In this document: one piece after another, positions 1 through 64,000 of the stretch
How the letters are laid out: each line of letters begins with the position of its first letter
How positions within the stretch are numbered: position 1 is the stretch's first letter
Source: Rhizobium rhizoryzae
Lineage (GTDB): Bacteria; Pseudomonadota; Alphaproteobacteria; Rhizobiales; Rhizobiaceae
DNA length: 64,000 nt
Direction of reading: 5' to 3'
Assembly: GCF_011046895.1 (NCBI RefSeq)
Contig: NZ_CP049249.1
Coordinates: 310,001 to 374,000, forward strand
The notes under the pieces: model-generated
Told to the model about the DNA's origin: nothing
The model's database searches: none
Seen by the model: the letters and a program-made list of their open reading frames with translations, nothing else
Made by a program: the position numbers and the translations under genes

Positions 1-410
1 AGGCGAAACAGTGGAATGAGAAGCACCGCGCCGGAGAACATATTGACGGCGAGGAAGGCGCCCAGAAGCGTGCCGCGCCCCTTGAACTCGAACCGTGCGA
101 AGGCATAGGCCGCGGGCACGACCATGCAAAGCACGACCGCGGTAACGATTGTGGAGATGAAGAACGAGTTGAAGATGTAGCGGCCAAAGCCGGGCACGCT
201 CTCCCACATGGTGACATAGGCGCGGAAGGAGCCGTTCTCCGGAATGAAGCGGTAAGGCGAGGAGAACAACTGGCTCAAGGGCTTCAACGAGACAAGGAAC
301 CCCTCGACGAAGGGAGCGAGCACGAAGGTGAGAAACACACCGATGCCGCAATAGATGCCAATGATCTCATACCAGCGATAGCGGTTGATAAGCTGAGGAG
401 GCTCTCTCAT
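1..410 (-). CDS. Carbohydrate ABC transporter permease, MalG/UgpE type (partial)
   Basis: Inner-membrane permease subunit of a sugar ABC importer. Only the N-terminal 136 codons are inside the window. They show a cytoplasmic start (MREPPQLINRYRW), a first membrane segment at about residues 15-35, then a periplasmic stretch and the typical LSQLFSSPYRFIP and FNSFFIS blocks of the MalG half. The ATG at 410 overlaps the TGA of the preceding permease (ATGA), so the two are translationally coupled. With the MalF-like partner and the dehydrogenase upstream it should form the importer of the amino-sugar locus. The binding protein and ATPase presumably lie beyond the left edge. The substrate is inferred only from neighbours. 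Confidence 0.85.
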   Translation of the reverse strand, partial: MREPPQLINRYRWYEIIGIYCGIGVFLTFVLAPFVEGFLVSLKPLSQLFSSPYRFIPENGSFRAYVTMWESVPGFGRYIFNSFFISTIVTAVVLCMVVPAAYAFARFEFKGRGTLLGAFLAVNMFSGAVLLIPLFR

Positions 411-1303
411 TGCTTCTCTCCTGATGCGAGACGGCTGGTGACGCGGAAGTAGCAAAGGCAGAAGATCGACAGGAAGATGCAGATCAGAACCGCGCGTGCA
501 GCGCCTTCGCCATATTTCTTGGAGCCGATTGCGGTCCGGTAGGTGTCGATGATCATGGTCGTCGTTTCGCCGTTCGGCCCACCCTGGGTCAGGATCCAGA
601 TGATATCGAACGAGTTGAACGTGGCGATCAGGGAAAGCATCGACATGGTAATCATCGATGGCACCAGGAGCGGCAGGGTGATGCGGCGGAAGCGGTAGAA
701 ACGTCCCGCGCCATCGGTCCATGCTGCTTCGTAAAGATCCTGCGGGATCGCCTGCATGGCGGCCAGCATATAGAGGGTGACCATCGGCACACCGATCCAC
801 ACGTCGGTAATGATCGTTGCCCAGAAGGCTGTCGAACCCTGCGCCAGGAAGGCGATGGGGCCATCCGTCAAGCCGGCACGCTGCAGCATGCCGGAAATCA
901 TGCCGAACTGGCCGTTATACATCCAGCCCCACATGAAAATGCCGATTGCCATCGGCACGATCCAAGGCGGCATGGTCAAAACGCGAAACAGCGCGCGGCC
1001 GGGCACGGCAGCGTTCAGCATTGTTGCGCCGAAGGTGCCGATGATCATCTTGATCGCGACAGAGAAGAAGGTCCAGACGAAGGTGCGGATGATGACTTCA
1101 GCGAAACTCGCGTTGAAAATCTTCTCATAATTCGCCCAGCCAACCCATTCGGTCGTCCGCTTTAGCGATGCATCCGTGAAGGACAGGATGAACGTGTCTA
1201 CGAGCGGATAGGCGACGATGGTCAGGACGTAGAGCAGTGCCGGAGCGAGCAGCAGCCAGGCAAAGATGACGGCGCTTTTGCGGGCATCCATGGCGACCCC
1301 CAT
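407..1303 (-). CDS. Carbohydrate ABC transporter permease, MalF/UgpA type
   Basis: Membrane permease of about 298 residues, normal for the MalF/UgpA family of CUT1 sugar importers. Six membrane segments are visible, beginning VIFAWLLLAPALLYVLTIVA. The cytoplasmic EAA loop, which contacts the ATPase, reads YEAAWTDGAGRFYRFRRITLP near residue 205. The start at 1303 (MGVAMDARKS) was chosen because its ATG overlaps the TGA of the upstream dehydrogenase gene; a longer reading frame to 1345 exists but would run into that gene. It pairs with the permease that starts at 410. The sugar is unknown; the divergent nag genes suggest an amino sugar or a GlcNAc-containing glycan. Confidence 0.88.
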   Translation of the reverse strand: MGVAMDARKSAVIFAWLLLAPALLYVLTIVAYPLVDTFILSFTDASLKRTTEWVGWANYEKIFNASFAEVIIRTFVWTFFSVAIKMIIGTFGATMLNAAVPGRALFRVLTMPPWIVPMAIGIFMWGWMYNGQFGMISGMLQRAGLTDGPIAFLAQGSTAFWATIITDVWIGVPMVTLYMLAAMQAIPQDLYEAAWTDGAGRFYRFRRITLPLLVPSMITMSMLSLIATFNSFDIIWILTQGGPNGETTTMIIDTYRTAIGSKKYGEGAARAVLICIFLSIFCLCYFRVTSRLASGEKQ

Positions 1304-2481
1304 CACGCAGACTTTGCCTGGGCTGATCCTGAGCCATGCAGGCAAGCGTCATACTGACGCCATACGGGTGCAAGGTCCACGACCTTGCGTCCGTTGCGCG
1401 CTTCATCCATGGCCAGCGCAAGAATGCCCGCCTCGATCGCATCCAGAGCTGAAACGGGAAGCGGCGTGCCTTTGGTGATATGCGCGAACACATCGGCCGC
1501 CATCTGCTCATCCGCGCCGTAGTGATGGGAGGTCAGCGAGGGCGCCTGGTAGCGGTTCGCAACACGCTTCTCGCTCGAATGCGCGTCATGCACATCCATG
1601 AAGCCGCGAACGAAATCACCTTCGGCCATGCCCTTCGAGCCGATCACGCAGAAACGGCGGAATTCATCCGGCACGTTGAGATTCGTATGGAACGTCATCG
1701 AAGCGCCGTTCTCGTATTCGACGATCGCGGTCTGGTAATCGATGATATCGCCGTCGCTGTCGAAGACCTTGTCGGAACCCAGCCAGCCGCTCGGCTTGCG
1801 GTGATAGACATGCAAATCGTTGACGCCGGTGTTTTCTGGAGCATTCTCCGGCGTAAAGCTCTTGCGGCCGCCGAAGCTTGCCACGAAACGAGGCCGCGCG
1901 CCAACGACGCCGTTGTACAGATCGAGGTCATGGCAGCACTTTTCGAGCATGAAGCTGCCGGCGTAACGGCTGTAGCGTCGCCAGTCGCGCATGAAGAAGG
2001 CACCGTGATAGGGCGCAATGTGCTCGGACGCCTCGATGGACACAACATCGCCCAGCAGACCGTCCGCCTGCGCCTGCCTCAGATCCTTATAGAGCGGCGA
2101 GTATCGCAGAACGAGACCAACCAGCAGGCGGTCGTGGCCGTGCTTTTGCAGAAGCGCGGCCAAAGCATAGCTCTCTTCGATCGAAACGACGATCGGCTTT
2201 TCGGTAAAGACCGTAAGGCCTGCTTCGAGTCCGATGCGGATATGTTCGAGGTGCAAATGGTTTGGAGAACCGATCATCAGGAGATCGAAAGTTTCGCTCT
2301 CAATCAATTGCTGCGGCGTTTCATAGGACCGACCAGGCGAAATACCAGCTTCGTTAAGACGTTCCATGCCGGCAGGCGCCGGATCCACATAGCCGACGAT
2401 TTCGAAATCCGGGTCCATCTGCTTGAAAACCTGGCCAAGATATCCGAGGCGGAAGCCCAGCCCGATGATTGCGACCTTCAT
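1303..2481 (-). CDS. Gfo/Idh/MocA family oxidoreductase
   Basis: NAD(P)-dependent sugar dehydrogenase or isomerase-like enzyme, 392 residues, cytoplasmic. It opens with a Rossmann fingerprint (MKVAIIGLG, residues 1-9) and carries the family EKP motif at about 94-96 (TEKPIV), whose Lys is the usual catalytic residue. The ATG at 2481 follows a GGGGA ribosome-binding site; a TTG nine bases upstream is less likely. It is first in a minus-strand unit with the two sugar permeases and is coupled to them by ATGA overlap. It probably modifies the imported sugar before it enters the nag route. The exact substrate cannot be read from the sequence. Confidence 0.85.
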   Translation of the reverse strand: MKVAIIGLGFRLGYLGQVFKQMDPDFEIVGYVDPAPAGMERLNEAGISPGRSYETPQQLIESETFDLLMIGSPNHLHLEHIRIGLEAGLTVFTEKPIVVSIEESYALAALLQKHGHDRLLVGLVLRYSPLYKDLRQAQADGLLGDVVSIEASEHIAPYHGAFFMRDWRRYSRYAGSFMLEKCCHDLDLYNGVVGARPRFVASFGGRKSFTPENAPENTGVNDLHVYHRKPSGWLGSDKVFDSDGDIIDYQTAIVEYENGASMTFHTNLNVPDEFRRFCVIGSKGMAEGDFVRGFMDVHDAHSSEKRVANRYQAPSLTSHHYGADEQMAADVFAHITKGTPLPVSALDAIEAGILALAMDEARNGRKVVDLAPVWRQYDACLHGSGSAQAKSA

Positions 2482-2911
2482 GATGGTCAATTCCCCACTG
2501 CGTAATTATTTTTCACAGATTGTTTTACGGAAGCGATTTCGTCAACCGAAAATCCGAGAAATATCGTTTTCATGAAATTCATTTTCAGAACTCACCTGTT
2601 GCGATATTTCTTGAGGATCGTCCGCCCGGTTCTCCGACAACTGTTCCGCTCATCCAACTTTTTGTTAACATTTAATACCAAAAACAGTCCAATCGTCTAG
2701 ATGAATCTTTGCTGTTTAAGAATTTTTGCATTTGCTGTAGAAAAAATCATTTAAAAAGAGGGTGATAGGATCGCGACTCCAGTTTCTCTCTTTGCTGCAG
2801 ATAGAACCAATTGCCTATTTGGAATTTTATTGGTATTGTCCACCCGATTTTCGTGGCGCATCTAACGCGGTCGCAGGCTCTCGCTCTTGCGCGCCGCACC
2901 AGGAGGGGTTT
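2482..2911. other. Divergent intergenic region between sugar-dehydrogenase and regulator genes
   Basis: This 430-base stretch is AT-richer than its neighbours and holds no convincing gene. It must carry both promoters. On the plus strand TTGCAT (2726-2731) and TTTAAA (2750-2755) form a weak -35/-10 pair with an 18-base spacer. A GntR-like palindrome lies at 2829-2844. On the minus-strand side an ATACCAA...TCCAAT element around 2676-2692 could be a second, poorer copy. The plus-strand mRNA leader would be over 100 bases. Confidence 0.5.
2829..2844. promoter_or_regulatory. Candidate operator of the GntR/NagR-like regulator
   Basis: ATTGGTATTGTCCACC resembles the NagR/DasR-type site (core TGGT-N4-ACCA), with an imperfect dyad GGTA-TT-GTCC. 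It lies about 70 bases upstream of the regulator's start codon. Assignment is by similarity and position only. Confidence 0.35.
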
Positions 2912-3664
2912 TTGAACGAGGTGGCTTTGCCTCTTGAGCAATTGCAGGCAGCAAGCGGCGGGCCGCTCTACGTCAAGCTCAAGAATATGATCGAACAGGC
3001 CATGAAGGATGGTCGTTTGAAGCATGGCGATGCCTTGCCGGCCGAGCGTGATATCGCGGATGCAGCGGCGATTTCACGTGTCACTGTGCGCAAGGCCATC
3101 GACGATCTCGTTGATCAGGGGCTTCTCGTGCGCAGACGTGGCTCTGGCACCTTCGTCAGCAAGCCGGTTCCTCGCATGCAGCAATCGCTGACGCGACTGA
3201 CGTCATTCTCGGAAGACATGCGCAGGCGAGGCATGACAGCGGGTTCGCGCTGGCTGGATCGAGGTCTGTTTCATCCGACTCCGGAGGAGACCATGACGCT
3301 CGGACTAAGTGGTAACGCCCGTGTTGCGCGCCTGGTGCGCCTGCGTACGGCCAACGACATGCCGATTGCTCTGGAGCGCACAAGTCTTCCGGACGACATT
3401 CTCCCGGATCCAGATGCTGTCGAAAACTCGCTATACCAGGCACTGTCCGGGCGCCGCATCCAGCCGGTTCGGGCAAACCAGCGTATTTCGGCGGTACTTC
3501 TGAAGGAAGAGGAAACGGAATTGCTGGGCGTACCTACCGGTTCGGCTGCCCTCAGCGTTCAGCGTATCGCTTATCTTGACTCAGGTCGGGTGATGGAAGT
3601 CTCGACCGCCCTTTATCGCAGCGACGCTTACGATCTCGTCGCAGAACTTACGATCGGCGCCTGA
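2912..3664 (+). CDS. GntR/HutC-family transcriptional regulator with UTRA domain (NagR-like)
   Basis: Regulator of about 250 residues. An N-terminal winged helix (about residues 15-80, with LPAERDIADAAAISRVTVRKAI) is followed by a UTRA effector domain ending in TALYRSDAYDLVAEL. The TTG at 2912 is taken as start because a strong AGGAGG sits at 2901-2906 in front of it. Longer readings to 2762 run through the leader and have no such signal. UTRA regulators next to nag genes usually sense phosphorylated amino sugars such as GlcN-6-P or GlcNAc-6-P. This one heads the plus-strand unit with deaminase, deacetylase and kinase, and probably controls both divergent units. Confidence 0.85.
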   Translation: MNEVALPLEQLQAASGGPLYVKLKNMIEQAMKDGRLKHGDALPAERDIADAAAISRVTVRKAIDDLVDQGLLVRRRGSGTFVSKPVPRMQQSLTRLTSFSEDMRRRGMTAGSRWLDRGLFHPTPEETMTLGLSGNARVARLVRLRTANDMPIALERTSLPDDILPDPDAVENSLYQALSGRRIQPVRANQRISAVLLKEEETELLGVPTGSAALSVQRIAYLDSGRVMEVSTALYRSDAYDLVAELTIGA

Positions 3665-3691
3665 AGGCGCGCAGGAATTGAAAGGCCAATC

Positions 3692-4714
3692 ATGACATCG
3701 ATTATGCGACAGGAGATCGATCAGATCCCGGCGGTAGCCGCACGGCTGCTGAGTGAACAGGCTGCCGTTCTGGCAGATGCTGGTAAAGCACTGAGGGTGC
3801 GCGATCCTGCGGTGGTTGTCACCATTGCCCGCGGTTCGTCCGACCATGCAGCCCACTTTCTGAAATATGCGATCGAGTTGGAACTCGGTATCCCGGTTGC
3901 CTCCGTTGGCCCATCACTGGCCTCCATTTACCAGTCACCTTTGAAGCTGTCGCGTGGCGCCGCAATTGCCGTGTCACAGTCGGGCGCAAGTCCGGATATC
4001 GTGGCCTTGACGAAGACGGCGGTTGAAGGGGGCGCATTGACGATTGCCTTGGCCAATACGGTGCCATCCCCACTCAGCCAGGCGGCGACGGTCGCTGTCG
4101 ATATCGCGGCGGGGCCGGAGCTTGCCGTGGCCGCGACGAAGTCCTTCGTCAACTCCATCGTGGCCGGTCTTGCAATCATCGCCCACTGGAAGAACGATGC
4201 CGCACTTATCGACGCGGTGACGGCTCTTCCAGCGCATTTCGAGGCTGCGTTGAAACTGGATTGGAGCGCGATTCTCGATCCTCTCGCATCGGCTGAGTCC
4301 CTCTATATGCTGGGTCGCGGCCCCTCGCTTGCCATCGCCTCTGAAGCGGCGTTGAAATGCAAGGAAACGTGCGAATTGCATGCAGAAGCCTATTCGTCTG
4401 CGGAAGTTCTGCACGGACCGGTGTCGCTGGTCGCGCCTGCATTTCCCGTGATCGCTTTTGCCGCGCGCGACGCTGCCGAAGCATCGATTGCGGAAACGGC
4501 GTCCAAGCTGGTTGCCAAGAATGCGAAGACCTTCGTTACCACACGTCTTGCAAGCGGTGCGGCGCAATTGCCTTTCGTAACCACGGGTAATCACCTGACG
4601 GATGCCTTGTGCCTTATTATCCCGTATTACGGCATGGTTGAGCAGCTATCCCGCCAGCGCGGCTTCAACCCGGATAAGCCCGCGGCCCTTCAGAAGGTGA
4701 CGGAAACCCGATGA
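3692..4714 (+). CDS. SIS-domain glucosamine-6-phosphate deaminase (NagB-II/AgaS type)
   Basis: Sugar-phosphate isomerase/deaminase of 340 residues with two SIS domains and no glutaminase domain, so it resembles the C-terminal half of GlmS. Phosphate-binding SIS motifs are visible: RGSSDHAA (about 48-55), SQSGASPD (about 93-100) and the AAIASEAALKCKE-like helix near 210-225 followed by HAEAYSSAEVLHGP. In this family it converts GlcN-6-P to Fru-6-P and ammonia. It sits between the NagR-like regulator and nagA, the classical order of alphaproteobacterial GlcNAc loci, and its TGA overlaps the nagA ATG. Confidence 0.85.
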   Translation: MTSIMRQEIDQIPAVAARLLSEQAAVLADAGKALRVRDPAVVVTIARGSSDHAAHFLKYAIELELGIPVASVGPSLASIYQSPLKLSRGAAIAVSQSGASPDIVALTKTAVEGGALTIALANTVPSPLSQAATVAVDIAAGPELAVAATKSFVNSIVAGLAIIAHWKNDAALIDAVTALPAHFEAALKLDWSAILDPLASAESLYMLGRGPSLAIASEAALKCKETCELHAEAYSSAEVLHGPVSLVAPAFPVIAFAARDAAEASIAETASKLVAKNAKTFVTTRLASGAAQLPFVTTGNHLTDALCLIIPYYGMVEQLSRQRGFNPDKPAALQKVTETR

Positions 4715-5895
4715 AACAGTCGCTTGCCGTCGCCTGCCAGCGTATTTTCGATGGTGAAGCTCTCTTTCACGATCATGCCTTGCTGATCGAGGGCGGAACC
4801 GTGACTGACATCGTGCCGCAATCGGATGTGCCGGATGGCTTCGTTTTGCGTCAGGCGGGAGATCGCCTGCTGGCACCGGGATTTGTCGATCTTCAGGTCA
4901 ATGGCGGCGGCGGCGTGCTTTTCAACAATCAACCGGACGTGGCCGGTATCGAGACCATCTGCAAGGCTCACGCCGCCTATGGCACAACCTCCGTCATGGT
5001 CACCCTGATTACCGATACGCCTGAAGTTCGCGATCAGGCTTTGACGGCTGGAAAGGCTGCGTTCGAACAGCAGGTGCCGGGTTATCTCGGCCTTCATCTT
5101 GAAGGGCCACATCTCTCACACGCCAGAAAGGGCACCCATGATCCGGCGCTGATCCGCCCCATGCAGCCGGATGATCTGTCCGTACTGGTCGAAGCCCGTG
5201 GCGCTTTCGGGCAGGCGATCACAACCATTGCGCCCGAGAGCGTCACCAGCGACCAGGTCCGCTCATTGGTGCAGGCCGGCTACATCGTCAGCCTGGGCCA
5301 CACAGATGCACAGGCGCATGCGATTGCCCCTTATGTCGAGGCCGGGGCGTCGATGGTTACCCACCTGTTCAACGCCATGAGCCAGATGGGAAATCGTGAG
5401 CCAGGACTTGTCGGTATCGCTCTGGACGATGGGCGTTTGTCCTGTGGCCTGATTGCCGACGGATTTCATGTCGACCCGGTCTCGATGCGGGTCGCTATTC
5501 GCGGCAAGGGCGGGCCGTCTCACATCTTTCTCGTCACCGATTCCATGTCGACCATCGGCACCGATGATGATGGATTTGAACTCAATGGGCGCCGGATCTA
5601 TCGCAATGGTGGACGCCTGACACTGGCGGATGGCACGCTGGCAGGAGCGGATATCGATATGCTTTCCTGTGTCCGTTATACGCATCTCACGCTTGGCCTG
5701 CCGCTTGTTGAGGCATTGCGCATGGCGGCCCGTTATCCGGCAGAAGCCTTGGGGCTCATCAACAAGGGACAGCTGCGGCCGGGTTTTGACGCGGATTTTG
5801 TCATTCTGGATCGTGACCTGGGTTGGCACTCGACGTGGATCGACGGGTCTCTCGTCTCTGGCGGCGCGAATGCAATCGAAGTGGTGGCTCCATGA
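4711..5895 (+). CDS. nagA: N-acetylglucosamine-6-phosphate deacetylase
   Basis: Cytoplasmic metallo-hydrolase of 394 residues that removes acetate from GlcNAc-6-P. The amidohydrolase barrel shows its landmarks in order: PGFVDLQVNGGGG (about 55-67), HLEGPHLS near 130, the metal-site His in GHTDAQAHA, HLFNAMSQM (about 217-225), and LVTDSMSTIG with the catalytic Asp. Length and motif order match NagA. ATGA overlaps couple it to the deaminase before it and the ROK kinase after it, so the three enzymes form one GlcNAc to Fru-6-P unit. Confidence 0.93.
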   Translation: MKQSLAVACQRIFDGEALFHDHALLIEGGTVTDIVPQSDVPDGFVLRQAGDRLLAPGFVDLQVNGGGGVLFNNQPDVAGIETICKAHAAYGTTSVMVTLITDTPEVRDQALTAGKAAFEQQVPGYLGLHLEGPHLSHARKGTHDPALIRPMQPDDLSVLVEARGAFGQAITTIAPESVTSDQVRSLVQAGYIVSLGHTDAQAHAIAPYVEAGASMVTHLFNAMSQMGNREPGLVGIALDDGRLSCGLIADGFHVDPVSMRVAIRGKGGPSHIFLVTDSMSTIGTDDDGFELNGRRIYRNGGRLTLADGTLAGADIDMLSCVRYTHLTLGLPLVEALRMAARYPAEALGLINKGQLRPGFDADFVILDRDLGWHSTWIDGSLVSGGANAIEVVAP

Positions 5896-6812
5896 TTGTC
5901 TGTTTCGATATCGGAGGGACGGCAATCAAGGGCGCGCTTGCCTTCTCTGCGGAGGATATTCGGCCCGTGCCAAGGCAGGCGACGCCCATCCATGATTTTG
6001 ATGCCTTCGTAGCCGTTCTCAAGTCCGTCATCGCCCTCAGCGACGAACAGCCTGAGTGCGTTGCGCTCTCCATTGCGGGCATCATTGACCCGGAAACTGG
6101 GCGAGCAGTGGTTGCCAACGTGCCTTGTATTCACGGACGCCGCCTGGGACAGGATCTGGAAGCCGCACTCGGCTTGCCGGTTCTTGTTGCCAATGATGCG
6201 GATTGTTTCGTGCTGGCGGAAGCGGGCATTGGAGCCGGCAAGGGTCACCGCGTGGTTTTTGGCGTCATTCTCGGCACCGGCGTGGGTGGTGGGCTGGTTG
6301 TTGATGGACAGCTGATCAACCGCGAAGGTGGCTTTGCTGGCGAATGGGGCCACGGACCTGTGGCGGCAACGGACGCAGGCAACCCTCCCGTTCATCTGCC
6401 CCGATTTGCCTGCGGTTGTGGGCTCAGCGGCTGTATCGATGCGATTTGCAGTGCGCGCGGCATGGAAAAACTGCACAGGCATCTGCATGATGAAGACCTG
6501 TCCAGCGAGAGCATTGTCGCGAACTGGCAAGCGCAGCAGGTGCGCGCCTCCCGCACAATCGATGTTTACCTCGATGTGCTGGCAGGGCCGCTGGCGCTTG
6601 TCGCCAATGTCACCGGCACGACAATCATCCCGGTAGGCGGCGGTCTGTCGAATTCGATCGCCTTGATCGAAGCTATTGATCGCGCCGTCCGCGCCCGCAT
6701 CTTGCGAAAGTTTCAGCGTCCGCTTGTCGTTCCCGCACAATGTAAGATCGAACCGGGCCTGATTGGTGCAGCAATTCTTGGCTTGAATTCTGTCAGGGCG
6801 CTGGCAACATAG
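5892..6812 (+). CDS. ROK-family sugar kinase (likely N-acetylglucosamine/N-acetylmannosamine kinase)
   Basis: Sugar kinase of about 306 residues. The ATP-binding DIGGTAIKGAL is at residues 5-15, GVGGGLVVDG and the substrate-contacting EWGHGP follow, then the ROK zinc motif as CGCGLSGCID (about 178-187), with Asp where the family usually has Glu. The start at 5892 overlaps the nagA stop as ATGA; upstream in-frame codons lie inside nagA. It probably phosphorylates GlcNAc or a related amino sugar for nagA. It ends three bases before the convergent AraC gene. Confidence 0.85.
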   Translation: MIVCFDIGGTAIKGALAFSAEDIRPVPRQATPIHDFDAFVAVLKSVIALSDEQPECVALSIAGIIDPETGRAVVANVPCIHGRRLGQDLEAALGLPVLVANDADCFVLAEAGIGAGKGHRVVFGVILGTGVGGGLVVDGQLINREGGFAGEWGHGPVAATDAGNPPVHLPRFACGCGLSGCIDAICSARGMEKLHRHLHDEDLSSESIVANWQAQQVRASRTIDVYLDVLAGPLALVANVTGTTIIPVGGGLSNSIALIEAIDRAVRARILRKFQRPLVVPAQCKIEPGLIGAAILGLNSVRALAT

Positions 6813-6815
6813 GCG

Positions 6816-7691
6816 TTACGGCCAATCGTGATATTCCAGACTGGCTGCGGCTGATTGCATGCGGTCGGCGGCCCTCGCTGCATCTCTGAAGGCTGATGGC
6901 GACTGGCCGCAACTGTTTTTAAAGAACCTGCTGAAATGCGCAGGATCCTTGAAGTTCAGCGTCGCGGAAATGCTTTGCACCGAGGCGTTTGATCGTTCCA
7001 GCCTGATGCGTGCCTCCTGAAACAGTCGTTCATGGATCAAGGCCAGCGGGGAGCGGCGGAGCTCACGTGTGCAGATCGCGTGCAGCCTGTCCGGCGATAC
7101 ACCCAATTGGCCAGCATAGAAACTGACTGGCCTCTGGTGACGGAACTCCTGTTCGACAAGATTTCGAAATCGCTGAAGCAATGCCACAACGCCGGTCTGC
7201 TGGATCCCGTTCAGGTCGCCGCCGACTTCGCGCCAGATGGTAACGACGATCAGTTGTAGAAGCGCAGAGATCATGAGCCACGATCCTCCCATCTCCCTGC
7301 CCAGTTCCTGCGAGAGTTCCTGGCAGCGACGCGACAGGTTTTCAGCGGCCTGTGTCGAGAGGGAAAGTTGCATCGACTTTTCGAGGCAGGCTCGACAGGC
7401 GAGCCCTTCCGGATCAGTCGGAAAAATGTCAACGGCCAGCGACGACGGAATTTTCAGAACGAAGGCGCGGCTTCCGGCGACCAGAGCCAGGCGCGCTCCA
7501 CGGCCTGCAGAATATATCCAAAGAGCAGGCGCAACAATTTCCTCGTCTTCATCCAGCTCCTGTCTTCTGACGGAGCCGGTTTGAAGCAGCACTAAAGCCA
7601 CCTGATCTGACCGGTCCTGGCGGTTCACAATCACGACGCGGTTGGAAAGTGCCGGCATCAGAACATCGACCGTGACCTGACCCATATCCAT
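6816..7691 (-). CDS. AraC-family transcriptional regulator
   Basis: Regulator of about 291 residues. The last 100 residues carry two helix-turn-helix units, including LGVSPDRLHAICTRELRRSP and the family signature ISATLNFKDPAHFSRFFKNSCGQSPSAFR. The N-terminal part is a cupin-like effector domain of the AraC-binding-like type. The start MDMGQVTV at 7691 follows GGGAGA; a longer form to 7760 is possible but lacks a site and would cover the presumed operator. It is divergent from two aldehyde dehydrogenase genes, which it probably activates. Confidence 0.85.
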   Translation of the reverse strand: MDMGQVTVDVLMPALSNRVVIVNRQDRSDQVALVLLQTGSVRRQELDEDEEIVAPALWIYSAGRGARLALVAGSRAFVLKIPSSLAVDIFPTDPEGLACRACLEKSMQLSLSTQAAENLSRRCQELSQELGREMGGSWLMISALLQLIVVTIWREVGGDLNGIQQTGVVALLQRFRNLVEQEFRHQRPVSFYAGQLGVSPDRLHAICTRELRRSPLALIHERLFQEARIRLERSNASVQSISATLNFKDPAHFSRFFKNSCGQSPSAFRDAARAADRMQSAAASLEYHDWP

Positions 7692-7737
7692 TTTTTCTCC
7701 CGGGAGATGCGTATTCGCCAGAAATATACAAGAACTG

Positions 7738-7768
7738 ACCGGAAATTGGTATTCAGTCACCGAATATT
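7738..7768. promoter_or_regulatory. Direct repeat with 21-bp period, candidate AraC-family binding site
   Basis: ACCGGAAATT (7738-7747) and ACCGAATATT (7759-7768) match at 8 of 10 positions and start exactly 21 bases apart, the spacing typical of direct-repeat AraC-family sites. They lie between the divergent AraC gene and the first aldehyde dehydrogenase. Confidence 0.45.
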
Positions 7769-7806
7769 CCCCGTAATGTGATGTGAGCCTTTGGGAGGAG
7801 GCGGCA

Positions 7807-9312
7807 ATGGCCGAGTATCAGAGCACTGTCGGGGAGCCGCAAAACGCTGCTGAGGCGGTTCGTTTCGTCGCGCCGCTGCTGATTGGTGGCAAGTCGCCGC
7901 AGATATCTCCTGATGCCTGTTTCCTTCGCTCGGGTCCGTTATCTGCCGCCCCCGTCACTGCCGCGGCGTCTGCCACGCCTGACGATGTCGAAGCGGCGGC
8001 AGTTGCTGCGGCAAGAGCCTTCGGGGATTGGTCCCGGACCGCGTCATCACAACGACGCGACATTCTGCTGGCCGCAGCCGAGCGACTTGTGAGATCGACG
8101 GATCCGCTGGCGCAGGTCATGATGGCGGAGACAGGTGCCACCCGCCAGTGGTGCGCATTCAATGTCGAGCTTGCTACCAGAGTTCTTCATGAGGCTGCGG
8201 AACTGGCCGGAGAGGTTGATCCTGATCTTCAGCTTCTCTCCCGAGGCGCTGAGACGTCCTTCAGTATCCGGCAGCCGGCTGGCGTTTGCCTCGCGATGGC
8301 AGCGTGGAATGCCCCGATCCTGCTGGCAGTGCGTTCTTTTGCCTATGCGCTGGCATGGGGTAACACTGTTATCTTCAAAAGTTCAGAACTTTGCCCGGCG
8401 ACGCAGCGCATGCTGGGCAGCATCATGCAGGACGCGGGTCTGCCGGATGGCGTTCTCAACATTCTGTCGAATTCACCTGACGAGGCAGCCCGCGTCGTGG
8501 AAAGCCTGATTGCGCATCCTGTCGTCCGCCGTATCAATTTCACGGGCTCCACACGCGTGGGGCGGACGATCGCGCAGATCGCGGCCAGATACTTGAAGCG
8601 CTGCCTGTTGGAACTGGGTGGCAAGGCTCCCTTGATCGTCCTTGCGGATGCGGACCTGGAAGAAGCTGCGAAGGCAGCAAGCTTTGGCGCCTTCTTTAAC
8701 CAAGGACAGATCTGCATGTCGACCGAGCGGATCATTGTCGAGGATACGGTCGCGGATGAGCTTGTTGAACGTCTGACGGAGCGTGCAGAACGCTTGCGGG
8801 CTGGTGATCCCGTGATGGATCACATGGCATTGGGCTCTCTGATTTCAGCCGAAGCGGGGGTTCGATTGAACGCCCTTGTTGAAGATGCCCGCGCACGGGG
8901 AGCAAAGATCCGATGCGGCGGCTTGGCTTACGGCTCCCTGATGGACGCGACGGTAATTGACCACGTCGACAGTTCGATGCGGCTTTACCGAGAAGAAAGC
9001 TTCGGTCCGCTTGTCTCGATCATCCGCGTTGCAGACGCTGACGAGGCCGTAAGTGTCGCCAATGATTGCGAATACGGATTGTCGGGTTCCGTGTTCAGTC
9101 GCGACATCAAGCGCGCCATGCGGGTCGCAATGCAAGTGGAAACCGGAATTCTGCACATCAACTCGGCTACTGTTGCCGATGATCCTGCAATGCCTTTCGG
9201 CGGCATGCGCGGCTCGGGCTATGGCCGCATCGGCGGGAAAAGTGCCGTTGATGAATTCACGGAACTCCGCTGGATCACCGTCAATCAGACGCCGGCACAC
9301 TATCCCCTTTGA
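7807..9312 (+). CDS. NAD(P)-dependent aldehyde dehydrogenase (vanillin/salicylaldehyde dehydrogenase-like)
   Basis: Aldehyde dehydrogenase of 501 residues. Conserved blocks appear in order: AAWNAPILL, FKSSELCPAT, INFTGSTRVG (coenzyme loop), LELGGKAPLIVL with the general-base Glu, then QGQICMSTERI carrying the catalytic Cys, and EESFGPLVSI. The QICMSTERI form is typical of the vanillin and salicylaldehyde dehydrogenase group. The ATG at 7807 follows GGGAGGAGG; a GTG at 7783 lacks such a site. It is followed 43 bases later by a paralogue, and the AraC regulator is divergent. The substrate is unknown; an aromatic aldehyde is the best guess. Confidence 0.88.
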   Translation: MAEYQSTVGEPQNAAEAVRFVAPLLIGGKSPQISPDACFLRSGPLSAAPVTAAASATPDDVEAAAVAAARAFGDWSRTASSQRRDILLAAAERLVRSTDPLAQVMMAETGATRQWCAFNVELATRVLHEAAELAGEVDPDLQLLSRGAETSFSIRQPAGVCLAMAAWNAPILLAVRSFAYALAWGNTVIFKSSELCPATQRMLGSIMQDAGLPDGVLNILSNSPDEAARVVESLIAHPVVRRINFTGSTRVGRTIAQIAARYLKRCLLELGGKAPLIVLADADLEEAAKAASFGAFFNQGQICMSTERIIVEDTVADELVERLTERAERLRAGDPVMDHMALGSLISAEAGVRLNALVEDARARGAKIRCGGLAYGSLMDATVIDHVDSSMRLYREESFGPLVSIIRVADADEAVSVANDCEYGLSGSVFSRDIKRAMRVAMQVETGILHINSATVADDPAMPFGGMRGSGYGRIGGKSAVDEFTELRWITVNQTPAHYPL

Positions 9313-9355
9313 GAAACAGTCATCGGGCGAAAGCCCAAACGCAGGAGGAAAGATC

Positions 9356-10804
9356 ATGCACGCAATTCAACAGATTATCGGCGGCAAGAAGGTAGGAGCG
9401 ATATCCGGGAAGAGTTTCGACCGTATTGACCCCTTCACCGGACAAGTAGCGAGCAGCGCTCCGGCATCCGGTCTGGATGATGTAAAGGCCGCCATCGCTG
9501 CCGCGCAGGCTGCTTTCCCGGCGTGGTCGCGCACGGGCCCGGGCGAGCGCCGCGCGCTTCTTCTGAAGGCTGCCGATATCATGGAAAGCAATGCGCCCCG
9601 TTTTATTGAACTGATGATTACGGAAACTGGCGGCACTGCGGGCTGGGGCGGCTTCAACACCATGCTTGCGGCTGGCATCCTGCGGGAAGCTGCCAGCATG
9701 ACCACACAGATCCAGGGCGAGGTCATTCCCTCCAACAAGCCCGGCACCATATCTATGGCCCTGCGTCAGGCGGCAGGCGTTTGCGTGGGCATCGCGCCCT
9801 GGAATGCGCCGGTCATTCTGGGAACCCGTGCCGTCGCCATGGCCATCGCCTGCGGCAACACTGTTATTCTGAAGGCCTCAGAAGCCTGCCCCGGCATGCA
9901 TGTCTTGATCGGCGAGGTCTTGGTCGAAGCAGGTCTTCCTGATGGTGTTATCAACGTCATTACCAACGCACCGGAAGATGCGGCTCAGGTCGTCGAGGCG
10001 TTGATTTCGGCACCGGAGGTCCGTCGCGTCAACTTCACGGGCTCGACCAAGGTTGGGCGGATTATTGGCGAGCTTTGCGGCCGTCATCTAAAGCCAGCAC
10101 TGCTGGAGCTTGGCGGCAAAGCGCCGATGATCGTTCTGGAAGACGCGGATATCGATGCAGCCGTCAACGCCGCCGTATTTGGCTGCTATATGAATATGGG
10201 CCAGATCTGCATGTCGACCGAGCGGCTGATCGTACATGAAAAGGTGGCGGATGAATTCGTCGCCAAGCTTTCCGCCCGCGCATCGCAGCTTCCAGCGGGT
10301 GATCCGCGCGGTCATGTTGTGCTGGGGTCGCTGGTCAACCCGGATGCTGCCAAAAAGATGCAAGCCTTCATCGATGACGCTGTCGAAAAGGGTGCAACAC
10401 TCGCGGCAGGCGGCAAGATCGAGGGCAGCGTGGTTTCCGCAACACTGCTGGACCATGTGAAAGACGGCATGCGCTCCTTCGATGAAGAGAGCTTCGGCCC
10501 GGTGAAGCCCGTGATTCGCGTGAGCAGCGAAGAGGAAGCCATCCGTATCGCCAACGAAACGGAATACGGGCTCTCCTCGGCCATCTTCAGCCGCGACATC
10601 AAGCGGGCGATGGAACTGGCCTCTCGCCTGGAAGCGGGTATCTGCCATATCAACGGTCCAACGGTGGCAGACGAAGCCCAGATGCCATTCGGCGGCGTGA
10701 AAAGCTCCGGCTATGGACGTTTCGGTGGCAAGGCTGCCATTGCCGAGTTCACAGACTTGCGCTGGGTGACCATTGAGGATCCGAACCAGCACTACCCATT
10801 CTAA
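9356..10804 (+). CDS. Second aldehyde dehydrogenase, tandem paralogue
   Basis: Aldehyde dehydrogenase of 482 residues, clearly related to its upstream neighbour: INFTGSTRVGR versus VNFTGSTKVGR, QGQICMSTERI versus MGQICMSTERL, and a shared C-terminal FTxLRW-IT block. The catalytic Cys is in MGQICMS, the base Glu in LELGGKAPM. The start ATG at 9356 has AGGAGGA just upstream; the in-frame extension to 9053 lies in the preceding gene. Tandem arrangement and divergence suggest an old duplication with different substrates, or subunits of one enzyme. Confidence 0.88.
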   Translation: MHAIQQIIGGKKVGAISGKSFDRIDPFTGQVASSAPASGLDDVKAAIAAAQAAFPAWSRTGPGERRALLLKAADIMESNAPRFIELMITETGGTAGWGGFNTMLAAGILREAASMTTQIQGEVIPSNKPGTISMALRQAAGVCVGIAPWNAPVILGTRAVAMAIACGNTVILKASEACPGMHVLIGEVLVEAGLPDGVINVITNAPEDAAQVVEALISAPEVRRVNFTGSTKVGRIIGELCGRHLKPALLELGGKAPMIVLEDADIDAAVNAAVFGCYMNMGQICMSTERLIVHEKVADEFVAKLSARASQLPAGDPRGHVVLGSLVNPDAAKKMQAFIDDAVEKGATLAAGGKIEGSVVSATLLDHVKDGMRSFDEESFGPVKPVIRVSSEEEAIRIANETEYGLSSAIFSRDIKRAMELASRLEAGICHINGPTVADEAQMPFGGVKSSGYGRFGGKAAIAEFTDLRWVTIEDPNQHYPF

Positions 10805-10823
10805 TCAAAAATCACACTAAATT

Positions 10824-10854
10824 ACCGATCGGTGGAAAATCGCACCGATCGGTC
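10824..10854. repeat. Two identical palindromes ACCGATCGGT, 20 bp apart
   Basis: The 10-base palindrome occurs at 10824-10833 and 10844-10853. Read as RNA, ACCGATCGGTG (10824-10834) pairs perfectly with CACCGATCGGT (10843-10853) around an eight-base loop, so it can be a terminator for the aldehyde dehydrogenases, though only CTTTGG follows. Read as DNA, the two palindromes lie on the same helix face like a tandem operator. Confidence 0.5.
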
Positions 10855-11020
10855 TTTGGCGTACCGCTGAGGCGTTTCTCAGACTAGTCAGCGGTGCTGG
10901 TGACGTGTACGCCTATCTCTCGACCGGAATTTACGGTCGGTTAAAGTCTGCGTGGGGATTGATAGCAGACGCACTTATCCAGGCATGATTATGCCGGATA
11001 CCTGGGAGCGGGATATAGAG

Positions 11021-12595
11021 ATGAAAATCGGTTCTCCGAAAGAAATTTTTCCGGGCGAAGCCAGGGTCGCAATGACACCTGACAGCGCCCTTCAGCTTCA
11101 AAAGCTGGGATATGAATGCCTCATCGAGACGGGCGCGGGTAAAGCCGCCGGCTTTTCCGACGAAGCCTATACGAAGGCAGGGGTGACAGTATTGGAGAGC
11201 GCCGCCGCTCTCTATGGCTCGGCGGATTTCATTGCCAAGGTGCGTCCGCCGGAGCAATCCGAAGTGGAGCTTCTGGGGCCTGGCAAAACGCTGATCTCGT
11301 TCTTCTATCCCGCCCAGAACAAGGAGCTTCTCGAGGCTGCCAATGCCAAGGGCGCGAACGTCATCGCCATGGACATGGTGCCGCGCATTTCCCGCGCACA
11401 GAAGATGGATGCCCTGTCCTCCATGGCAAACATTGCCGGTTACCGCGCGGTGATCGAGGCTGGTAACAATTTCGGCCGCTTCTTCACTGGTCAGGTTACG
11501 GCGGCAGGCAAGATCCCGCCCGCCAAGGTGCTGGTGATCGGTGCGGGCGTTGCAGGTCTTGCTGCTGTTGGCACCTCGGTTTCGCTTGGCGCGATCACCT
11601 ATGCCTTTGACGTTCGTCCGGAAGTGGCCGAGCAGATCGAATCCATGGGCGCAAATTTCGTCTTCCTCGATTTCGCCGGTCCTGCCCAGGATGGCGCCGC
11701 AACGGGCGGCTATGCCGCACCGTCCTCGCCAGAATTTCGCGAGGCGCAGCTCAAGAAGTTCCGCGAACTCGCGCCCGACATCGATATCGTCATTACGACC
11801 GCCCTCATTCCTGGCCGCGATGCACCAAAGCTTTGGCTGGAGGACATGGTCGCGGCCATGAAGCCGGGCTCGGTGATCGTGGACCTAGCCGCAGAGCGCG
11901 GCGGCAACTGCGATCTGACTGTGGCTGACCAGAAGATCGTGTCTTCAAATGGCGTGACCGTCATCGGCTACACGGATTTCCCCAGCCGCATGGCAACGCA
12001 GGCTTCTACGCTGTATGCGACGAACATCCGCCACATGATGACGGATCTGACGCCCGCGAAGGATGGTGTGCCCGTCCACAACATGGACGATGACGTGATC
12101 CGCGGTGCAACGGTGACGAAGGAGGGTGCCATCACCTATCCGCCACCGCCGCCGAAGATCCAGGCGATTGCCGCGGCCAAGCCGAAGGAAAAGGTGAAAG
12201 AACTGACGCCTGAGGAAAAGCGTGCGGCGGAAGCTGCAGCTTTCAAGGCCCAGACCCGTAACCAGTTCACCCTGCTTGCCGTCAGCGGTGCGCTCATTTT
12301 GCTGGCCGGGCTCTATGCGCCTGCCAGCTTCATGAGCCACTTCATCGTTTTTGTGCTGTCCTGCTATGTCGGCTTCCAGGTCATCTGGAATGTGTCGCAT
12401 TCCCTGCATACCCCGCTCATGGCGGTCACGAACGCGATTTCATCGATCATCATCCTGGGCGCACTGATGCAGATCGGTTCGGGCAGCATTCTGGTGATTA
12501 TCCTGGCCGCACTCTCCGTCTTCATGGCGGGGATCAACATCTTCGGTGGCTTCATGGTCACCCGGCGCATGCTCGCCATGTTCCAGAAGTCTTGA
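11021..12595 (+). CDS. pntA: Proton-translocating NAD(P) transhydrogenase subunit alpha
   Basis: Membrane enzyme subunit of 524 residues that exchanges hydride between NADH and NADP+ coupled to proton movement. Residues 1-380 form the NAD-binding domain I ([35 protein letters not shown], and [18 protein letters not shown]). A Pro/Lys/Glu-rich linker (about 385-420) leads to four C-terminal membrane segments. This is the unsplit E. coli-like form rather than the two-gene pntAA/pntAB form. The ATG at 11021 gives the family N-terminus MKIGSPKE. pntB follows 16 bases later. Confidence 0.93.
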
Positions 12596-12611
12596 GGGCA
12601 GGGGGAGCCAC

Positions 12612-14045
12612 ATGGAATACGGATTTACAACAGCCGCCTATGTCGTTGCGGCGGTTCTCTTCATTCAGTCCCTGGGCGGGTTATCCGGCCAGGAAAGCGC
12701 CAAGCGCGCGGTCTGGTATGGCATTGTCGGCATGGGGCTTGCCGTTCTGGCCACGCTTTATGGCCCAGGCGCTGGCAACTGGTTCCTTTCGCTGGTCATG
12801 ATTGCCGCGGGCGGCGCCATTGGCTGGGGCGTGGCGCAACGCGTACAGATGACGGAAATGCCGCAGCTTGTCGCGGCCATGCACTCGCTGGTCGGTCTTG
12901 CGGCTGTGTTCATCGGCTTCAATGCGCATATCGAACTTGGCCGTGTTCTGGCCATGGACGAGACGGCGCGCCATTCGCTGGAAGGCTTTGCCGCAATTCT
13001 TGCCCATAAAACGCATGTCGAGCAGGTCATCCTGAAGGTCGAAGTCTTCCTCGGCGTGTTTATCGGTGCGGTCACTTTCACTGGTTCGGTCATCGCCTTC
13101 GGCAAGCTGGCGGGCAAAGTGGATGGCAAGGCGACCAAGCTTCCCGGCGGTCACCTGCTCAATGCAAGCGCTGCAATCCTGTCTGTCATCCTGCTGTTTC
13201 TCTATGTCGGCGGGGCGGGCATCTGGACACTGCTTCTGATGACGCTTCTGGCCTTTTTCATCGGCTATCATCTCATCATGGGAATTGGCGGCGCCGATAT
13301 GCCGGTTGTCGTATCCATGCTCAACAGCTATTCCGGCTGGGCGGCAGCGGCCATCGGCTTCTCGCTTTCCAACGACCTTCTGATCGTTGTCGGCGCGCTC
13401 GTCGGTTCATCTGGTGCCATCCTCTCCTACATCATGTGCAAGGCCATGAACCGTTCGTTCGTATCGGTCATCCTTGGTGGTTTCGGCGGAACGACTGGCC
13501 CTGCCATGGAAATCAGCGGCGAGCAGATTGCCATTGATGCGGAAGGCGTGGCCAACGCGCTGAACGATGCCGATAGCGTCATCATTGTTCCGGGTTATGG
13601 CATGGCGGTTGCCCAAGCACAGGGTGCGGTTTCCGAATTGACCCGCAAGCTGCGTGCGGCAGGCAAGGAAGTACGCTTCGCAATCCATCCTGTTGCAGGC
13701 CGTCTGCCGGGGCATATGAACGTGCTGCTGGCTGAAGCAAAGGTGCCTTATGATATCGTGCTGGAAATGGACGAGATCAACGACGATTTCCCGAACACAG
13801 ATGTCGTCATCGTCATTGGTTCGAACGACATCGTCAATCCTGCGGCCCAGGAAGATCCGAATTCGCCCATCGCCGGCATGCCGGTTCTGGAAGTTTGGAA
13901 AGCCAAGCAGGTCTTCGTATCCAAGCGCGGTCAGGGCACCGGCTATTCCGGCATCGAGAACCCGCTGTTCTTCAAGGAGAACACCCGCATGTTCTACGGT
14001 GATGCGAAGAAGTCCGTGAATGAACTGCTGCCGATGATCAAATAA
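12612..14045 (+). CDS. pntB: NAD(P) transhydrogenase subunit beta
   Basis: Partner subunit of 477 residues with about nine membrane helices (residues 1-270) and a soluble NADP-binding domain III (about 290-477). Domain III shows [15 protein letters not shown], the fingerprint [26 protein letters not shown] and [19 protein letters not shown], all diagnostic of PntB. The ATG at 12612 follows GGGGGAG; in-frame extension into pntA is ignored. Together with pntA it supplies NADPH. A strong hairpin follows the stop codon. Confidence 0.95.
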
Positions 14046-14070
14046 GATCCATCCACCAGGCGCAAATTGG

Positions 14071-14105
14071 GAGGCGGAGCTGGCAACGGCTCCGCCTCTT
14101 TCGCT
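14071..14105 (+). terminator. Rho-independent terminator after pntB
   Basis: Perfect 10-bp stem (14071-14080 with 14089-14098, GAGGCGGAGC/GCTCCGCCTC), eight-base loop, then TTTCGCTT. Confidence 0.75.
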
Positions 14106-14157
14106 TGACTTGTGATAAATCTTCGCTTTCCATCTAGATGAAACAAAGGAAAGCGAA
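14100..14157. promoter_or_regulatory. TTCGCTT repeats upstream of glpR, candidate GlpR autoregulatory sites
   Basis: TTCGCTTGAC at 14100 and TTCGCTTTCC at 14122 are 22 bases apart. The inverted copy GGAAAGCGAA at 14148-14157 pairs with the second as an 11-bp dyad immediately before the start codon. The same motif recurs upstream of glpD. Confidence 0.45.
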
Positions 14158-14163
14158 GCGAAA

Positions 14164-14928
14164 ATGCTGCTCACCCCCCGTCAGGAAGAGATCGTGGCAT
14201 TGGCCAAGACGGCAGGCCGTGTTTCCGTGGAGGATCTCGCAGCGCGTTTCTCGGTCACGCCTCAAACCATTCGCAAGGATCTGAACGATCTCTGCGATGC
14301 TCGCGCGCTCACACGGGTCCACGGCGGCGCCATTTTTCCGAGCGGCAACGAAAACGTCGAATACGAAGCCCGAAGGGCAATCGCGTCAGGAGCAAAGCAG
14401 GATATCGGACGCGCTGCCGCCGCGCTCATTCCGGACAATTCGTCCCTGTTCATCAATATCGGCACTACCACCGAGGCGGTGGGCGAGGCGCTCACCGAAC
14501 GCAACGGCCTCATGGTCATTACGAATAACATCAATGTCGCCAATCGCTTGCGGATTTTTCCGCAGATCGAGGTAGTCATTGCAGGCGGCGTCGTTCGCGG
14601 CTCTGACGGCGGCATTGTGGGCGAGGCCGCGGTTGACTTCATTCGCCAATTCAAGGTCGATTTCGCCGTCATCGGCGTGTCTGCAATCGATGAAGATGGC
14701 GCACTTCTCGATTTCGATTTTCGCGAAGTGAAAGTTGCTCAGGCCATCATTGCCAATGCACGTCATGTGATCCTGGTATCGGATGCAACGAAGTTCGAGC
14801 GGACAGCGCCGGTGCGCATAGGGCATCTATCCCAGGTTCACACGTTCATAACGGATCAATGTCCGTTGGAGAGAATCCGTACAATCTGCCTGGAGAACGA
14901 CGTTCGGCTCATTGAAACCACAGGATAA
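14164..14928 (+). CDS. glpR: DeoR-family repressor of glycerol-3-phosphate metabolism
   Basis: Regulator of 254 residues. The DeoR helix-turn-helix is at residues 2-57 (TPRQEEIVALAKTAGRVSVEDLAARF, VTPQTIRKDLNDL), and the effector domain carries the sugar-phosphate-isomerase-like core with NIGTTTEAVGEAL and the phosphate-binding GVSAIDEDGALLDFDFREV. It is recognised as GlpR chiefly because glpD follows 107 bases downstream in the same direction and shared TTCGYTT repeats lie before both genes. It probably represses both and is relieved by glycerol-3-phosphate. Confidence 0.85.
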   Translation: MLLTPRQEEIVALAKTAGRVSVEDLAARFSVTPQTIRKDLNDLCDARALTRVHGGAIFPSGNENVEYEARRAIASGAKQDIGRAAAALIPDNSSLFINIGTTTEAVGEALTERNGLMVITNNINVANRLRIFPQIEVVIAGGVVRGSDGGIVGEAAVDFIRQFKVDFAVIGVSAIDEDGALLDFDFREVKVAQAIIANARHVILVSDATKFERTAPVRIGHLSQVHTFITDQCPLERIRTICLENDVRLIETTG

Positions 14929-14945
14929 GCAACTTTCGGAACTAG

Positions 14946-14990
14946 TTCGCTTAATCTTCGTTTGACATTCGTTTTGGATGCGATTTTAAT
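14946..14990 (+). promoter_or_regulatory. glpD promoter overlapped by three GlpR-like direct repeats
   Basis: TTGACA (14962-14967) and TTTAAT (14985-14990) are separated by exactly 17 bases. TTCGCTTAAT, TTCGTTTGAC and TTCGTTTTGG begin at 14946, 14957 and 14969, about one helical turn apart, and cover the -35 box. Confidence 0.6.
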
Positions 14991-15035
14991 ATTGATGTTT
15001 TCGCATGTGCGAACAACAAATCTTGGAGACGGGTT

Positions 15036-16547
15036 GTGAGCGAAGTTCTGGATCTTTTCGTCATCGGTGGTGGCATCAACGGCTGCGGCATTGCACGCGA
15101 CGCGGCCGGACGCGGCTATTCCGTTGGACTTGCCGAGATGAACGACTTCGCGTCCGGAACTTCCTCTGGCGCAACCAAGCTCATTCACGGCGGTCTGCGT
15201 TACCTCGAACATTATGAATTTCGTCTGGTGCGCGAAGCGCTGATGGAGCGGGAAGTCTTGTGGGCCATGGCGCCGCACGTCATCTGGCCCTTGCGTTTCG
15301 TGCTGCCCTATCAGAAGGGCGGCGTGCGTCCGGCCTGGCTCATCCGGCTCGGTCTTTTCCTGTATGATCACCTTGGTGGTCGAAAGCTCCTGCCTGCAAC
15401 GAAGACGCTGGACCTGAAGAAGGATGAGGCCGGCAAGGCGCTGAAGCCGATTTTTGGACGCGCTTTCGAGTATTCCGATGGCTGGGTCGATGATGCCCGG
15501 ATGGTGGTGCTGAACGCACGCGACGCCGCCAATCGTGGCGCCCGCATCTTCAACCGTGCGAAGGTGGTTTCGGCGCGCCGCGACGGCGGCATCTGGAATG
15601 TTACGCTGCGACATGCCGAAACCGGCGAGACCTCATCCATCCAGGCGCGCATGTTGGTCAACGCTGCGGGGCCTTGGGTCGATCAGGTTCTGAACGGTGT
15701 AATGGGCAAGAACAATGCGCACAATGTTCGCCTTGTGCAGGGCTCCCACATCATCGTCCGCAAGAAATTCAACCATTCTCGCGCCTACTTCTTCCAGAAT
15801 CCGGATAATCGCATCTTCTTCGCGATCCCTTACGAGGGCGAGTTCACGCTGATCGGGACGACAGATCGCGACTACAAGGAAGATCCGAAGGACGTTCGTA
15901 TTAGTGCGGAAGAAATCACGTATCTGTGCAACGCGGCCAGTGAGTATTTCGCCGAGCCGGTCCGTCCATCGGATATCGTCTGGAGCTATTCTGCTGTTCG
16001 CCCGCTGTTCGACGATGGCGCATCGAAGGCGCAGGAGGCAACACGCGATTACGTGCTGAAAATCGAGGGCGAAGGTACAGATGCTCCGCTGCTTAACGTC
16101 TTCGGCGGCAAGCTAACGACCTATCGACGTCTGGCAGAACATGCACTTGAAAAGATCGGCGAGAAGATCGGACTGAAGGGCCCGGCCTGGACCGCGGGCA
16201 GCAGGCTTCCCGGCGCTGATTTTCCGGTCGATGGATACGAAGCGCAGGTTCGGCAGCTTCGCTCCCGCTTTCCGTTCCTGGAGAAGATCCATGCGGAACG
16301 TCTGGTTCGATGCTACGGCACCGATGCAGGTAACATTGTTGGTCTTGCCGGTGTGCCGGCTGACCTTGGTCGCCATTTCGGCGGTTCGCTCTATGAATGC
16401 GAAGTACGTTGGCTCATCGAAAAGGAATGGGCGCGAACCGCGGAAGACGTTCTGTGGCGGCGCACGAAGCAGGGCCTTTTCCTGACGCCGGAACAGGTTG
16501 CGGACCTTGAGACCTACATGATCGAAAAATGCGGCAGACTTCAATAA
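15036..16547 (+). CDS. glpD: Aerobic glycerol-3-phosphate dehydrogenase
   Basis: Membrane-associated FAD enzyme of 503 residues that oxidises glycerol-3-P to dihydroxyacetone-P and passes electrons to quinone. The N-terminal dinucleotide fold reads FVIGGGINGCGIARDAAGRGYSV (a longer block beginning at residue 8), followed by the GlpD signature FASGTSSGATKLIHGGLRYLE (about 38-58). NAAGPWVDQV and KLTTYRRLAEHAL are also characteristic. The start is a GTG at 15036 with TTGGAGA upstream; no ATG fits. It is likely repressed by GlpR. Confidence 0.95.
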   Translation: MSEVLDLFVIGGGINGCGIARDAAGRGYSVGLAEMNDFASGTSSGATKLIHGGLRYLEHYEFRLVREALMEREVLWAMAPHVIWPLRFVLPYQKGGVRPAWLIRLGLFLYDHLGGRKLLPATKTLDLKKDEAGKALKPIFGRAFEYSDGWVDDARMVVLNARDAANRGARIFNRAKVVSARRDGGIWNVTLRHAETGETSSIQARMLVNAAGPWVDQVLNGVMGKNNAHNVRLVQGSHIIVRKKFNHSRAYFFQNPDNRIFFAIPYEGEFTLIGTTDRDYKEDPKDVRISAEEITYLCNAASEYFAEPVRPSDIVWSYSAVRPLFDDGASKAQEATRDYVLKIEGEGTDAPLLNVFGGKLTTYRRLAEHALEKIGEKIGLKGPAWTAGSRLPGADFPVDGYEAQVRQLRSRFPFLEKIHAERLVRCYGTDAGNIVGLAGVPADLGRHFGGSLYECEVRWLIEKEWARTAEDVLWRRTKQGLFLTPEQVADLETYMIEKCGRLQ

Positions 16548-16548
16548 G

Positions 16549-16572
16549 GCCGCCGTCTCCGCATTGGGCGGC
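16549..16572 (+). terminator. Possible weak terminator after glpD
   Basis: GCCGCC (16549-16554) can pair with GGCGGC (16567-16572) just after the glpD stop. The stem is short and no T-run follows. Confidence 0.3.
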
Positions 16573-16596
16573 GCATATCAATCAGCATGCTTGAGT

Positions 16597-16649
16597 CCTT
16601 CATGATTGGTCGCTAAACCGATCCTCCAAACGGGAGACGATCATGAAGG
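16597..16649 (+). promoter_or_regulatory. Inverted repeat that can fold over the ADH start codon
   Basis: CCTTCATGAT at 16597-16606 is a perfect reverse complement of ATCATGAAGG at 16640-16649, which contains the ATG of the next gene. The ribosome-binding GGGAG lies in the 33-base loop. In mRNA the start codon could be paired. Confidence 0.4.
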
Positions 16650-17683
16650 CCATGTATTTCGAAAAGTTCGGGCAAACACCGGAAATCCGTAATGTGCCGG
16701 ACCCGGAGCCGACATTCGGAGGCGTGGTCTTGCAGGTCGCGGCAACCGGTCTGTGCCGCAGCGACTGGCATGGGTGGAAGGGCCATGACTCCGATATTAA
16801 CCTGCCGCATGTTCCGGGCCACGAACTGGCGGGTAAGGTCGTGGCGACCGGCAAGGGCGTCATGCGCTTCAAGGTGGGTGACCGCGTGACAGTGCCATTC
16901 GTCTCAGGCTGTGGCCATTGCGCGGAATGCCATTCCGGCAATCAGCAGGTTTGCCCAAGCCAGTTCCAGCCCGGTTTTACGCATTGGGGTTCCTTCGCTG
17001 AGCTCGTCGGAATCGACTACGCCGATACCAATCTCGTACACCTGCCTGAAGAAGTCGATGATGCAACGGCGGCGAGCCTCGGCTGCCGCTTTGCCACGTC
17101 TTTTCGTGCCGTTGTGGATCAGGCCCGCACCGGACCCGGGGACTGGGTTGCCGTCCACGGCTGCGGCGGTGTTGGATTGTCTGCCATCATGATAGCAGCG
17201 GCTCTGGGTGCCAACCCGATCGCTATCGATCTCTCGGAAGAAAAGCTGGAAGCAGCGCGCCAGTGCGGCGCTGTTGCCTGCATCAATGCCGCAAATGTAC
17301 CGGATGTTGTCGAAGCGGTGCGTGAGATCACCAAGGGTGGCGCACATGTGTCCATCGACGCCTTGGGCCATCCAACCACCTGCTTCAATTCCATCAAGAA
17401 CCTCCGCCGTCGAGGCCGCCACGTTCAGGTTGGTCTCATGGTGGATGATTATGCGACGCCGAAGATCCCCATGGCGCAGGTGATCGGCCACGAGTTGGAG
17501 ATCTACGGCAGCCATGGCATGCAGGCCTGGCGCTACGATGCGATGATGGCCATGATCCTGTCAGGCAAGGTCAAGCCGCAGCAGATGATTTCGAGACGGA
17601 TCAGCCTCGAAGAGGCCATTCCGGAACTGATCACGCTCGATCAGGCCAAGGGCACCGGTATCAGTGTCATTACGCGGTTTTGA
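16643..17683 (+). CDS. Zinc-dependent alcohol dehydrogenase (MDR family)
   Basis: Medium-chain dehydrogenase of 346 residues. Catalytic-zinc ligands are in GLCRSDWHGW (Cys about 37) and PGHELAGKV (His-Glu about 59-60). The structural-zinc lobe is CGHCAECHSGNQQVC, four Cys near 93-107. The NAD fold has HGCGGVGLSAI. The ATG at 16643 follows GGGAGACGATC. It stands alone after glpD, and its last 14 bases overlap the 3' end of the convergent phnN. The substrate is not evident; polyol or simple alcohol oxidation fits the glycerol context. Confidence 0.85.
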   Translation: MKAMYFEKFGQTPEIRNVPDPEPTFGGVVLQVAATGLCRSDWHGWKGHDSDINLPHVPGHELAGKVVATGKGVMRFKVGDRVTVPFVSGCGHCAECHSGNQQVCPSQFQPGFTHWGSFAELVGIDYADTNLVHLPEEVDDATAASLGCRFATSFRAVVDQARTGPGDWVAVHGCGGVGLSAIMIAAALGANPIAIDLSEEKLEAARQCGAVACINAANVPDVVEAVREITKGGAHVSIDALGHPTTCFNSIKNLRRRGRHVQVGLMVDDYATPKIPMAQVIGHELEIYGSHGMQAWRYDAMMAMILSGKVKPQQMISRRISLEEAIPELITLDQAKGTGISVITRF

Positions 17684-18263
17684 CTGATCTCAGGTTCAAC
17701 CGCTGAACCAGTTTGAGAAATGCGTCGACAGCCGCCTCCAGATCGCGGCTGTTGTCGATATCGTGAACCGGCAGATGACAGGGGACGCAGAGATCTGAGC
17801 CTCGTTTCAAGCGCTGTGCAATCTGCTCGGCATCCTCTCGTCCGCGAGATGCGAGCCGTTGAGCGATCACATCCGGGTCGGCTGTGATGTTGACCACGAT
17901 TGTATTGGTAAAGCATCCGGCAAATAGAGGCAGGGCGGCGCGAGAACCGTTGACGATAACCGTCTGACCCGCATTGTAGGCTTCCGCGGCGGAGCGCAGA
18001 ATTCCGTAGGACAGGCCGTGTGCTTGCCAATGGACGGCAAATGCGTCTGCGGCTGAGAGCCTTTCGAACTCGGAAACGGTTACGGCCTCATGGTCTTCAC
18101 CGCCCGTATCCGCCGGTCTTGTGATCACGCGTCGTACGAAATGAACGCGTGCGTCCGCATGCAAGCGGTCTCGAAGAGCATTGATCAGGCTATCCTTGCC
18201 AACGCCACTTGGACCAACGACTGCCAGCAAAGCGCCGGCCGTGTTCGCGCCACTCAAAACCAT
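17670..18263 (-). CDS. phnN: Ribose 1,5-bisphosphate phosphokinase PhnN
   Basis: Kinase of 197 residues that makes PRPP from ribose 1,5-bisphosphate in the last step of the C-P lyase route. The guanylate-kinase-like fold shows a P-loop VVGPSGVGKDSL at about residues 15-26, RRVITRPAD (about 44-52) and VIVNGSRAAL. Its ATG overlaps the phnM stop as ATGA. It is the last gene of the minus-strand phn series, and its TAA lies inside the convergent alcohol dehydrogenase gene. Confidence 0.93.
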   Translation of the reverse strand: MVLSGANTAGALLAVVGPSGVGKDSLINALRDRLHADARVHFVRRVITRPADTGGEDHEAVTVSEFERLSAADAFAVHWQAHGLSYGILRSAAEAYNAGQTVIVNGSRAALPLFAGCFTNTIVVNITADPDVIAQRLASRGREDAEQIAQRLKRGSDLCVPCHLPVHDIDNSRDLEAAVDAFLKLVQRLNLRSVKTA

Positions 18264-19399
18264 CAGGCTACCCGCTTTCCTTCACGCCATACAGACCGCA
18301 CCACCGGTACGCCTTCGTGTCTGCGAACCCGCACGAGGTCTGAACGCAACCCTTCGGCAATTCGACCGCGATCATCAAGCCCAACCGTGCGTGCTGGCGT
18401 AGATGTTACCATGGCAAGCGCCTGCGGCAGAGAAATCGTTTCAATTTCATCGGCCAGAATGAACGGGGCGTGAAGCAGGCTGAGCGGTACGTAATCGGAA
18501 GACAGAACGTCCAGTACGCCAAGATGCGCCAATTCCTTGGCTGCAATATTGCCGGAATGGGATTTGCCGCGCACGATGTTCGGTGCCCCCATCAACACGC
18601 TCATGCCAGCCTTGTGCGATGCTTCGGCTGCCTCAAGGCTGGTCGGAAACTCCGCAAGGCGTACGCCGTGTTCAATTGCCTCGTCCACATGGTCCAGCGT
18701 CGTATCGTCGTGGCTCGCAATGGTTATGCCGCGTTCACGGCACTGTTCGACGAGTGCCAGGCGATGCGGCGCTGCGTAACGCTCTGACAGAGCAACCCGT
18801 CGCGCCACAAACTCCGCAAACTCCGCATCGGTCAGACCGCGCTTTGATTTGTAATAGAGGATGTATTGATCCATTGACTGGAACTGGCGCTGTCCGGGCG
18901 CGTGATCCATCAGCGAGACGAGGCGCACGAAATCGTCTTCTGCAAAATCTGCGAAGTGCTCCAGAACATTGTTGGAGGATACCTCGCAACGCAGGTGAAA
19001 CAGATGGTCGGCGCGCAGGCGCTCATCTTTCTGGGCCTGCTGAATGGCTGTTGCGAGTTCGCGCATTTCGCCCTGCTCGAAGCCGCCGTCTTCATCGGAG
19101 CCCATGCGCAGGCAGTCGAACACGGTCGTAATTCCGGATGTCACCACTTGTGCATCATGCGCCTGAATGGCTGACGTCGTATGCCAGCGAACGCCGGGAC
19201 GGGGCGAATAATGCGTTTCAAGATGGTCCGTGTGCAGCTCCACTAGGCCGGGGATCAGATAGTCACCTTCCAGATCTTCCCCGATCTGGCTTGGCTGGTC
19301 GTCGATTTCAAGGATTTTCCCATCCCGGACGCGAAGAGAGCCGTTCAGGACGCGATCTTCGAGAACGATACGGGCGTTGGTGAAAACGGTTTCAGACAT
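18263..19399 (-). CDS. phnM: Alpha-D-ribose 1-methylphosphonate 5-triphosphate diphosphatase PhnM
   Basis: Amidohydrolase-superfamily enzyme of 378 residues. It releases pyrophosphate from ribose 1-alkylphosphonate 5-triphosphate before C-P cleavage by PhnJ. PhnM signatures are PGLVELHTDHLETHYSPRPG (about 51-70), DHAPGQRQF, IASHDDTTLDH and the C-terminal LSSDYVPLSLLHAPF with the metal-binding Asp. It is preceded by two phnE permease genes and coupled to phnN. Confidence 0.95.
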   Translation of the reverse strand: MSETVFTNARIVLEDRVLNGSLRVRDGKILEIDDQPSQIGEDLEGDYLIPGLVELHTDHLETHYSPRPGVRWHTTSAIQAHDAQVVTSGITTVFDCLRMGSDEDGGFEQGEMRELATAIQQAQKDERLRADHLFHLRCEVSSNNVLEHFADFAEDDFVRLVSLMDHAPGQRQFQSMDQYILYYKSKRGLTDAEFAEFVARRVALSERYAAPHRLALVEQCRERGITIASHDDTTLDHVDEAIEHGVRLAEFPTSLEAAEASHKAGMSVLMGAPNIVRGKSHSGNIAAKELAHLGVLDVLSSDYVPLSLLHAPFILADEIETISLPQALAMVTSTPARTVGLDDRGRIAEGLRSDLVRVRRHEGVPVVRSVWREGKRVA

Positions 19400-19450
19400 G
19401 AATTTGACCTTGCATGGGCTGCTTGCGCAGGGTGATTGCGTGTGGCTCGC

Positions 19451-20986
19451 TTAATGGCGTGCCGTGCCGATGAGCCGGGATCGCAGCGCGTTCGAGATGC
19501 CATCGAAGATGAAAACGACGAGGAGGATGAGAAGCACCATGTAGCAAACGTTCTCCCAGTTGGAGTTCGTGCGCATGGCCTCCCAGAGTTTCAAACCGAT
19601 CCCGCCTGCGCCGACAGCGCCGATGATGGTGGCCGAGCGTGTGTTCGACTCCCAGAAATACAGCGCTTGCGATGCAAAGATCGGCAGAACCTGCGGCACG
19701 ACACCATAACGCTGGATGGCGAGCGGTGAGGCACCAACCGACTTCACGCCCTCGCGCTGCTTGTCATCCAGGTTCTCCAGCGCCTCGGCATAGAGTTTCC
19801 CGAGCGTGCCCGTATCGGTGAAGAAAATGGCCGAGATACCGGCCAGAGGTCCGGGACCGAAGGCGCGGGTGAAGAACAGCGCCCAGATCAGCATGTCCAC
19901 CGACCTCAGGAAGTCGAACAGCCGCTTGGTGAACTGGTTCAACGGTCGGTTGCGGGTAATATTTCGGGCCGCGATGAAGGCAAGCGGGAAGGAAAGCAGC
20001 GTGGCCAGCACCGTGCCGACAAAAGCCATGACCAGCGTTTGCAGCAGCTTGCTCCACACGTCCAGATGCTGCCAGGACGGGTTATAGAGAATATCGTTCC
20101 AGGCGAGCGAAAGGTTGCTTTGGCTCGCATCAATGCGCGGGCCGCTTGTCACAAGGGTAAGGATCTCACCGGGAGACTTGCCGAAGAAGGCGGAGTTGAT
20201 GTCGAAGAAAAAGTTGGCCCAGCCAAAGAAGCGGTTGTGAATGCGCACACGGTCTGCAGACACTTCCGCCCAGCCGACGAAGCCGAAATAGGCATAGGCG
20301 CGACCACCGGCCATCCGCTGCTCCACCCACGTGGGCAGCGGCGCCTGTGCTGTCACTGTGCCGGCGGCATTATCCAGCTTCAGTTCCACGGTTTCGCTGC
20401 CGTGCGTCAGAACGACGGTCTGATGATCCACCACGATCTTGGCACTGCGACCAAGGTCGATGCTGGACTTGACGATGGCTGTTTCCGTGACCGGAGCTTT
20501 CGCGATGGTCGTGGTGCTGGTTGCTGCTTCGGCCTTTGGCGCGTTTGCCATGAAGTTGAAGGCAGGTACCGCAGGTGCAGGTGCAGGTGCAGGTGCGGGG
20601 GCTGATGCGGAAGGAGCCTCCGGCTGCGCACTCGCAACGGGCTGTCGGGTCACGGTTGCCGTTTCGGATTTGATCCAGTCCGGGTTCGGGTTCGGCCCGA
20701 TGGGATCGAACCGCGAATAGGAGATGGTGATGGCACCATCACGATCTATGTTGAGCTCCGGGCGGATTTCGTAGGAAACCCAGTCCGCGAGATAATTGCC
20801 CGCAATGCTGTAGTTGGCACTTCCCAGAACCTTGCCGATGGAGAAAAACCACCAGCAGAACATGAAGTAGACAATCAGGCCCGTGGCAAGCAGCGGCGCA
20901 CGATAGGTCTTCCAGGTGCTCTGCGTCAGAAGGTGCTCGTGGCGGGCCGCCAGACGTTCGTATTCGGGTGTCGAAAGCAGGGTCAT
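19451..20986 (-). CDS. phnE: Phosphonate ABC transporter permease PhnE, long form with internal insert
   Basis: Permease of 511 residues, nearly twice the usual 260-290. A first membrane helix (about 30-50) is followed by roughly 250 extra residues with no membrane segments, including an Ala-Pro repeat (APAPAPAPA) and GWAEVSADRVRIHNRFFGW. The standard PhnE permease core begins at about residue 310, with the ABC loop EGVKSVGASPLAIQRYGVVPQ. The ATG at 20986 is chosen; a GTG at 20995 that overlaps the upstream TGA is equally possible (514 residues). It probably pairs with the next PhnE in the membrane. Confidence 0.88.
   Translation of the reverse strand: MTLLSTPEYERLAARHEHLLTQSTWKTYRAPLLATGLIVYFMFCWWFFSIGKVLGSANYSIAGNYLADWVSYEIRPELNIDRDGAITISYSRFDPIGPNPNPDWIKSETATVTRQPVASAQPEAPSASAPAPAPAPAPAVPAFNFMANAPKAEAATSTTTIAKAPVTETAIVKSSIDLGRSAKIVVDHQTVVLTHGSETVELKLDNAAGTVTAQAPLPTWVEQRMAGGRAYAYFGFVGWAEVSADRVRIHNRFFGWANFFFDINSAFFGKSPGEILTLVTSGPRIDASQSNLSLAWNDILYNPSWQHLDVWSKLLQTLVMAFVGTVLATLLSFPLAFIAARNITRNRPLNQFTKRLFDFLRSVDMLIWALFFTRAFGPGPLAGISAIFFTDTGTLGKLYAEALENLDDKQREGVKSVGASPLAIQRYGVVPQVLPIFASQALYFWESNTRSATIIGAVGAGGIGLKLWEAMRTNSNWENVCYMVLLILLVVFIFDGISNALRSRLIGTARH
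20571..20594. repeat. Tandem hexanucleotide repeat (GCAGGT x4) inside long phnE
   Basis: Four perfect GCAGGT units encode on the minus strand the Ala-Pro linker of the phnE insert. Slippage here would change linker length by two residues per unit without a frameshift. Confidence 0.8.
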
Positions 20987-20991
20987 GGCGG

Positions 20992-21969
20992 TCACGCACT
21001 CATCTGGAAAGATTGCTCGCCCACCAGCTTCTTGCGCAGCCAGGCGGAAAACTGGTCCACAGCAATCACGGTGAGGAGAAGAAGAATGATCATGGCGATG
21101 GTTTTCGCCGCATCGCCCCGGCTGATCGAAAGTCGCAGAGCCTCACCGATACCACCGCCGCCGACAGCGCCGATGATGGTGGAGGCGCGCACGTTGATCT
21201 CGAGGCGAAGAAGAATGTAGCTGGAAAAGTTCGGCATCACCTGCGGAACCATGCCAAACCACAGCCGCTCAAGCCAGCTGCCGCCGACGGCACGCAGACC
21301 CTCATCCGGCTTCATGTCAGCGTTTTCGACGACTTCGAAGAACAGCTTGCCCAGGGCACCGATCGTGTGGACGGAGATGGCGACGATGCCCGGAATGGGG
21401 CCGATGGAGAAGATCGCCAGAATGAAACCGGCAATAACGACTTCCGGAAATGCACGCAGAACCTCCATGAAACGGCGTACCGGCCAACGCAGCCAGCGGC
21501 TTGGCGTCATGTTGCGTGCAGCCAGAAAGCAGAGGCAGAAGCCGCCCAGTGCGCCGATGATGGTGGAGAAGATGGCAATGTTGACCGTCTCCAGCATGCG
21601 GTAGAAATATTCCGGAATATAAAAGCTGTCGGTCAGGTAGTGACGGCCATCGGGATAGTCGTATTTCAGGCTTCCGTCATCGTAAGGGGAGGGCAGGTCG
21701 AACATGGCGCGGAAGATTTCCATACCGTCGCGAGGAACGAAGACCTGCAGAAAATCGAACAGATGCGGAAGACGATCAAAGAATTTGCCGGAATTGGCAT
21801 CGTTGGCATACCAGAGCGAACCCGAAAGAGCGAGCAACAGGGCAAGGCTGCCGAGTACCGTATAGGTCCGGCGGCGGCCGTTCAGCTCGCGCCAATGCTG
21901 CTCGACGAGCTGACCGCTTTGGGAAAGCACAGGACCGGACATTTTGCTGCTGTTCATGATCTGGCTCAT
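20992..21969 (-). CDS. phnE: Phosphonate ABC transporter permease PhnE
   Basis: Membrane permease of up to 325 residues with a first helix near 38-55, a 60-residue periplasmic stretch and five further helices. PhnE motifs are FLAARNMTP (about 149-157), RAFPEVVIAGFI and the ABC contact loop DEGLRAVGGSWLERLWFGMVP, then GAVGGGGIG. Several in-frame ATGs occur at the beginning (21969, 21957, 21942) and none has a clear ribosome-binding site. Its stop overlaps the start of the second phnE. It follows phnD after a strong stem-loop. Confidence 0.92.
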   Translation of the reverse strand: MSQIMNSSKMSGPVLSQSGQLVEQHWRELNGRRRTYTVLGSLALLLALSGSLWYANDANSGKFFDRLPHLFDFLQVFVPRDGMEIFRAMFDLPSPYDDGSLKYDYPDGRHYLTDSFYIPEYFYRMLETVNIAIFSTIIGALGGFCLCFLAARNMTPSRWLRWPVRRFMEVLRAFPEVVIAGFILAIFSIGPIPGIVAISVHTIGALGKLFFEVVENADMKPDEGLRAVGGSWLERLWFGMVPQVMPNFSSYILLRLEINVRASTIIGAVGGGGIGEALRLSISRGDAAKTIAMIILLLLTVIAVDQFSAWLRKKLVGEQSFQMSA

Positions 21970-21986
21970 CTTGCGCGAAAAGGGAA

Positions 21987-22013
21987 CGGCGGCCTCGACC
22001 AGTGAGGCCGCCG
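21987..22013 (-). other. Stem-loop between phnD and phnE
   Basis: A 10-bp perfect stem CGGCGGCCTC/GAGGCCGCCG with a seven-base loop lies 18 bases upstream of phnE and 18 bases after the phnD stop. Such structures after binding-protein genes commonly stabilise the upstream mRNA or reduce read-through into permease genes. Confidence 0.6.
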
Positions 22014-22030
22014 CCTGGTTGGCTGGCTGA

Positions 22031-22939
22031 TCAGCCGCCGATGGTGGCTTTGCGGGCGTCGATGATCGGCTTGTAGAAGTCGACGTTTACTTCGGCATAG
22101 CCCTTGAACGCCCCGCCCTGGATGGCGGAGAAGCAGGCTGCGTCCTTCTTCGGCAGGTCCATCATGAAGGCAGTGATCTTCTTCTTCATGTCCGGCGTGA
22201 TCGAGCTGCGAACAACGATCGGGCCATTCGGGATCAGCGGCGACTTCCAGAGCTCGACGAGGTCATCCATGTTCAGGATGCCCTTTTCCACCATTTTGCG
22301 CAGGTTGCCGGAAGTGTAGCCGTCCTTGAAATTGCCAACGCCAGAACCAAAGGTCGTGCCGGCATCGAAATTGCCTTTCAGCACTTCGAGAACTAGGTTT
22401 TCATGACCGCCGCCAAAGCCGGTGGAACCCACATACTGCTTCACGGGGACGTTGCCGATGGCAGCAGGCAGTGTGACGGTCGGGATCAGGTAGCCGGAGG
22501 TGGAGTCCGGATCGGCAAAGCCCAGCTTCTTGCCCTTGATGTCGGTGACCTTGGTCATGCCGCTATCCTTGCGAGCAACCATGATCGAGTAATAGCCCAT
22601 CGCACCATCGGTCTGAACCGTCGTGAAGATTGGCTCCACGGCCTTCGGATCTGCGAGATAGGCCTTGGCATAGCCAGCAGCACCAAGCTCTGCATAGTCC
22701 AGCGTACCGCCAAGCAGGCCCTGGATGACGCCGTCATAGTCCGCTGCCGGGAAGAGCGAGACCTTCTCGAAACCGAATTCCTTCTTCAGGTGATCGACAA
22801 GGCACTGGTTGTTGCGCAGGCGGTCTGCTTCATTCTCGCCGCCGATGAGGCCAATGCGGAATTCCTTCATGTCTGCGGCAGATGCACCACCCACCAGCGA
22901 AAGAAGCGCTGCGGCGGCAAGGAGGGTTTTCTTCAACAT
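22031..22939 (-). CDS. phnD: Phosphonate ABC transporter periplasmic binding protein PhnD
   Basis: Periplasmic binding protein of 302 residues. The signal peptide is MLKKTLLAAAALLSLVGGAS ending AADM, and the mature part begins KEFRIGLIGGENEAD. PhnD-type blocks are RNNQCLVDHLKK, DYAELGAAGYAKAY, FADPDSTSGYLIP and VVRSSITPDMKKK. Start at 22939 gives the signal peptide directly; the longer frame adds a non-signal stretch. It captures phosphonates (or phosphate esters) for PhnC and PhnE. Confidence 0.95.
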   Translation of the reverse strand: MLKKTLLAAAALLSLVGGASAADMKEFRIGLIGGENEADRLRNNQCLVDHLKKEFGFEKVSLFPAADYDGVIQGLLGGTLDYAELGAAGYAKAYLADPKAVEPIFTTVQTDGAMGYYSIMVARKDSGMTKVTDIKGKKLGFADPDSTSGYLIPTVTLPAAIGNVPVKQYVGSTGFGGGHENLVLEVLKGNFDAGTTFGSGVGNFKDGYTSGNLRKMVEKGILNMDDLVELWKSPLIPNGPIVVRSSITPDMKKKITAFMMDLPKKDAACFSAIQGGAFKGYAEVNVDFYKPIIDARKATIGG

Positions 22940-23017
22940 GGTTCGATCCCCTGTAACGGATGGATTGGTGGGATGTGAAAGCACTTGCCCTTGACGCGGG
23001 CCGTCGATCGTTGCGGA

Positions 23018-23866
23018 TTACGCAGTGCCCGTGGCCCAGCGTATCTGCCCCGCAGATGTCTTCGTGCTGCTGCTTGCAGCACCGGGAAGAGAGATGGAGC
23101 TCGAGGTCATGGCCTCGTCGATGCCGCCCTGTTCGGAGCCATAGATGCGGCGTACGGCATCGGCATCCAGTTCGTTCGGTGTGCCGTCAAACACGACCTT
23201 GCCCTTTGCCATGCCAATGATGCGTTCGCAGTAGTTGCGCGCCGTATCCAGCGTGTGGAGGTTGGTAATGACAGTAATGCCTTCGCGTTCGTTGATTTCG
23301 CGCAGGGCATCCATCACGATCTTGGCATTCAGCGGATCGAGTGAGGCGATCGGCTCATCGGCCAGAACCATTTTCGGTGCCTGCATCAGGGCGCGGGCAA
23401 TGGCAACGCGTTGCTGCTGGCCGCCGGAAAGAGTGCCTGCCGGCTGCAGTGCGGTCTGTTCTATCCCCAACCGCTCAAGCGCCGCAATTGCCATCAATCG
23501 CTCTTCACGGGTAAAAAGGCCAAGCACGCTGAGCGCGGTGGAGCGATGGTTCAGTCGACCCAGCAACACATTCGTCAGAACATCCAGACGCGGCACCAGA
23601 TTGAACTGCTGGAAGATCATGGCGCAGTCGCGATGCCAGCGCCGTAGTGCTGGACCTGTCAACGTGGATACTTCCATTTCGCCGAAGCGGATGCTGCCCT
23701 CGGAAGGATCGACCAATCGGTTGATCATGCGCAGCAAGGTGGATTTGCCAGCCCCCGAACGCCCGATGATGCCGACCATCTGGCCCGATGGGATATCCAG
23801 GCTAACCCTGTCCACGGCGGTATTGGTGCCGAATTTTCGTGTCAGGTTTTCCAGCTGAAAGCGCAT
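23018..23866 (-). CDS. phnC: Phosphonate ABC transporter ATP-binding protein PhnC
   Basis: ATPase of 282 residues. Walker [10 protein letters not shown] is at 35-43, the signature [15 protein letters not shown] is mid-protein, and Walker [14 protein letters not shown] follows. The start [13 protein letters not shown] at 23866 has AAGGA seven bases upstream; longer readings to 24001 lack this. Residues after about 255 ([19 protein letters not shown]) form a non-conserved tail. First of the transport genes phnCDEE. A hairpin separates it from the phnG-to-acetyltransferase block, so it may have its own promoter. Confidence 0.95.
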
Positions 23867-24045
23867 GGTTTGTCCTTCGTCCTTCATTGACGCCAGAGTA
23901 ACGGATCGAAAAGCGGGAACCGGTTTTCGGGGAATTCGAGCCGTTGCCTCGCTCATTCCCCTGCTCAGCTCGCACCATCCGGTGATCTCGAGCCAAGCCA
24001 TACTGCGCTAATGTAAAGTGCCGATGTCCGTTTTGTGTAAGAAAT

Positions 24046-24073
24046 GTAAAATCTGCTAACGCGCAGATTTTAC
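24046..24073 (-). terminator. Hairpin after the phn acetyltransferase gene
   Basis: Perfect 11-bp stem GTAAAATCTGC (24046-24056)/GCAGATTTTAC (24063-24073), six-base loop, seven bases past the stop codon. In the minus direction ATTTCTT follows. It divides phnGHIJKL-acetyltransferase from phnCDEEMN. Confidence 0.6.
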
Positions 24074-24079
24074 TTGCTT

Positions 24080-24697
24080 TCATGCGTATTTTTGCAGGAA
24101 TGCGTCAGCTTCCAGACTGCGGAAATCGTCCAAAGCTTCGAACAAGCGGTCATGGCTCCAGTCCCACCAGGCAAGGCGCTCCATCCGCTCCGCTACGTCA
24201 GCCGGAAAGCGCTCGCGGATCAGCTTTGCGGGCACGCCGCCGACCACGGTATAGGGGGCCACGTCTTTCGAAATGACCGCGCCTGCGCCAACCACGGCAC
24301 CATTGCCAATTTTCACGCCAGCCAGCAGCGTTGCACCGTGACCGATCCAGGTGTCGTGGCCAATCACCACCCGGTTAGCGCGGCGCGCAGCGAAGAAATC
24401 TTCTTCATCCTCAGCCTGTCCCGGCCAGTAGTTGCCGGCGCGATAGGTGAAGTGGTGGAGTGTAGCCCGCTCCATGGGGTGATGCGTGGCATTCATGCGT
24501 ACGAAGGCGGCGATATTGGAGAACTTGCCGATCTCCACATTCCAGAGATGGCCGTGCTCCATGATGTAGGAATAATCGCCAATCGCGCAGTCGCGAATGC
24601 GGCAGAACTCGGCTACTTCTGTATAGCGACCGAAAGTCGTGTTTTCGACTTTCGCCGTCTCATGAATGCTTGGCGCTTCGCTCAATACGCGGCTCAT
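24080..24697 (-). CDS. Phosphonate-operon hexapeptide-repeat acetyltransferase
   Basis: Left-handed beta-helix transferase of 205 residues. Hexapeptide repeats run from about residue 20 to 150, for example FCRIRDCAIGDYSYI and VVIGHDTWIGHGATLLAGVKIGNGAVVGAGAV, ending in the xenobiotic-acetyltransferase block VGGVPAKLIRERFP (about 154-167). Proteins of this type are found repeatedly in C-P lyase operons and are thought to acetylate an aminoalkylphosphonate or an intermediate, a role like PhnO; the substrate is not proven here. It overlaps phnL by ATGA. Confidence 0.85.
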   Translation of the reverse strand: MSRVLSEAPSIHETAKVENTTFGRYTEVAEFCRIRDCAIGDYSYIMEHGHLWNVEIGKFSNIAAFVRMNATHHPMERATLHHFTYRAGNYWPGQAEDEEDFFAARRANRVVIGHDTWIGHGATLLAGVKIGNGAVVGAGAVISKDVAPYTVVGGVPAKLIRERFPADVAERMERLAWWDWSHDRLFEALDDFRSLEADAFLQKYA

Positions 24698-25401
24698 GCG
24701 GCGACCTTTCGGGGCGAAAATTGTGAGACATCCAGAATGCGGTCTGCGACGGCTTCACGCACTTCCTCATCATGGAAGATGCCGAGCAGCGCGACACCCT
24801 GATCCTTCTTGGCGCGGATCATATCCACCACGATGGCGCGATTGGCGGCATCCAGCGAAGCCGTCGGCTCATCCAGAAGCAGAACCCGATGATCTGTAAT
24901 GAAGCCGCGGGCTATGTTGACACGCTGCTGCTCCCCGCCGGAAAAGGTGGCAGGTGGCAGCTGCCAAAGATCCTTTGGCAGGTTCAGGCGAGCGAGCAAA
25001 GCTTCCGCCCGTTCGCGGGCTTCCGACACAGATGTGCCACACGCAACCAGCGGTTCAGCCACCACATCAAGAGCGGAGACACGGGGAACCGTGCGCAGAA
25101 ACTGGCTGACATAGCCCAGTACATCCCGGCGGGTTTGCAGCACCACACGCGGTTCGGCAGAGGCCAGATCGATGATCTGCTCCCCGTTGCGAACGAGGAT
25201 CTGGCCTGTATCGACCGCATAGTTGCCGTAGAGCATTTTGAGGATTGAGCTTTTGCCGATACCGGACGGGCCGCCCAGCACGACGCATTCACCTGCCGCC
25301 AGCGAGAAACTGACATTGGAAACGACCGGCAGGCGCAAGCCGCCACGCAGATGCATGGTGAAGCTTTTCGAAACGTCGGAGACGATGAGGGGAGTGGTCA
25401 C
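24694..25401 (-). CDS. phnL: C-P lyase accessory ATP-binding protein PhnL
   Basis: ABC-type ATPase of 235 residues. Walker A GGPSGIGKSS is at about 42-51, signature FSGGEQQRVNIARGF and Walker B VLLLDEPTASLD follow. The GTG at 25401 is taken as start since AGGAG lies seven bases upstream and the family N-terminus TTPLIVSDVSKSF follows. There is no permease partner: PhnL and PhnK associate with the PhnGHIJ core rather than with a transporter. Overlaps the acetyltransferase start. Confidence 0.94.
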   Translation of the reverse strand: MTTPLIVSDVSKSFTMHLRGGLRLPVVSNVSFSLAAGECVVLGGPSGIGKSSILKMLYGNYAVDTGQILVRNGEQIIDLASAEPRVVLQTRRDVLGYVSQFLRTVPRVSALDVVAEPLVACGTSVSEARERAEALLARLNLPKDLWQLPPATFSGGEQQRVNIARGFITDHRVLLLDEPTASLDAANRAIVVDMIRAKKDQGVALLGIFHDEEVREAVADRILDVSQFSPRKVAA

Positions 25402-25411
25402 GACAAAGCTC

Positions 25412-26188
25412 CTAAACCTGAAGGATCGAAGATACGAGAAGCTGGGTGTAGGGTTCGCGCGGGTCATCCAGCACACGGTCCGTCAGGCCCTGCTCGATCA
25501 CTCGTCCACCCTTCATCACCATCATGCGATGGGACAGAAGACGGGCTACGGCCAGATCATGCGTCACGACAATGACGGCTAGACCAAGATCGCTGACCAG
25601 CCCCCGCACCAGATCGAGCAAACGCGCCTGCACCGATACGTCCAGACCGCCGGTCGGCTCATCCATGAAGACGAGACGTGGCGAGGTCACGAGGTTGCGG
25701 GCGATCTGCAACCGCTGGCGCATGCCGCCGGAAAAGGCACGCGGCTGGTCGTCTATGCGGTCTTGTGCGATTTCAACCCGTTCCAGCCAGTCGGTCGCCG
25801 TACTGCGGATATTGCCGTAATGACGATTGCCGACAGCCATCAGCCGTTCGCCCACATTGGCACCGGCGGACACCGTCATCCGCAGACCATCTGCCGGGTT
25901 CTGGTGTACGAAGCCCCAGTCCGTTCGCATCAGAAAGCGGCGCTCGGCATCGCTCATCTGGTAGAGATCGCGCAGATTGCCGTCCCGCATGCGATACTGC
26001 ACGCAGCCGGTCGTCGGCATCAATCGCGTTGCGAGGCAATTCAGCAGTGTTGTCTTGCCGGAACCGGATTCTCCGACAATGGCGAGCACTTCGCCGGGCC
26101 AGAGATCGAAGCTCACATCCGTGCAGCCGATGCGGCTTCCGTAGAATTTGGAAACGCCACGCACATTCAGAAGAGGTTGATCGCTCAT
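25412..26188 (-). CDS. phnK: C-P lyase accessory ATP-binding protein PhnK
   Basis: ABC-type ATPase of 258 residues. Walker A GESGSGKTTLL is at about 39-49, then FVHQNPADGLRM, the signature FSGGMRQRLQIARNL and Walker B LVFMDEPTGGLDVSVQ. In E. coli PhnK binds the PhnGHIJ complex near PhnJ. The ATG at 26188 overlaps the phnJ stop (ATGA) and follows AAGGAGG. The oligopeptide-ATPase-like sequence could mislead, but the context is decisive. Confidence 0.95.
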   Translation of the reverse strand: MSDQPLLNVRGVSKFYGSRIGCTDVSFDLWPGEVLAIVGESGSGKTTLLNCLATRLMPTTGCVQYRMRDGNLRDLYQMSDAERRFLMRTDWGFVHQNPADGLRMTVSAGANVGERLMAVGNRHYGNIRSTATDWLERVEIAQDRIDDQPRAFSGGMRQRLQIARNLVTSPRLVFMDEPTGGLDVSVQARLLDLVRGLVSDLGLAVIVVTHDLAVARLLSHRMMVMKGGRVIEQGLTDRVLDDPREPYTQLLVSSILQV

Positions 26189-27066
26189 TCCGCTGCCTCC
26201 TTCATTTCGGCCAGCATCTCGCCGCGATGGCCCTCTTCCCGGCGGGTTTCGCAAAAATCGGTGTCGGAGCAGACGAACATGCGGCCGCCCCTGTCATCCA
26301 GAACCACCTCATCGAGATAGACGTGGCGCGCACCGCAGAGCGCACAGGGCTTTTCGAAGGTTTGCACTTCGAAGGGGTGATCCTCGAAATCGAGGCTCAC
26401 GACATCGGTATAGGGCGGTACGGCATAGATGCGCTTTTCGCGTCCGGCACCGAACAACTGAAGGGCTGCCGACTGGTTCATCTTCGGATTATCGAATTTC
26501 GGCGTCGGCGAGGGGTCCATGACATAGCGTCCGGCAACCTTCACCGGATAAGCATAGGTCGTGGCGATCCGTCCATGGCGGGCGATATCTTCATACAGCT
26601 TGACGTGCATCAGGCCGTATTCTTCCAGCGCATGCATCTGCCGTGTTTCGGTTTCGCGCGGCTCGAGAAATCGCAAGGGTTCGGGGATCGGCACCTGATA
26701 GACCAGCACCTGGCTCTCGCCGAGGGTTTCCTCCGGAATGCGGTGGCGGGTCTGGATGATCGTTGCTTCCGACGTTTTCGTGGTCACCGCAACATTGGCG
26801 ACCTTCTGGAAGAAGGCGCGAATGGAGACGGCGTTCGTGGTGTCGTCAGCGCCCTGATCGATGACTTTGAGCACATCATGCGGCCCCAGAATGGCGGCGG
26901 TCACCTGCACGCCGCCGGTTCCCCAGCCGTAGGGCATGGGCATTTCGCGGCTTGCGAACGGCACCTGATAGCCGGGAATGGCAATGGCCTTCAGGATGGC
27001 CCGACGGATCATCCGCTTGGTCTGCTCATCCAGATAGGCAAAGTTATAGTCTGCCAGCGCAGTCAT
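26185..27066 (-). CDS. phnJ: Carbon-phosphorus lyase radical-SAM subunit PhnJ
   Basis: Catalytic C-P lyase of 293 residues that cleaves ribose 1-alkylphosphonate 5-phosphate to an alkane and the cyclic ribose phosphate. The cluster motif CX2CX21C falls at Cys241, Cys244 and Cys266, and the thiyl-radical Cys at 272. Gly32 in IPGYQ is also present. These numbers coincide with those of E. coli PhnJ, so the enzyme looks intact. The start at 27066 overlaps the phnI stop; in-frame codons further upstream lie within phnI. Confidence 0.97.
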   Translation of the reverse strand: MTALADYNFAYLDEQTKRMIRRAILKAIAIPGYQVPFASREMPMPYGWGTGGVQVTAAILGPHDVLKVIDQGADDTTNAVSIRAFFQKVANVAVTTKTSEATIIQTRHRIPEETLGESQVLVYQVPIPEPLRFLEPRETETRQMHALEEYGLMHVKLYEDIARHGRIATTYAYPVKVAGRYVMDPSPTPKFDNPKMNQSAALQLFGAGREKRIYAVPPYTDVVSLDFEDHPFEVQTFEKPCALCGARHVYLDEVVLDDRGGRMFVCSDTDFCETRREEGHRGEMLAEMKEAAE

Positions 27067-28157
27067 TCGGCGGCCTCCTGATGATGCTGAGATTGGGCGT
27101 GCTTGGTGCGCATACGGCGCACAAGATCCAGTTCGGCCTGGAAATCCACGTAATGCGGCAGTTTCAGGTGCTCCACGAAGCCGGTTGCCTGCACGTTGTC
27201 GCAGTGGGAAATGACAAATTCCTCGTCCTGCGCCGGGGCAATAACATCTTCGCCAAACTCTTGCGTTCTGAGCGCCCGGTCCACCAGCGACATGGACATG
27301 GCCTTGCGTTCGCTCTGGCCGAAGACGAGGCCATAGCCGCGGGTGAACTGCGGCGGTGCCTTGGCGGAACCCTTGAACTGGTTCACCATCTGGCATTCCG
27401 TCACGCGGATTGCACCGAGAGAAACGGCAAAGCCCAGTTCCGGCACATCCAGTTCAACCTCCACCAGACCGATGCGGATTTCCCCGACGAAGGGATGCGT
27501 GCGGCCATAACCGCGCTGTGTGGAATAACCCAGAGCCAGCAGAAAGCCCTCGTCACCGCGTGCCAGTGCCTGAAGGCGCAAGTCGCGCGGCATCGGAAAT
27601 TCCATCGGCTCGCGGGTCAGGTCACCGGCGATGTGCTCTGATGGAAGCTCGCCATCCGCTTCGATCAGACCTTCGCCCGCCAGAATTTCACTGACACGCA
27701 TGACCGGCTCATCCGCGTCGGACCTGCCAACGGGCGCTTCAACGGGCGTATCGTGAAGCAGATCAGGGTCCAGCAGACGGTGCGTATAGTCAAAAGTTGG
27801 CCCCAAAAGCTGGCCGCCCGGCAGATCCTTGTAGGTGGCGGAAACGCGCCGCTCGATCTGCATCCTGGCGGTATTGATCGGCTCTGATGTACCGAAGCGC
27901 GGCAGCGTGGTGCGATAGGCCCGCAGCAGAAAGATTGCCTCGATCAGGTCGCCTCGGGATTGCTTCACAGCCAATGCTGCAAGTGAACGGTCATAGAGCG
28001 ATGCTTCCGCCATGACGCGATCGACCGAGAGCGCCAGCTGCTCGGCAATCTGCTCGATGGTGATGGCTGGAAGATCGCGATTGCCCCGGCGGCGGTCGGC
28101 CAGAAGTTGATGGGCGTTGGCGATGGCGGTTTCCCCACCTTTGACGGCAACATACAT
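27063..28157 (-). CDS. phnI: C-P lyase core subunit PhnI
   Basis: Subunit of 364 residues of the PhnGHIJ core. With PhnG, H and L it couples the phosphonate to C1 of ATP ribose, displacing adenine; PhnI alone has nucleosidase activity. Family landmarks are MYVAVKGGETAI at the start, LLRAYRTTLPRFG near 78-90, KDLPGGQLLGPTFDYTHRLLD near 114-134 and the His-rich KLPHYVDFQAELDLVRRMR close to the C terminus. ATGA overlap with phnJ; three bases from phnH. Confidence 0.96.
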   Translation of the reverse strand: MYVAVKGGETAIANAHQLLADRRRGNRDLPAITIEQIAEQLALSVDRVMAEASLYDRSLAALAVKQSRGDLIEAIFLLRAYRTTLPRFGTSEPINTARMQIERRVSATYKDLPGGQLLGPTFDYTHRLLDPDLLHDTPVEAPVGRSDADEPVMRVSEILAGEGLIEADGELPSEHIAGDLTREPMEFPMPRDLRLQALARGDEGFLLALGYSTQRGYGRTHPFVGEIRIGLVEVELDVPELGFAVSLGAIRVTECQMVNQFKGSAKAPPQFTRGYGLVFGQSERKAMSMSLVDRALRTQEFGEDVIAPAQDEEFVISHCDNVQATGFVEHLKLPHYVDFQAELDLVRRMRTKHAQSQHHQEAAE

Positions 28158-28160
28158 GGT

Positions 28161-28766
28161 TCAGACCTCCAGAGCCTTGATCGTGACCGTACGTGGCAGG
28201 CCGATCAGACGGTTGCCGCAGGTCAGGATCAGGTCAATGCCGCGTGGAAACAGCGCGCGGTTGGCGCGCCATTGATCGAGAAAAGTGGCAGGCAGTCCGA
28301 CCGACGAAATCTCGTTCGCGCCCTTGATGCCGGGGCCGGAGAGCGAAAGCCGTGCGCCGCCCTCGAGGCTGGCAACTTCGAGAACAATCGTCGTAGAGCG
28401 GTCGGGATAATCCTGCGTGCCCTGAGAAAACTGGCTGAACGCAGGCAGGGGGCTGCTCTTGTCGAAGAAGGCGAAGGCGGAGGTGGATTTGTCACTCGTG
28501 ACCTTGGCTCCGGCATGAAAGCCGAGCCAGCCGGGAACGGCACCTTGAGCCAGTGCTGCAGACAGATAGACCGGCGTATCATAATCACAGAGCGTCAGCA
28601 TCAGGGCTGCAGACGCGGCGCTGAGGCCTTTCGGCGGGGTCAGCGGGCAGCCTATTTGCTGGACGGTACTGGGACGCGCCAGTGCATCCATGGCTGCGCG
28701 AAAACTGCTTTGGGCGTCGAAAACCGGATCTGCAAATCCGGGAAGAAGAGTTGCTGTTGCGACCAT
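28161..28766 (-). CDS. phnH: C-P lyase core subunit PhnH
   Basis: Subunit of 201 residues, PLP-transferase-like fold without a cofactor. Conserved blocks are FADPVFDAQSSFRAAMDALARP (a block starting near residue 10), LTLCDYDTPVY, GTQDYPDRSTTIVLEV and LSGPGIKG. ATG overlaps the phnG stop. It bridges PhnG and PhnI in the core complex. Confidence 0.95.
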   Translation of the reverse strand: MVATATLLPGFADPVFDAQSSFRAAMDALARPSTVQQIGCPLTPPKGLSAASAALMLTLCDYDTPVYLSAALAQGAVPGWLGFHAGAKVTSDKSTSAFAFFDKSSPLPAFSQFSQGTQDYPDRSTTIVLEVASLEGGARLSLSGPGIKGANEISSVGLPATFLDQWRANRALFPRGIDLILTCGNRLIGLPRTVTIKALEV

Positions 28767-29236
28767 CAGTCTTCGCCTCTCACCATTGTAAAGAATTCGA
28801 CCTTCGTGGCCGCCGTTTGCTGGCTGCGGGTGCGGGCTTCCGCTTCAGCACGCTGTTCGATCGGGCTCAGAAGCGTGCTCTCGATATGCTGGCGGTACTC
28901 GTCGCTTTGCCAAAGAGCGTGCAGAACAGCACCCAGCTCAGCGGCAGCTTTGTCCGTGCCCAGGCGATAGCTATGGCCAACCACGCCTGCAGCCGTCTCG
29001 ATTGAGGCACGGCAAACGCCTGCCTCGCCCAGATTGAACGGGTCGCCGCCACCGCCGATACGACCCTTGACCATGACGAGGCCAACTTCTGGTCCACGGA
29101 TTTTTCGGAATTGCGGCTTGGCCGAAAGGCCGTCCCAGACTTGCTTCAAAGTCTGATGGTCGGCGCGGGCCAGCAGCGCCAGAGCGCGCTTGGCATCCAA
29201 CTGACCGGAGGAATGAGTTTCTGCGGTTTCGATCAC
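28766..29236 (-). CDS. phnG: C-P lyase core subunit PhnG
   Basis: Small core subunit of about 156 residues. The family part begins AKRALALLARADHQTL and contains IRGPEVGLVMVKGRIGGGGDPFNLGEAGVCRA, followed by GHSYRLGTDK. The GTG at 29236 is preferred because GGAG lies nine bases upstream; an upstream GTG at 29251 touches the PhnF palindrome and lacks a site. First gene of the minus-strand operon, divergent from phnF, downstream of the Pho box. Confidence 0.93.
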   Translation of the reverse strand: MIETAETHSSGQLDAKRALALLARADHQTLKQVWDGLSAKPQFRKIRGPEVGLVMVKGRIGGGGDPFNLGEAGVCRASIETAAGVVGHSYRLGTDKAAAELGAVLHALWQSDEYRQHIESTLLSPIEQRAEAEARTRSQQTAATKVEFFTMVRGED

Positions 29237-29252
29237 AGCGCTTGACTCCACT

Positions 29253-29278
29253 TGTCTAGTTATCTAGACATCTAGACA
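29253..29278. promoter_or_regulatory. PhnF operator: TGTCTAG-TTAT-CTAGACA plus an extra half-site
   Basis: A perfect 7-bp dyad TGTCTAGTTATCTAGACA (29253-29270) is followed at once by TCTAGACA (29271-29278), giving two tandem TCTAGACA units. TCTAGA-centred dyads are typical of HutC/PhnF-type GntR proteins. It lies between the predicted phnG start point and phnG. Confidence 0.65.
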
Positions 29279-29288
29279 ACTGATGAGA

Positions 29289-29322
29289 GTTTTAGAACCT
29301 GTGCGTGACACGCATATGACAG
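29289..29322 (-). promoter_or_regulatory. Pho box and -10 element of the phnG operon
   Basis: Read on the minus strand, CTGTCATATGCGTGTCAC (29322 to 29305) contains two PhoB half-sites, CTGTCAT and GTGTCAC, with the standard four-base spacer. TAAAAC follows ten bases later (29294 to 29289) as a -10. The arrangement is that of a PhoB-activated promoter driving phnG. Confidence 0.7.
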
Positions 29323-29330
29323 GGGTGGGC

Positions 29331-30053
29331 ATGTTGCAGCGTCAGAAGGGGGTCGCCATCTGGCGGCAGATCGCGGATCGTATTCGCACAAACGTCTCTG
29401 CAGGCCTTTACGACCAGGCGGGCACTTTGCCGTCTGAAATGCAATTGGCGACGGAATTTGGCGTCAACCGCCACACCGTCCGCGCAGCGATTGCGGCGCT
29501 ATCAGACGAGGGCTTGTTGCTGGTGGAAAAGGGGAAGGGCACCCGCATTGCCCGCAAAGACCGCTTCGATTTTCCCATTAGTCCGCGCACGCGCTTCACG
29601 GCAGGTCTGGCGGATCAGGCACAGCAATTCAGCGGCGAACTCCTGCGGGAATGCATGGAACAAGCGGATGCCGAAGTGGCGACCTATCTCGGCTTATCGG
29701 TCGGTGCGGATGTCTGCCGGCTGGAAACGCGTCGTAGCGCTGACGGCCAGGCGGTGGGCCGCGCCATCACGTGGCTTCCAGGTCAGCGTTTCGCTGGCTT
29801 TGCTGAAGCTTTCAGGCGCAAACAGTCGATAACCAAAGCATTTTTGGATTTTGGCGTGACAGATTATCTACGCAAATCGACCGAGGTTTCCGCCGTCCAT
29901 GCCGATCAGGAGGATCTCGATATTCTGGGGCTTACGCCGGGCGCCATCATGCTGGTGACCCGATCCCTGAACACGGATCTCGCCGATCAGCCGATCCAGT
30001 ATTCCATCACCCGTTTTCCGGCGGATCGTGTTCAGTTCAGCATCCGATTCTGA
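29331..30053 (+). CDS. phnF: PhnF, GntR/HutC-family regulator of phosphonate genes
   Basis: Regulator of about 240 residues. The winged helix is at residues 5-70 (GVAIWRQIADRIRTNV, LPSEMQLATEFGVNRHTVRAAIAAL), then a UTRA domain with TRRSADGQAVGRAITWLP and the PhnF-typical C-terminus ADQPIQYSITRFPADRVQFSI. The start at 29331 is preferred because the two earlier ATGs (29283, 29316) would place the Pho box inside the gene; a GGGGTGG lies just upstream. It is divergent from phnG and likely represses the operon and itself. Confidence 0.9.
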   Translation: MLQRQKGVAIWRQIADRIRTNVSAGLYDQAGTLPSEMQLATEFGVNRHTVRAAIAALSDEGLLLVEKGKGTRIARKDRFDFPISPRTRFTAGLADQAQQFSGELLRECMEQADAEVATYLGLSVGADVCRLETRRSADGQAVGRAITWLPGQRFAGFAEAFRRKQSITKAFLDFGVTDYLRKSTEVSAVHADQEDLDILGLTPGAIMLVTRSLNTDLADQPIQYSITRFPADRVQFSIRF

Positions 30054-30068
30054 AAGTCTAGAAACCGG

Positions 30069-30572
30069 TTACTTCCATTCGTAGATACGCTTGCCGTTAT
30101 AGGGACGGTCAGCGATCAGCATTTCCGGCGCATCGATGGACTTTGCATAGGCCAGTGCATCAGCTTCGTCGTTGAAGCCGATGAATACCATGACCATGGA
30201 TTGAGCCTTGGGACTGCCCTTCTTGCGATAGGAAATTCTGACAGCGCAGTGCGGAAACTCGTCACTGAGTCGAAGTGTATCCGAGGCTTTGTCCGTCAGC
30301 GCCAGAAACTGGCCAAGCGAGAAAAAGCGGCTCACTGCATTGAAGGCCGTTTCCTTCGAAATCTTCTGGTTCGAAGCGCTGCCCTTGGGGCGACCGTAAA
30401 ACAGGCTGTCCGTCAAACCTTTGCGCCGCTTGCTTTCATAAACGATCAGGCTTCCAGCAGCCGCCAGTTCGATGTGCACATCAAATGTCTGCAAATCATC
30501 CGCTGAAACATCGACTTGCCCCAGCAAAGATTGAAGGTCTGCGATGTAATCGGCGTAGAAGGCAGGTGTCAT
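30069..30572 (-). CDS. Hypothetical protein, 167 residues
   Basis: I do not recognise this family. It has no signal peptide or membrane segment. The N-terminal 55 residues are acidic and hydrophobic (YADYIADLQSLLGQVDVSADDLQTFDVHIEL), a basic patch ESKRRKGLTDSLFYGRPKGS follows, and the C-terminal part (AVRISYRKKG to YNGKRIYEWK) looks like a compact alpha/beta fold with alternating hydrophobic strands. It is convergent with phnF and precedes a separate minus-strand block, so context gives no clear role. Codon use appears normal. Confidence 0.6.
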   Translation of the reverse strand: MTPAFYADYIADLQSLLGQVDVSADDLQTFDVHIELAAAGSLIVYESKRRKGLTDSLFYGRPKGSASNQKISKETAFNAVSRFFSLGQFLALTDKASDTLRLSDEFPHCAVRISYRKKGSPKAQSMVMVFIGFNDEADALAYAKSIDAPEMLIADRPYNGKRIYEWK

Positions 30573-30650
30573 AGTCCAAGCGGCCCGTTTTGTTCTAGAA
30601 GCGAGCCGCTCCTATCATGGCATCCTTCAGCAGGATACGTGAAAATCACA

Positions 30651-31532
30651 TCATGCGCCGTGGCTGCGGTCATAACCGTTGACGGCCGGACTCTTCCATC
30701 CGGCTGGTGCCTCGCGTGGGCGGTAGATTTCAACGATCATCGGGTAGCAGGCGGCAGTATCCGACGAATGCTCAGACGAGCAATCGCCTCCGGGACAGGC
30801 TGACATGCATCCGAGAAGATCGATCTCTGCAAAAAATTCCAGATAGTCTCCCGGACGAACCGGGCTCGCCTTCATGAAATACTGGCCCGTATCGCGGGTG
30901 AAGCCGGTGCACATGAAAACGTTCAGAACGTCATGGACGTGGGGTTCCGCCTCCGGCAGGGTAAGGCCGGTTTTCTGCGCCAGAGCACGCGTCAGGTTGG
31001 AATGGCAGCAGTGGTGATACTGCCCGCCGTGGCTGAGCAGATTATGTGTATAAGGGTCGCAACGCGTTCCGATCACATCATGCACGGAACCGCCGAATTC
31101 ATCGAAGCCATACCAGTCCAGCGTATCGTAGGTAATGGTTGCGATCGGCCGCAGATAGGGGAAGCTTGAGAAAAGCTGATCGCCGACGCCGACATGCGTG
31201 CCGTTCAGAGCGCGTGTCTTCCCGCTATAGAATCGCTCGGAAAGATCATGCAGATTGAAAAGGTTGAGATCGCCAACCTGCGGCCCTTCCGTGCATAGCA
31301 TGCGGCAGAAATGACCGGCCGGAACTTCCCACGTCCGGGCCTCACGCGGGGGGATGACAACCGTTTCAATGAGTTCGAGGTCACCGCGGAGTGCCTGGTA
31401 GGCGCTTATATTCGGGCGGGGAAGCGTATCTGTCGGATAGCAGACGACCGGTTTGACCGATTTGCGCTGGAGTGCGTCGGTTGGCGCTGGGTGGGCTGCC
31501 TTTGGCTTCACGAATGTCTTCCTCTTGGTCAT
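30651..31532 (-). CDS. DUF1989 / urea carboxylase-associated family protein
   Basis: Soluble protein of 293 residues. The DUF1989 domain runs from about residue 55 to 270: VVIPPREARTWEVPAGHFCRMLCTEG, the metal-site candidates HCCHSN (about 176-181) and VFMCTGF, and the hallmark GCMSACPGGDCSS followed by a Cys-rich end. Members are encoded beside urea or guanidine carboxylases and amino-group catabolic genes; their reaction is not established. Here it is last of three minus-strand genes divergent from a large catabolic unit. The first 40 residues are a basic, Pro-rich extension. No clear ribosome-binding site precedes the ATG. Confidence 0.8.
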   Translation of the reverse strand: MTKRKTFVKPKAAHPAPTDALQRKSVKPVVCYPTDTLPRPNISAYQALRGDLELIETVVIPPREARTWEVPAGHFCRMLCTEGPQVGDLNLFNLHDLSERFYSGKTRALNGTHVGVGDQLFSSFPYLRPIATITYDTLDWYGFDEFGGSVHDVIGTRCDPYTHNLLSHGGQYHHCCHSNLTRALAQKTGLTLPEAEPHVHDVLNVFMCTGFTRDTGQYFMKASPVRPGDYLEFFAEIDLLGCMSACPGGDCSSEHSSDTAACYPMIVEIYRPREAPAGWKSPAVNGYDRSHGA

Positions 31533-31577
31533 GGGGATGCGCGGTCGTACGGCGCAGCACGGACGTTTGAGGATACA

Positions 31578-33197
31578 TTAGGCAGCTATCACATCTTCCT
31601 GCAAGGCAACTTCTCGTCCATCCTCGATCTGCACACCGTCCAGGTTAGAGACAATGTCCTGGGCGACCTTTGCGCCGATTTCTGCCGAAGACACAATGCC
31701 TTGAACGAAAGGCCGGTCATGCATCAAGTAGGGAAGGGCTGCCAGATAGACGCGCTTTCGCAGTGACGACGGCGAGATCAGAGCAAACCGGTCATCGACC
31801 TCCGGAATGTCCTGATCATCTTCGACCAGGATTTTTCGCAGGCTTGGAAACTTGAAGTCCTCCGTCCGCAACGCTTTCTGTCCTCGTGCGTCGATAAAGA
31901 CATTGAACACATGAGAGTCTTCGCCAGAACGAATTGTTGTCGTCGTCTGCGATCGGATCAACTCGTAATCATCATCCAAAGTCACAACATCAAGAATATT
32001 CGCTTCCCTCAGGGCAAGCAGGCGCCGGATCGAGGTCGCAGGAACCGCGGCATAATTGTCGCTGAAGACGCGTTTCAAGCCGCGTTCAAAACGTGAGAGA
32101 TCGCTATCTGGGAAAAACGGCACCAGTTTTTCAACTTGCTCATGCATGCGCAGGATGGCGTATCGCCATTCTATCGTCCGCTTTGCGGCCTTGTTTCGCT
32201 CTACCTCTGCCAGATTTTTCCTCGCATAGGCAAATGCGTCTCCTCCCATGCGTTCCGCGAAATAGGCTTCAGGGAAGCTGTCTGCATCGAGATCGGTCAG
32301 ATTGACCCGCGCTGCATAGGCCGGATCGGCGAGAGTGATCTCCTTGGCGAACAGATCAAAAATGGCATCCAGTACGTTCGGCTTCGACGTACAGGCCATG
32401 AGCGAGCATTCTGTCATGATTGTCGTCGAAACATACGGAATTGGACAGTAGAAGTCGGCTTCGGGGAGGATGCCGTTGCGCGACATGAAGCTTACCTTCA
32501 GATCTTGTTCGTCGGTACGATAGGTCAATTCTCCCTGATCGCCTTCAACGAACTCTCCGTGCTGTGCAACCACTGCCAGGCAGGCGTCGATTGCGCTGAG
32601 CGAGGTGCCCATGATGCCGATACGAGCGGCGGGAACATCTGCCGAAAGCAGGCCGCACCAGGGGTTTGGATAATAGGATGAGCTTGCCTTGTCTTCCCCG
32701 AAATCATGCCCGGTCGCCACGATCACCCGGTCGAAACCCTCATCCACGCCACCGTCAGATCTTTCGATCCGGAGGCGACCAGCCTTTTCCGCTATGTCGA
32801 CGATGGTCGTCTTCTCGTTAAGCCTCACCACATAACCACGCTGTTCTGCCTGCTGCTGCAAGGTCAGGAGTTGGTCGTGATAGTAGCAACCGATGAGCAG
32901 GCGCGGCGTGAACAGTCTCTCGTTCAGATCCTCCTGCTCGATTCCGAAATCGGAGAGAATTCGGGGCGGACAGGATTTCAGCCAGTCGAGATAGCTGACC
33001 CCATTAAGAACCGGGATCTCGATACTGGCGATGTTTGCCAGCATGAGACGGCTGGCGCCCTGACGCGAATAGGGTGTGCCAGCGCCCGCCCATTCACCTT
33101 CGTCATAGATGGTGATGTCCATGGGAGTGTCGGCGTGAACAAGTTCGGAGAATGTGTAAAGTCCAGTCGGTCCAAGGCCAACAATCGCAATTTTCAC
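31578..33197 (-). CDS. FAD/NAD(P)-binding protein, possible flavin oxidoreductase or monooxygenase
   Basis: Flavoprotein of 539 residues. The N-terminal Rossmann motif KIAIVGLGPTGLYTFSEL is residues 2-19, and ATGHDFGEDKA plus GIMGTSLSAIDACLAV (about 205-220) form the second dinucleotide site, as in PF13454 proteins related to N-hydroxylating monooxygenases. The start is the GTG at 33197 with AGGA nine bases upstream; a TTG at 33215 is less likely. It is flanked by CMD-family and DUF1989 genes in one unit. It could oxidise the nitrogen compound handled by the locus; this is inference. Confidence 0.75.
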   Translation of the reverse strand: MKIAIVGLGPTGLYTFSELVHADTPMDITIYDEGEWAGAGTPYSRQGASRLMLANIASIEIPVLNGVSYLDWLKSCPPRILSDFGIEQEDLNERLFTPRLLIGCYYHDQLLTLQQQAEQRGYVVRLNEKTTIVDIAEKAGRLRIERSDGGVDEGFDRVIVATGHDFGEDKASSSYYPNPWCGLLSADVPAARIGIMGTSLSAIDACLAVVAQHGEFVEGDQGELTYRTDEQDLKVSFMSRNGILPEADFYCPIPYVSTTIMTECSLMACTSKPNVLDAIFDLFAKEITLADPAYAARVNLTDLDADSFPEAYFAERMGGDAFAYARKNLAEVERNKAAKRTIEWRYAILRMHEQVEKLVPFFPDSDLSRFERGLKRVFSDNYAAVPATSIRRLLALREANILDVVTLDDDYELIRSQTTTTIRSGEDSHVFNVFIDARGQKALRTEDFKFPSLRKILVEDDQDIPEVDDRFALISPSSLRKRVYLAALPYLMHDRPFVQGIVSSAEIGAKVAQDIVSNLDGVQIEDGREVALQEDVIAA

Positions 33198-33265
33198 GGT
33201 ACACGTCCTGAGCAAGCTGGTTTGTTGCTCAAGAATGCGTTGAAGAGGAAGAAGTTCCGGTGAGG

Positions 33266-33802
33266 TCAGATCGGGTTGCGCTCGAGTTCGGCTGCAATCG
33301 CATCGTCTACGGGTGTTTCATAAGTCATGAGAATGCCGCCCAGCACGATGTAGAAGCCGACTGTCGCAATCAGATCGAAAACCGCCTCCTGACCTATTGT
33401 ATGCGCCAGTTCGCGCTCGAGTTCAGGAGGGATGTAATGCTGGTCGAATATTGCATCGACCGCGCGCACGATCAGTCCATCCTCTCCGTCGGGCATGGCG
33501 GCGATTGCGCGAATCCGCTCATTGGTGAATCCAAGCTGGCGTGCACGGCTGACGTGATGGGCCCATTCATAGTGGGAACCGAGGCGGTGACCCGTGCGAA
33601 GAATGACCACTTCTGAACGCTGAGGCCCCAGCGCACTGTCCTTTACCAGATGTTGGCGCAGAGGTGCCCAGGCCCGCAGAAGGGCGGGATTGTGTGCCAT
33701 GGTTCTGTAGACGTTCAATTGTCCGGCAAAGCCTGAACGCAAGTCTTCAATCGGCTCGGGCCACTGGTCATCGCCAAGTGGTGGACATGGTGAAAGCGTC
33801 AT
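33266..33802 (-). CDS. Carboxymuconolactone decarboxylase (CMD)/AhpD-like family protein
   Basis: Helical protein of 178 residues. It has the CMD core VILRTGHRLGSHYEWAHHVSRARQLGF (a block near residues 75-101) with the conserved Glu and His, but no CxxC pair, so it is closer to gamma-carboxymuconolactone decarboxylase than to peroxidase-type AhpD. The start at 33802 has AAGGAGGAGGGAACGG in front; a longer reading to 33952 lacks a site. It is first of the minus-strand trio and divergent from the cysteine hydrolase. Substrate unknown. Confidence 0.8.
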   Translation of the reverse strand: MTLSPCPPLGDDQWPEPIEDLRSGFAGQLNVYRTMAHNPALLRAWAPLRQHLVKDSALGPQRSEVVILRTGHRLGSHYEWAHHVSRARQLGFTNERIRAIAAMPDGEDGLIVRAVDAIFDQHYIPPELERELAHTIGQEAVFDLIATVGFYIVLGGILMTYETPVDDAIAAELERNPI

Positions 33803-33923
33803 CCGTTCCCTCCTCCTTCCTGTGCCAGCCTGCTCAAACGGGCGGCAAAGCGAAGCGTTTCCCTGGGCAATTGCGCCGACGGGAAGCAGCCCCAAAAATC
33901 GCAACATCAGCAACTCAAAATGG

Positions 33924-33953
33924 ACTTTACAAATGATATAAAGTGATAACAAT
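33924..33953. promoter_or_regulatory. Divergent promoter region with ACTTTA-N9-TAAAGT dyad
   Basis: On the plus strand TTTACA (33926-33931) and AACAAT (33948-33953) are 16 bases apart. A 6-bp dyad ACTTTA/TAAAGT (33924-33929, 33939-33944) sits over it. This AT-rich patch is in the 234-base gap between the divergent CMD and cysteine hydrolase genes. Confidence 0.4.
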
Positions 33954-34036
33954 AGGGATTAATGAAAAGCCGATCCGTTGGGGATAAGCCCGAATGGGCA
34001 ATGATGCGGACGGCGCATGAAATGCAGGAGGCCCAA

Positions 34037-34714
34037 ATGGAATTGTCGTCGCTCACCGCTCGTCAACTGTATGAGCAGGCCAAGGCCAACCCTACGCGCA
34101 AGCGGTTCGGATTTGGAAAAAAGCCGATGCTGATCAACATAGATCTGCAATGCGCCTATACCAGCCTCGGCGAATTCGTAACGGCCTATGAGACTGATCC
34201 CAAGCAGCTGGACTATGTGAATACACTTTCCGGTCTGGCGCGGGAAAAGGGTTTGCCTGTCACCTGGACTTATGTGGCCTATATGGAATCCGGTGAGGAT
34301 TGCGGCGTGTGGGGCACCCGGACAAATACGCCGGACTCTCTGCAGAACATCAAGGTTGGCTCGCGTCGCGCAGAGTTCGATCCGCGTCTGAAGATCGACC
34401 ATGTGAAAGACATCATCATCAATAAGCGCATGGCCTCGCCCTTCCATGAAACCAATCTGCAATCGCTGATGGTTTGGCACCAGTGTGACACGGTGGTGCT
34501 GACGGGTGGCTCAACATCTGGCTGCGTGCGTGCTTGCGTGGTGGATTCCATTTCCCGTGGCTATCGCGTTATCGTTCCGGAAGAATGCGTGGCCGACAAG
34601 CATGAAAGCCCGCACTTCGCCAACCTTTATGATATCGCGATCAAATACGGCGACGTGATCCCGGTAGCGGATGCCATTGCCTGGTACGAGGCCTATCAGC
34701 CGGAGGCGCGCTGA
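34037..34714 (+). CDS. Isochorismatase-fold cysteine hydrolase (half-amide or N-carbamoyl amidohydrolase-like)
   Basis: Amidohydrolase of 225 residues. The catalytic triad of the family is present: Asp36 in INIDLQCAY, Lys130 in INKRMASPF and Cys163 in TSGCVRACVVD. The GG-STSGC-VR pattern is that of N-carbamoylsarcosine amidase and maleamate amidohydrolase (NicF). The ATG at 34037 follows AGGAGG; an upstream frame to 33962 overlaps the promoter. It is first in a long plus-strand unit and one base from the PuuE-like gene, so it likely releases ammonia from the product of those hydrolases. Confidence 0.85.
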   Translation: MELSSLTARQLYEQAKANPTRKRFGFGKKPMLINIDLQCAYTSLGEFVTAYETDPKQLDYVNTLSGLAREKGLPVTWTYVAYMESGEDCGVWGTRTNTPDSLQNIKVGSRRAEFDPRLKIDHVKDIIINKRMASPFHETNLQSLMVWHQCDTVVLTGGSTSGCVRACVVDSISRGYRVIVPEECVADKHESPHFANLYDIAIKYGDVIPVADAIAWYEAYQPEAR

Positions 34715-34715
34715 T

Positions 34716-35657
34716 ATGTCTGCCGAACCGATGAAATCCGATCTTGGCCTCTACGATTATCTTCCGTGGCCAAACCGCCCGAAGATCGTCTGGCCTGGTA
34801 ACAAAAAGATCGCGGTGTGGATCGCCCCGAACATCGAATTCTACGAGTATAACCCTCCGAACAATCCGACCCGCACGCCGTGGGCGCGACCAAACCCGGA
34901 TGTGTTGCAGTATTCGCACCGCGACTATGGCAACCGTGCGGGCTGGCAGCGGATGATGGCAGCGATGGATCGCGCTGGTTTCCGCGGGTCCGTTTCTCTG
35001 AACGTTGCGCTCTGCGATCACCATCCGGAGATTATCAAGGCCTGCGCCGATCGCGGCTGGGAGTTTTTCTCCCACGGCATCTACAACACCCGCTATGTCT
35101 ACAATCTCGATATTGAGCAAGAGCGGGAAATCATCCGCGATGCTTTCGATACGGTGCGCAAGCATACGGGGCAGGAACTGGCGGGCTGGCTTTCGCCGGC
35201 GCTTTCCAACAATTTCTGGACCATGGATATCCTGTCAGAGGCGGGCATTCAGTACACCTGCGACATGTTCCACGATGACCAGCCGATGCCGGTCAAGGTG
35301 AAGTCTGGCAAGTTGATCTCAATGCCCTATTCGCTCGAGATGAATGACGTGATCGTCTATAATACGCAAAAGGTCACGCCGCGCCACTATGGCGAAATCA
35401 TCAAACGGCAGTTCGACCAGCTTTACAAGGAAGGTGATGAGAGCGGCACCGTCATGTGCATTCCGTTGCATCCTTATCTCGTTGGTCAGCCGCATCGTAT
35501 CGACGCCTTTGCCGAAGCTATTGAATATATCGCAGGTCACGACGGTGTCTGGCAGACGACGGGTCGCGAGATTGCAGCCGCCTATCACTCCACCGGGGCC
35601 TATGACGCGATGAGCGCGGCGATTGCTGCGCATAATAACGGGAAGGAGACACGCTGA
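34716..35657 (+). CDS. Polysaccharide-deacetylase-fold hydrolase, PuuE/allantoinase-like (1)
   Basis: NodB-fold protein of 313 residues in the PuuE-like branch that opens cyclic amides rather than deacetylating sugars. Branch markers are YSHRDYGNRAGWQRM (about 66-80), FFSHGIYN (about 116-123), AGWLSPALS and CIPLHPYLVGQPHRI near the C terminus. The canonical TFDDG metal motif is absent, as in PuuE. It is the first of two adjacent paralogues and overlaps the second by one base (TGATG). A GGAGG precedes its ATG within the previous gene. Confidence 0.85.
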   Translation: MSAEPMKSDLGLYDYLPWPNRPKIVWPGNKKIAVWIAPNIEFYEYNPPNNPTRTPWARPNPDVLQYSHRDYGNRAGWQRMMAAMDRAGFRGSVSLNVALCDHHPEIIKACADRGWEFFSHGIYNTRYVYNLDIEQEREIIRDAFDTVRKHTGQELAGWLSPALSNNFWTMDILSEAGIQYTCDMFHDDQPMPVKVKSGKLISMPYSLEMNDVIVYNTQKVTPRHYGEIIKRQFDQLYKEGDESGTVMCIPLHPYLVGQPHRIDAFAEAIEYIAGHDGVWQTTGREIAAAYHSTGAYDAMSAAIAAHNNGKETR

Positions 35658-36589
35658 TGTCGATGCCCGAGGATTATCTGAAATATCCTGAGCGCCACTA
35701 TGGCATGGATCACGACCGCTACGACTGGAGCGACCTGTTTCAGCGTGCTCCGATCGTTTGGCCAAACGGCGCGCGCATTGCGCTTTCCATCGTCACGCAT
35801 GTGCAGCACTTTCCACTCGATATGCCCTCGAAGCCGTTCAAGGCTCCGGGCGCACTTTCGATGCCCTATCCGGATTTTCGCTATTACACCAACCGCGATT
35901 ATGGCAATCGCGTCGGCATCTTCCGCATTCTGAGGCTGCTGGGCGAGAAGGGATTGAAGGCAAGCTTTGCCGTCAATGGCATTATCGCCAATCGCTATCC
36001 GGCGCTGCTGGACGCAGTGGTTGAAGGCGGGCACGAGGTGGTCGCCCACGGACTCGATATGGGCAAGGTGCACCATTCCGGTCTGTCCGAAGAGGACGAA
36101 AACGCCATCATCGCCGAAGCGCTTGGCCTGTTGCGGCAAGCCAGCGGCCAGAAGGTTGAAGGCTGGCTTTCTCCGGGCCGCGCGCAAGGGTTCAATACGC
36201 CGGATCTCCTGGCGAAGAACGGCGTGACCTATGGCCTCGATTGGGCGAACGACGATCTGCCTTACGAGATGCGTACGAAGAACGGCGTGCTGATTGCCAT
36301 GCCCATGGCCTATGAGACCGACGACCGGGTGGTCGCGGATGAATACTTCCAGTCCGAAGCGGATTGGGTTCAGCAGGTCAAGGATCGCTTTGATGTGCTC
36401 TATCGCGAAAGCGCTGATTATGGCGGTCGCGTGATGAGCCTGCCGATCCACAGTTGGGTTTCCGGCATGCCATACCGCGTCGAATATCTGCGGGAAGTGC
36501 TTGATTACATTCTTTCGCACGAGGGCGTGTGGAACGCGCCGGCTGGCGAAATCTGTGCCGCTTTCATGAAGGCTGGTCAGCCAGCCTGA
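35657..36589 (+). CDS. Polysaccharide-deacetylase-fold hydrolase, PuuE/allantoinase-like (2)
   Basis: Second PuuE-like hydrolase, 310 residues, co-linear with the first over its length: YTNRDYGNRVGIFRI (about 73-87), VVAHGLDMGKVHHSG (with two His more than its neighbour in this motif), EGWLSPGRAQGF and SLPIHSWVSGMPYRVEYL. Divergence is substantial, so the two are either heteromeric subunits or enzymes for different rings. It is translationally coupled to gene 1. Followed 63 bases later by the aconitase-family pair. Confidence 0.85.
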   Translation: MSMPEDYLKYPERHYGMDHDRYDWSDLFQRAPIVWPNGARIALSIVTHVQHFPLDMPSKPFKAPGALSMPYPDFRYYTNRDYGNRVGIFRILRLLGEKGLKASFAVNGIIANRYPALLDAVVEGGHEVVAHGLDMGKVHHSGLSEEDENAIIAEALGLLRQASGQKVEGWLSPGRAQGFNTPDLLAKNGVTYGLDWANDDLPYEMRTKNGVLIAMPMAYETDDRVVADEYFQSEADWVQQVKDRFDVLYRESADYGGRVMSLPIHSWVSGMPYRVEYLREVLDYILSHEGVWNAPAGEICAAFMKAGQPA

Positions 36590-36652
36590 CCGCTCAGGCG
36601 CGGGTGGCAACGCCCAGTCTGGAGCTACGATAAAGAACCGAAAGATCTGAAC

Positions 36653-38059
36653 ATGGCGCATATGAATGCACCACGAACAATGCTGGCCAAAATCTGGGAT
36701 GAGCATGAGATATTGCGTCATCCTTCCGGCCCCTCATTGCTCTATATCGACCGGGACATGATCCATGAAGGCAGCTTTCATGCGTTTGCCGACCTGAAGC
36801 GGCGTGGATTGAAGCCGCGCCGACCCAAGCAGATTTTCGGCGTGGCGGATCACTATGTCCCGACGCTTGGCCGCACCTCCAAGGATGCTGCCAGCCCGGC
36901 CATTGCGCGTATGATCGATACGTTCGACGAGAACATGGAATGGGGCGGTGTTCGCCATTTCGGTCTCTCCAGCCGGTCCCAGGGTATCGTGCATGTGGTT
37001 GCGCCGGAACAGGGCATTACGCTTCCCGGCCTGACCATAGTCTGCTCCGACAGCCATACGTCGACGCAAGGGGCACTGGGTGCGATTGCCTTCGGCATCG
37101 GCCAGTCTGAAAACGCGCATGTACTTGCCACACAGGCCATCTGGCAGTTGCGCCCGAAAACCATGCGAGTCACGATCAATGGCACGCTGGGGCAGGGCGT
37201 TACCGCAAAGGACGTGATGCTGGCGCTGATTGCCAAGATTGGTGCTGCCGGTGCTGGTGGTCATGCCATAGAATTCGCAGGACAGGTCGTCCGGGACATG
37301 TCCATTGAAGGGCGGCTGACGCTCTGCAACATGTCCATCGAGGCGGCAGCCCGCTTCGGCATGGTGGCACCGGATGAGACGACGTTCGCCTATGTGCGGG
37401 GCCGAAACTTTGCGCCGAACGAGCAGGAGTGGGACGCAGCAGTCAACCACTGGCGTCAGCTGGTGAGCGATGATGATGCGGTGTTCGATCGGGAAGTGGT
37501 GCTCGAAGGCGCTGATATTCCGCCGATGGTGACCTGGGGCACGAGCCCGGAAGATGCGGTTTCCATCGAGGGCCGCGTGCCGGATCCATCCACCTTCGAC
37601 AATGCGGACAAACGCAAGGCCGCGATCAAGTCTTTGGAATATATGGAGCTTGCGCCGGGAACAGAGCTTTCCGGCCTGAAGCTCGACAAGGTGTTTATCG
37701 GCTCCTGCACCAACAGCCGGATCGAGGACCTGCGTGCGGCAGCTGCCATCCTCAAGGGGCGCAAGGCAAAGATTCAGGCGATCGTTGTTCCTGGTTCAAC
37801 CCAGGTGAAGGAACAGGCTGAGGCAGAGGGCATCGCAGCGATTTTCCGCGAGGCAGGTTTTGAATGGCGCGATTCCGGCTGTTCCATGTGCGCTGCCATG
37901 AATGGCGATGTGGTTGGCCCCGGCGAGCGTTGTGCTTCCACCTCTAACCGCAACTTCGTGGGTCGACAGGGACCGGGTGCACGAACGCATCTGGTTAGCC
38001 CTGCCATGGCCGCTGCCGCTGCCATTACAGGCTGTCTGACAGACGTTCGGCGGGTGTGA
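36653..38059 (+). CDS. Aconitase-family hydratase large subunit (LeuC/DmdA-like)
   Basis: Iron-sulfur dehydratase large subunit of 468 residues, LeuC length. Cluster cysteines are in IVCSDSHTSTQG (about 127-138), FIGSCTNSRIEDLR (about 344-357) and SGCSMCAAMNGD (about 404-415). CNMSIEAAARFGMVAPDE is LeuC-like. By sequence it could be 3-isopropylmalate dehydratase, but no leuA or leuB lies nearby and a lyase of the dimethylmalate-lyase family follows, so hydration of another 2,3-substituted maleate is more likely. Pairs with the small subunit ten bases downstream. Confidence 0.85.
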   Translation: MAHMNAPRTMLAKIWDEHEILRHPSGPSLLYIDRDMIHEGSFHAFADLKRRGLKPRRPKQIFGVADHYVPTLGRTSKDAASPAIARMIDTFDENMEWGGVRHFGLSSRSQGIVHVVAPEQGITLPGLTIVCSDSHTSTQGALGAIAFGIGQSENAHVLATQAIWQLRPKTMRVTINGTLGQGVTAKDVMLALIAKIGAAGAGGHAIEFAGQVVRDMSIEGRLTLCNMSIEAAARFGMVAPDETTFAYVRGRNFAPNEQEWDAAVNHWRQLVSDDDAVFDREVVLEGADIPPMVTWGTSPEDAVSIEGRVPDPSTFDNADKRKAAIKSLEYMELAPGTELSGLKLDKVFIGSCTNSRIEDLRAAAAILKGRKAKIQAIVVPGSTQVKEQAEAEGIAAIFREAGFEWRDSGCSMCAAMNGDVVGPGERCASTSNRNFVGRQGPGARTHLVSPAMAAAAAITGCLTDVRRV

Positions 38060-38069
38060 GGAGATGGTG

Positions 38070-38684
38070 ATGAAGGCTTTTGTCAAGGAAACCTCCACCG
38101 TTGTCGCCGTCCCCGGCGTGAATTGCGATACGGACCAGATCATCCCCGGCCGTTTTCTGAAAGCAGACCGTGCGCAGGGTTACGGCCAGTTTCTGTTTCA
38201 CGACATCCGCCGGAATGAGGCAGGTGAGCTTGATCCTGCTTTCCCTTTGAACAGGGAAGGTGCCGAGCGTTCGACCATCCTTCTGGTCGAGGATAATTTC
38301 GGCTGCGGATCGTCGAGAGAGGGTGCGGTCTATGCGCTGGTGGACCACGGCATTCGTGCGGTGATTGGACCGAGCTTTGGTGACATCTTCTTCAATAACG
38401 CGCTGAAGAACGGGCTTGTGCCGGTTCGCTTGCCCGCGGAACACTGCGATGAACTTGCGGATTATCTCGCGCGCTTTCCTGATGCCGAAGTGACGGTTGA
38501 TCTTGAGAATTCCGAACTCGTTCTGCCGGGAAATCTGGGCCGTTATCCCATCGTCATCGACGCCTTTGCAAGGGAATGCATTTTGCAGGGTCTCGACGAG
38601 ATCGAGATGACCTTCACCTACATGGAAAAAATCAAGGCGTTCGAAACAGAACGAATGGCTTCGCATGCCTGGCTGGCCCGTTGA
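38070..38684 (+). CDS. Aconitase-family hydratase small subunit (LeuD/DmdB-like)
   Basis: Swivelling-domain subunit of about 204 residues, matching LeuD length. Landmarks are NCDTDQIIPGRFLK (about 20-33), LLVEDNFGCGSSREGAVYALVDHGI (starting near 75) and FGDIFFNNALKNGLVPVRL. The second ATG (38070) is preferred because GAGGAG is at proper spacing; the first ATG (38064) abuts that site. Forms a heterodimer with the preceding large subunit. Substrate not decided by sequence. Confidence 0.85.
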   Translation: MKAFVKETSTVVAVPGVNCDTDQIIPGRFLKADRAQGYGQFLFHDIRRNEAGELDPAFPLNREGAERSTILLVEDNFGCGSSREGAVYALVDHGIRAVIGPSFGDIFFNNALKNGLVPVRLPAEHCDELADYLARFPDAEVTVDLENSELVLPGNLGRYPIVIDAFARECILQGLDEIEMTFTYMEKIKAFETERMASHAWLAR

Positions 38685-38739
38685 CGGGCGGATCAGCAGG
38701 TAACTTTCGCCGTCATAAAAAAACTGGGAGCATAAAAAG

Positions 38740-39957
38740 ATGAGCTACAAGATTGATCGCCGCGACCTGTTGAAGGTATCCGGCGCACTGGTTGCAGGCC
38801 TTGCCGCACCTTCCATCCTGCGTGCACAAACATCCACCATCAAGGTTGGCGTGATCGAGCCGCTGACGGGTAACCTTGCCTATAACGGCACCCAGAGTGC
38901 TGCCGGCGCAAAGTTTGCCGCAGAAGCAATCAACGCTGCCGGCGGTATCAAGAGCATGGGTGGCCGCAAGATCGAATTGGTTGTCGTGGATGCACAGAGC
39001 CGTCCGGAAGCCGCAGCCTCCGGCGTCGATACCCTCGTTCAGGCAGGCGCCTGCGCTTTCACCGGTGCAACCGCTTCGGCTCTCGGTCTTGCCTCATCCC
39101 AGGCTGCTGCGAAATACAATCTTGCTCAGGTCTTCTCGATCGGTACGGCTGAAACCGTCGTATCTCGCGGCCTACCAAACGTCTTCCGCTTCACGCCGGG
39201 TGTGAACAAGTGCACAAGTGTGGCGCTTGAAAACCTGAAGCTGCTCAACCAGGGCGCAGGCAATCCGGTAAAGACTGCAGCCATCGTTCACGAAGATGGA
39301 CCTTTCGGTTCGAACATGGCGAAGATTCTGGCCGAACAGCTTCCGAAGCAGGGTATCCAGGTTGTCGAAACCATTTCGCACCCAACCCCACAGCGCGATT
39401 TCTCCAACATCGCGCTGCGCGTGAAGGCGTCGAAGGCCGATATTCTGATCCCGTCCAACTACTTGAACGAATACACTTTGATGGCGCGTGCGCTGAACCA
39501 GCAGCGTGTCGAGCTGAAGGCAATCTATTCGATCCTCGGTGGCGCGGCATCCAACATCAAGTTTGTTCGCGAGAATAATGAAGTCGCCCAATACGTGATG
39601 GACTGCAATCACTGGTACGATCCTACTAAGGATGAGTCCAAGGCACTGGCTGCCAAGGTGGCAGAGGCCAAGCTCGACCTGACCTATGACGTCATGGTGT
39701 CCTACGCCACCATCCAGGTCATTGCCGATGCACTCGAGCGCGCCGCGACGGATGATCGCCAGAAGATGATCGAAGCACTCGCTGCCTCGACATTCGACAA
39801 GTCGATCATGCCTTATGGCCCGACGAAGTTCGTCAACGGCGATAACGTGAACTCGCAGCCGGTCAACACGCAGATCCGCGGCGAGAAGATCGAGCTCGTC
39901 TTCCCGAAGCAGTATGCAAGCGCAGAAGCCGTCTTCCCGATCCCGGCGAAGAAGTGA
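38740..39957 (+). CDS. LIV-type ABC transporter substrate-binding protein with Tat signal
   Basis: Periplasmic binding protein of 405 residues, leucine/amide class (Peripla_BP_6). A twin-arginine signal DRRDLLKVSGALVAGLAAPS (about 6-25) precedes mature TSTIKVGVIEPLTGNLAYNG. Blocks such as SQAAAKYNLAQVF and VHEDGPFGSNMAKIL follow. Amide-class proteins bind amino acids, amides, urea and aromatic acids, so this is the entry point for the compound degraded by the locus. A stem-loop follows and then four transporter genes. Confidence 0.9.
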   Translation: MSYKIDRRDLLKVSGALVAGLAAPSILRAQTSTIKVGVIEPLTGNLAYNGTQSAAGAKFAAEAINAAGGIKSMGGRKIELVVVDAQSRPEAAASGVDTLVQAGACAFTGATASALGLASSQAAAKYNLAQVFSIGTAETVVSRGLPNVFRFTPGVNKCTSVALENLKLLNQGAGNPVKTAAIVHEDGPFGSNMAKILAEQLPKQGIQVVETISHPTPQRDFSNIALRVKASKADILIPSNYLNEYTLMARALNQQRVELKAIYSILGGAASNIKFVRENNEVAQYVMDCNHWYDPTKDESKALAAKVAEAKLDLTYDVMVSYATIQVIADALERAATDDRQKMIEALAASTFDKSIMPYGPTKFVNGDNVNSQPVNTQIRGEKIELVFPKQYASAEAVFPIPAKK

Positions 39958-39965
39958 TGTGATCC

Positions 39966-39996
39966 CGCCTCCGGTCAACAGCATTGGCCGGAGGCG
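39966..39996 (+). other. Stem-loop between binding-protein gene and livH-like gene
   Basis: CGCCTCCGG (39966-39974) pairs perfectly with CCGGAGGCG (39988-39996) around 13 bases, just after the stop codon. Position suits mRNA stabilisation of the binding-protein segment or partial attenuation. Confidence 0.6.
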
Positions 39997-40025
39997 TTCT
40001 TCCTGAGACGGAGAGGCGAGCCCTG

Positions 40026-40892
40026 ATGTCGAGTCTGATCTTTCCCGCTGTGTTGAGCGGCCTGATGATGGGAGCAGTCTATGCGCTGGTGGCGCTGGGC
40101 CTGACCCTCATTTACGGCGTGCTCCACATCATCAATTTTGCGCATGGAAGCCTGCTGATGCTGGCACTCTATGCGGTTTATTTTCTTTGGTATCATCTGG
40201 GCATCGATCCCTATTTGGCGATACCGATCGTACTGCCAGCCTTCTTCGCACTGGGCTATGCGCTACAACGTGGATTGATTGCGCCGATGAGCAGCGGCTC
40301 CGAGCAGAATGTTCTGCTGATTACGCTCGCCGTTTCGATGATCATCGACAACCTCGCGCTTTACTTCTGGACTTCGAATACGCGTACCGCCGATATCGCC
40401 TATGCCTATGACACAGTTGAGATCCTCGGCGCCTTTCTGCCGCTCGGTCGTGTGATCGCTTTCTGTGCAGCGATTGCCGTTGCTCCGCTTCTGTGGTGCT
40501 TCATGGCCTACACGAAAACCGGTTCTGCCATTCGCGCGGTTGCCATCGAAAAGCGCGGCGCCGAGCTCGTCGGCATTGATGTGAACCACACCTATGCCAT
40601 CTGCTTCGGCATTGGCACTGCCTGCGTGGCGCTGGCTGCCTGCCTTCTGCTGCCGACCTTCTACATCACCCCTCAGGTTGGCTATACCTTCGTACTCGTT
40701 GCCTTCACCACAGTTGTTCTGGGTGGCATGGGCAGTCTGCCAGGAGCGCTGATTGCAGGTCTGTTGCTGGGTGTTATCGAATCCCTTTGCGGCCTGTTCC
40801 TGGGTGAGAGCCTTGGCCAGATCGGCATCTTCCTCGCCTTCATCCTCATCCTTCTGTTCAAACCGTCAGGTCTTCTGGGGAGGGCGCGTTGA
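40026..40892 (+). CDS. LIV-type ABC transporter permease (LivH-like)
   Basis: Permease of 288 residues with about eight membrane helices. LivH markers are GALYAL-like MGAVYALVALGLTLIYGVLHIINFAHG (starting near residue 12), RAVAIEKRGAELVGIDVN (ABC contact loop) and VVLGGMGSLPGALIAGLLLGV. The ATG at 40026 follows GGAGAGG; the longer frame to 39984 overlaps the stem-loop. Its TGA overlaps the next ATG. Confidence 0.9.
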   Translation: MSSLIFPAVLSGLMMGAVYALVALGLTLIYGVLHIINFAHGSLLMLALYAVYFLWYHLGIDPYLAIPIVLPAFFALGYALQRGLIAPMSSGSEQNVLLITLAVSMIIDNLALYFWTSNTRTADIAYAYDTVEILGAFLPLGRVIAFCAAIAVAPLLWCFMAYTKTGSAIRAVAIEKRGAELVGIDVNHTYAICFGIGTACVALAACLLLPTFYITPQVGYTFVLVAFTTVVLGGMGSLPGALIAGLLLGVIESLCGLFLGESLGQIGIFLAFILILLFKPSGLLGRAR

Positions 40893-41872
40893 TGAAATCG
40901 CAATCCATCGGCCAGCTGGCGCTTGCCGCCGCCGCTGTCGCCTATCTCATTGGTGTCTATTTTGCCTCATCTCCGGTCTGGATGGGCTTCACCATCAATG
41001 CCTTGATCATCGCCGTCGTGGCCATGTCATGGAACATTACCGGCGGTTTCGGAGGTCTTTCCTCCTTCGGTCATGCCGCGCTCTACGGCACGGGTGCCTA
41101 TGCCTCGGCAATCCTTCAGGTGAAGTATGGCGTGAATGCCTGGGTCGGCTTTGCCGCTGGCATTCTGGCTGGTGCCGCCATGGGTGCCTTCATTGGGGCG
41201 CTGGCGTTCCGCTATGGTCTCCGCGGCTCCTATTTCGCACTCGTCACCCTGGCATTCGCTGAAGTGTTGCGTATCTGCGCGTCATCCTTCGAATTTTCCG
41301 GCGGTGGCAGTGGCCTTCAGCTGAAGCTCGCCCCCGGTCTTGCCAACCTGCAATTTGCAGATCGCACTGTCGTATACACCGCCTTGCTGGTGGTCGTCGC
41401 CGTGGTGATGATATTGACCGCACTCATCAAATATTCCCGCTTTGGCGCCTATCTGATCGCGGTGCGCGAGAATGAAGATGCAGCGCGCGCTCTGGGGATC
41501 GATACCTACCGCATCAAGGTTCAGGCCATGGCCATCTCGGGTGCCTTCGGTGGTCTGGCGGGCGTCCTTTACCTTCAGCTCTGGCTCTTCATCGACAGCA
41601 CCGTTGTCTATGGCAGCGCGGTTTCCGTGGAAGCGCTGATTGGCCCGATCATCGGCGGCGCTGGTACCGTCTGGGGTCCGCTGCTGGGAACGCTTGGTCT
41701 GCATCTGCTGGGCGAAGGTGCAAAGCACCTGTTGCCAAACGCACCGGGTCTGAACTTCGTGCTCTATGCTGTGGTGCTGATCTGTGCTTTGCGCTTCCTG
41801 CCGCAGGGTCTGGTCGGACTTGCAGGAAAATTTGGTGCCTTCACGAAGAAAAAGGAGGCAGACGATGCTTGA
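40892..41872 (+). CDS. LIV-type ABC transporter permease (LivM-like)
   Basis: Second permease, 326 residues, about ten membrane segments. LivM pattern: MSWNITGGFGGLSSFGHAALYGTGAYA near residue 45, GLRGSYFALVTLAFAEVLR near 110, and the contact loop AVRENEDAARALGIDTYRIK. The C-terminal PQGLVGLAGKFGAFTKKKEAD is basic. Overlaps the livG-like gene by eight bases. Confidence 0.9.
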   Translation: MKSQSIGQLALAAAAVAYLIGVYFASSPVWMGFTINALIIAVVAMSWNITGGFGGLSSFGHAALYGTGAYASAILQVKYGVNAWVGFAAGILAGAAMGAFIGALAFRYGLRGSYFALVTLAFAEVLRICASSFEFSGGGSGLQLKLAPGLANLQFADRTVVYTALLVVVAVVMILTALIKYSRFGAYLIAVRENEDAARALGIDTYRIKVQAMAISGAFGGLAGVLYLQLWLFIDSTVVYGSAVSVEALIGPIIGGAGTVWGPLLGTLGLHLLGEGAKHLLPNAPGLNFVLYAVVLICALRFLPQGLVGLAGKFGAFTKKKEADDA

Positions 41873-42605
41873 GGTTCGCAATCTCTCGAAGAGCTTCGGC
41901 GGCCTGAAGGCCGTCACCGATGCCTCGCTGGATGTTCCGGAAGGTTCGATCGTCGGCCTGCTGGGACCGAACGGTGCTGGCAAGACGACCTGCTTCACCA
42001 TGATAGCTGGCTTCACCAAGGCCGATGAAGGCACGGTGCGCTTCAAGGGCCAGGATATCACCGGCCTGCCGCCGCACCGCATCTGTGCACTCGGCATGAT
42101 CCGCACATTCCAGATCGTGCAGCCCTTTGCCGGTTTGACGGTGCAGGAGAACATTGCGGTCGGAGCCTATCTCCACCACCACAATCGCAACGAAGCCATG
42201 TCTGTGGCACGCGATGTGGGCAAACGTCTGGGCATGGGCGCGATGCTGGATCGGCCCGCGTCCTCGCTGACCATAGCAGGCCGCAAGCGTCTGGAACTGG
42301 CACGCGCGCTGGCGACAGGGTCGAAGCTTCTGCTTCTGGACGAGGTCATGGCAGGGCTCATTCCCTCTGAGATCACCGAGATCGTCGGCATCATCCGTCA
42401 GATCCGCGACGAGGGGCATACGTTCCTGATGATTGAACACGTAATGCAGGCAGTGATGAGCCTTGCGGAAACGGCTTACGTGCTGAACCAGGGCAAGATG
42501 ATTGCCCACGGTCCGCCACGTGAACTGGTGCGAGATCCATCCGTCGTGGAAGCCTATCTCGGCCATGGTGCCGCCGCACGCCTGCAGGAGGAAAATCATG
42601 CTTGA
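41865..42605 (+). CDS. LIV-type ABC transporter ATP-binding protein (LivG-like)
   Basis: ATPase of 246 residues. Walker A GPNGAGKTT (about 35-43), GMIRTFQIVQPFAGLTVQEN (Q-loop region typical of LivG), signature LTIAGRKRLELARALA (a degenerate LSGG) and Walker B LLLLDEVMAGL, where the common EPxAG reads EVMAG. Start at 41865 follows AAAGGAGG. Overlaps the livF-like gene. Confidence 0.9.
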   Translation: MLEVRNLSKSFGGLKAVTDASLDVPEGSIVGLLGPNGAGKTTCFTMIAGFTKADEGTVRFKGQDITGLPPHRICALGMIRTFQIVQPFAGLTVQENIAVGAYLHHHNRNEAMSVARDVGKRLGMGAMLDRPASSLTIAGRKRLELARALATGSKLLLLDEVMAGLIPSEITEIVGIIRQIRDEGHTFLMIEHVMQAVMSLAETAYVLNQGKMIAHGPPRELVRDPSVVEAYLGHGAAARLQEENHA

Positions 42606-43299
42606 GATTTCCGGCATCAAGGCGGGTTATGGCTCGATGTCCGTTCTTCAGGGCATCGACATGCGGGTGGAAGCGGGCGAGATCGTCGCGCTCCTCGGTT
42701 CCAACGGTGTCGGCAAGACGACGTTGAACAATGTCATTTCCGGCTTCATTCGCCCGACGGCGGGCAGCGTTTCCTTCAAGGGCGTGACGCTGACCGGCAA
42801 GAAACCGCGCGACGTGGTTTCCATGGGCATTGCCCATGTACCGGAAGGCCGCAAGATTTTTCCGAACCTCTCGGTCGCAGAGAACCTGAAGCTCGGTGCA
42901 TTCCGTCGAGCTTCCGGCAATGTGAAGAAGAATTTCGAGCATATCTGCGCGATCTTCCCACGCCTCAAAGAGCGCCTGGATCAGTTGGCAGGCACGCTTT
43001 CCGGTGGTGAGCAGCAGATGCTGGCTATCGGTCGCGGCATGATGTCCGAGCCGGAACTGATCATCCTGGACGAACCGTCACTCGGGCTGTCCCCGCTGAT
43101 GGTCGAGGAAATGTTCGGGCTGATTACCAAGATCAATGCCGAAGGCGTTGCGGTTTTGCTGGTCGAGCAGAACGTCATGCAATCGCTGACGGTCGCAAAA
43201 CGTGCCTATGTGATCGAGCAAGGCCGGTTCGTGATGCAGGGGGAGGCCGCCAAACTACTGGCCGATCCGCAACTGCGTCAGGCCTATCTCGGAATGTGA
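42598..43299 (+). CDS. LIV-type ABC transporter ATP-binding protein (LivF-like)
   Basis: ATPase of 233 residues. It begins MLEISGIKAGYGSMSVLQGID, then Walker A GSNGVGKTTLNN, IAHVPEGRKIFPNLSVAENL (the LivF Q-loop block), signature LSGGEQQMLAIGRGMM and Walker B LIILDEPSLGLSP. The ATG at 42598 has AGGAGGA upstream and overlaps the end of the livG-like gene. Completes the importer. Confidence 0.92.
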   Translation: MLEISGIKAGYGSMSVLQGIDMRVEAGEIVALLGSNGVGKTTLNNVISGFIRPTAGSVSFKGVTLTGKKPRDVVSMGIAHVPEGRKIFPNLSVAENLKLGAFRRASGNVKKNFEHICAIFPRLKERLDQLAGTLSGGEQQMLAIGRGMMSEPELIILDEPSLGLSPLMVEEMFGLITKINAEGVAVLLVEQNVMQSLTVAKRAYVIEQGRFVMQGEAAKLLADPQLRQAYLGM

Positions 43300-43303
43300 A
43301 CGG

Positions 43304-43334
43304 GGTCCCGGCCTCTTAAAGCTTGGCCGGAACC
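43304..43334 (+). other. Stem-loop after the transporter genes
   Basis: GGTCCCGGCC (43304-43313) pairs with GGCCGGAACC (43325-43334) with one C-A mismatch around 11 bases. Only a weak T-run follows, so it may attenuate rather than stop transcription into the lyase gene. Confidence 0.5.
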
Positions 43335-43364
43335 TTCTGATTTTACGGAGAAACGGAGAATACG

Positions 43365-44258
43365 ATGTCTCTTACCCGGACCCAACGCCTGCGACAGGCT
43401 CTCGCAGGCGAACGAGCCCTCATGGCTCCTGGCGTGGTCGATGCAATGTATGCACGCCTTGTTGCTGAGGCTGGCTTTCAGGCCATGTATATGACTGGCG
43501 CTGGCACGTCTGCCACGCGGCTCGGTTATCCTGATGTCGGTCTGCTGACCATGACCGAAATGGTGGATAACGCTACGCGGATCGCCGATGCTTCAGATGT
43601 TCCACTGATTGCCGATGCTGACAACGGTTTTGGCGGTCCCCTGAATGTGCGTCGCGCCATCCAGCTTTACGAGCGTGGCGGCGTGGCAGCCGTACATCTG
43701 GAAGATCAGGTGCTGCCGAAACGTTGTGGCCATCTGGCGGGCAAGCAATTGATCTCTGCGGAAGACATGGTCGCCAAGGTGAAGGCTGCCGTCGATGCAC
43801 GTATTGACGAGAATTTCGTCGTGATTGCCCGCACGGATGCGCTGGCACTTCATGGACGAAACGCCGCCTTTGACCGCGCGGAGATGTACCGCGAGGCCGG
43901 AGCCGACGTGATCTTCGTTGAAAGCCCCGGCCCGGAAGATCTTCCGCACATCGCGCCACGCTTCCCAGGTATTCCGCTGCTCTACAACATGGCGACCTCG
44001 GGCAAGACGCCGTTCCTGACCCGCTCTGAAATCGAAGCGCTTGGGTTCAAGCTGATCATCTATCCGAACTGGCTTTTGCTTTCGGCCTGCGAAGCGGCCC
44101 GCAAGACGCTGGAAGTTCTAAAGACCGAGGAAACGATCGCTTCGATCGCACCTAACGTCATGAACTTCAAGGAGTTCTTTGACATGGCCCGCATGCCGGA
44201 AATTCAGGAGCTGGAAGCGCGGTACGGCACACCGGAAGCAAACCGCACGACCTACTGA
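43365..44258 (+). CDS. Isocitrate lyase/PEP mutase-family C-C lyase (2-methylisocitrate or 2,3-dimethylmalate lyase-like)
   Basis: TIM-barrel lyase of 297 residues. The active-site loop KRCGH lies at 119-123 and the metal-binding IADADNGFGG at 82-91; HLEDQ (111-115) and IARTDALA follow. KRCGH marks true lyases such as PrpB and dimethylmalate lyase rather than PEP mutase. Combined with the LeuCD-like pair upstream it suggests hydration of a substituted maleate followed by aldol cleavage to pyruvate or another 2-oxoacid plus a carboxylate. Confidence 0.85.
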   Translation: MSLTRTQRLRQALAGERALMAPGVVDAMYARLVAEAGFQAMYMTGAGTSATRLGYPDVGLLTMTEMVDNATRIADASDVPLIADADNGFGGPLNVRRAIQLYERGGVAAVHLEDQVLPKRCGHLAGKQLISAEDMVAKVKAAVDARIDENFVVIARTDALALHGRNAAFDRAEMYREAGADVIFVESPGPEDLPHIAPRFPGIPLLYNMATSGKTPFLTRSEIEALGFKLIIYPNWLLLSACEAARKTLEVLKTEETIASIAPNVMNFKEFFDMARMPEIQELEARYGTPEANRTTY

Positions 44259-44282
44259 CCAGATGAGCGGAGGAGAATGATC

Positions 44283-45686
44283 ATGGCCGTACTTTCCGCT
44301 CAAGGCGTTGAGTTCGCTTTCGAAGTTCCAGTCGTCGTCGTCGGGGCAGGGGCTTGCGGGCTGGTGGCGGCCCTTGCCGCTCATGATGAGGGGCAGGAGG
44401 TTCTGGTTCTGGAGCGGGATGAGAACCCGACCGGCTCCACCTCGCTTTCCGCAGGTCTCATTCCGGCACCCTGCACCAGGCTGCAGAAAGAGGCCGGTAT
44501 CGAGGACAGTCCGGAACTCTTCGCACAGGATCTCGTCGCCAAGACGCATGATCACACGCCTTACGATCAAGCACTGGCGGCAGCCAAGGCGGCGGGGCCG
44601 ATGATCGACTGGCTGATGGAGAAGCATCAGGTCGAGTTCGAGCTGGTGACAGGCTTTCTCTATCCCGGCCATTCGCGCCTACGCATGCACGGGCCGAAAA
44701 GCCGTACAGGTGCGGATCTTGAGCAGAACCTGCTTTCTGCAGTTTCCAATGCGGGCATCGATCTTATCACCGGGGCGTCGGTCGAGGACCTGTATGTGGA
44801 CGCCGCTGGCCGCGTGGCCGGCGTTCGTTTCCGCAGACCTGACGGCGCGCAGGAAATGCTGGGCTGCAAGGCGCTGGTTCTGGCCTGCTGCGGCTTTGCA
44901 GGCGATGCTGAAATGGTTCGCCGATACATTCCAGAGATTGCGGATGCGGAATGCTGCGGTCACCTTTCCAACACCGGGGATGCCGTGAAATGGGGCGAAG
45001 CACTCGGTGCGGGACTGGCCGATATGGGCGCCTATCAGGGACACGGCTCTGTGGCGCATCCGCATGGTCTGCCGCTGACCTGGGCTGTCATCACCAAAGG
45101 CGGAATCCTGCTCAATCTGGAAGGTCGCCGCTTCTCGAACGAAATGCGCGGCTATTCAGAACATGCGGCGGAAGTGGCATCCCAGCCGGGGAATGTGGCT
45201 TGGGATATATACGGTTCCGGCGGCGAGGAGGCCGCCATGGGCTTCCACGACTATCGGGAATTGCGCAAGCTGGGCGTGGTCAAGACCGCCAACAGCCTAG
45301 AAGAGCTGGCCACAGTGACGGGCCTTCCCGTCGAGGCGGTCGCGGCTGAGCTGGAGGCGGTTGAACGCGCCGCGCAGACGGGTGAGCCGGATCGCTTCGG
45401 GCGGAAATTTTCGCAGGAGCAACTGCTCCAGCCACCTTATTTCGCTGTCAAGGTGAATGGTGCCTTGTTCCACACGCAGGGCGGTCTGGTGATTGATGCC
45501 GAGGCCAGAGTGCTGCGCGCGGACGGCACGCCGCTTCCGAACCTGATGGCGGGTGGCGGTGCGGCCCGTGGTGTCTCTGGCGATTCCAACTACGGTTATC
45601 TGTCCGGCAACGGCCTGTTGAGTGCGACGGCCTTTGGCCGGCTGGCGGGCATCAGTGCAGCGAGGATTGCAGCAGCAACCGCGTGA
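44283..45686 (+). CDS. FAD-dependent oxidoreductase, fumarate reductase/succinate dehydrogenase flavoprotein-like
   Basis: Flavoenzyme of 467 residues. The FAD motif VVVVGAGACGLVAALAAHDEG is near residue 16; TGSTSLSAGLIPAP follows, and the C-terminal GGGAARGVSGDSNYGYLSGNGLLSATAFGRLAG closes the FAD site, as in soluble fumarate reductases and ketosteroid dehydrogenases. The second ATG (44283) has GGAGGAG at better spacing than the first (44277). It may reduce or oxidise a C=C bond in an unsaturated dicarboxylate of the pathway. Confidence 0.8.
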   Translation: MAVLSAQGVEFAFEVPVVVVGAGACGLVAALAAHDEGQEVLVLERDENPTGSTSLSAGLIPAPCTRLQKEAGIEDSPELFAQDLVAKTHDHTPYDQALAAAKAAGPMIDWLMEKHQVEFELVTGFLYPGHSRLRMHGPKSRTGADLEQNLLSAVSNAGIDLITGASVEDLYVDAAGRVAGVRFRRPDGAQEMLGCKALVLACCGFAGDAEMVRRYIPEIADAECCGHLSNTGDAVKWGEALGAGLADMGAYQGHGSVAHPHGLPLTWAVITKGGILLNLEGRRFSNEMRGYSEHAAEVASQPGNVAWDIYGSGGEEAAMGFHDYRELRKLGVVKTANSLEELATVTGLPVEAVAAELEAVERAAQTGEPDRFGRKFSQEQLLQPPYFAVKVNGALFHTQGGLVIDAEARVLRADGTPLPNLMAGGGAARGVSGDSNYGYLSGNGLLSATAFGRLAGISAARIAAATA

Positions 45687-45721
45687 TCAGTCAAAAAGAA
45701 CATGAAGTGGAGGAACAGCAT

Positions 45722-46495
45722 ATGAAGAAGGTCATGGTCATCGTACCATTCCCGATGGGCGAGGAGGATCTTGCCCGCAGGCAGGCGCAGATGCAGGCGG
45801 TGGATCTTGGACCGGGCATCGAATTCCACTACCGTCCGGTTCGTGTTGGCCCGAAAAACTATTCCAGCCAGCACGATATGGCACTGGCCGACTTCTCCAT
45901 TCTGGATGCCGGGCTGGATGCTGAAAGCCAGGGCTTCGACGCCGTCTGCATCGACACCATGTCCGACAGCGGTATGTCAATGCTGCGCTCGGTGCTGAAA
46001 ATTCCGGTCATTGCGCCGGGGCGCCACTCCATGCTGGTCGCGCAGATGCTGGGCGACAAGTTCTCCATCCTGATGATGTGGGACCGCTGGAAGATGCTTT
46101 ACACCAAGACGCTGGGCGAACTCGGCATGGAGCACAAATGCGCCTCCATGCGCTCCATCGGGGTGACACCGGATAACAAGAGCCTGCTATCCGGCAAGGA
46201 AGACCAGGTGTTTCCGCTTCTGCTGGATGCAGCGCGCAAATGTGTGGAAGAGGATGGCGCGCAGGTGCTGATCCTCGGCTCAACGACAATGCATGAAGCG
46301 CATTCCTGGCTTTCGGAACGCATTGGCGTGCCGGTCATCAATCCGGGACCGCTGACCTACAAGCTGGCTTCCATCGCACTCGATCTGAAGCTGACGCACA
46401 GCAAGGCCACATGGCCTGCACCGCTTTCACCAAAGCACGACATGATCCGCGCCATCGGTGCGGCTGGAGCCGACTATCTGGAGGCAAACCCATGA
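45722..46495 (+). CDS. Asp/Glu/hydantoin racemase-fold protein lacking both catalytic cysteines (1)
   Basis: Protein of 257 residues with the Asp/Glu racemase fold (N-terminal MKKVMVIVPFPMG, C-terminal NPGPLTYKLA). In racemases and maleate isomerase the two catalytic Cys lie in ACxxDPG and LGCxxM-type motifs. Here these read DTMSDSG (Thr79) and LGSTTM (Ser187). A Cys at 76 lies three positions too early. The start at 45722 follows TGGAGGA. It overlaps its paralogue by ATGA. A cofactor-free racemisation is therefore unlikely; function unknown. Confidence 0.8.
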   Translation: MKKVMVIVPFPMGEEDLARRQAQMQAVDLGPGIEFHYRPVRVGPKNYSSQHDMALADFSILDAGLDAESQGFDAVCIDTMSDSGMSMLRSVLKIPVIAPGRHSMLVAQMLGDKFSILMMWDRWKMLYTKTLGELGMEHKCASMRSIGVTPDNKSLLSGKEDQVFPLLLDAARKCVEEDGAQVLILGSTTMHEAHSWLSERIGVPVINPGPLTYKLASIALDLKLTHSKATWPAPLSPKHDMIRAIGAAGADYLEANP

Positions 46496-47268
46496 CCCGC
46501 ATTCTGATCATCGTCCCATTCGCGCTCGACGAAGAGGGCGTGAAGAACCGTCAGGCTCAATCGCGCTATGTACCGCTGCCGGCAGACTGGGAATTGACCT
46601 ATCGCCCCGTCACCTGCGGGCCGACATCCTTCATGTCGCCGCATGACTGGGGTTTGATGGATCTCGCAATTTTCGAAGCAGGGTGTCGCGCGGAAGCGGA
46701 AGGCTTCGATGCGGTCTGCATCGATACTATGTCTGATAGCGGCATGGTGATGTTGCGTTCCGTTCTCTCGATCCCCGTGATTGGGGCGGGCAAAGCCTCG
46801 ATGCTCTACGCCCTGACGCTCGGCGGAAAGTTTTCCGTACTCGCCCAGTGGGAACCGGCATTGCCACGCTATCGCAAGGCCATTCGTGAATATGGTTTCG
46901 ATCGTCAGTGTGCATCGGTCCGCAGCTTTGATCAGCCGCCGGATTTCGCCAATCTGCTGGATGGCAAGGAAGACAAGGTATTTCCACGCATGCGCGACGT
47001 GGCGATGCGCTGCATCGAAGAAGATGGCGCGGAGGTTATCTGCCTCGGTTCAACGACCATGCATCAGGCAGGCGAATATCTGGCGGCGAACCTGCCGGTT
47101 CCGGTCGTCAATCCTGGCCCACTGACCTACAAGCTGGTGGAAACCTTCCTTGCGCTGGGTCTGAAACATGGCCGCGATGTGTATCCGGCACCTGTCGAGC
47201 CACGGCTTGATATGCTGCATGCCATGATGAAGGCAGGCGCGGCGGTCGAGCAAGCAACGAAGGGTTGA
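46492..47268 (+). CDS. Asp/Glu/hydantoin racemase-fold protein lacking both catalytic cysteines (2)
   Basis: Paralogue of the preceding protein, 258 residues, with the same substitutions at the same positions: Thr79 in DTMSDSG and Ser187 in LGSTTM. Cys76 and Cys140 are also shared. The two align without gaps through about residue 215, so they are a tandem duplication that kept length and motif while diverging elsewhere. They may form a heterodimer. The start overlaps gene 1 and follows CTGGAGGC. Followed four bases later by an MmgE/PrpD gene. Confidence 0.8.
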   Translation: MTRILIIVPFALDEEGVKNRQAQSRYVPLPADWELTYRPVTCGPTSFMSPHDWGLMDLAIFEAGCRAEAEGFDAVCIDTMSDSGMVMLRSVLSIPVIGAGKASMLYALTLGGKFSVLAQWEPALPRYRKAIREYGFDRQCASVRSFDQPPDFANLLDGKEDKVFPRMRDVAMRCIEEDGAEVICLGSTTMHQAGEYLAANLPVPVVNPGPLTYKLVETFLALGLKHGRDVYPAPVEPRLDMLHAMMKAGAAVEQATKG

Positions 47269-47272
47269 GGAT

Positions 47273-48676
47273 ATGGACGACGCTGCCACAGCTCTCGCTT
47301 CTGCTGCGGCAGCGACCCGCTTCAAATCTCTGCCGCTGGAGGTCCGTGCGACCTATCGCGACTACGTTCTCGATACTTTGGCGGTCATGGCTGCGGGTGC
47401 AGCACACCCGGAACTGATGCGAACGCGCCGTGCATTTTCAGCGAGCGATGGGCAGGGCAAAGCCTCTGTTGTCGGGATGCCGGAAACGGTTCCGGCGGCT
47501 GTCGCAGGCTTTCTGAATGGCGCTGCGATGACCGTTCTGCAGCTTCAGGATGGGCATCGCAGAGCGCGCGGTCATCCCATGAGCCATGTGTTGCCAGCGG
47601 CACTGGCGATTGCAGAAGAAACCGGAGCCAGCGGGCAAGCGATGTTTGACGCTGTGGTTGCTGGCTACGAGGTTTGCGCCAGAATAGGCGCCTCGCTAGG
47701 CGGAATGCAGCCCCTGCTGCATGACACGGGTACATTTGGCTGCATCGGCGCAGCTGTTGCGGCAGCGTGTCTTCTCACGCAGGGCGAAGACGAGAGCGTC
47801 CGTGTCGATGTCCTCGAAGCTGCGATAGGCAACGCCGCTGCCGTTGCGCTGTTTCCCTTCCGCGATACGTGCATGGAAGGCGCGACCGGCCATCATCTCT
47901 TCGTTGGACTGGGCGTTCAAAACGGCATCGTTGCTGCTCGAAGCAGTTTGGCAGGCCTGAAGCCATCGGAGCGAACCCTCGAACGGTTCTTTGGACCGCG
48001 TGCTGGCGAGTGTTTCGATCTCCATCTTCTCACGTCCGGAATCGGCAGGGATGGACAATGGTCGACTTACGAGATTGAGCAAGCCTATCTCAAGTGGCAT
48101 CCTGTCTGTGCTCATCTCGGGCCGATGCTGGACTGTTTCGAAGCGCTTCGAGCAAAGGTGGAAAGTCGCCCGCTCGCAGATATTACCGATGTGCGGATAG
48201 ACGTCTATTCGACTGCGCTGCAGTACGATTCATCAGCTCCGAGCAATGATCTGGCGGCGCGGTTCAGCTTCCGTCACGCGGCCGCCATCGCTCTCACATG
48301 TGGAGTGGTCCGGCATGATGCGTTTGGGACAAGCGTTTTGAGCGATCCGGACATCCAATCTATGGCGAAGAAGATCCGCATTGAAGCCGACCCAGGTTTC
48401 GATGCCCTATATCCGCAAAACCGCCCCTCACGCGTTACGATTTGGTGGAATGATGGCACCCAGGCGAGCGAACAGGTGCTCGTGCCAAGGGGCGATGGCG
48501 CGCGCCGACTGAGCAGGGTAGAGGTAGACCAGAAGGCCCTGCGACTGATCGAAGCCGTCTGGCCGCAGGATGCCTTCGATGAGCTTCGCGACCTTGTGGA
48601 CCAGGTTGTAACCGAAGTACCTGATGCCTTGGCGACACGTTTGGGCGCACTGATGCGTCGCCCTTTCCGCCTCTAA
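47273..48676 (+). CDS. MmgE/PrpD-family protein
   Basis: Protein of 467 residues of the 2-methylcitrate dehydratase/cis-aconitate decarboxylase family. Family blocks are DYVLDTLAVMAAGA (about 31-44), LQDGHRRARGHPMSHVLPAALAIAEE (with the active-site Asp-Gly-His), GYEVCARIGASL and YLKWHPVCAHLGPMLDC (KxHPxCxxxH equivalent). It probably dehydrates, isomerises or decarboxylates a tricarboxylate-like intermediate. Last gene of the plus-strand unit; its stop overlaps the convergent gntR gene by four bases. Confidence 0.85.
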   Translation: MDDAATALASAAAATRFKSLPLEVRATYRDYVLDTLAVMAAGAAHPELMRTRRAFSASDGQGKASVVGMPETVPAAVAGFLNGAAMTVLQLQDGHRRARGHPMSHVLPAALAIAEETGASGQAMFDAVVAGYEVCARIGASLGGMQPLLHDTGTFGCIGAAVAAACLLTQGEDESVRVDVLEAAIGNAAAVALFPFRDTCMEGATGHHLFVGLGVQNGIVAARSSLAGLKPSERTLERFFGPRAGECFDLHLLTSGIGRDGQWSTYEIEQAYLKWHPVCAHLGPMLDCFEALRAKVESRPLADITDVRIDVYSTALQYDSSAPSNDLAARFSFRHAAAIALTCGVVRHDAFGTSVLSDPDIQSMAKKIRIEADPGFDALYPQNRPSRVTIWWNDGTQASEQVLVPRGDGARRLSRVEVDQKALRLIEAVWPQDAFDELRDLVDQVVTEVPDALATRLGALMRRPFRL

Positions 48677-49440
48677 TTCCCTAACGAAAAATCCTTGCCG
48701 TCCTCTCTTTTGAGAGACACGCGATACTCATACCGGTCTGCGCAATAGAAGATTTCGGCGACGTAGAACGGTTTCAGATCTGCATTGAAGAACAACCGGT
48801 TGACGAGCATCAACGGTGCGCCGACAGGAATTTCCAGATGCTTGGCAGCGTAATCGTCGGCAAGGGTCGCAGTCAATGTCTGCTCGACCTGCTCGACTGT
48901 CGCGCCCGCCTCTTGCACGAGATCGATCATGTTGGTGGTCGCCAGATCTTGACGCTTCAGCGTCTGGCCGATTTCGGGCAGAAGATAGGCGATGGACAGG
49001 GAATAGGGTCGCTTGTCGAGGAAGCGGACACGCACCGCTCGAACCAGCGGGGTTGTTGGCGAAACACCCATTTGCGCGCAGATCCGCGGCGGGGCCTCGC
49101 CCAGATCAAGGCTGATAACCTTCAGCCGCGTGCTCTGGCCGACCGCATTGAGATAGCTGAACAGACCATTGATGTTCGACACCACGGCACGGTTGAGCTT
49201 GTTTTCTTTCGTGCGGTCGTTGACGAAGGTGCCGCGTCCGCGCGTGCGCGTGACCAGCCCTTCAGCCGTCAACATTTCCATCGCCTTGCGGATTGTGATG
49301 CGACTGACCGAAAAACTCTCGGAGAGTTCCGCCTCGCTCGGGACTGCAACATCACTGGGATAATAGCCCTTGATGATCCGCTCACGCATGACGGCATAGA
49401 TGCGATGGTAGAGCGGCGTTGGCGAATGGATTTCAGCCAT
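48673..49440 (-). CDS. GntR/HutC-family regulator with UTRA domain
   Basis: Regulator of 255 residues. The winged helix (about 8-75) contains VPSEAELSESFSVSRITIRKAMEMLTAEGLVTRTRGRGTFV. The UTRA domain ends YVAEIFYCADRYEYRVSLKRE. It follows the dehydrogenase-like gene on the minus strand by 71 bases, and is tail-to-tail with the catabolic unit. It is the likely regulator of the whole locus; UTRA proteins usually bind the pathway substrate or an early intermediate. The ribosome-binding site is weak. Confidence 0.85.
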   Translation of the reverse strand: MAEIHSPTPLYHRIYAVMRERIIKGYYPSDVAVPSEAELSESFSVSRITIRKAMEMLTAEGLVTRTRGRGTFVNDRTKENKLNRAVVSNINGLFSYLNAVGQSTRLKVISLDLGEAPPRICAQMGVSPTTPLVRAVRVRFLDKRPYSLSIAYLLPEIGQTLKRQDLATTNMIDLVQEAGATVEQVEQTLTATLADDYAAKHLEIPVGAPLMLVNRLFFNADLKPFYVAEIFYCADRYEYRVSLKREDGKDFSLGN

Positions 49441-49511
49441 CTAGAAAGCGGTCCAGTAAGAATAGAGTTTGAGTATTGGAGCGAGAATTTCGGTCTTCGT
49501 AAAGAATGCAC

Positions 49512-50438
49512 TCACAGCCGCTTGCCTTGCAAGGCGCGTTGTACGGAGATAAGCGCCTCGTCTCTTTGCACTTCAAGATCAGCAATTGATCTGCCACGTG
49601 CCTCCAGTTCAATTCCATTCACCAATTTTTGCCGCGTTGCCGTGTCGAGACTGGGTGAGCCGAGGTCCTGCCAGCGCTTTTCCTGGCTGGGGCCGAGATG
49701 CGCGAGATAGTGTGTTATTCCGCCCGGGCCGCCGCCCAGATGATAGGCCATATGCGCACCGATGACGGACCATCTGAGCCCTGGGCCATAGACAAGTGCC
49801 TCATCGATATCTGAAACGTCGGCAATGCCTTTTGATACCATGTTGACAGCCTCGCGCCACAGAGCGGAGGAGAGGCGATTGGCGATGTGCCCGACAGCTT
49901 CCCGCTTCATCCTGACGGGATGGCGACCGACGGAGCGATAAAAGTCGGCGGCCGCGTCCAGTCGTTCACTGTCGATGCCAAACAATTCTACGAGTGGCAT
50001 CAGATGTGGTGGATTGAACGGATGTGCGGTAATGAGCCTTGAAGGATTGGCCATCTCGGCACTCAGATCCGACCAGACGAGGGATGACGTGCTGGATGCG
50101 ATGGTGACATCCCGGGGAGCGGTCGCTTCAATGTCTGCATAAAGCTTGCGTTTCAGCGGAACCTTCTCCGGCGCGTTCTCCTGGATCCAAACGCAGCCTT
50201 CCAGCGCCTCAGCGAGAGTCTGTGTGCATGTCAAAGAACCAGAGTCGACAAGGTCCGGAGACAAGGCCGTGACCTGCTTTCTCAGTTCATCCACGCGCGA
50301 GGGAATAGAACCCCGTGCATCTGCCATTGGCTCAAACAGAAGCACATTCCAACCGTAGGCCACGAACAGAGCCGACCAGCTGATGCCAATTAGCCCGCCT
50401 CCAATTACCGCTACTGAATCTTTCACAGACCGAGCCAT
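49512..50438 (-). CDS. 3-hydroxyacyl-CoA dehydrogenase-like protein (carnitine dehydrogenase/lambda-crystallin type)
   Basis: NAD-dependent dehydrogenase of about 308 residues. The Rossmann motif VAVIGGGLIGISWSALFVAYG starts near residue 9; the substrate block ITAHPFNPPHLMPLVEL (about 135-151) and helical domain EAVGHIANRLSSALWREAV follow. Single-domain members of this size act on 3-hydroxy acids such as L-carnitine rather than on CoA esters. The start at 50438 (MARSVKDS) is a choice; 50483 adds 15 residues. Grouped with gntR, it may carry out a 3-hydroxyacid oxidation in the locus. Confidence 0.8.
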   Translation of the reverse strand: MARSVKDSVAVIGGGLIGISWSALFVAYGWNVLLFEPMADARGSIPSRVDELRKQVTALSPDLVDSGSLTCTQTLAEALEGCVWIQENAPEKVPLKRKLYADIEATAPRDVTIASSTSSLVWSDLSAEMANPSRLITAHPFNPPHLMPLVELFGIDSERLDAAADFYRSVGRHPVRMKREAVGHIANRLSSALWREAVNMVSKGIADVSDIDEALVYGPGLRWSVIGAHMAYHLGGGPGGITHYLAHLGPSQEKRWQDLGSPSLDTATRQKLVNGIELEARGRSIADLEVQRDEALISVQRALQGKRL

Positions 50439-50510
50439 CCCAATGCTTTGCCGAGCGCAAGTTTGATTGGCGGACTGTGTCACAACGGAGCGGAATACGT
50501 CAATCCAAAG

Positions 50511-50523
50511 ATTATAACGTTAT
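50511..50523 (-). promoter_or_regulatory. -10 box and adjoining palindrome upstream of dehydrogenase-gntR unit
   Basis: On the minus strand TATAAT (50516 to 50511) is a perfect -10, overlapped by the 10-bp palindrome ATAACGTTAT (50514-50523). It lies 73 bases upstream of the dehydrogenase start. A convincing -35 was not found, as expected of a regulated promoter. Confidence 0.4.
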
Positions 50524-50716
50524 GTCTTTTATACCTTTAAAACGCGCGGAGGAGCCTCGCCAGGCGGGTCGCGCGAAAATCAGGAACCAGCCAAAAGGTT
50601 GCTTCACATTAGTTTGAGCAGAGCTGGTCTAACCGTTGTCGACGGCGGTTCCAAATGAGCCACGTATCTGGCGGGTCCTGTGTCTGGATCCGCGAAATCG
50701 GCAATGGGAGACCCAC

Positions 50717-51352
50717 ATGCCAGGAAAGGTTCATCTTGAAGTTTCGAGACGCGACCTACTTAAAACATCGGCCGCAACAATCGCGGCGACCGGAGTCGCC
50801 GGTGTTGGGGCGGCACAGCCTGCGGAAACCAAAATGAAATCATCTACCACCGTTTCTTTCACCGTTAACGGAAAAGCCGAGAAGCTGGAACTCGACAACC
50901 GTACCACGCTGCTGGATGCTCTGCGCGAGCACCTGCATTTAACGGGTACGAAGAAGGGCTGCGATCACGGCCAGTGCGGTGCGTGCACTGTTCTGGTCGA
51001 TGGACAGCGTATCAATTCCTGTCTCTCGCTCGCCGTGATGCATGAGGGTGACGAGATCACCACAATCGAAGGTCTTGGCCAGCCAGGCGCTCTGCACCCC
51101 ATGCAGACTGCTTTCGTGAAGCATGACGGCTTCCAGTGCGGTTATTGCACACCGGGGCAGATCTGTTCCTCGGTGGCGGTTCTTGAAGAGATCAAGGCTA
51201 ACATCCCAAGCCATGTCACCAAGGATATGCAAGCCAAGGTGACTGCGACGCCAGAAGAGATCCGGGAGCGAATGAGCGGCAATATCTGTCGATGCGGCGC
51301 CTATTCGAACATCGTTGAAGCGATCACAGACGTCGCAGGGAGCCGCGCATGA
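50717..51352 (+). CDS. paoA: Periplasmic aldehyde oxidoreductase, iron-sulfur subunit
   Basis: [2Fe-2S] subunit of 211 residues. A Tat signal [17 protein letters not shown] (about 9-25) is followed by a plant-type ferredoxin domain with [15 protein letters not shown] (about 97-111) and the helical domain with [11 protein letters not shown] and GNICRCGAY, carrying the remaining four Cys. The start at 50717 gives the signal peptide and follows GGGAG. The Tat signal on this subunit and the order A-B-C match PaoABC (YagTSR) of E. coli. Overlaps paoB by ATGA. Confidence 0.9.
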
Positions 51353-52299
51353 AAGCCTTTACTTACGAGCGGGCGACTTCGGTGGAACAGGCTGCGTCGA
51401 TGGCCGCTTCGAACCCGGACGCGCGGTTCATCGCAGGTGGCACGAACCTCCTCGATCTGATGAAACTTCAGATCGAAACGCCCCTGCATCTCATCGACAT
51501 TAACCACGTCGGCCTCGACAAGATCGAACCGACGGATGACGGCGGTTTGCGCGTCGGCGCAATGGTGCGCAATACGGCACTCGCAGCCGATGAGCGCGTC
51601 AGGCGTGATTACTCGGTTCTAAGCCGAGCGCTTGTCGCAGGTGCTTCCGGTCAATTGCGCAACAAGGCAACGACGGCCGGCAACCTTCTCCAACGCACAC
51701 GCTGTCCTTACTTTTACGATACGAACCAGCCGTGCAACAAGCGGCAACCAGGTAGTGGCTGTTCCGCCATTGGCGGCTTCTCACGGCAGCATGCAGTCGT
51801 TGGGACGAGTGAGGCCTGTATTGCAACGCATCCGAGCGACATGGCAATAGCGATGCGGGCGTTGGATGCAAAGGTTGAAACAGTTAAAGGTGACGGCACC
51901 CGCAGGTCGATACCGATTGCCGATTTTCATCGGCTACCGGGTGACACGCCGCACATCGAAACAAATCTCGAGCGCGGTGAATTCATAACAGCGGTTACCT
52001 TGCCCGCGCCGATTGGTGGAAAACACGTCTATCGTAAAGTTCGCGATCGCGCGTCCTACGCCTTTGCGCTGGTATCGGTCGCGGCGGTCGTCCAGCCGGA
52101 TGGAACAGGCCGCTTTGCGATTGGCGGCGTGGCGCACAAGCCATGGCGTGTCGATGAGGCTGATGCACGGCTGAAAGCAGGTGCCAGAGAGGCGGCCAGA
52201 GCGGCATTGGCCGATGCGCGACCAACCGAGCAGAACCGTTACAAGCTCGACCTTGTCGAACGTACGCTGGGCGCAGCCCTGGCTGAAGCAAAGGGCTGA
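51349..52299 (+). CDS. paoB: Periplasmic aldehyde oxidoreductase, FAD and [4Fe-4S] subunit
   Basis: Flavin subunit of 316 residues (CODH-M type). FAD contacts are in [13 protein letters not shown] (about 28-40) and [21 protein letters not shown]. It has the insertion typical of PaoB with Cys119, Cys129, Cys138 and Cys157 ([17 protein letters not shown]), which holds an extra [4Fe-4S] cluster absent from classical xanthine dehydrogenases. This identifies it as the PaoB type and not XdhB. Confidence 0.92.
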
Positions 52300-52303
52300 A
52301 CAG

Positions 52304-54508
52304 ATGAAATTCGAGAAACCAGCCGAAATGAACCCGATCGACCGGATGAAGGTCGTTGGTCAGCCGATCCGCCGTATTGACGGTGAGCTGAAGGTCAGTG
52401 GTCAGGCGAAGTATGCCTATGAATGGCATGACCCTGCCGGACTATATGCCTACGGGTACCCTGTCGGATCCGCCATCGCCAAGGGGCATATCCTTGCCAT
52501 CGATAGTGAGGCGGCTCAGCGGGCGCCGGGCGTTCTCAAAGTGGTGACGAGCCTTGATGTCGGTGATCGCGAAAAGGGAAAATTCAATACGGCCAAACTG
52601 TTCGGCGGCAGCGAAATCCAGCACTACCATCAGGCGGTCGCAGTGGTGGTGGCGGAAACATTCGAACAGGCCAGAGACGCAGCCGCGCTGTTGAAGATCG
52701 AATATGCTGAAGAAGCCGGATGTTTCTCGCTCAAAGAGGCCAAGCCATCAGCCGTGAAGCCGAAAGATGCGGGTGGTTCCGAACCGGATACATCCGTTGG
52801 TGATTTCGCCGGTGCCTTCCGTTCGGCGGAAGTAACGCTTGACGAAGAGTATTCGACGCCCGACCAGTCCCACTCGATGATGGAGCCGCACGCTTCGCTT
52901 GCTGCCTGGGACGGCGACGAGTTGACGCTCTGGACCTCCAGCCAGATGATCGACTGGTGGCGCGGTGATCTGGCTACAACACTTGGCATAGACAAGGAAA
53001 AGATCACGCTCATGTCGCCTTTCATCGGCGGCGGTTTCGGTGGCAAACTTTTCTTGCGCGCTGATGCAGTTCTTGCAGCCTTCGCGGCCAAGGCAATCGG
53101 ACGTCCGGTCAAGGTGGCGTTGCCGCGTCCCTTGATGGCCAACAATACCACGCATCGTCCGGCCACCATACAGCGCATCCGCATCGGGGCGTCCAAAGAC
53201 GGCAAGATTTCCGCCATCGGTCATGAAAGCTGGTCAGGCGACCTCGCTGGTGGTCAGCCGGAAGCAGCAGTTATGCAGACACGTCTGCTTTACGCTGGCG
53301 AAAACAGAATGACGGCCATGCGGCTTGCCACCCTGAACCTGGCGGAAGGCAATGCCATGCGTGCGCCTGGTGAAGCGCCGGGATTGATGGCCCTTGAGAT
53401 CGCAATGGATGAAATGGCCGAAAAGCTCGGCATGGATCCCGTTGCTTTCCGAAAGCTGAACGACACCCAGGTGGACCCGGAAAATCGAGAGCGTCCGTTC
53501 ACGCAGCGCAATCTCAATGGATGTCTCGATCTCGGCGCTGAGCGCTTCGGTTGGCAAAATCGCGGCAAGCCTGGGTCTCGCACGGAGGGCAACGTGCTGA
53601 TCGGCATGGGTGTTGCTGCCGCCTTCAGGAACAACCTGCTGCTTCCATCTGCTGCACGTGTTCGGCTCGATCAGAGTGGTATCCTGACGGTCGAGACAGA
53701 CATGACGGACATCGGCACGGGCAGCTATACGATCATAGCGCAAACCGCAGCGGAAATGCTCGGGCTTCCGATCAACCGCGTGGCTGTGCATCTGGGCGAC
53801 AGCCGTTTCCCGGTATCTGCTGGTTCAGGTGGGCAGTTCGGTGCGAACTGTTCGACCTCCGGCGTTTATGCCGCTTGCGTGAAGTTGCGCGAAGCAATCG
53901 CTGCCAAGCTCGGCTTCAATTCGGCAGATGCCGTGTTCGAGGATGGCCAGGTGCGACTCGGAAACCGCGCTGTGCCTTTGGCTGATGCGGTTGGTCCCGA
54001 GGGTCTGAACGGCGAGGACGGGGTTGAATGGGGCGATCTCTCGGAGACCCATCAGCAATCGACCTTCGGTGCGCACTTTGTCGAAGTCGGCGTCGACAGG
54101 TTTACCGGTGAAACCCGCATTCGCCGCATGCTGGCCGTCTGTGCGGCTGGCCGCATTCTCAATCCGGTCACTGCCCGGAGCCAGGTTATTGGTGCCATGA
54201 CGATGGGTGTGGGTGGCGCGCTGACGGAAGAGCTTGCTGTCGACGAGCGTCGCGGCTTCTTCGTCAACCACGATCTGGCAGGCTACGAGGTGCCGGTTCA
54301 CGCCGATATTCCGCATCAGGAAGTCATCTTCATGGAGGAGGCCGATCCCTATTCGTCACCCATGAAGGCGAAGGGTGTGGGCGAGCTCGGTCTTTGCGGC
54401 GTGTCTGCAGCGATTGCAAACGCCATCTATAATGCGACAGGCGTACGGTTGCGCCATTATCCGCTGACGCTCGACAAGATGTTGCACCAATTGCCTGAGG
54501 TGGCATGA
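52304..54508 (+). CDS. paoC: Periplasmic aldehyde oxidoreductase, molybdenum-binding subunit
   Basis: Catalytic subunit of 734 residues that holds the molybdopterin cofactor. Visible motifs are GGGFGGKLF (about 244-252), AMRAPGEAPGLMALE (about 349-363), the TDIGTGSYT block, and the catalytic Glu in AKGVGELGLCGV near residue 692. In E. coli the enzyme oxidises a broad range of aromatic aldehydes in the periplasm. The chaperone gene paoD does not follow, so maturation must be supplied from elsewhere. The substrate here is unknown; a detoxifying role is possible. Confidence 0.92.
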   Translation: MKFEKPAEMNPIDRMKVVGQPIRRIDGELKVSGQAKYAYEWHDPAGLYAYGYPVGSAIAKGHILAIDSEAAQRAPGVLKVVTSLDVGDREKGKFNTAKLFGGSEIQHYHQAVAVVVAETFEQARDAAALLKIEYAEEAGCFSLKEAKPSAVKPKDAGGSEPDTSVGDFAGAFRSAEVTLDEEYSTPDQSHSMMEPHASLAAWDGDELTLWTSSQMIDWWRGDLATTLGIDKEKITLMSPFIGGGFGGKLFLRADAVLAAFAAKAIGRPVKVALPRPLMANNTTHRPATIQRIRIGASKDGKISAIGHESWSGDLAGGQPEAAVMQTRLLYAGENRMTAMRLATLNLAEGNAMRAPGEAPGLMALEIAMDEMAEKLGMDPVAFRKLNDTQVDPENRERPFTQRNLNGCLDLGAERFGWQNRGKPGSRTEGNVLIGMGVAAAFRNNLLLPSAARVRLDQSGILTVETDMTDIGTGSYTIIAQTAAEMLGLPINRVAVHLGDSRFPVSAGSGGQFGANCSTSGVYAACVKLREAIAAKLGFNSADAVFEDGQVRLGNRAVPLADAVGPEGLNGEDGVEWGDLSETHQQSTFGAHFVEVGVDRFTGETRIRRMLAVCAAGRILNPVTARSQVIGAMTMGVGGALTEELAVDERRGFFVNHDLAGYEVPVHADIPHQEVIFMEEADPYSSPMKAKGVGELGLCGVSAAIANAIYNATGVRLRHYPLTLDKMLHQLPEVA

Positions 54509-54513
54509 CTTAG

Positions 54514-54553
54514 AGACAATGGCCCGGCCTATCTTGGGACCGGGCCATTGTCT
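54514..54553. terminator. Bidirectional terminator between paoC and the hutX-like gene
   Basis: A 14-bp perfect stem AGACAATGGCCCGG (54514-54527)/CCGGGCCATTGTCT (54540-54553) with a 12-base loop lies between two convergent genes. Confidence 0.8.
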
Positions 54554-54596
54554 GTGCTGATCTTTCACGATCTCGGGTGTCCACCCGACACAACTG

Positions 54597-55118
54597 TCAG
54601 CTTCGTTTTTGCTCGAACAGGGCTTCAAATTTTTTGAGTTGTGGTTCCCGCAATTCACGCGCCTCATCGCGTGGCACGAACACTTTGAACATGGCGCGCC
54701 CCTGGTCGTTCATGAACCAGACGGAACACGAACGACGCCCATGGAAAGGTCGATCCACCAAAGCGATGCCGGAGCAGTTGGCCTTGCGGATATGTCCACC
54801 AATCGGGCTATCGCCGTGAATGTTGAACCAGCCATGGCTTTCGCTACCTTGTGGCAAGGGACCGTCAACTTCCAGAACGATATCGGACGTGTGGACGATG
54901 AAAAGAACATCGCCCCAAGAGGCAAGGTCTGACCAGACAGCGCCGAACTCTGCTGCCGGTAGCCGGATCACCGAACCAGCGGGAAGGACTGCGAGGACAT
55001 CTGCAGGGCTGACGCCTGCCTGATCGGCCAGCGCTTCAATAACACCATCCGGTTTCTCGGCAAGCGCGGCACGTGCCCGCGCTAACCTTTCCTCATCAAC
55101 AAGAGTATTGGCGCTCAT
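54597..55118 (-). CDS. HutX/HuvX-family cytosolic heme-handling protein
   Basis: Heme-binding family protein of 173 residues. Landmarks are ALAEKPDGVIEALADQAGVSPADVL (an N-terminal helical part), WGDVLFIVHTSDIVLEVDGPLPQG (about 69-92) and the conserved HGWFNIHGDSPIGGHIR with possible heme-ligand His. HutX proteins pass heme to a degrading enzyme. It overlaps the monooxygenase gene upstream by ATGA, so the pair act together on heme imported by HmuTUV. There is no signal peptide, consistent with a cytosolic location. Confidence 0.87.
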   Translation of the reverse strand: MSANTLVDEERLARARAALAEKPDGVIEALADQAGVSPADVLAVLPAGSVIRLPAAEFGAVWSDLASWGDVLFIVHTSDIVLEVDGPLPQGSESHGWFNIHGDSPIGGHIRKANCSGIALVDRPFHGRRSCSVWFMNDQGRAMFKVFVPRDEARELREPQLKKFEALFEQKRS

Positions 55119-55459
55119 GCAGCCTCCGCGCTTTTGCCGCTGCGGTCCTCATGAATAATAACCTCAAAGCCCTCGAAGTGCGGACCGGACAGATATTCCA
55201 CCTTGCCTCGGTTCTGACCCGCACGCGCATGGGCCGCCCTGAATTGCTCGGATTTGGTCCAGGCAGTGAAATGCTCCGCAGTTTCCCAAACCGTATGGGA
55301 CACATAGAGCGTGTGATCTTCTTGGCTGGCGCCCTTCAGCATATGAAATTCCATATAGCCGGGCATGGTTGAGAGATGCCGTTCACGCGTGCGCCAGATC
55401 TCTTCGAAGGCTTCTTCAAAGCCGGTCACGACACGGAAACGGTTCATGGCGATATACAT
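55115..55459 (-). CDS. IsdG/HmuQ-like heme-degrading monooxygenase
   Basis: Antibiotic-biosynthesis-monooxygenase fold protein of 114 residues. The heme-degradation triad of IsdG (Asn, Trp, His) is present at Asn6, Trp67 and His77, practically the same numbers as in staphylococcal IsdG. Blocks are MNRFRVVTGFEEAFEE and SHTVWETAEHFTAWTKSEQF. It is coupled to the HutX-like gene and divergent from hmuTUV. It likely opens the heme ring to release iron; no HmuS/HemS-type gene is present nearby. Confidence 0.87.
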   Translation of the reverse strand: MYIAMNRFRVVTGFEEAFEEIWRTRERHLSTMPGYMEFHMLKGASQEDHTLYVSHTVWETAEHFTAWTKSEQFRAAHARAGQNRGKVEYLSGPHFEGFEVIIHEDRSGKSAEAA

Positions 55460-55501
55460 TCTCGGTCCCTTTTAAGTGGTGTATTGCAGTCAAGATATAT
55501 G

Positions 55502-55561
55502 TTGCCACGACGCCTGGGAAGTCCTAATAGTGGATTTTAACAGTCATGTTTAAGCGTGACT
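55502..55561 (+). promoter_or_regulatory. Candidate hmuTUV promoter with AGTCA-N10-TGACT dyad
   Basis: TTGCCA (55502-55507) and TAATAG (55525-55530) are 17 bases apart. AGTCA (55542-55546) and TGACT (55557-55561) form a dyad around the expected start point. No TGA-N9-TCA RirA box is found here. Confidence 0.4.
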
Positions 55562-55592
55562 CTAAGTAGCAATCCGCACCCGGAGGATGATC

Positions 55593-56477
55593 GTGCTTCA
55601 CCCGCGCATCAGCAGATTATTGTTGGCTCTCTTTGCAGTCCTGGCCAGCTTGAATATGACCGCTGCAGGCGCGCAAGAGAAAAAATCATTTCCGGAGGCA
55701 AAGCGGATCGTTTCCGTTGGAGGCACGGTCACGGAAATCCTTTATGCGCTGAATGCGCAGGAGCGGATCATCGCCGTTGATGCCACCAGCATCCATCCGC
55801 CGCAAGCGAGAGAAAAGGCGGATGTGGGCTATATGCGGGCCCTGTCTCCGGAAGGAATTATCGGGCAGAACCCGGACCTTATCCTGTTGCAGGAGGGTTC
55901 AGGCCCGCCGGATGCCATTTCCGTTCTCCGCGCAAGCGGCCTTCCAGTCGTTACAATCGCGTCAAAGCCGAACGCGCAGTCGGTTTCGCAGAAGATCCGA
56001 GATGTTGGTGCCGCGGTCGGCTTAGACACTCAGGCATCCGCCATCGCTGACAGGGTAGGCTCGCAGTTATATGCTGCGATTGCCGAAAACGCCAATCGCA
56101 CCGCTGCAAAAAAGCGTGTCCTGTTCGTACTGTCGCTCGCGAACGGACGTGTGATGGTGGGCGGTAAAGATACGGAGCCCGCCGAACTCATCCGCATGGC
56201 AGGCGGCATCAATGCCGCCGAGCAGGTTTCGGGCTACAAGCCGATGACAGATGAGGCGATCATTGCCGCCAAGCCTGACTTCGTGTTGGTCATGGAGACC
56301 GGAAATCATCGTTTCACCCCCGAACAAGTATTTGAATTGCCTGCCTTCAAGTCGACGCCCGCCGGAGAGGCACGTGCTCTTCTTGGCATGGACGGGTTAT
56401 TGTTGACGGGGTTTGGTCCACGCACACCCGATGCGGTTCGCCTGCTGGCCGCGAAACTGTATGGTGGGAGCCAGTAA
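55593..56477 (+). CDS. hmuT: Hemin ABC transporter periplasmic binding protein
   Basis: Periplasmic heme-binding protein of about 294 residues. The signal peptide ISRLLLALFAVLASLNMTAAGA is at the N terminus. Class III binding-protein blocks are RIVSVGGTVTEILYALNAQ and the heme-ligand Tyr in DVGYMRALSPEGI (about 75-87), as in ShuT/HmuT. The GTG at 55593 has GGAGG at six-base spacing, whereas the ATG at 55587 directly abuts it. Delivers heme to HmuUV. Confidence 0.92.
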   Translation: MLHPRISRLLLALFAVLASLNMTAAGAQEKKSFPEAKRIVSVGGTVTEILYALNAQERIIAVDATSIHPPQAREKADVGYMRALSPEGIIGQNPDLILLQEGSGPPDAISVLRASGLPVVTIASKPNAQSVSQKIRDVGAAVGLDTQASAIADRVGSQLYAAIAENANRTAAKKRVLFVLSLANGRVMVGGKDTEPAELIRMAGGINAAEQVSGYKPMTDEAIIAAKPDFVLVMETGNHRFTPEQVFELPAFKSTPAGEARALLGMDGLLLTGFGPRTPDAVRLLAAKLYGGSQ

Positions 56478-56478
56478 A

Positions 56479-57561
56479 GTGGTTGAAGCGGCGCTGCGGC
56501 TTCTGAAGCTTCAGGAGACAGGCGATCGGTCTCGCCTTGGCTTCTTTACGCTGGTCGGCCTGACGATCCTGCTGCTTGCAGCCATAGCACTTTCGCTCGC
56601 AGTCGGCGCCACGGGTGTCAATCTCTGGCATGTCTGGCAATATGTGAACGGGCAGGGTTCTTCTCTTGCATTGCAGGAGCGCGTCGTGCTGGAAGCCGTC
56701 CGTCTGCCGCGAACCGCCCTTGCGATGCTGGTTGGCGCAGGTCTTGCCGTATCCGGCGCCATGATGCAGGGCTTGTTCCGCAATCCTCTTGCGGATCCCG
56801 GCGTCGTCGGGGTTACGTCGGGTGCAGCTCTCTTTGCCGTGATGGGTATCGTACTCGGAGGAGGGCCGCTGCTTGCGATATCAAGCGCTCTCGGCAGCCA
56901 TTTTCTACCGTTCATGGCATTCCTCGGCGGGTTGCTGAACACCTGGCTGCTCTATCGGATCGCCACCAGCGGCGGCCAGACCCAGACGGCGACACTCATT
57001 CTTTCCGGGATAGCTGTCGGCGCCATTAGCGCCGCGCTCATGGGGGTGCTGATTTTCGTCGCAGACGATCGACAACTGCGCGACATAACGTTCTGGTCCC
57101 TCGGCTCGCTCAGTGGAGCGTCATGGGCGCGCGTTCTCTCTGTTCTGCCCTTTGTCTTCATGGTCGTCGCCATCACGCCGTCAGTTGCGCGCGGGCTCGA
57201 TGCGCTGGTTCTGGGGGATGCAGCCGCGTTTCACATGGGGATCCGTGTGCAAAGGCTGAAGCGACTTATCGTTCTAGCCGTTGCCGCTGCCTGTGGTGCG
57301 ACGGTTGCGGTGGCCGGTTCCATCGGCTTCGTGGGGATCATTGTCCCGCATCTTCTGCGAATGATCATCGGGCCGTCGCACCGCTTTCTTCTGCCAGCAT
57401 CCGCGCTTGGTGGCGCTGTCCTTCTTCTGGTTGCCGATAGCGTTGCCCGTACTGTCGTCGCACCCGCGGAATTACCGCTTGGCATCATCACGGCTCTGTT
57501 CGGAGCTCCTGTCTTCCTTATGCTGTTGCTGGCGCGACGCGGCTCGGGGTCTGTCCTATGA
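56479..57561 (+). CDS. hmuU: Hemin ABC transporter permease
   Basis: FecCD-type permease of about 360 residues with roughly ten membrane helices. Characteristic blocks are RLPRTALAMLVGAGLAVSGAMMQGLFRNPLADPGVVGVTSGA (starting near residue 75), FWSLGSLSGASW and the C-terminal GSIGFVGIIVPHLLRMIIGPSHRFLLP. The GTG at 56479 starts right after the hmuT stop and has GGGAG eight bases upstream; an in-frame ATG at 56461 is possible. Confidence 0.93.
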   Translation: MVEAALRLLKLQETGDRSRLGFFTLVGLTILLLAAIALSLAVGATGVNLWHVWQYVNGQGSSLALQERVVLEAVRLPRTALAMLVGAGLAVSGAMMQGLFRNPLADPGVVGVTSGAALFAVMGIVLGGGPLLAISSALGSHFLPFMAFLGGLLNTWLLYRIATSGGQTQTATLILSGIAVGAISAALMGVLIFVADDRQLRDITFWSLGSLSGASWARVLSVLPFVFMVVAITPSVARGLDALVLGDAAAFHMGIRVQRLKRLIVLAVAAACGATVAVAGSIGFVGIIVPHLLRMIIGPSHRFLLPASALGGAVLLLVADSVARTVVAPAELPLGIITALFGAPVFLMLLLARRGSGSVL

Positions 57562-58340
57562 TCACGGTTCAAGCTTTGTCTGTCGAGCGCGCTTCGCGCT
57601 GTCTTCTGCACGACATCACACTGGATCTTCCGCATGGAAGCTTCACCGCTGTCATTGGTCCCAACGGTGCAGGCAAATCCACTCTCCTGAAGGCGATTAC
57701 GGGCGAAATACCCGTCTCCAGAGGCGCGATCCGATACGGGACCGAAGACCTTGCAAAGCTGGATCCTCGGGCTCTGGCGCAGCGAAGGGCCGTGTTGCCG
57801 CAATCCCTCGATATTTCATTTCCATTCACGGTGCTGGAAATCGTCCGGATGGGCGCAGTCGCCTGTGGAGCCATGGAGCCTGATCGCGAAGCGGAAAAGG
57901 CCTTGATGAAGGTTGGTCTCGCAGGTTTCCAGCATCGTCTCTACCCGACACTTTCCGGTGGCGAACAGCAGCGCGTGCAGTTTGCGCGCACTCTGGCCCA
58001 ACTTCCCTCAACCATCTGGCAGGGTGAGCCCAGAGCACTGTTTCTGGATGAACCGACCTCCAGCCTTGATCTGCGCCATCAGATCAGCGTGCTGGAAATC
58101 GCCCGTCGTTTTGCCCATGACGGTGGCATCGTAATGGCCATCCTGCACGATCTCAATCTCGTGGCTGAGTTCGCCGATCAAGTCGCTGTCCTGGATAGGG
58201 GAAGGCTTGTTTCGCTTGGCGATCGTTCGGCCACATTGACGGATGAGGTTATTGCGCCGGTCTATGGGATGTCGGGGGTTGTTGGGCGACTGCCAAGTGC
58301 CGACGTGCCATTTATTCTGCCCCAGGCGCGATATCGCTGA
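57558..58340 (+). CDS. hmuV: Hemin ABC transporter ATP-binding protein
   Basis: ATPase of 260 residues. Walker [14 protein letters not shown] (about 34-46), RRAVLPQSLDISFPFTVLEIVRMGA (HmuV Q-loop), signature LSGGEQQRVQFARTLAQL, then the HmuV-type insert WQGEPRALFLDEPTSSLDLRHQ with Walker B. ATGA overlap with hmuU. Completes the heme importer; a strong terminator follows between it and the convergent receptor gene. Confidence 0.95.
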   Translation: MITVQALSVERASRCLLHDITLDLPHGSFTAVIGPNGAGKSTLLKAITGEIPVSRGAIRYGTEDLAKLDPRALAQRRAVLPQSLDISFPFTVLEIVRMGAVACGAMEPDREAEKALMKVGLAGFQHRLYPTLSGGEQQRVQFARTLAQLPSTIWQGEPRALFLDEPTSSLDLRHQISVLEIARRFAHDGGIVMAILHDLNLVAEFADQVAVLDRGRLVSLGDRSATLTDEVIAPVYGMSGVVGRLPSADVPFILPQARYR

Positions 58341-58390
58341 ACCGGTGAACAACTGTCTTTTCGGGCATTCGGAGACATTACGAAAGAGCA

Positions 58391-58418
58391 GGGCGCGGCT
58401 CCCTTTCGAGCCGCGCCC
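58391..58418. terminator. Bidirectional terminator between hmuV and heme receptor gene
   Basis: Perfect 11-bp stem GGGCGCGGCTC (58391-58401)/GAGCCGCGCCC (58408-58418), six-base loop, between convergent genes. Confidence 0.8.
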
Positions 58419-58428
58419 CACTTGCTGT

Positions 58429-60696
58429 TTAGAAGCGCTGCGTCAGCGATATCTTGAAGCTGCGACCGGGTTCTGAATAGAATTCGCGGGCCTGCGTGTT
58501 GGCATTGCTGCGCACCGATGCGTAGTCGTAATAGGTCTTGTCGAACACATTGTAGACACCGGCATTGATGCGCAGTCCCTTTGTCTGTTCCGGCTCCCAC
58601 CAGGCTGTCAGATCTACAAGGCCATAGCCATTCGTCGGGAAGTAGGTTCCGCCCTTACCATCGTCATCGCGGGATGCGCCAACGCCAATCAGGTCGACAC
58701 CGACGCCCCATGTGGTGGTGTCGTAACCCAAGCTTGCCACCGCCTTCATAGGGGCCACGGAGCGGATGAACGTGTTGTTGTCCAGATCCTTGCTTCCCAA
58801 AGCAGCCAGGCTTGCACCAATGCGGAAGCCATTGTCGAATTTCTTCTGGCCGGACATTTCGAGGCCGTAGATTTCCGCGTCCGAGATGTTGCGGTACTGG
58901 GTGATTCCGCCTTGGCGATAGTCGGACAGGGAATAGCCAAGCACGGAAGCCTCTGCAGCCGTGAGACTCCGGCTATCGATGAAGTTCTGGTAGCGGTTGT
59001 AGAAGAGGCTCAGCCGCCCGCCGAGCCGGTCATCGCCCAGGTTCGCCCCGAGTTCGAAGCCCTGGCTGGTTTCGGATTCCAGTGAGGCATTACCAAGACG
59101 AAGATAGGTGCCTGATGCGCCGAAGCGGCTGTAAAGCTCACCGGCGGTCGGCGCCCGGAACCCCATGGCCCATTGCGCATAGAGTTCTGTGGCAGGCGCC
59201 AGATCGTAGGAGAGCCTGAGTTTCGGGGAGATGGCCGTGTCATCGAAGGAGCCGGGGAGGGACGGCTTGGACGCATTGCGAGCAAAGGCTGCCGTCATCT
59301 GCGGTTCGTAGCTCACCCAATCGAAGCGTACACCCGGTGTCAGGCGGAAACCGGATTGCCCCAGCACGATTTCATCGTCGATGTAAAAGCCGATACGATG
59401 ACCGTCCACCTTGGGAGTATCAGCCTGGTTGGTGTGCAGGTTGTTGCAGGCGGTGGCAGCGCCCGTATAGACGCCACTGGCTGGCTTTGCCGGGCATGCG
59501 TCATAACCTGCCGAATATTGTTCGCTTGTCAGGCGAGCCAGATCGAAGCCGAATGTGAAGCGGTGCTCAAAGCCACCCAGATCGAGGCTCTTTTGAGCGG
59601 CCCCGATCAGGCCAAACTCTTTCTGATCCGTCGTATTCTCGCGCCCAATGGCACCAATGATGCTGGTGGAGCGATAGCCCCTATACCCATCCATGATGCC
59701 TAGCTTCTGATAGTAGAGCGATGCCCAAGCTGTGTCGACGAAGCTGTCATCGCTTTCGCTCTCGAACTTGTAGTCGATTGAAGCGCGGTCGCGATCATTG
59801 TCTTTCTGCGCATCATAGTTGCCGGGGCGGTAATTACCGTTCACCGCCTGCAAAGTGCGCATGTCGGTGTCGCGGTCCTTACGGTAGCGCTCCAGGGTCA
59901 ATCCAATCGTATGTCCATCGGACATTTCCTGACGCAGTTTGAAGAGGAGGTTGTTTTCACTGAAATCAGACGGATTGGCCTGCGTCCGCGTGGCACCATA
60001 GTCATCTACATTGCCCGTCGTTTTCGTTTCATTCCCCTTGCGGTAGCTTCCCTGAAACAGGGCAGAGGTGCCGCCCATGCGGCCTGCGATGGCCGCTGCA
60101 CCCTGCCAACTCTTGTCCGAACTGTCGTAGGTTGTCTTGGCAAGCCCACCCCAATTGCGACCTTCACCAATCAGATCTTCCGGTTCAAGCGTGCGATAGG
60201 CGAGAACGCCACCAAGCGCACCACCTCCGGCACGGCTGGAATCCGCTCCCTTCATGACATCGACCGCAGACAGAGCGCTGAAATTCACAGTGTCACTCCC
60301 GCCACTTGCGCCGCCACCAGTCAGGCCACGCGTGACATCGCTCAGGTAAGGCAGTGGAATGCCGTCGATTGTGGTCAGTACCCGACTTCCTTCCAGGCCA
60401 CGAATGTTTACAGCGCCCGTCGTACGATTGAAATTGACACCGGGTTCGGCGACACGCCCCAGATCGGAAAGGCTGGTGATCTGCCTGGCGTCGAGCGCAT
60501 CACGCTTCACCTCGCTGGTCAGCGGCGTATCGGTGGCGCTGCCTTTCGGAACTGCCCGCCGATCGCCCTTCACACTGACGCGGTCCAGCACCGTTTCCGC
60601 GGCAGGAATGTCCTGGGCGAACGCAGCCGTCATGAGGCTCACGGTGATAACGCTGGTGCACGCGAGCAGGTGGTGGGCGGAGCGGGTAAGCATCAT
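58429..60696 (-). CDS. hmuR: TonB-dependent heme/hemoglobin receptor (HmuR-like)
   Basis: Outer-membrane receptor of about 755 residues. Signal peptide LLACTSVITVSLMTAAFA, TonB-box-like ETVLDRVSV, plug domain (about 60-180) with VNIRGLEGSRVLTTIDGIPL and a 22-strand barrel ending in Phe (FKISLTQRF). The FRAP box is present (WAMGFRAPTAGELYSRFG), but the NPNL box reads LGNASLE, and no His lies between them, unlike typical HmuR. The ATG at 60696 follows GAAGAGG. A RirA-type site precedes it. Ligand is inferred from the adjacent hmu genes. Confidence 0.9.
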   Translation of the reverse strand: MMLTRSAHHLLACTSVITVSLMTAAFAQDIPAAETVLDRVSVKGDRRAVPKGSATDTPLTSEVKRDALDARQITSLSDLGRVAEPGVNFNRTTGAVNIRGLEGSRVLTTIDGIPLPYLSDVTRGLTGGGASGGSDTVNFSALSAVDVMKGADSSRAGGGALGGVLAYRTLEPEDLIGEGRNWGGLAKTTYDSSDKSWQGAAAIAGRMGGTSALFQGSYRKGNETKTTGNVDDYGATRTQANPSDFSENNLLFKLRQEMSDGHTIGLTLERYRKDRDTDMRTLQAVNGNYRPGNYDAQKDNDRDRASIDYKFESESDDSFVDTAWASLYYQKLGIMDGYRGYRSTSIIGAIGRENTTDQKEFGLIGAAQKSLDLGGFEHRFTFGFDLARLTSEQYSAGYDACPAKPASGVYTGAATACNNLHTNQADTPKVDGHRIGFYIDDEIVLGQSGFRLTPGVRFDWVSYEPQMTAAFARNASKPSLPGSFDDTAISPKLRLSYDLAPATELYAQWAMGFRAPTAGELYSRFGASGTYLRLGNASLESETSQGFELGANLGDDRLGGRLSLFYNRYQNFIDSRSLTAAEASVLGYSLSDYRQGGITQYRNISDAEIYGLEMSGQKKFDNGFRIGASLAALGSKDLDNNTFIRSVAPMKAVASLGYDTTTWGVGVDLIGVGASRDDDGKGGTYFPTNGYGLVDLTAWWEPEQTKGLRINAGVYNVFDKTYYDYASVRSNANTQAREFYSEPGRSFKISLTQRF

Positions 60697-60798
60697 AAAC
60701 CTCTTCACAGCAATAGGGAGCGCGCACGCAAAAGCGGCCGCGCGAATGGCACGTCGATGTCGAGAAATTCGGGCAGCTATCCGCCGCCTTATTCTCGT

Positions 60799-60827
60799 CG
60801 AATAAAAAACATGAATATGATTGTCAA
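60799..60827 (-). promoter_or_regulatory. RirA-type iron-responsive box on heme receptor promoter
   Basis: TGAATATGATTGTCA (60812-60826) fits TGA-N9-TCA, the iron-responsive operator of rhizobial RirA. On the minus strand it overlaps TTGACA (60827 to 60822), the -35 of a promoter whose -10 is TATTCG (60804 to 60799) with a 17-base spacer. Binding would block the promoter when iron is plentiful. Confidence 0.65.
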
Positions 60828-60992
60828 GTTATTTGTCTCTCGGAGAAGGTTCATCACCGAAGCATGACGATTGCTGCAAACGGTTTCCGGGTGACGGCGT
60901 CGATCTCGTGTGAGCGACGCTCCCGACTGGCCCAGGGTTGGGTGCATCAGCGGGATCAACAGAAATCTGTATGACATATCGAAATAACCTAT

Positions 60993-61021
60993 TTGACAAG
61001 TTGCGCGATATTCCGCTAAAT
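60993..61021 (+). promoter_or_regulatory. Candidate promoter of the enolase-superfamily unit
   Basis: TTGACA (60993-60998) and CTAAAT (61016-61021) are separated by 17 bases and lie 48 bases upstream of the start codon. Confidence 0.5.
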
Positions 61022-61068
61022 CTTGCATGACAACGATGGAGAAGCTCTCCACTCACTGCAGGTAGCTT

Positions 61069-62217
61069 ATGATTATCACCGAAGTCTCCGCGCAGGTGTT
61101 CCGCACCACGACGCGCCGCCACTCAGATAGCGCCGGTCATGCGCATCCCGGTCCGCCGCATCAAGTCGAGCAGGCGATTTTGACCATACGAACTGAAGAC
61201 GGGCAGGAGGGTCATTCCTTCACTGCGCCGGAAATCGTTCGTCCGCATGTCATCGACAAGTTCGTCAAGAAGGTTCTGATCGGACAGGATTACAGGGATC
61301 GAGAAAAGCTGTGGCAGGAACTGGCCCACTGGCAACGTGGTTCTGCCGCGCAGCTCACGGATCGGACGCTGGCTGTCGTCGATTGTGCACTTTGGGATCT
61401 CGCAGGCCGCGCGCTGAACACACCTGTATACAAGTTGATCGGCGCCTATCGTGACAAGGTCCTCGCCTACGGATCGATCATGTGCGGCGATGAACTGGAA
61501 GGTGGTCTTGCGACGCCGGAAGACTACGGACGTTTCGCGGAAACCCTCGTCAAGCGCGGTTACAAGGGCATCAAGCTGCATACATGGATGCCTCCGGTCA
61601 GTTGGGCTCCGGATGTCAAGATGGACCTCAAGGCCTGCGCCGCTGTGCGTGAAGCTGTCGGTCCGGATATCCGGTTGATGATCGATGCCTTCCACTGGTA
61701 TTCGCGAACAGACGCCCTCGAACTTGGTCGCGGCCTGGAAAAGCTTGGTTTCGACTGGATCGAGGAGCCTATGGATGAGCAGTCGCTCTCCTCCTACAAA
61801 TGGCTTGCGGACAATCTGGATATTCCCGTTGTCGGGCCCGAGAGTGCGGCCGGAAAGCATTGGCATCGTGCCGAATGGGTGAAAGCTGGCGCCTGCGATA
61901 TCCTGCGGACCGGCGTCAACGATGTCGGCGGAATTACACCTGCATTGAAAACGATGCGTATGGCAGAGTGCTTCGGTATGGAATGCGAGGTGCATGGAAA
62001 TACTGCCATGAACCTGCATGTCGTTGCGGCATCCAAGAACTGCCGCTGGTATGAGCGCGGTCTGCTGCATCCCTTCCTCGAATATGATGACGGGCACGAT
62101 TACCTGAAATCACTCTCTGACCCGATGGACAGCGACGGCTTCGTTCACGTTCCCGATCGTCCGGGCCTGGGTGAGGACATCGATTTCGATTTTATCGCCA
62201 ACAATCGCGTTCGCTGA
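61069..62217 (+). CDS. Mandelate racemase/muconate lactonizing enzyme-family protein
   Basis: Enolase-superfamily enzyme of 382 residues. The N-terminal capping domain (1-120) is followed by a barrel with the base-bearing strand GYKGIKLHTWMP (about 164-175), metal ligands in RLMIDAFHW (Asp about 205), FDWIEEPMDE (Glu about 229-231) and VVGPES (Glu about 259), and the terminal EVHGNTAMNLH block with its His. This is the set for the mandelate-racemase group, which abstracts a proton next to a carboxylate, for example in sugar-acid dehydration. Substrate unknown. First gene of a unit with a hydrolase and an ABC importer. Confidence 0.85.
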   Translation: MIITEVSAQVFRTTTRRHSDSAGHAHPGPPHQVEQAILTIRTEDGQEGHSFTAPEIVRPHVIDKFVKKVLIGQDYRDREKLWQELAHWQRGSAAQLTDRTLAVVDCALWDLAGRALNTPVYKLIGAYRDKVLAYGSIMCGDELEGGLATPEDYGRFAETLVKRGYKGIKLHTWMPPVSWAPDVKMDLKACAAVREAVGPDIRLMIDAFHWYSRTDALELGRGLEKLGFDWIEEPMDEQSLSSYKWLADNLDIPVVGPESAAGKHWHRAEWVKAGACDILRTGVNDVGGITPALKTMRMAECFGMECEVHGNTAMNLHVVAASKNCRWYERGLLHPFLEYDDGHDYLKSLSDPMDSDGFVHVPDRPGLGEDIDFDFIANNRVR

Positions 62218-62225
62218 GGTTGGCC

Positions 62226-62852
62226 ATGAAAACAATCCTGGCCTTTGGTGATAGCCTGACCTGGGGTGCAGATCCCGTCAGTGGTTTGCGCCATCCCCCG
62301 GAATTCCGCTGGCCGAACGTGCTGCAATCCAAGCTCGGCGCCGGAGTTGAGGTCGTCACCGAAGGACTTGGCGGACGCACTACCTGCTACGATGACCACG
62401 CGGGTCCAGCCTGCCGCAATGGCGCCAAGGCGCTTCAAGTGGCACTTGCCAGCCATATGCCGCTGGATCTGGTGATCATCATGCTGGGTACCAACGACAT
62501 CAAGCCAGCTCATGGAGGGCGGGCAGAAGCAGCCTATTCGGGACTGCGCAGGCTGGTGGAGATCGTCGAGACGTTTCCTTACAAGCCGCGCACGGCAAAG
62601 CCGAAGGTGCTGATCGTTTCACCGCCGCCCTGTGTTGCGGGGCCGGGTGGGGTCCCCGCCGGTGGCAGAAGCATCGCAGAGTCCGAGCGCCTGATGCCCC
62701 TGCTCCAGCAGGTGGCACGGGAAACCGGGGCGAGCTTCTTTGATGCGGGTTCAGTGATTTCAGCATCCGCTGCAGACGGGGTTCATCTGGATGGCCCGTC
62801 TACCGCATGTCTGGGAGCGGCGCTGGCGGATGTCGTCCAGCCACTTTTGTAA
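62226..62852 (+). CDS. SGNH/GDSL-family hydrolase
   Basis: Serine esterase of 208 residues. The four SGNH blocks are all present: FGDSLTWG (Ser9, residues 6-13), GLGGRTT with Gly, MLGTNDIK with Asn (about 90-97) and the DGVHLD Asp-His pair near 180-185. It resembles bacterial arylesterases. The ATG at 62226 follows GAGG; a TTG at 62220 is possible. No signal peptide, so it acts in the cytoplasm, presumably on an ester taken up by the following transporter. It is eight bases after the preceding gene. Confidence 0.88.
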   Translation: MKTILAFGDSLTWGADPVSGLRHPPEFRWPNVLQSKLGAGVEVVTEGLGGRTTCYDDHAGPACRNGAKALQVALASHMPLDLVIIMLGTNDIKPAHGGRAEAAYSGLRRLVEIVETFPYKPRTAKPKVLIVSPPPCVAGPGGVPAGGRSIAESERLMPLLQQVARETGASFFDAGSVISASAADGVHLDGPSTACLGAALADVVQPLL

Positions 62853-62933
62853 CTGCTGTCTTTCCCGTGGAGGAACGGGTGGACGGATCGTTTTGACATG
62901 GCCCGCAGCGCATGCGGACAATTGGGAGGTAAC

Positions 62934-64000
62934 ATGAAACATTTCCTGGCAACTGCGGCGCTTGGTGCGCTTCTGCTCGGTGCGGCTCCGATTGCGGTTC
63001 TGGCGGAAACGCCCAAGGACCAATTGGTGGTCGCCACCACCATGAGCAATATTCTGACGCTTGATCCGGCGGCGATCACAGGCCGCGAAACGGTTCAGGT
63101 CCTGAACAACGTCTATGACACGCTCGTCATACTGTCGCCCGATGACCGTAGCGTAAAGCCACGGCTTGCAGAGCGCTGGGAGATTGCCGCAGATGGGCGC
63201 TCCATCCGGTTTCATCTGCGCAAGGACGCCAAGTTTGCATCCGGCAATCCGGTTACTGCTGCCGATGTTGCCTGGAGCCTCAAGCGTCTTCTCCAACGTA
63301 ATCTTGCGCAGTCCTCGTTCCTGAAAACGCGCGGTTTCAAGCTGGATCAGGCAGACAAGCTTTTCGTCGTCGAGAACGATCAGACCTTCGTCTTGAACCT
63401 GCCGCAGGCGGACGACCCTGAACTGCTGCTGATGATTCTGGCTCAGAACGGCCCTGGCTCCATCATCGACAGCAAGACGGCGTTGAAAAACGAGAAGGAC
63501 GGGGATCTGGGCGGCGCATGGTTGACGCTGAACTCCGCGGGCTCTGGCCCCTTTACCCTGACGCAGTGGAAGTCGAACGAGTACATTATTCTGACCCGCA
63601 ACGACGCCTATTGGGGCCAGAAGGCTGCAATGCGCCGCGTTCTCATGCGCCATCTGCCAGAATCGCAGTCCCAGCGTCTGATGCTGGAAAAGGGTGATAT
63701 CGACGTCGCCTATTCGCTTCAGGCGCCGGATCTTGCGGCACTGGACAAGGACAAGAACATCGTTATCCAGTCCACGCCCGGCTCCGGCTTCTACTACCTT
63801 GCCGTATCGATGAAAGATGAGCGGTTCGCCAACCGCAAAGTCCGGGAAGCGCTGCGCTATGTCATCGACTACAAGGGCATCAATGATGCGATCATGCCCT
63901 ATTACGGTACGCTACATCAGCGCTCCTTGAGCACGGGTGTCATGGGTTCGCTGCCGGATCAGGGTTACACGCTGGACATTCCGAAGGCGAAAGCGCTTCT
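62934..64000 (+). CDS. Oligopeptide-type ABC transporter substrate-binding protein (partial)
   Basis: Periplasmic binding protein (SBP_bac_5 class) cut by the window edge; 355 codons are present of an expected 520 or so. The signal peptide MKHFLATAALGALLLGAAPI ends LAE. Class motifs are LTLDPAAITGRETVQVLNNVYDTLV (near residue 41), PRLAERWEIAADGRSIRFHLRKDAKFASG and NSAGSGPFTLTQWKSNEYIILTRNDAYWG. GGGAGG precedes the ATG. Such proteins bind peptides, opines, glycosides or other hydrophilic molecules; the ligand here should be the substrate of the esterase and enolase-family enzyme. Confidence 0.88.
   Translation, partial: MKHFLATAALGALLLGAAPIAVLAETPKDQLVVATTMSNILTLDPAAITGRETVQVLNNVYDTLVILSPDDRSVKPRLAERWEIAADGRSIRFHLRKDAKFASGNPVTAADVAWSLKRLLQRNLAQSSFLKTRGFKLDQADKLFVVENDQTFVLNLPQADDPELLLMILAQNGPGSIIDSKTALKNEKDGDLGGAWLTLNSAGSGPFTLTQWKSNEYIILTRNDAYWGQKAAMRRVLMRHLPESQSQRLMLEKGDIDVAYSLQAPDLAALDKDKNIVIQSTPGSGFYYLAVSMKDERFANRKVREALRYVIDYKGINDAIMPYYGTLHQRSLSTGVMGSLPDQGYTLDIPKAKAL

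Follow-up and report, generated by a model that had tools for sequence, protein, structure and literature searches.

Paired racemase-fold proteins with threonine and serine at both catalytic cysteine positions in a conserved operon of Rhizobium rhizoryzae

Two catalytic cysteines are the accepted hallmark of the cofactor-free Asp/Glu racemase superfamily. Allantoin racemase works beside ring-opening and amide hydrolases in a ureide or hydantoin pathway, hydantoin racemase accompanies hydantoinase and carbamoylase in known pathways, and maleate isomerase (Iso/NicE) accompanies the half-amidase/maleamate amidase NicF in nicotinate catabolism.

In the allantoin racemase of Klebsiella (KpAllR), the catalytic residues are Cys79 and Cys184 (PMC12661438). 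The fungal epimerase OpaE (9qbx), on the same allantoin-hydantoin racemase subfamily branch, requires a Cys90/Cys199 dyad, and its C199S and C90S/C199S mutants have at most 0.3% activity left (PMC12661438). In E. coli YgeA/EcL-DER (5ell) and in RacX, the first catalytic cysteine is replaced (Thr83 and Ala79, respectively) and the second is retained (Cys197 and Cys193); the C197S mutant of EcL-DER is inactive (PMC12838360). Arylmalonate decarboxylase (AMDase; Gly74/Cys188) shares the fold, has lost one cysteine and carries out a chemistry other than racemization, with Cys188 as its sole proton donor and with the characteristic motifs LMGTSLSF and ILLSCGGL (PMC4996985). Maleate cis-trans isomerase needs a nucleophilic first cysteine plus the second one. 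Here we compare with these systems two neighboring proteins, RacA and RacB, encoded in a 64,000-nucleotide stretch of the R. rhizoryzae genome (contig NZ_CP049249.1, positions 310,001 to 374,000), which is referred to as the window.

Two proteins and their catalytic positions

The first-pass annotation of the window had described two adjacent open reading frames as tandem Asp/Glu-racemase-fold proteins, and both lie where it placed them (Table 1). A GGAGG ribosome-binding sequence stands 5' of the RacA ATG, and the two genes overlap by 4 nt, the RacB ATG being located inside the RacA stop (ATGA). The proteins are 51% identical, and both are members of the Asp/Glu/hydantoin racemase superfamily of Pfam (PF01177), scoring 97.4 (RacA) and 101.1 bits (RacB) against a curated cut-off of 31 bits. 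Among the NCBIfam equivalogs for named amino acid or hydantoin racemases, none scored above its curated cut-off for either protein (RacA scored best with asp_race, 21.6 bits versus a cut-off of 93.1, and RacB with none), and a named NCBIfam racemase was therefore rejected as the identity of the pair. Proteins of this type are currently annotated as "aspartate/glutamate racemase family".

Table 1. Coordinates of the Rac pair, its catalytic-position codons and the genes of the operon (window numbering)
Feature	Position	Strand	Remarks
Cysteine hydrolase, isochorismatase fold	33962..34714	+	closest solved relatives N-carbamoylsarcosine amidohydrolases
PuuE-like hydrolase 1 (polysaccharide deacetylase family)	34716..35657	+	candidate ring opener
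PuuE-like hydrolase 2	35657..36589	+	
LeuC-like large subunit, aconitase-family hydratase	36653..38059	+	
LeuD-like small subunit	38064..38684	+	
Liv-type ABC importer (binding protein, two permeases, two ATPases)	38740..43299	+	conserved in relatives
Isocitrate lyase/PEP mutase family lyase	43365..44258	+	closest solved relative 2,3-dimethylmalate lyase (3fa3)
Fumarate-reductase-like (fumarate/urocanate-reductase-like) flavoprotein	44277..45686	+	directly upstream of RacA
RacA, Asp/Glu/hydantoin-racemase fold, Thr/Ser at the putative active site	45722..46495	+	257 aa; ORF, PF01177 match
RacA Thr79 codon (ACC)	45956..45958	+	aligns with catalytic Cys79 of KpAllR
RacA Ser187 codon (TCA)	46280..46282	+	aligns with catalytic Cys184 of KpAllR
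RacB, RacA paralogue, Thr/Ser at the putative active site	46492..47268	+	258 aa; ORF, PF01177 match
RacB Thr79 codon (ACT)	46726..46728	+	
RacB Ser187 codon (TCA)	47050..47052	+	
MmgE/PrpD family protein	47273..48676	+	closest solved relatives IDS-epimerase, cis-aconitate decarboxylase
GntR/UTRA regulator	48673..49440	-	convergent at operon end; in most orthologous loci

Both proteins carry the motifs DTMSDSG and LGSTTM, and they align with each other through both motifs without a gap, so that Thr79 and Ser187 occupy the same positions in RacA and RacB. The closest sequence relatives in the PDB are the allantoin racemases (approximately 23% identity), and in the alignment to KpAllR, Thr79 corresponds to Cys79 and Ser187 to Cys184. 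The two alignments confirm the earlier observation that both catalytic cysteines are replaced at identical positions in the two paralogues. Thus, the pair has neither the two cysteines of allantoin and hydantoin racemases nor those of maleate isomerase. It shares a threonine at the first position with EcL-DER, but has Ser187 (30 of 30 subfamily members) where EcL-DER and RacX retain cysteine, and DTMSDSG and LGSTTMH match neither the Gly74/Cys188 arrangement nor the motifs of AMDase. A further difference from KpAllR is a set of subfamily-specific residues: GKE at 158-160, W120 and TTMH at 188-191.

It had also been suggested that an offset cysteine, Cys76, might serve instead, and an alignment with Cys76 and Cys140 or Cys174 at the canonical catalytic positions had been named as counter-evidence to the replacement. 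With offset cysteines as catalysts, RacA and RacB would be ordinary hydantoin or aspartate racemases, and Cys76, Cys140 and Cys174 are indeed invariant across the RacA/RacB orthologues. However, none of them aligns with a catalytic position, valine, isoleucine or glycine stands at position 76 in many relatives, and none of the three reaches the 85% conservation threshold in the wider Thr/Ser group. As they fall outside the conserved set, they were rejected as replacement catalysts, and we consider this reading barely credible.

The AlphaFold2 models of RacA and RacB have mean pLDDT values of 85 and 84. The best fold match of the RacA model is KpAllR (Z 24.9, rmsd 2.6, 236 residues), and the match covers the entire chain, so the two-domain racemase fold extends over its full length. 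The same whole-chain fold is found in the KpAllR structures 3qvj and 3qvk (Z 24 to 25, 236-239 residues) and in Pseudomonas fluorescens AllR (5lfd), the closest chain being 3qvk, a form of KpAllR with serine at both cysteine positions. OpaE matches with Z 22.6, and aspartate racemases, AMDase and maleate isomerase match with Z 15 to 17 (maleate isomerase, 4fq7 and 2xed, with Z 16 to 17). In the model, Thr79 and Ser187 are located directly after strands 74-77 and 182-185, ahead of the next helix.

The resemblance to AMDase (3ixl, Z 17.3) raises the idea of a cofactor-free decarboxylase in which the hydroxyl set would form a carboxylate-binding oxyanion hole. AMDase also lacks the first cysteine (Gly74), and genes for UbiD-family and amidohydrolase-2 proteins are found near some Thr/Ser loci. 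However, the only proton donor of AMDase, Cys188, is serine in RacA and RacB, and the AMDase motifs have no match in either protein, making such a decarboxylase distinctly improbable.

Conservation and descent of the Thr/Ser group

A scan of genome contigs yielded 25 orthologous RacA-RacB loci in Rhizobiaceae, Phyllobacteriaceae and Paracoccaceae. Both motifs, in RacA followed by RacB, are present in 25 of the 25 tandems, the exceptions within them being S83G in two RacB proteins and T188I in one; conservation in all orthologous pairs excludes chance. The codons for Thr79 and Ser187 vary only synonymously, with three Thr79 codons and four Ser187 codons seen among the RacA orthologues alone. 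The serine codons include TCC and TCT, which are one base away from cysteine, and cysteine was never found there. For the most distant orthologue pairs, dN is about 0.1 and dS about 1, giving a dN/dS ratio of about 0.1. As judged from these substitution patterns, Thr79 and Ser187 are held by purifying selection, and sequencing error or recent decay was rejected on the grounds of the 25 orthologous pairs and this ratio.

Within Pseudomonadota, the phylum covered by the searches, wider relatives with 45 to 65% identity occur in other families and classes, and they are rare in one other class of Pseudomonadota (2 of 369 genomes). To describe conservation beyond the orthologues, 30 members with less than 85% identity were collected with a profile built from RacA and RacB, which favors motif-sharing sequences, although its lowest-scoring members still retain the motifs. 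In this set, Ser187, Thr188, Ser81, Asp82, Glu160 and Gln23 are found in 30 of 30 members, Lys159 and His191 in 29, and Thr79 in 27, with serine (two members) or alanine (one) in the remaining three.

In a maximum-likelihood tree, one branch separates all proteins with serine at the second position from all Cys/Cys proteins (support 98/91; recovered in 100% of the bootstrap trees), and the split persists (99/92) after the motif residues are masked and the longest branches dropped. The placement of two Thr/Cys proteins close to the Thr/Ser group is weakly supported (84/52). The second genes of the tandems (B) form one clade (96/99) inside the Thr/Ser group, with the first genes (A) on the other side, which points to a single old duplication within this group. 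As the RacA/RacB split falls within the Thr/Ser clade, the earlier suggestion of a distinct subfamily that lost its cysteines before the duplication is well supported.

The A-before-B order is retained in lineages that otherwise differ. This order, together with the degenerate second partners described below, strengthens the idea that the two proteins may form a heterodimer. A single Thr/Ser gene is present at many other loci, namely at approximately half of the Thr/Ser loci outside the orthologous operon. The tandem is thus just one of several arrangements, and a heteromer is not general in the group.

Replaced catalytic cysteines were also observed elsewhere in PF01177: Ala/Gly in L073, L086 and L090; Gly/Gln in L052 and L057; and Thr/Cys in L049 and L053. 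The superfamily thus seems to contain several cysteine-poor branches. In one bacterial family (L098-L104; genomes G029, G160, G258 and G336), a single genome can contain as many as seven genes that match the Thr/Ser profile; several lie in tandem, and some adjoin genes for UbiD, amidohydrolase-2 and AMP-ligase proteins.

Degenerate second partners

In a second operon type (e.g., in Neorhizobium petrolearium and Tistrella) and in Variovorax, RacA is intact and its partner is degenerate. Six such B partners, each encoded by the second gene of its pair, were found (L094, L095, L096, L114, L115 and L116). Jointly, they lack R20, Q23, Thr79, Ser81, W120, G158-K159-E160, T188 and H191; D78 and Ser187 are retained in one of the six (Variovorax), and T189 in two others. 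The N-terminal half is kept: residues 46-120 are still 48-57% identical to those of RacB. Both of the degenerate partners that were scanned can still be recognized as members of PF01177. The joint loss of these residues suggests that they may together form the active site, and the retention of the partner gene in spite of its degeneration suggests that the protein may serve a complex in a structural or regulatory capacity. These proteins offer a natural comparison and point to which residues to mutate.

True pseudo-subunits therefore exist among the B partners, and RacA and RacB themselves might be pseudo-enzymes: binding or regulatory subunits with a racemase fold and no catalysis. The absence of both catalytic cysteines and the closeness in fold to the double-serine form of KpAllR are consistent with this. 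On the other hand, few positions are as well conserved as the site residues, dN/dS is about 0.1, decay of the kind seen in the degenerate partners is absent from RacA and from RacB of the window, and a lone Thr/Ser gene is maintained at many loci. On balance, loss of catalysis in the pair is improbable.

The operon and a possible reaction

In the window, the operon extends from the cysteine hydrolase gene (33962) to the PrpD gene (48676). The genes other than the Rac pair are present in nearly all 25 orthologous loci. Besides the LeuCD pair, the genome has a further LeuC-type gene and an aconitase at other sites. Outside the orthologous set, the composition varies. The Rac pair is combined with HyuA/HyuB, a cysteine hydrolase and a tautomerase-like protein, or with a tautomerase only; hydantoinase genes stand in for PuuE in relatives, HyuA/HyuB being the ring opener in N. 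petrolearium. In Variovorax, the Rac genes are accompanied solely by those for a cysteine hydrolase, a transporter and two PuuE-like proteins. Genes for ring or amide hydrolases lie near 20 of 24 Thr/Ser loci versus 5 of 20 Cys-type loci, and the cysteine hydrolase gene near 11 of 24 versus 0 of 20, a contrast that is inflated because the neighbor queries were drawn partly from Thr/Ser loci. Opening a cyclic amide and removing the amide group are the tasks of the enzymes that recur beside the Rac pair, so the substrate of the pair is most likely the ring itself, the half-amide or the acid that results. In known pathways, the counterpart of the pair would be hydantoin racemase or maleate isomerase, and the operon logic is comparable to that of the latter.

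These results suggest that RacA and RacB belong to an uncharacterized group of enzymes that probably takes part in the degradation of a small nitrogen-containing ring compound. Our preferred reading, in which belief and doubt are evenly balanced, is that they are two subunits of a selected enzyme type of the allantoin/hydantoin-racemase branch, an isomerase or epimerase with a thiol-free site that functions in cyclic imide or hydantoin catabolism. The active site would be rebuilt from Thr79 and Ser187 together with R20, Q23, D78, S81, W120, G158-K159-E160, T188, T189, H191 and N207, and this conserved set is predicted to be near the substrate pocket. RacA and RacB would act as a heteromer that isomerizes or epimerizes a cyclic imide or hydantoin with a five-membered ring. 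Alternatively, the substrate would be the half-amide or diacid that the cysteine hydrolase and the PuuE-like enzymes (or HyuAB) produce from such a ring. Most likely, the hydroxyls of Thr79 and Ser187 would bind and polarize the substrate, and the proton would be moved by other members of the set, with K159, E160, H191 and D78 as candidates. The exact step and the substrate are guesses, and we hold little confidence in them. Particular substrates, such as tetrapyrrole-derived maleimides or N-methylhydantoin, were set aside, as the set of neighbors does not discriminate.

Serine at the second position abolishes or nearly abolishes racemization in OpaE and EcL-DER, making two-base proton transfer by hydroxyls alone unlikely. 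By analogy, simple two-base racemization by Ser/Thr is unlikely in RacA and RacB, and the OpaE serine mutants predict that the pair would be inactive in racemizing hydantoin or allantoin. The main rival to the thiol-free isomerase is covalent catalysis, with Ser187 as the nucleophile of a hydrolase, lyase or cis-trans isomerase, as in the succinyl-cysteine step of maleate isomerase. Unlike Thr79, Ser187 is never replaced in the 30 members, and in the model it opens a helix that follows a strand. In addition, the fold has a precedent for a covalent intermediate, the succinyl-cysteine (2xed), and the operon neighbors act on amides and, by homology, on unsaturated diacids. However, a serine at the equivalent position of EcL-DER gives an inactive protein (PMC12838360), any partner for a catalytic triad is putative, and the adjacent cysteine hydrolase would make an amidase redundant. 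A nucleophilic Ser187 is therefore unlikely.

If the thiol-free isomerase reading is followed further, the carbon skeleton could then pass to the fumarate-reductase-like flavoprotein, to LeuCD for hydration and to the dimethylmalate-lyase-like enzyme for cleavage. Judging from LeuCD and the downstream lyase, it would be converted to a 2-substituted malate before being cleaved. In its broadest and more tentative form, which we would sooner doubt than affirm, the proposal is that a thiol-free, Ser/Thr-centered subfamily with new chemistry, often an A/B heteromer, performs a key reaction of a pathway, so far undescribed, that leads from a cyclic imide or hydantoin to a 2-substituted malate and a central metabolite. 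If the proteins do work without thiols, the annotation "aspartate/glutamate racemase family" misleads, the superfamily includes a catalytic solution absent from the papers found, and the conserved operon is a testable route for cyclic imide or hydantoin breakdown. Neither a Thr/Ser group nor this operon was found in the published literature searched, which covers few subscription journals and makes this a weak absence.

Several minor observations concern the neighborhood. Variovorax (L116) shares the consecutive PuuE-like doublet (34716-36589), pointing to another obligate pair in this pathway. The second operon type also encodes a 163-aa tautomerase-like protein (L115, 12126-12617; L114, 12111-12602), whose gene adjoins those of the flavoprotein and RacA and is missing from the operon of the window. 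Upstream of the operon, the window contains genes resembling those for phosphonate C-P lyase (phn; 26185-29251, minus strand) together with a GntR-type regulator gene (29283-30053), all assigned by eye and not by profile. Next come a gene for a DUF1989 protein (30651-31532, minus strand), related to urea-amidolyase-associated proteins, and, beside it, one for an FAD-NAD(P)-binding protein (31578-33215).
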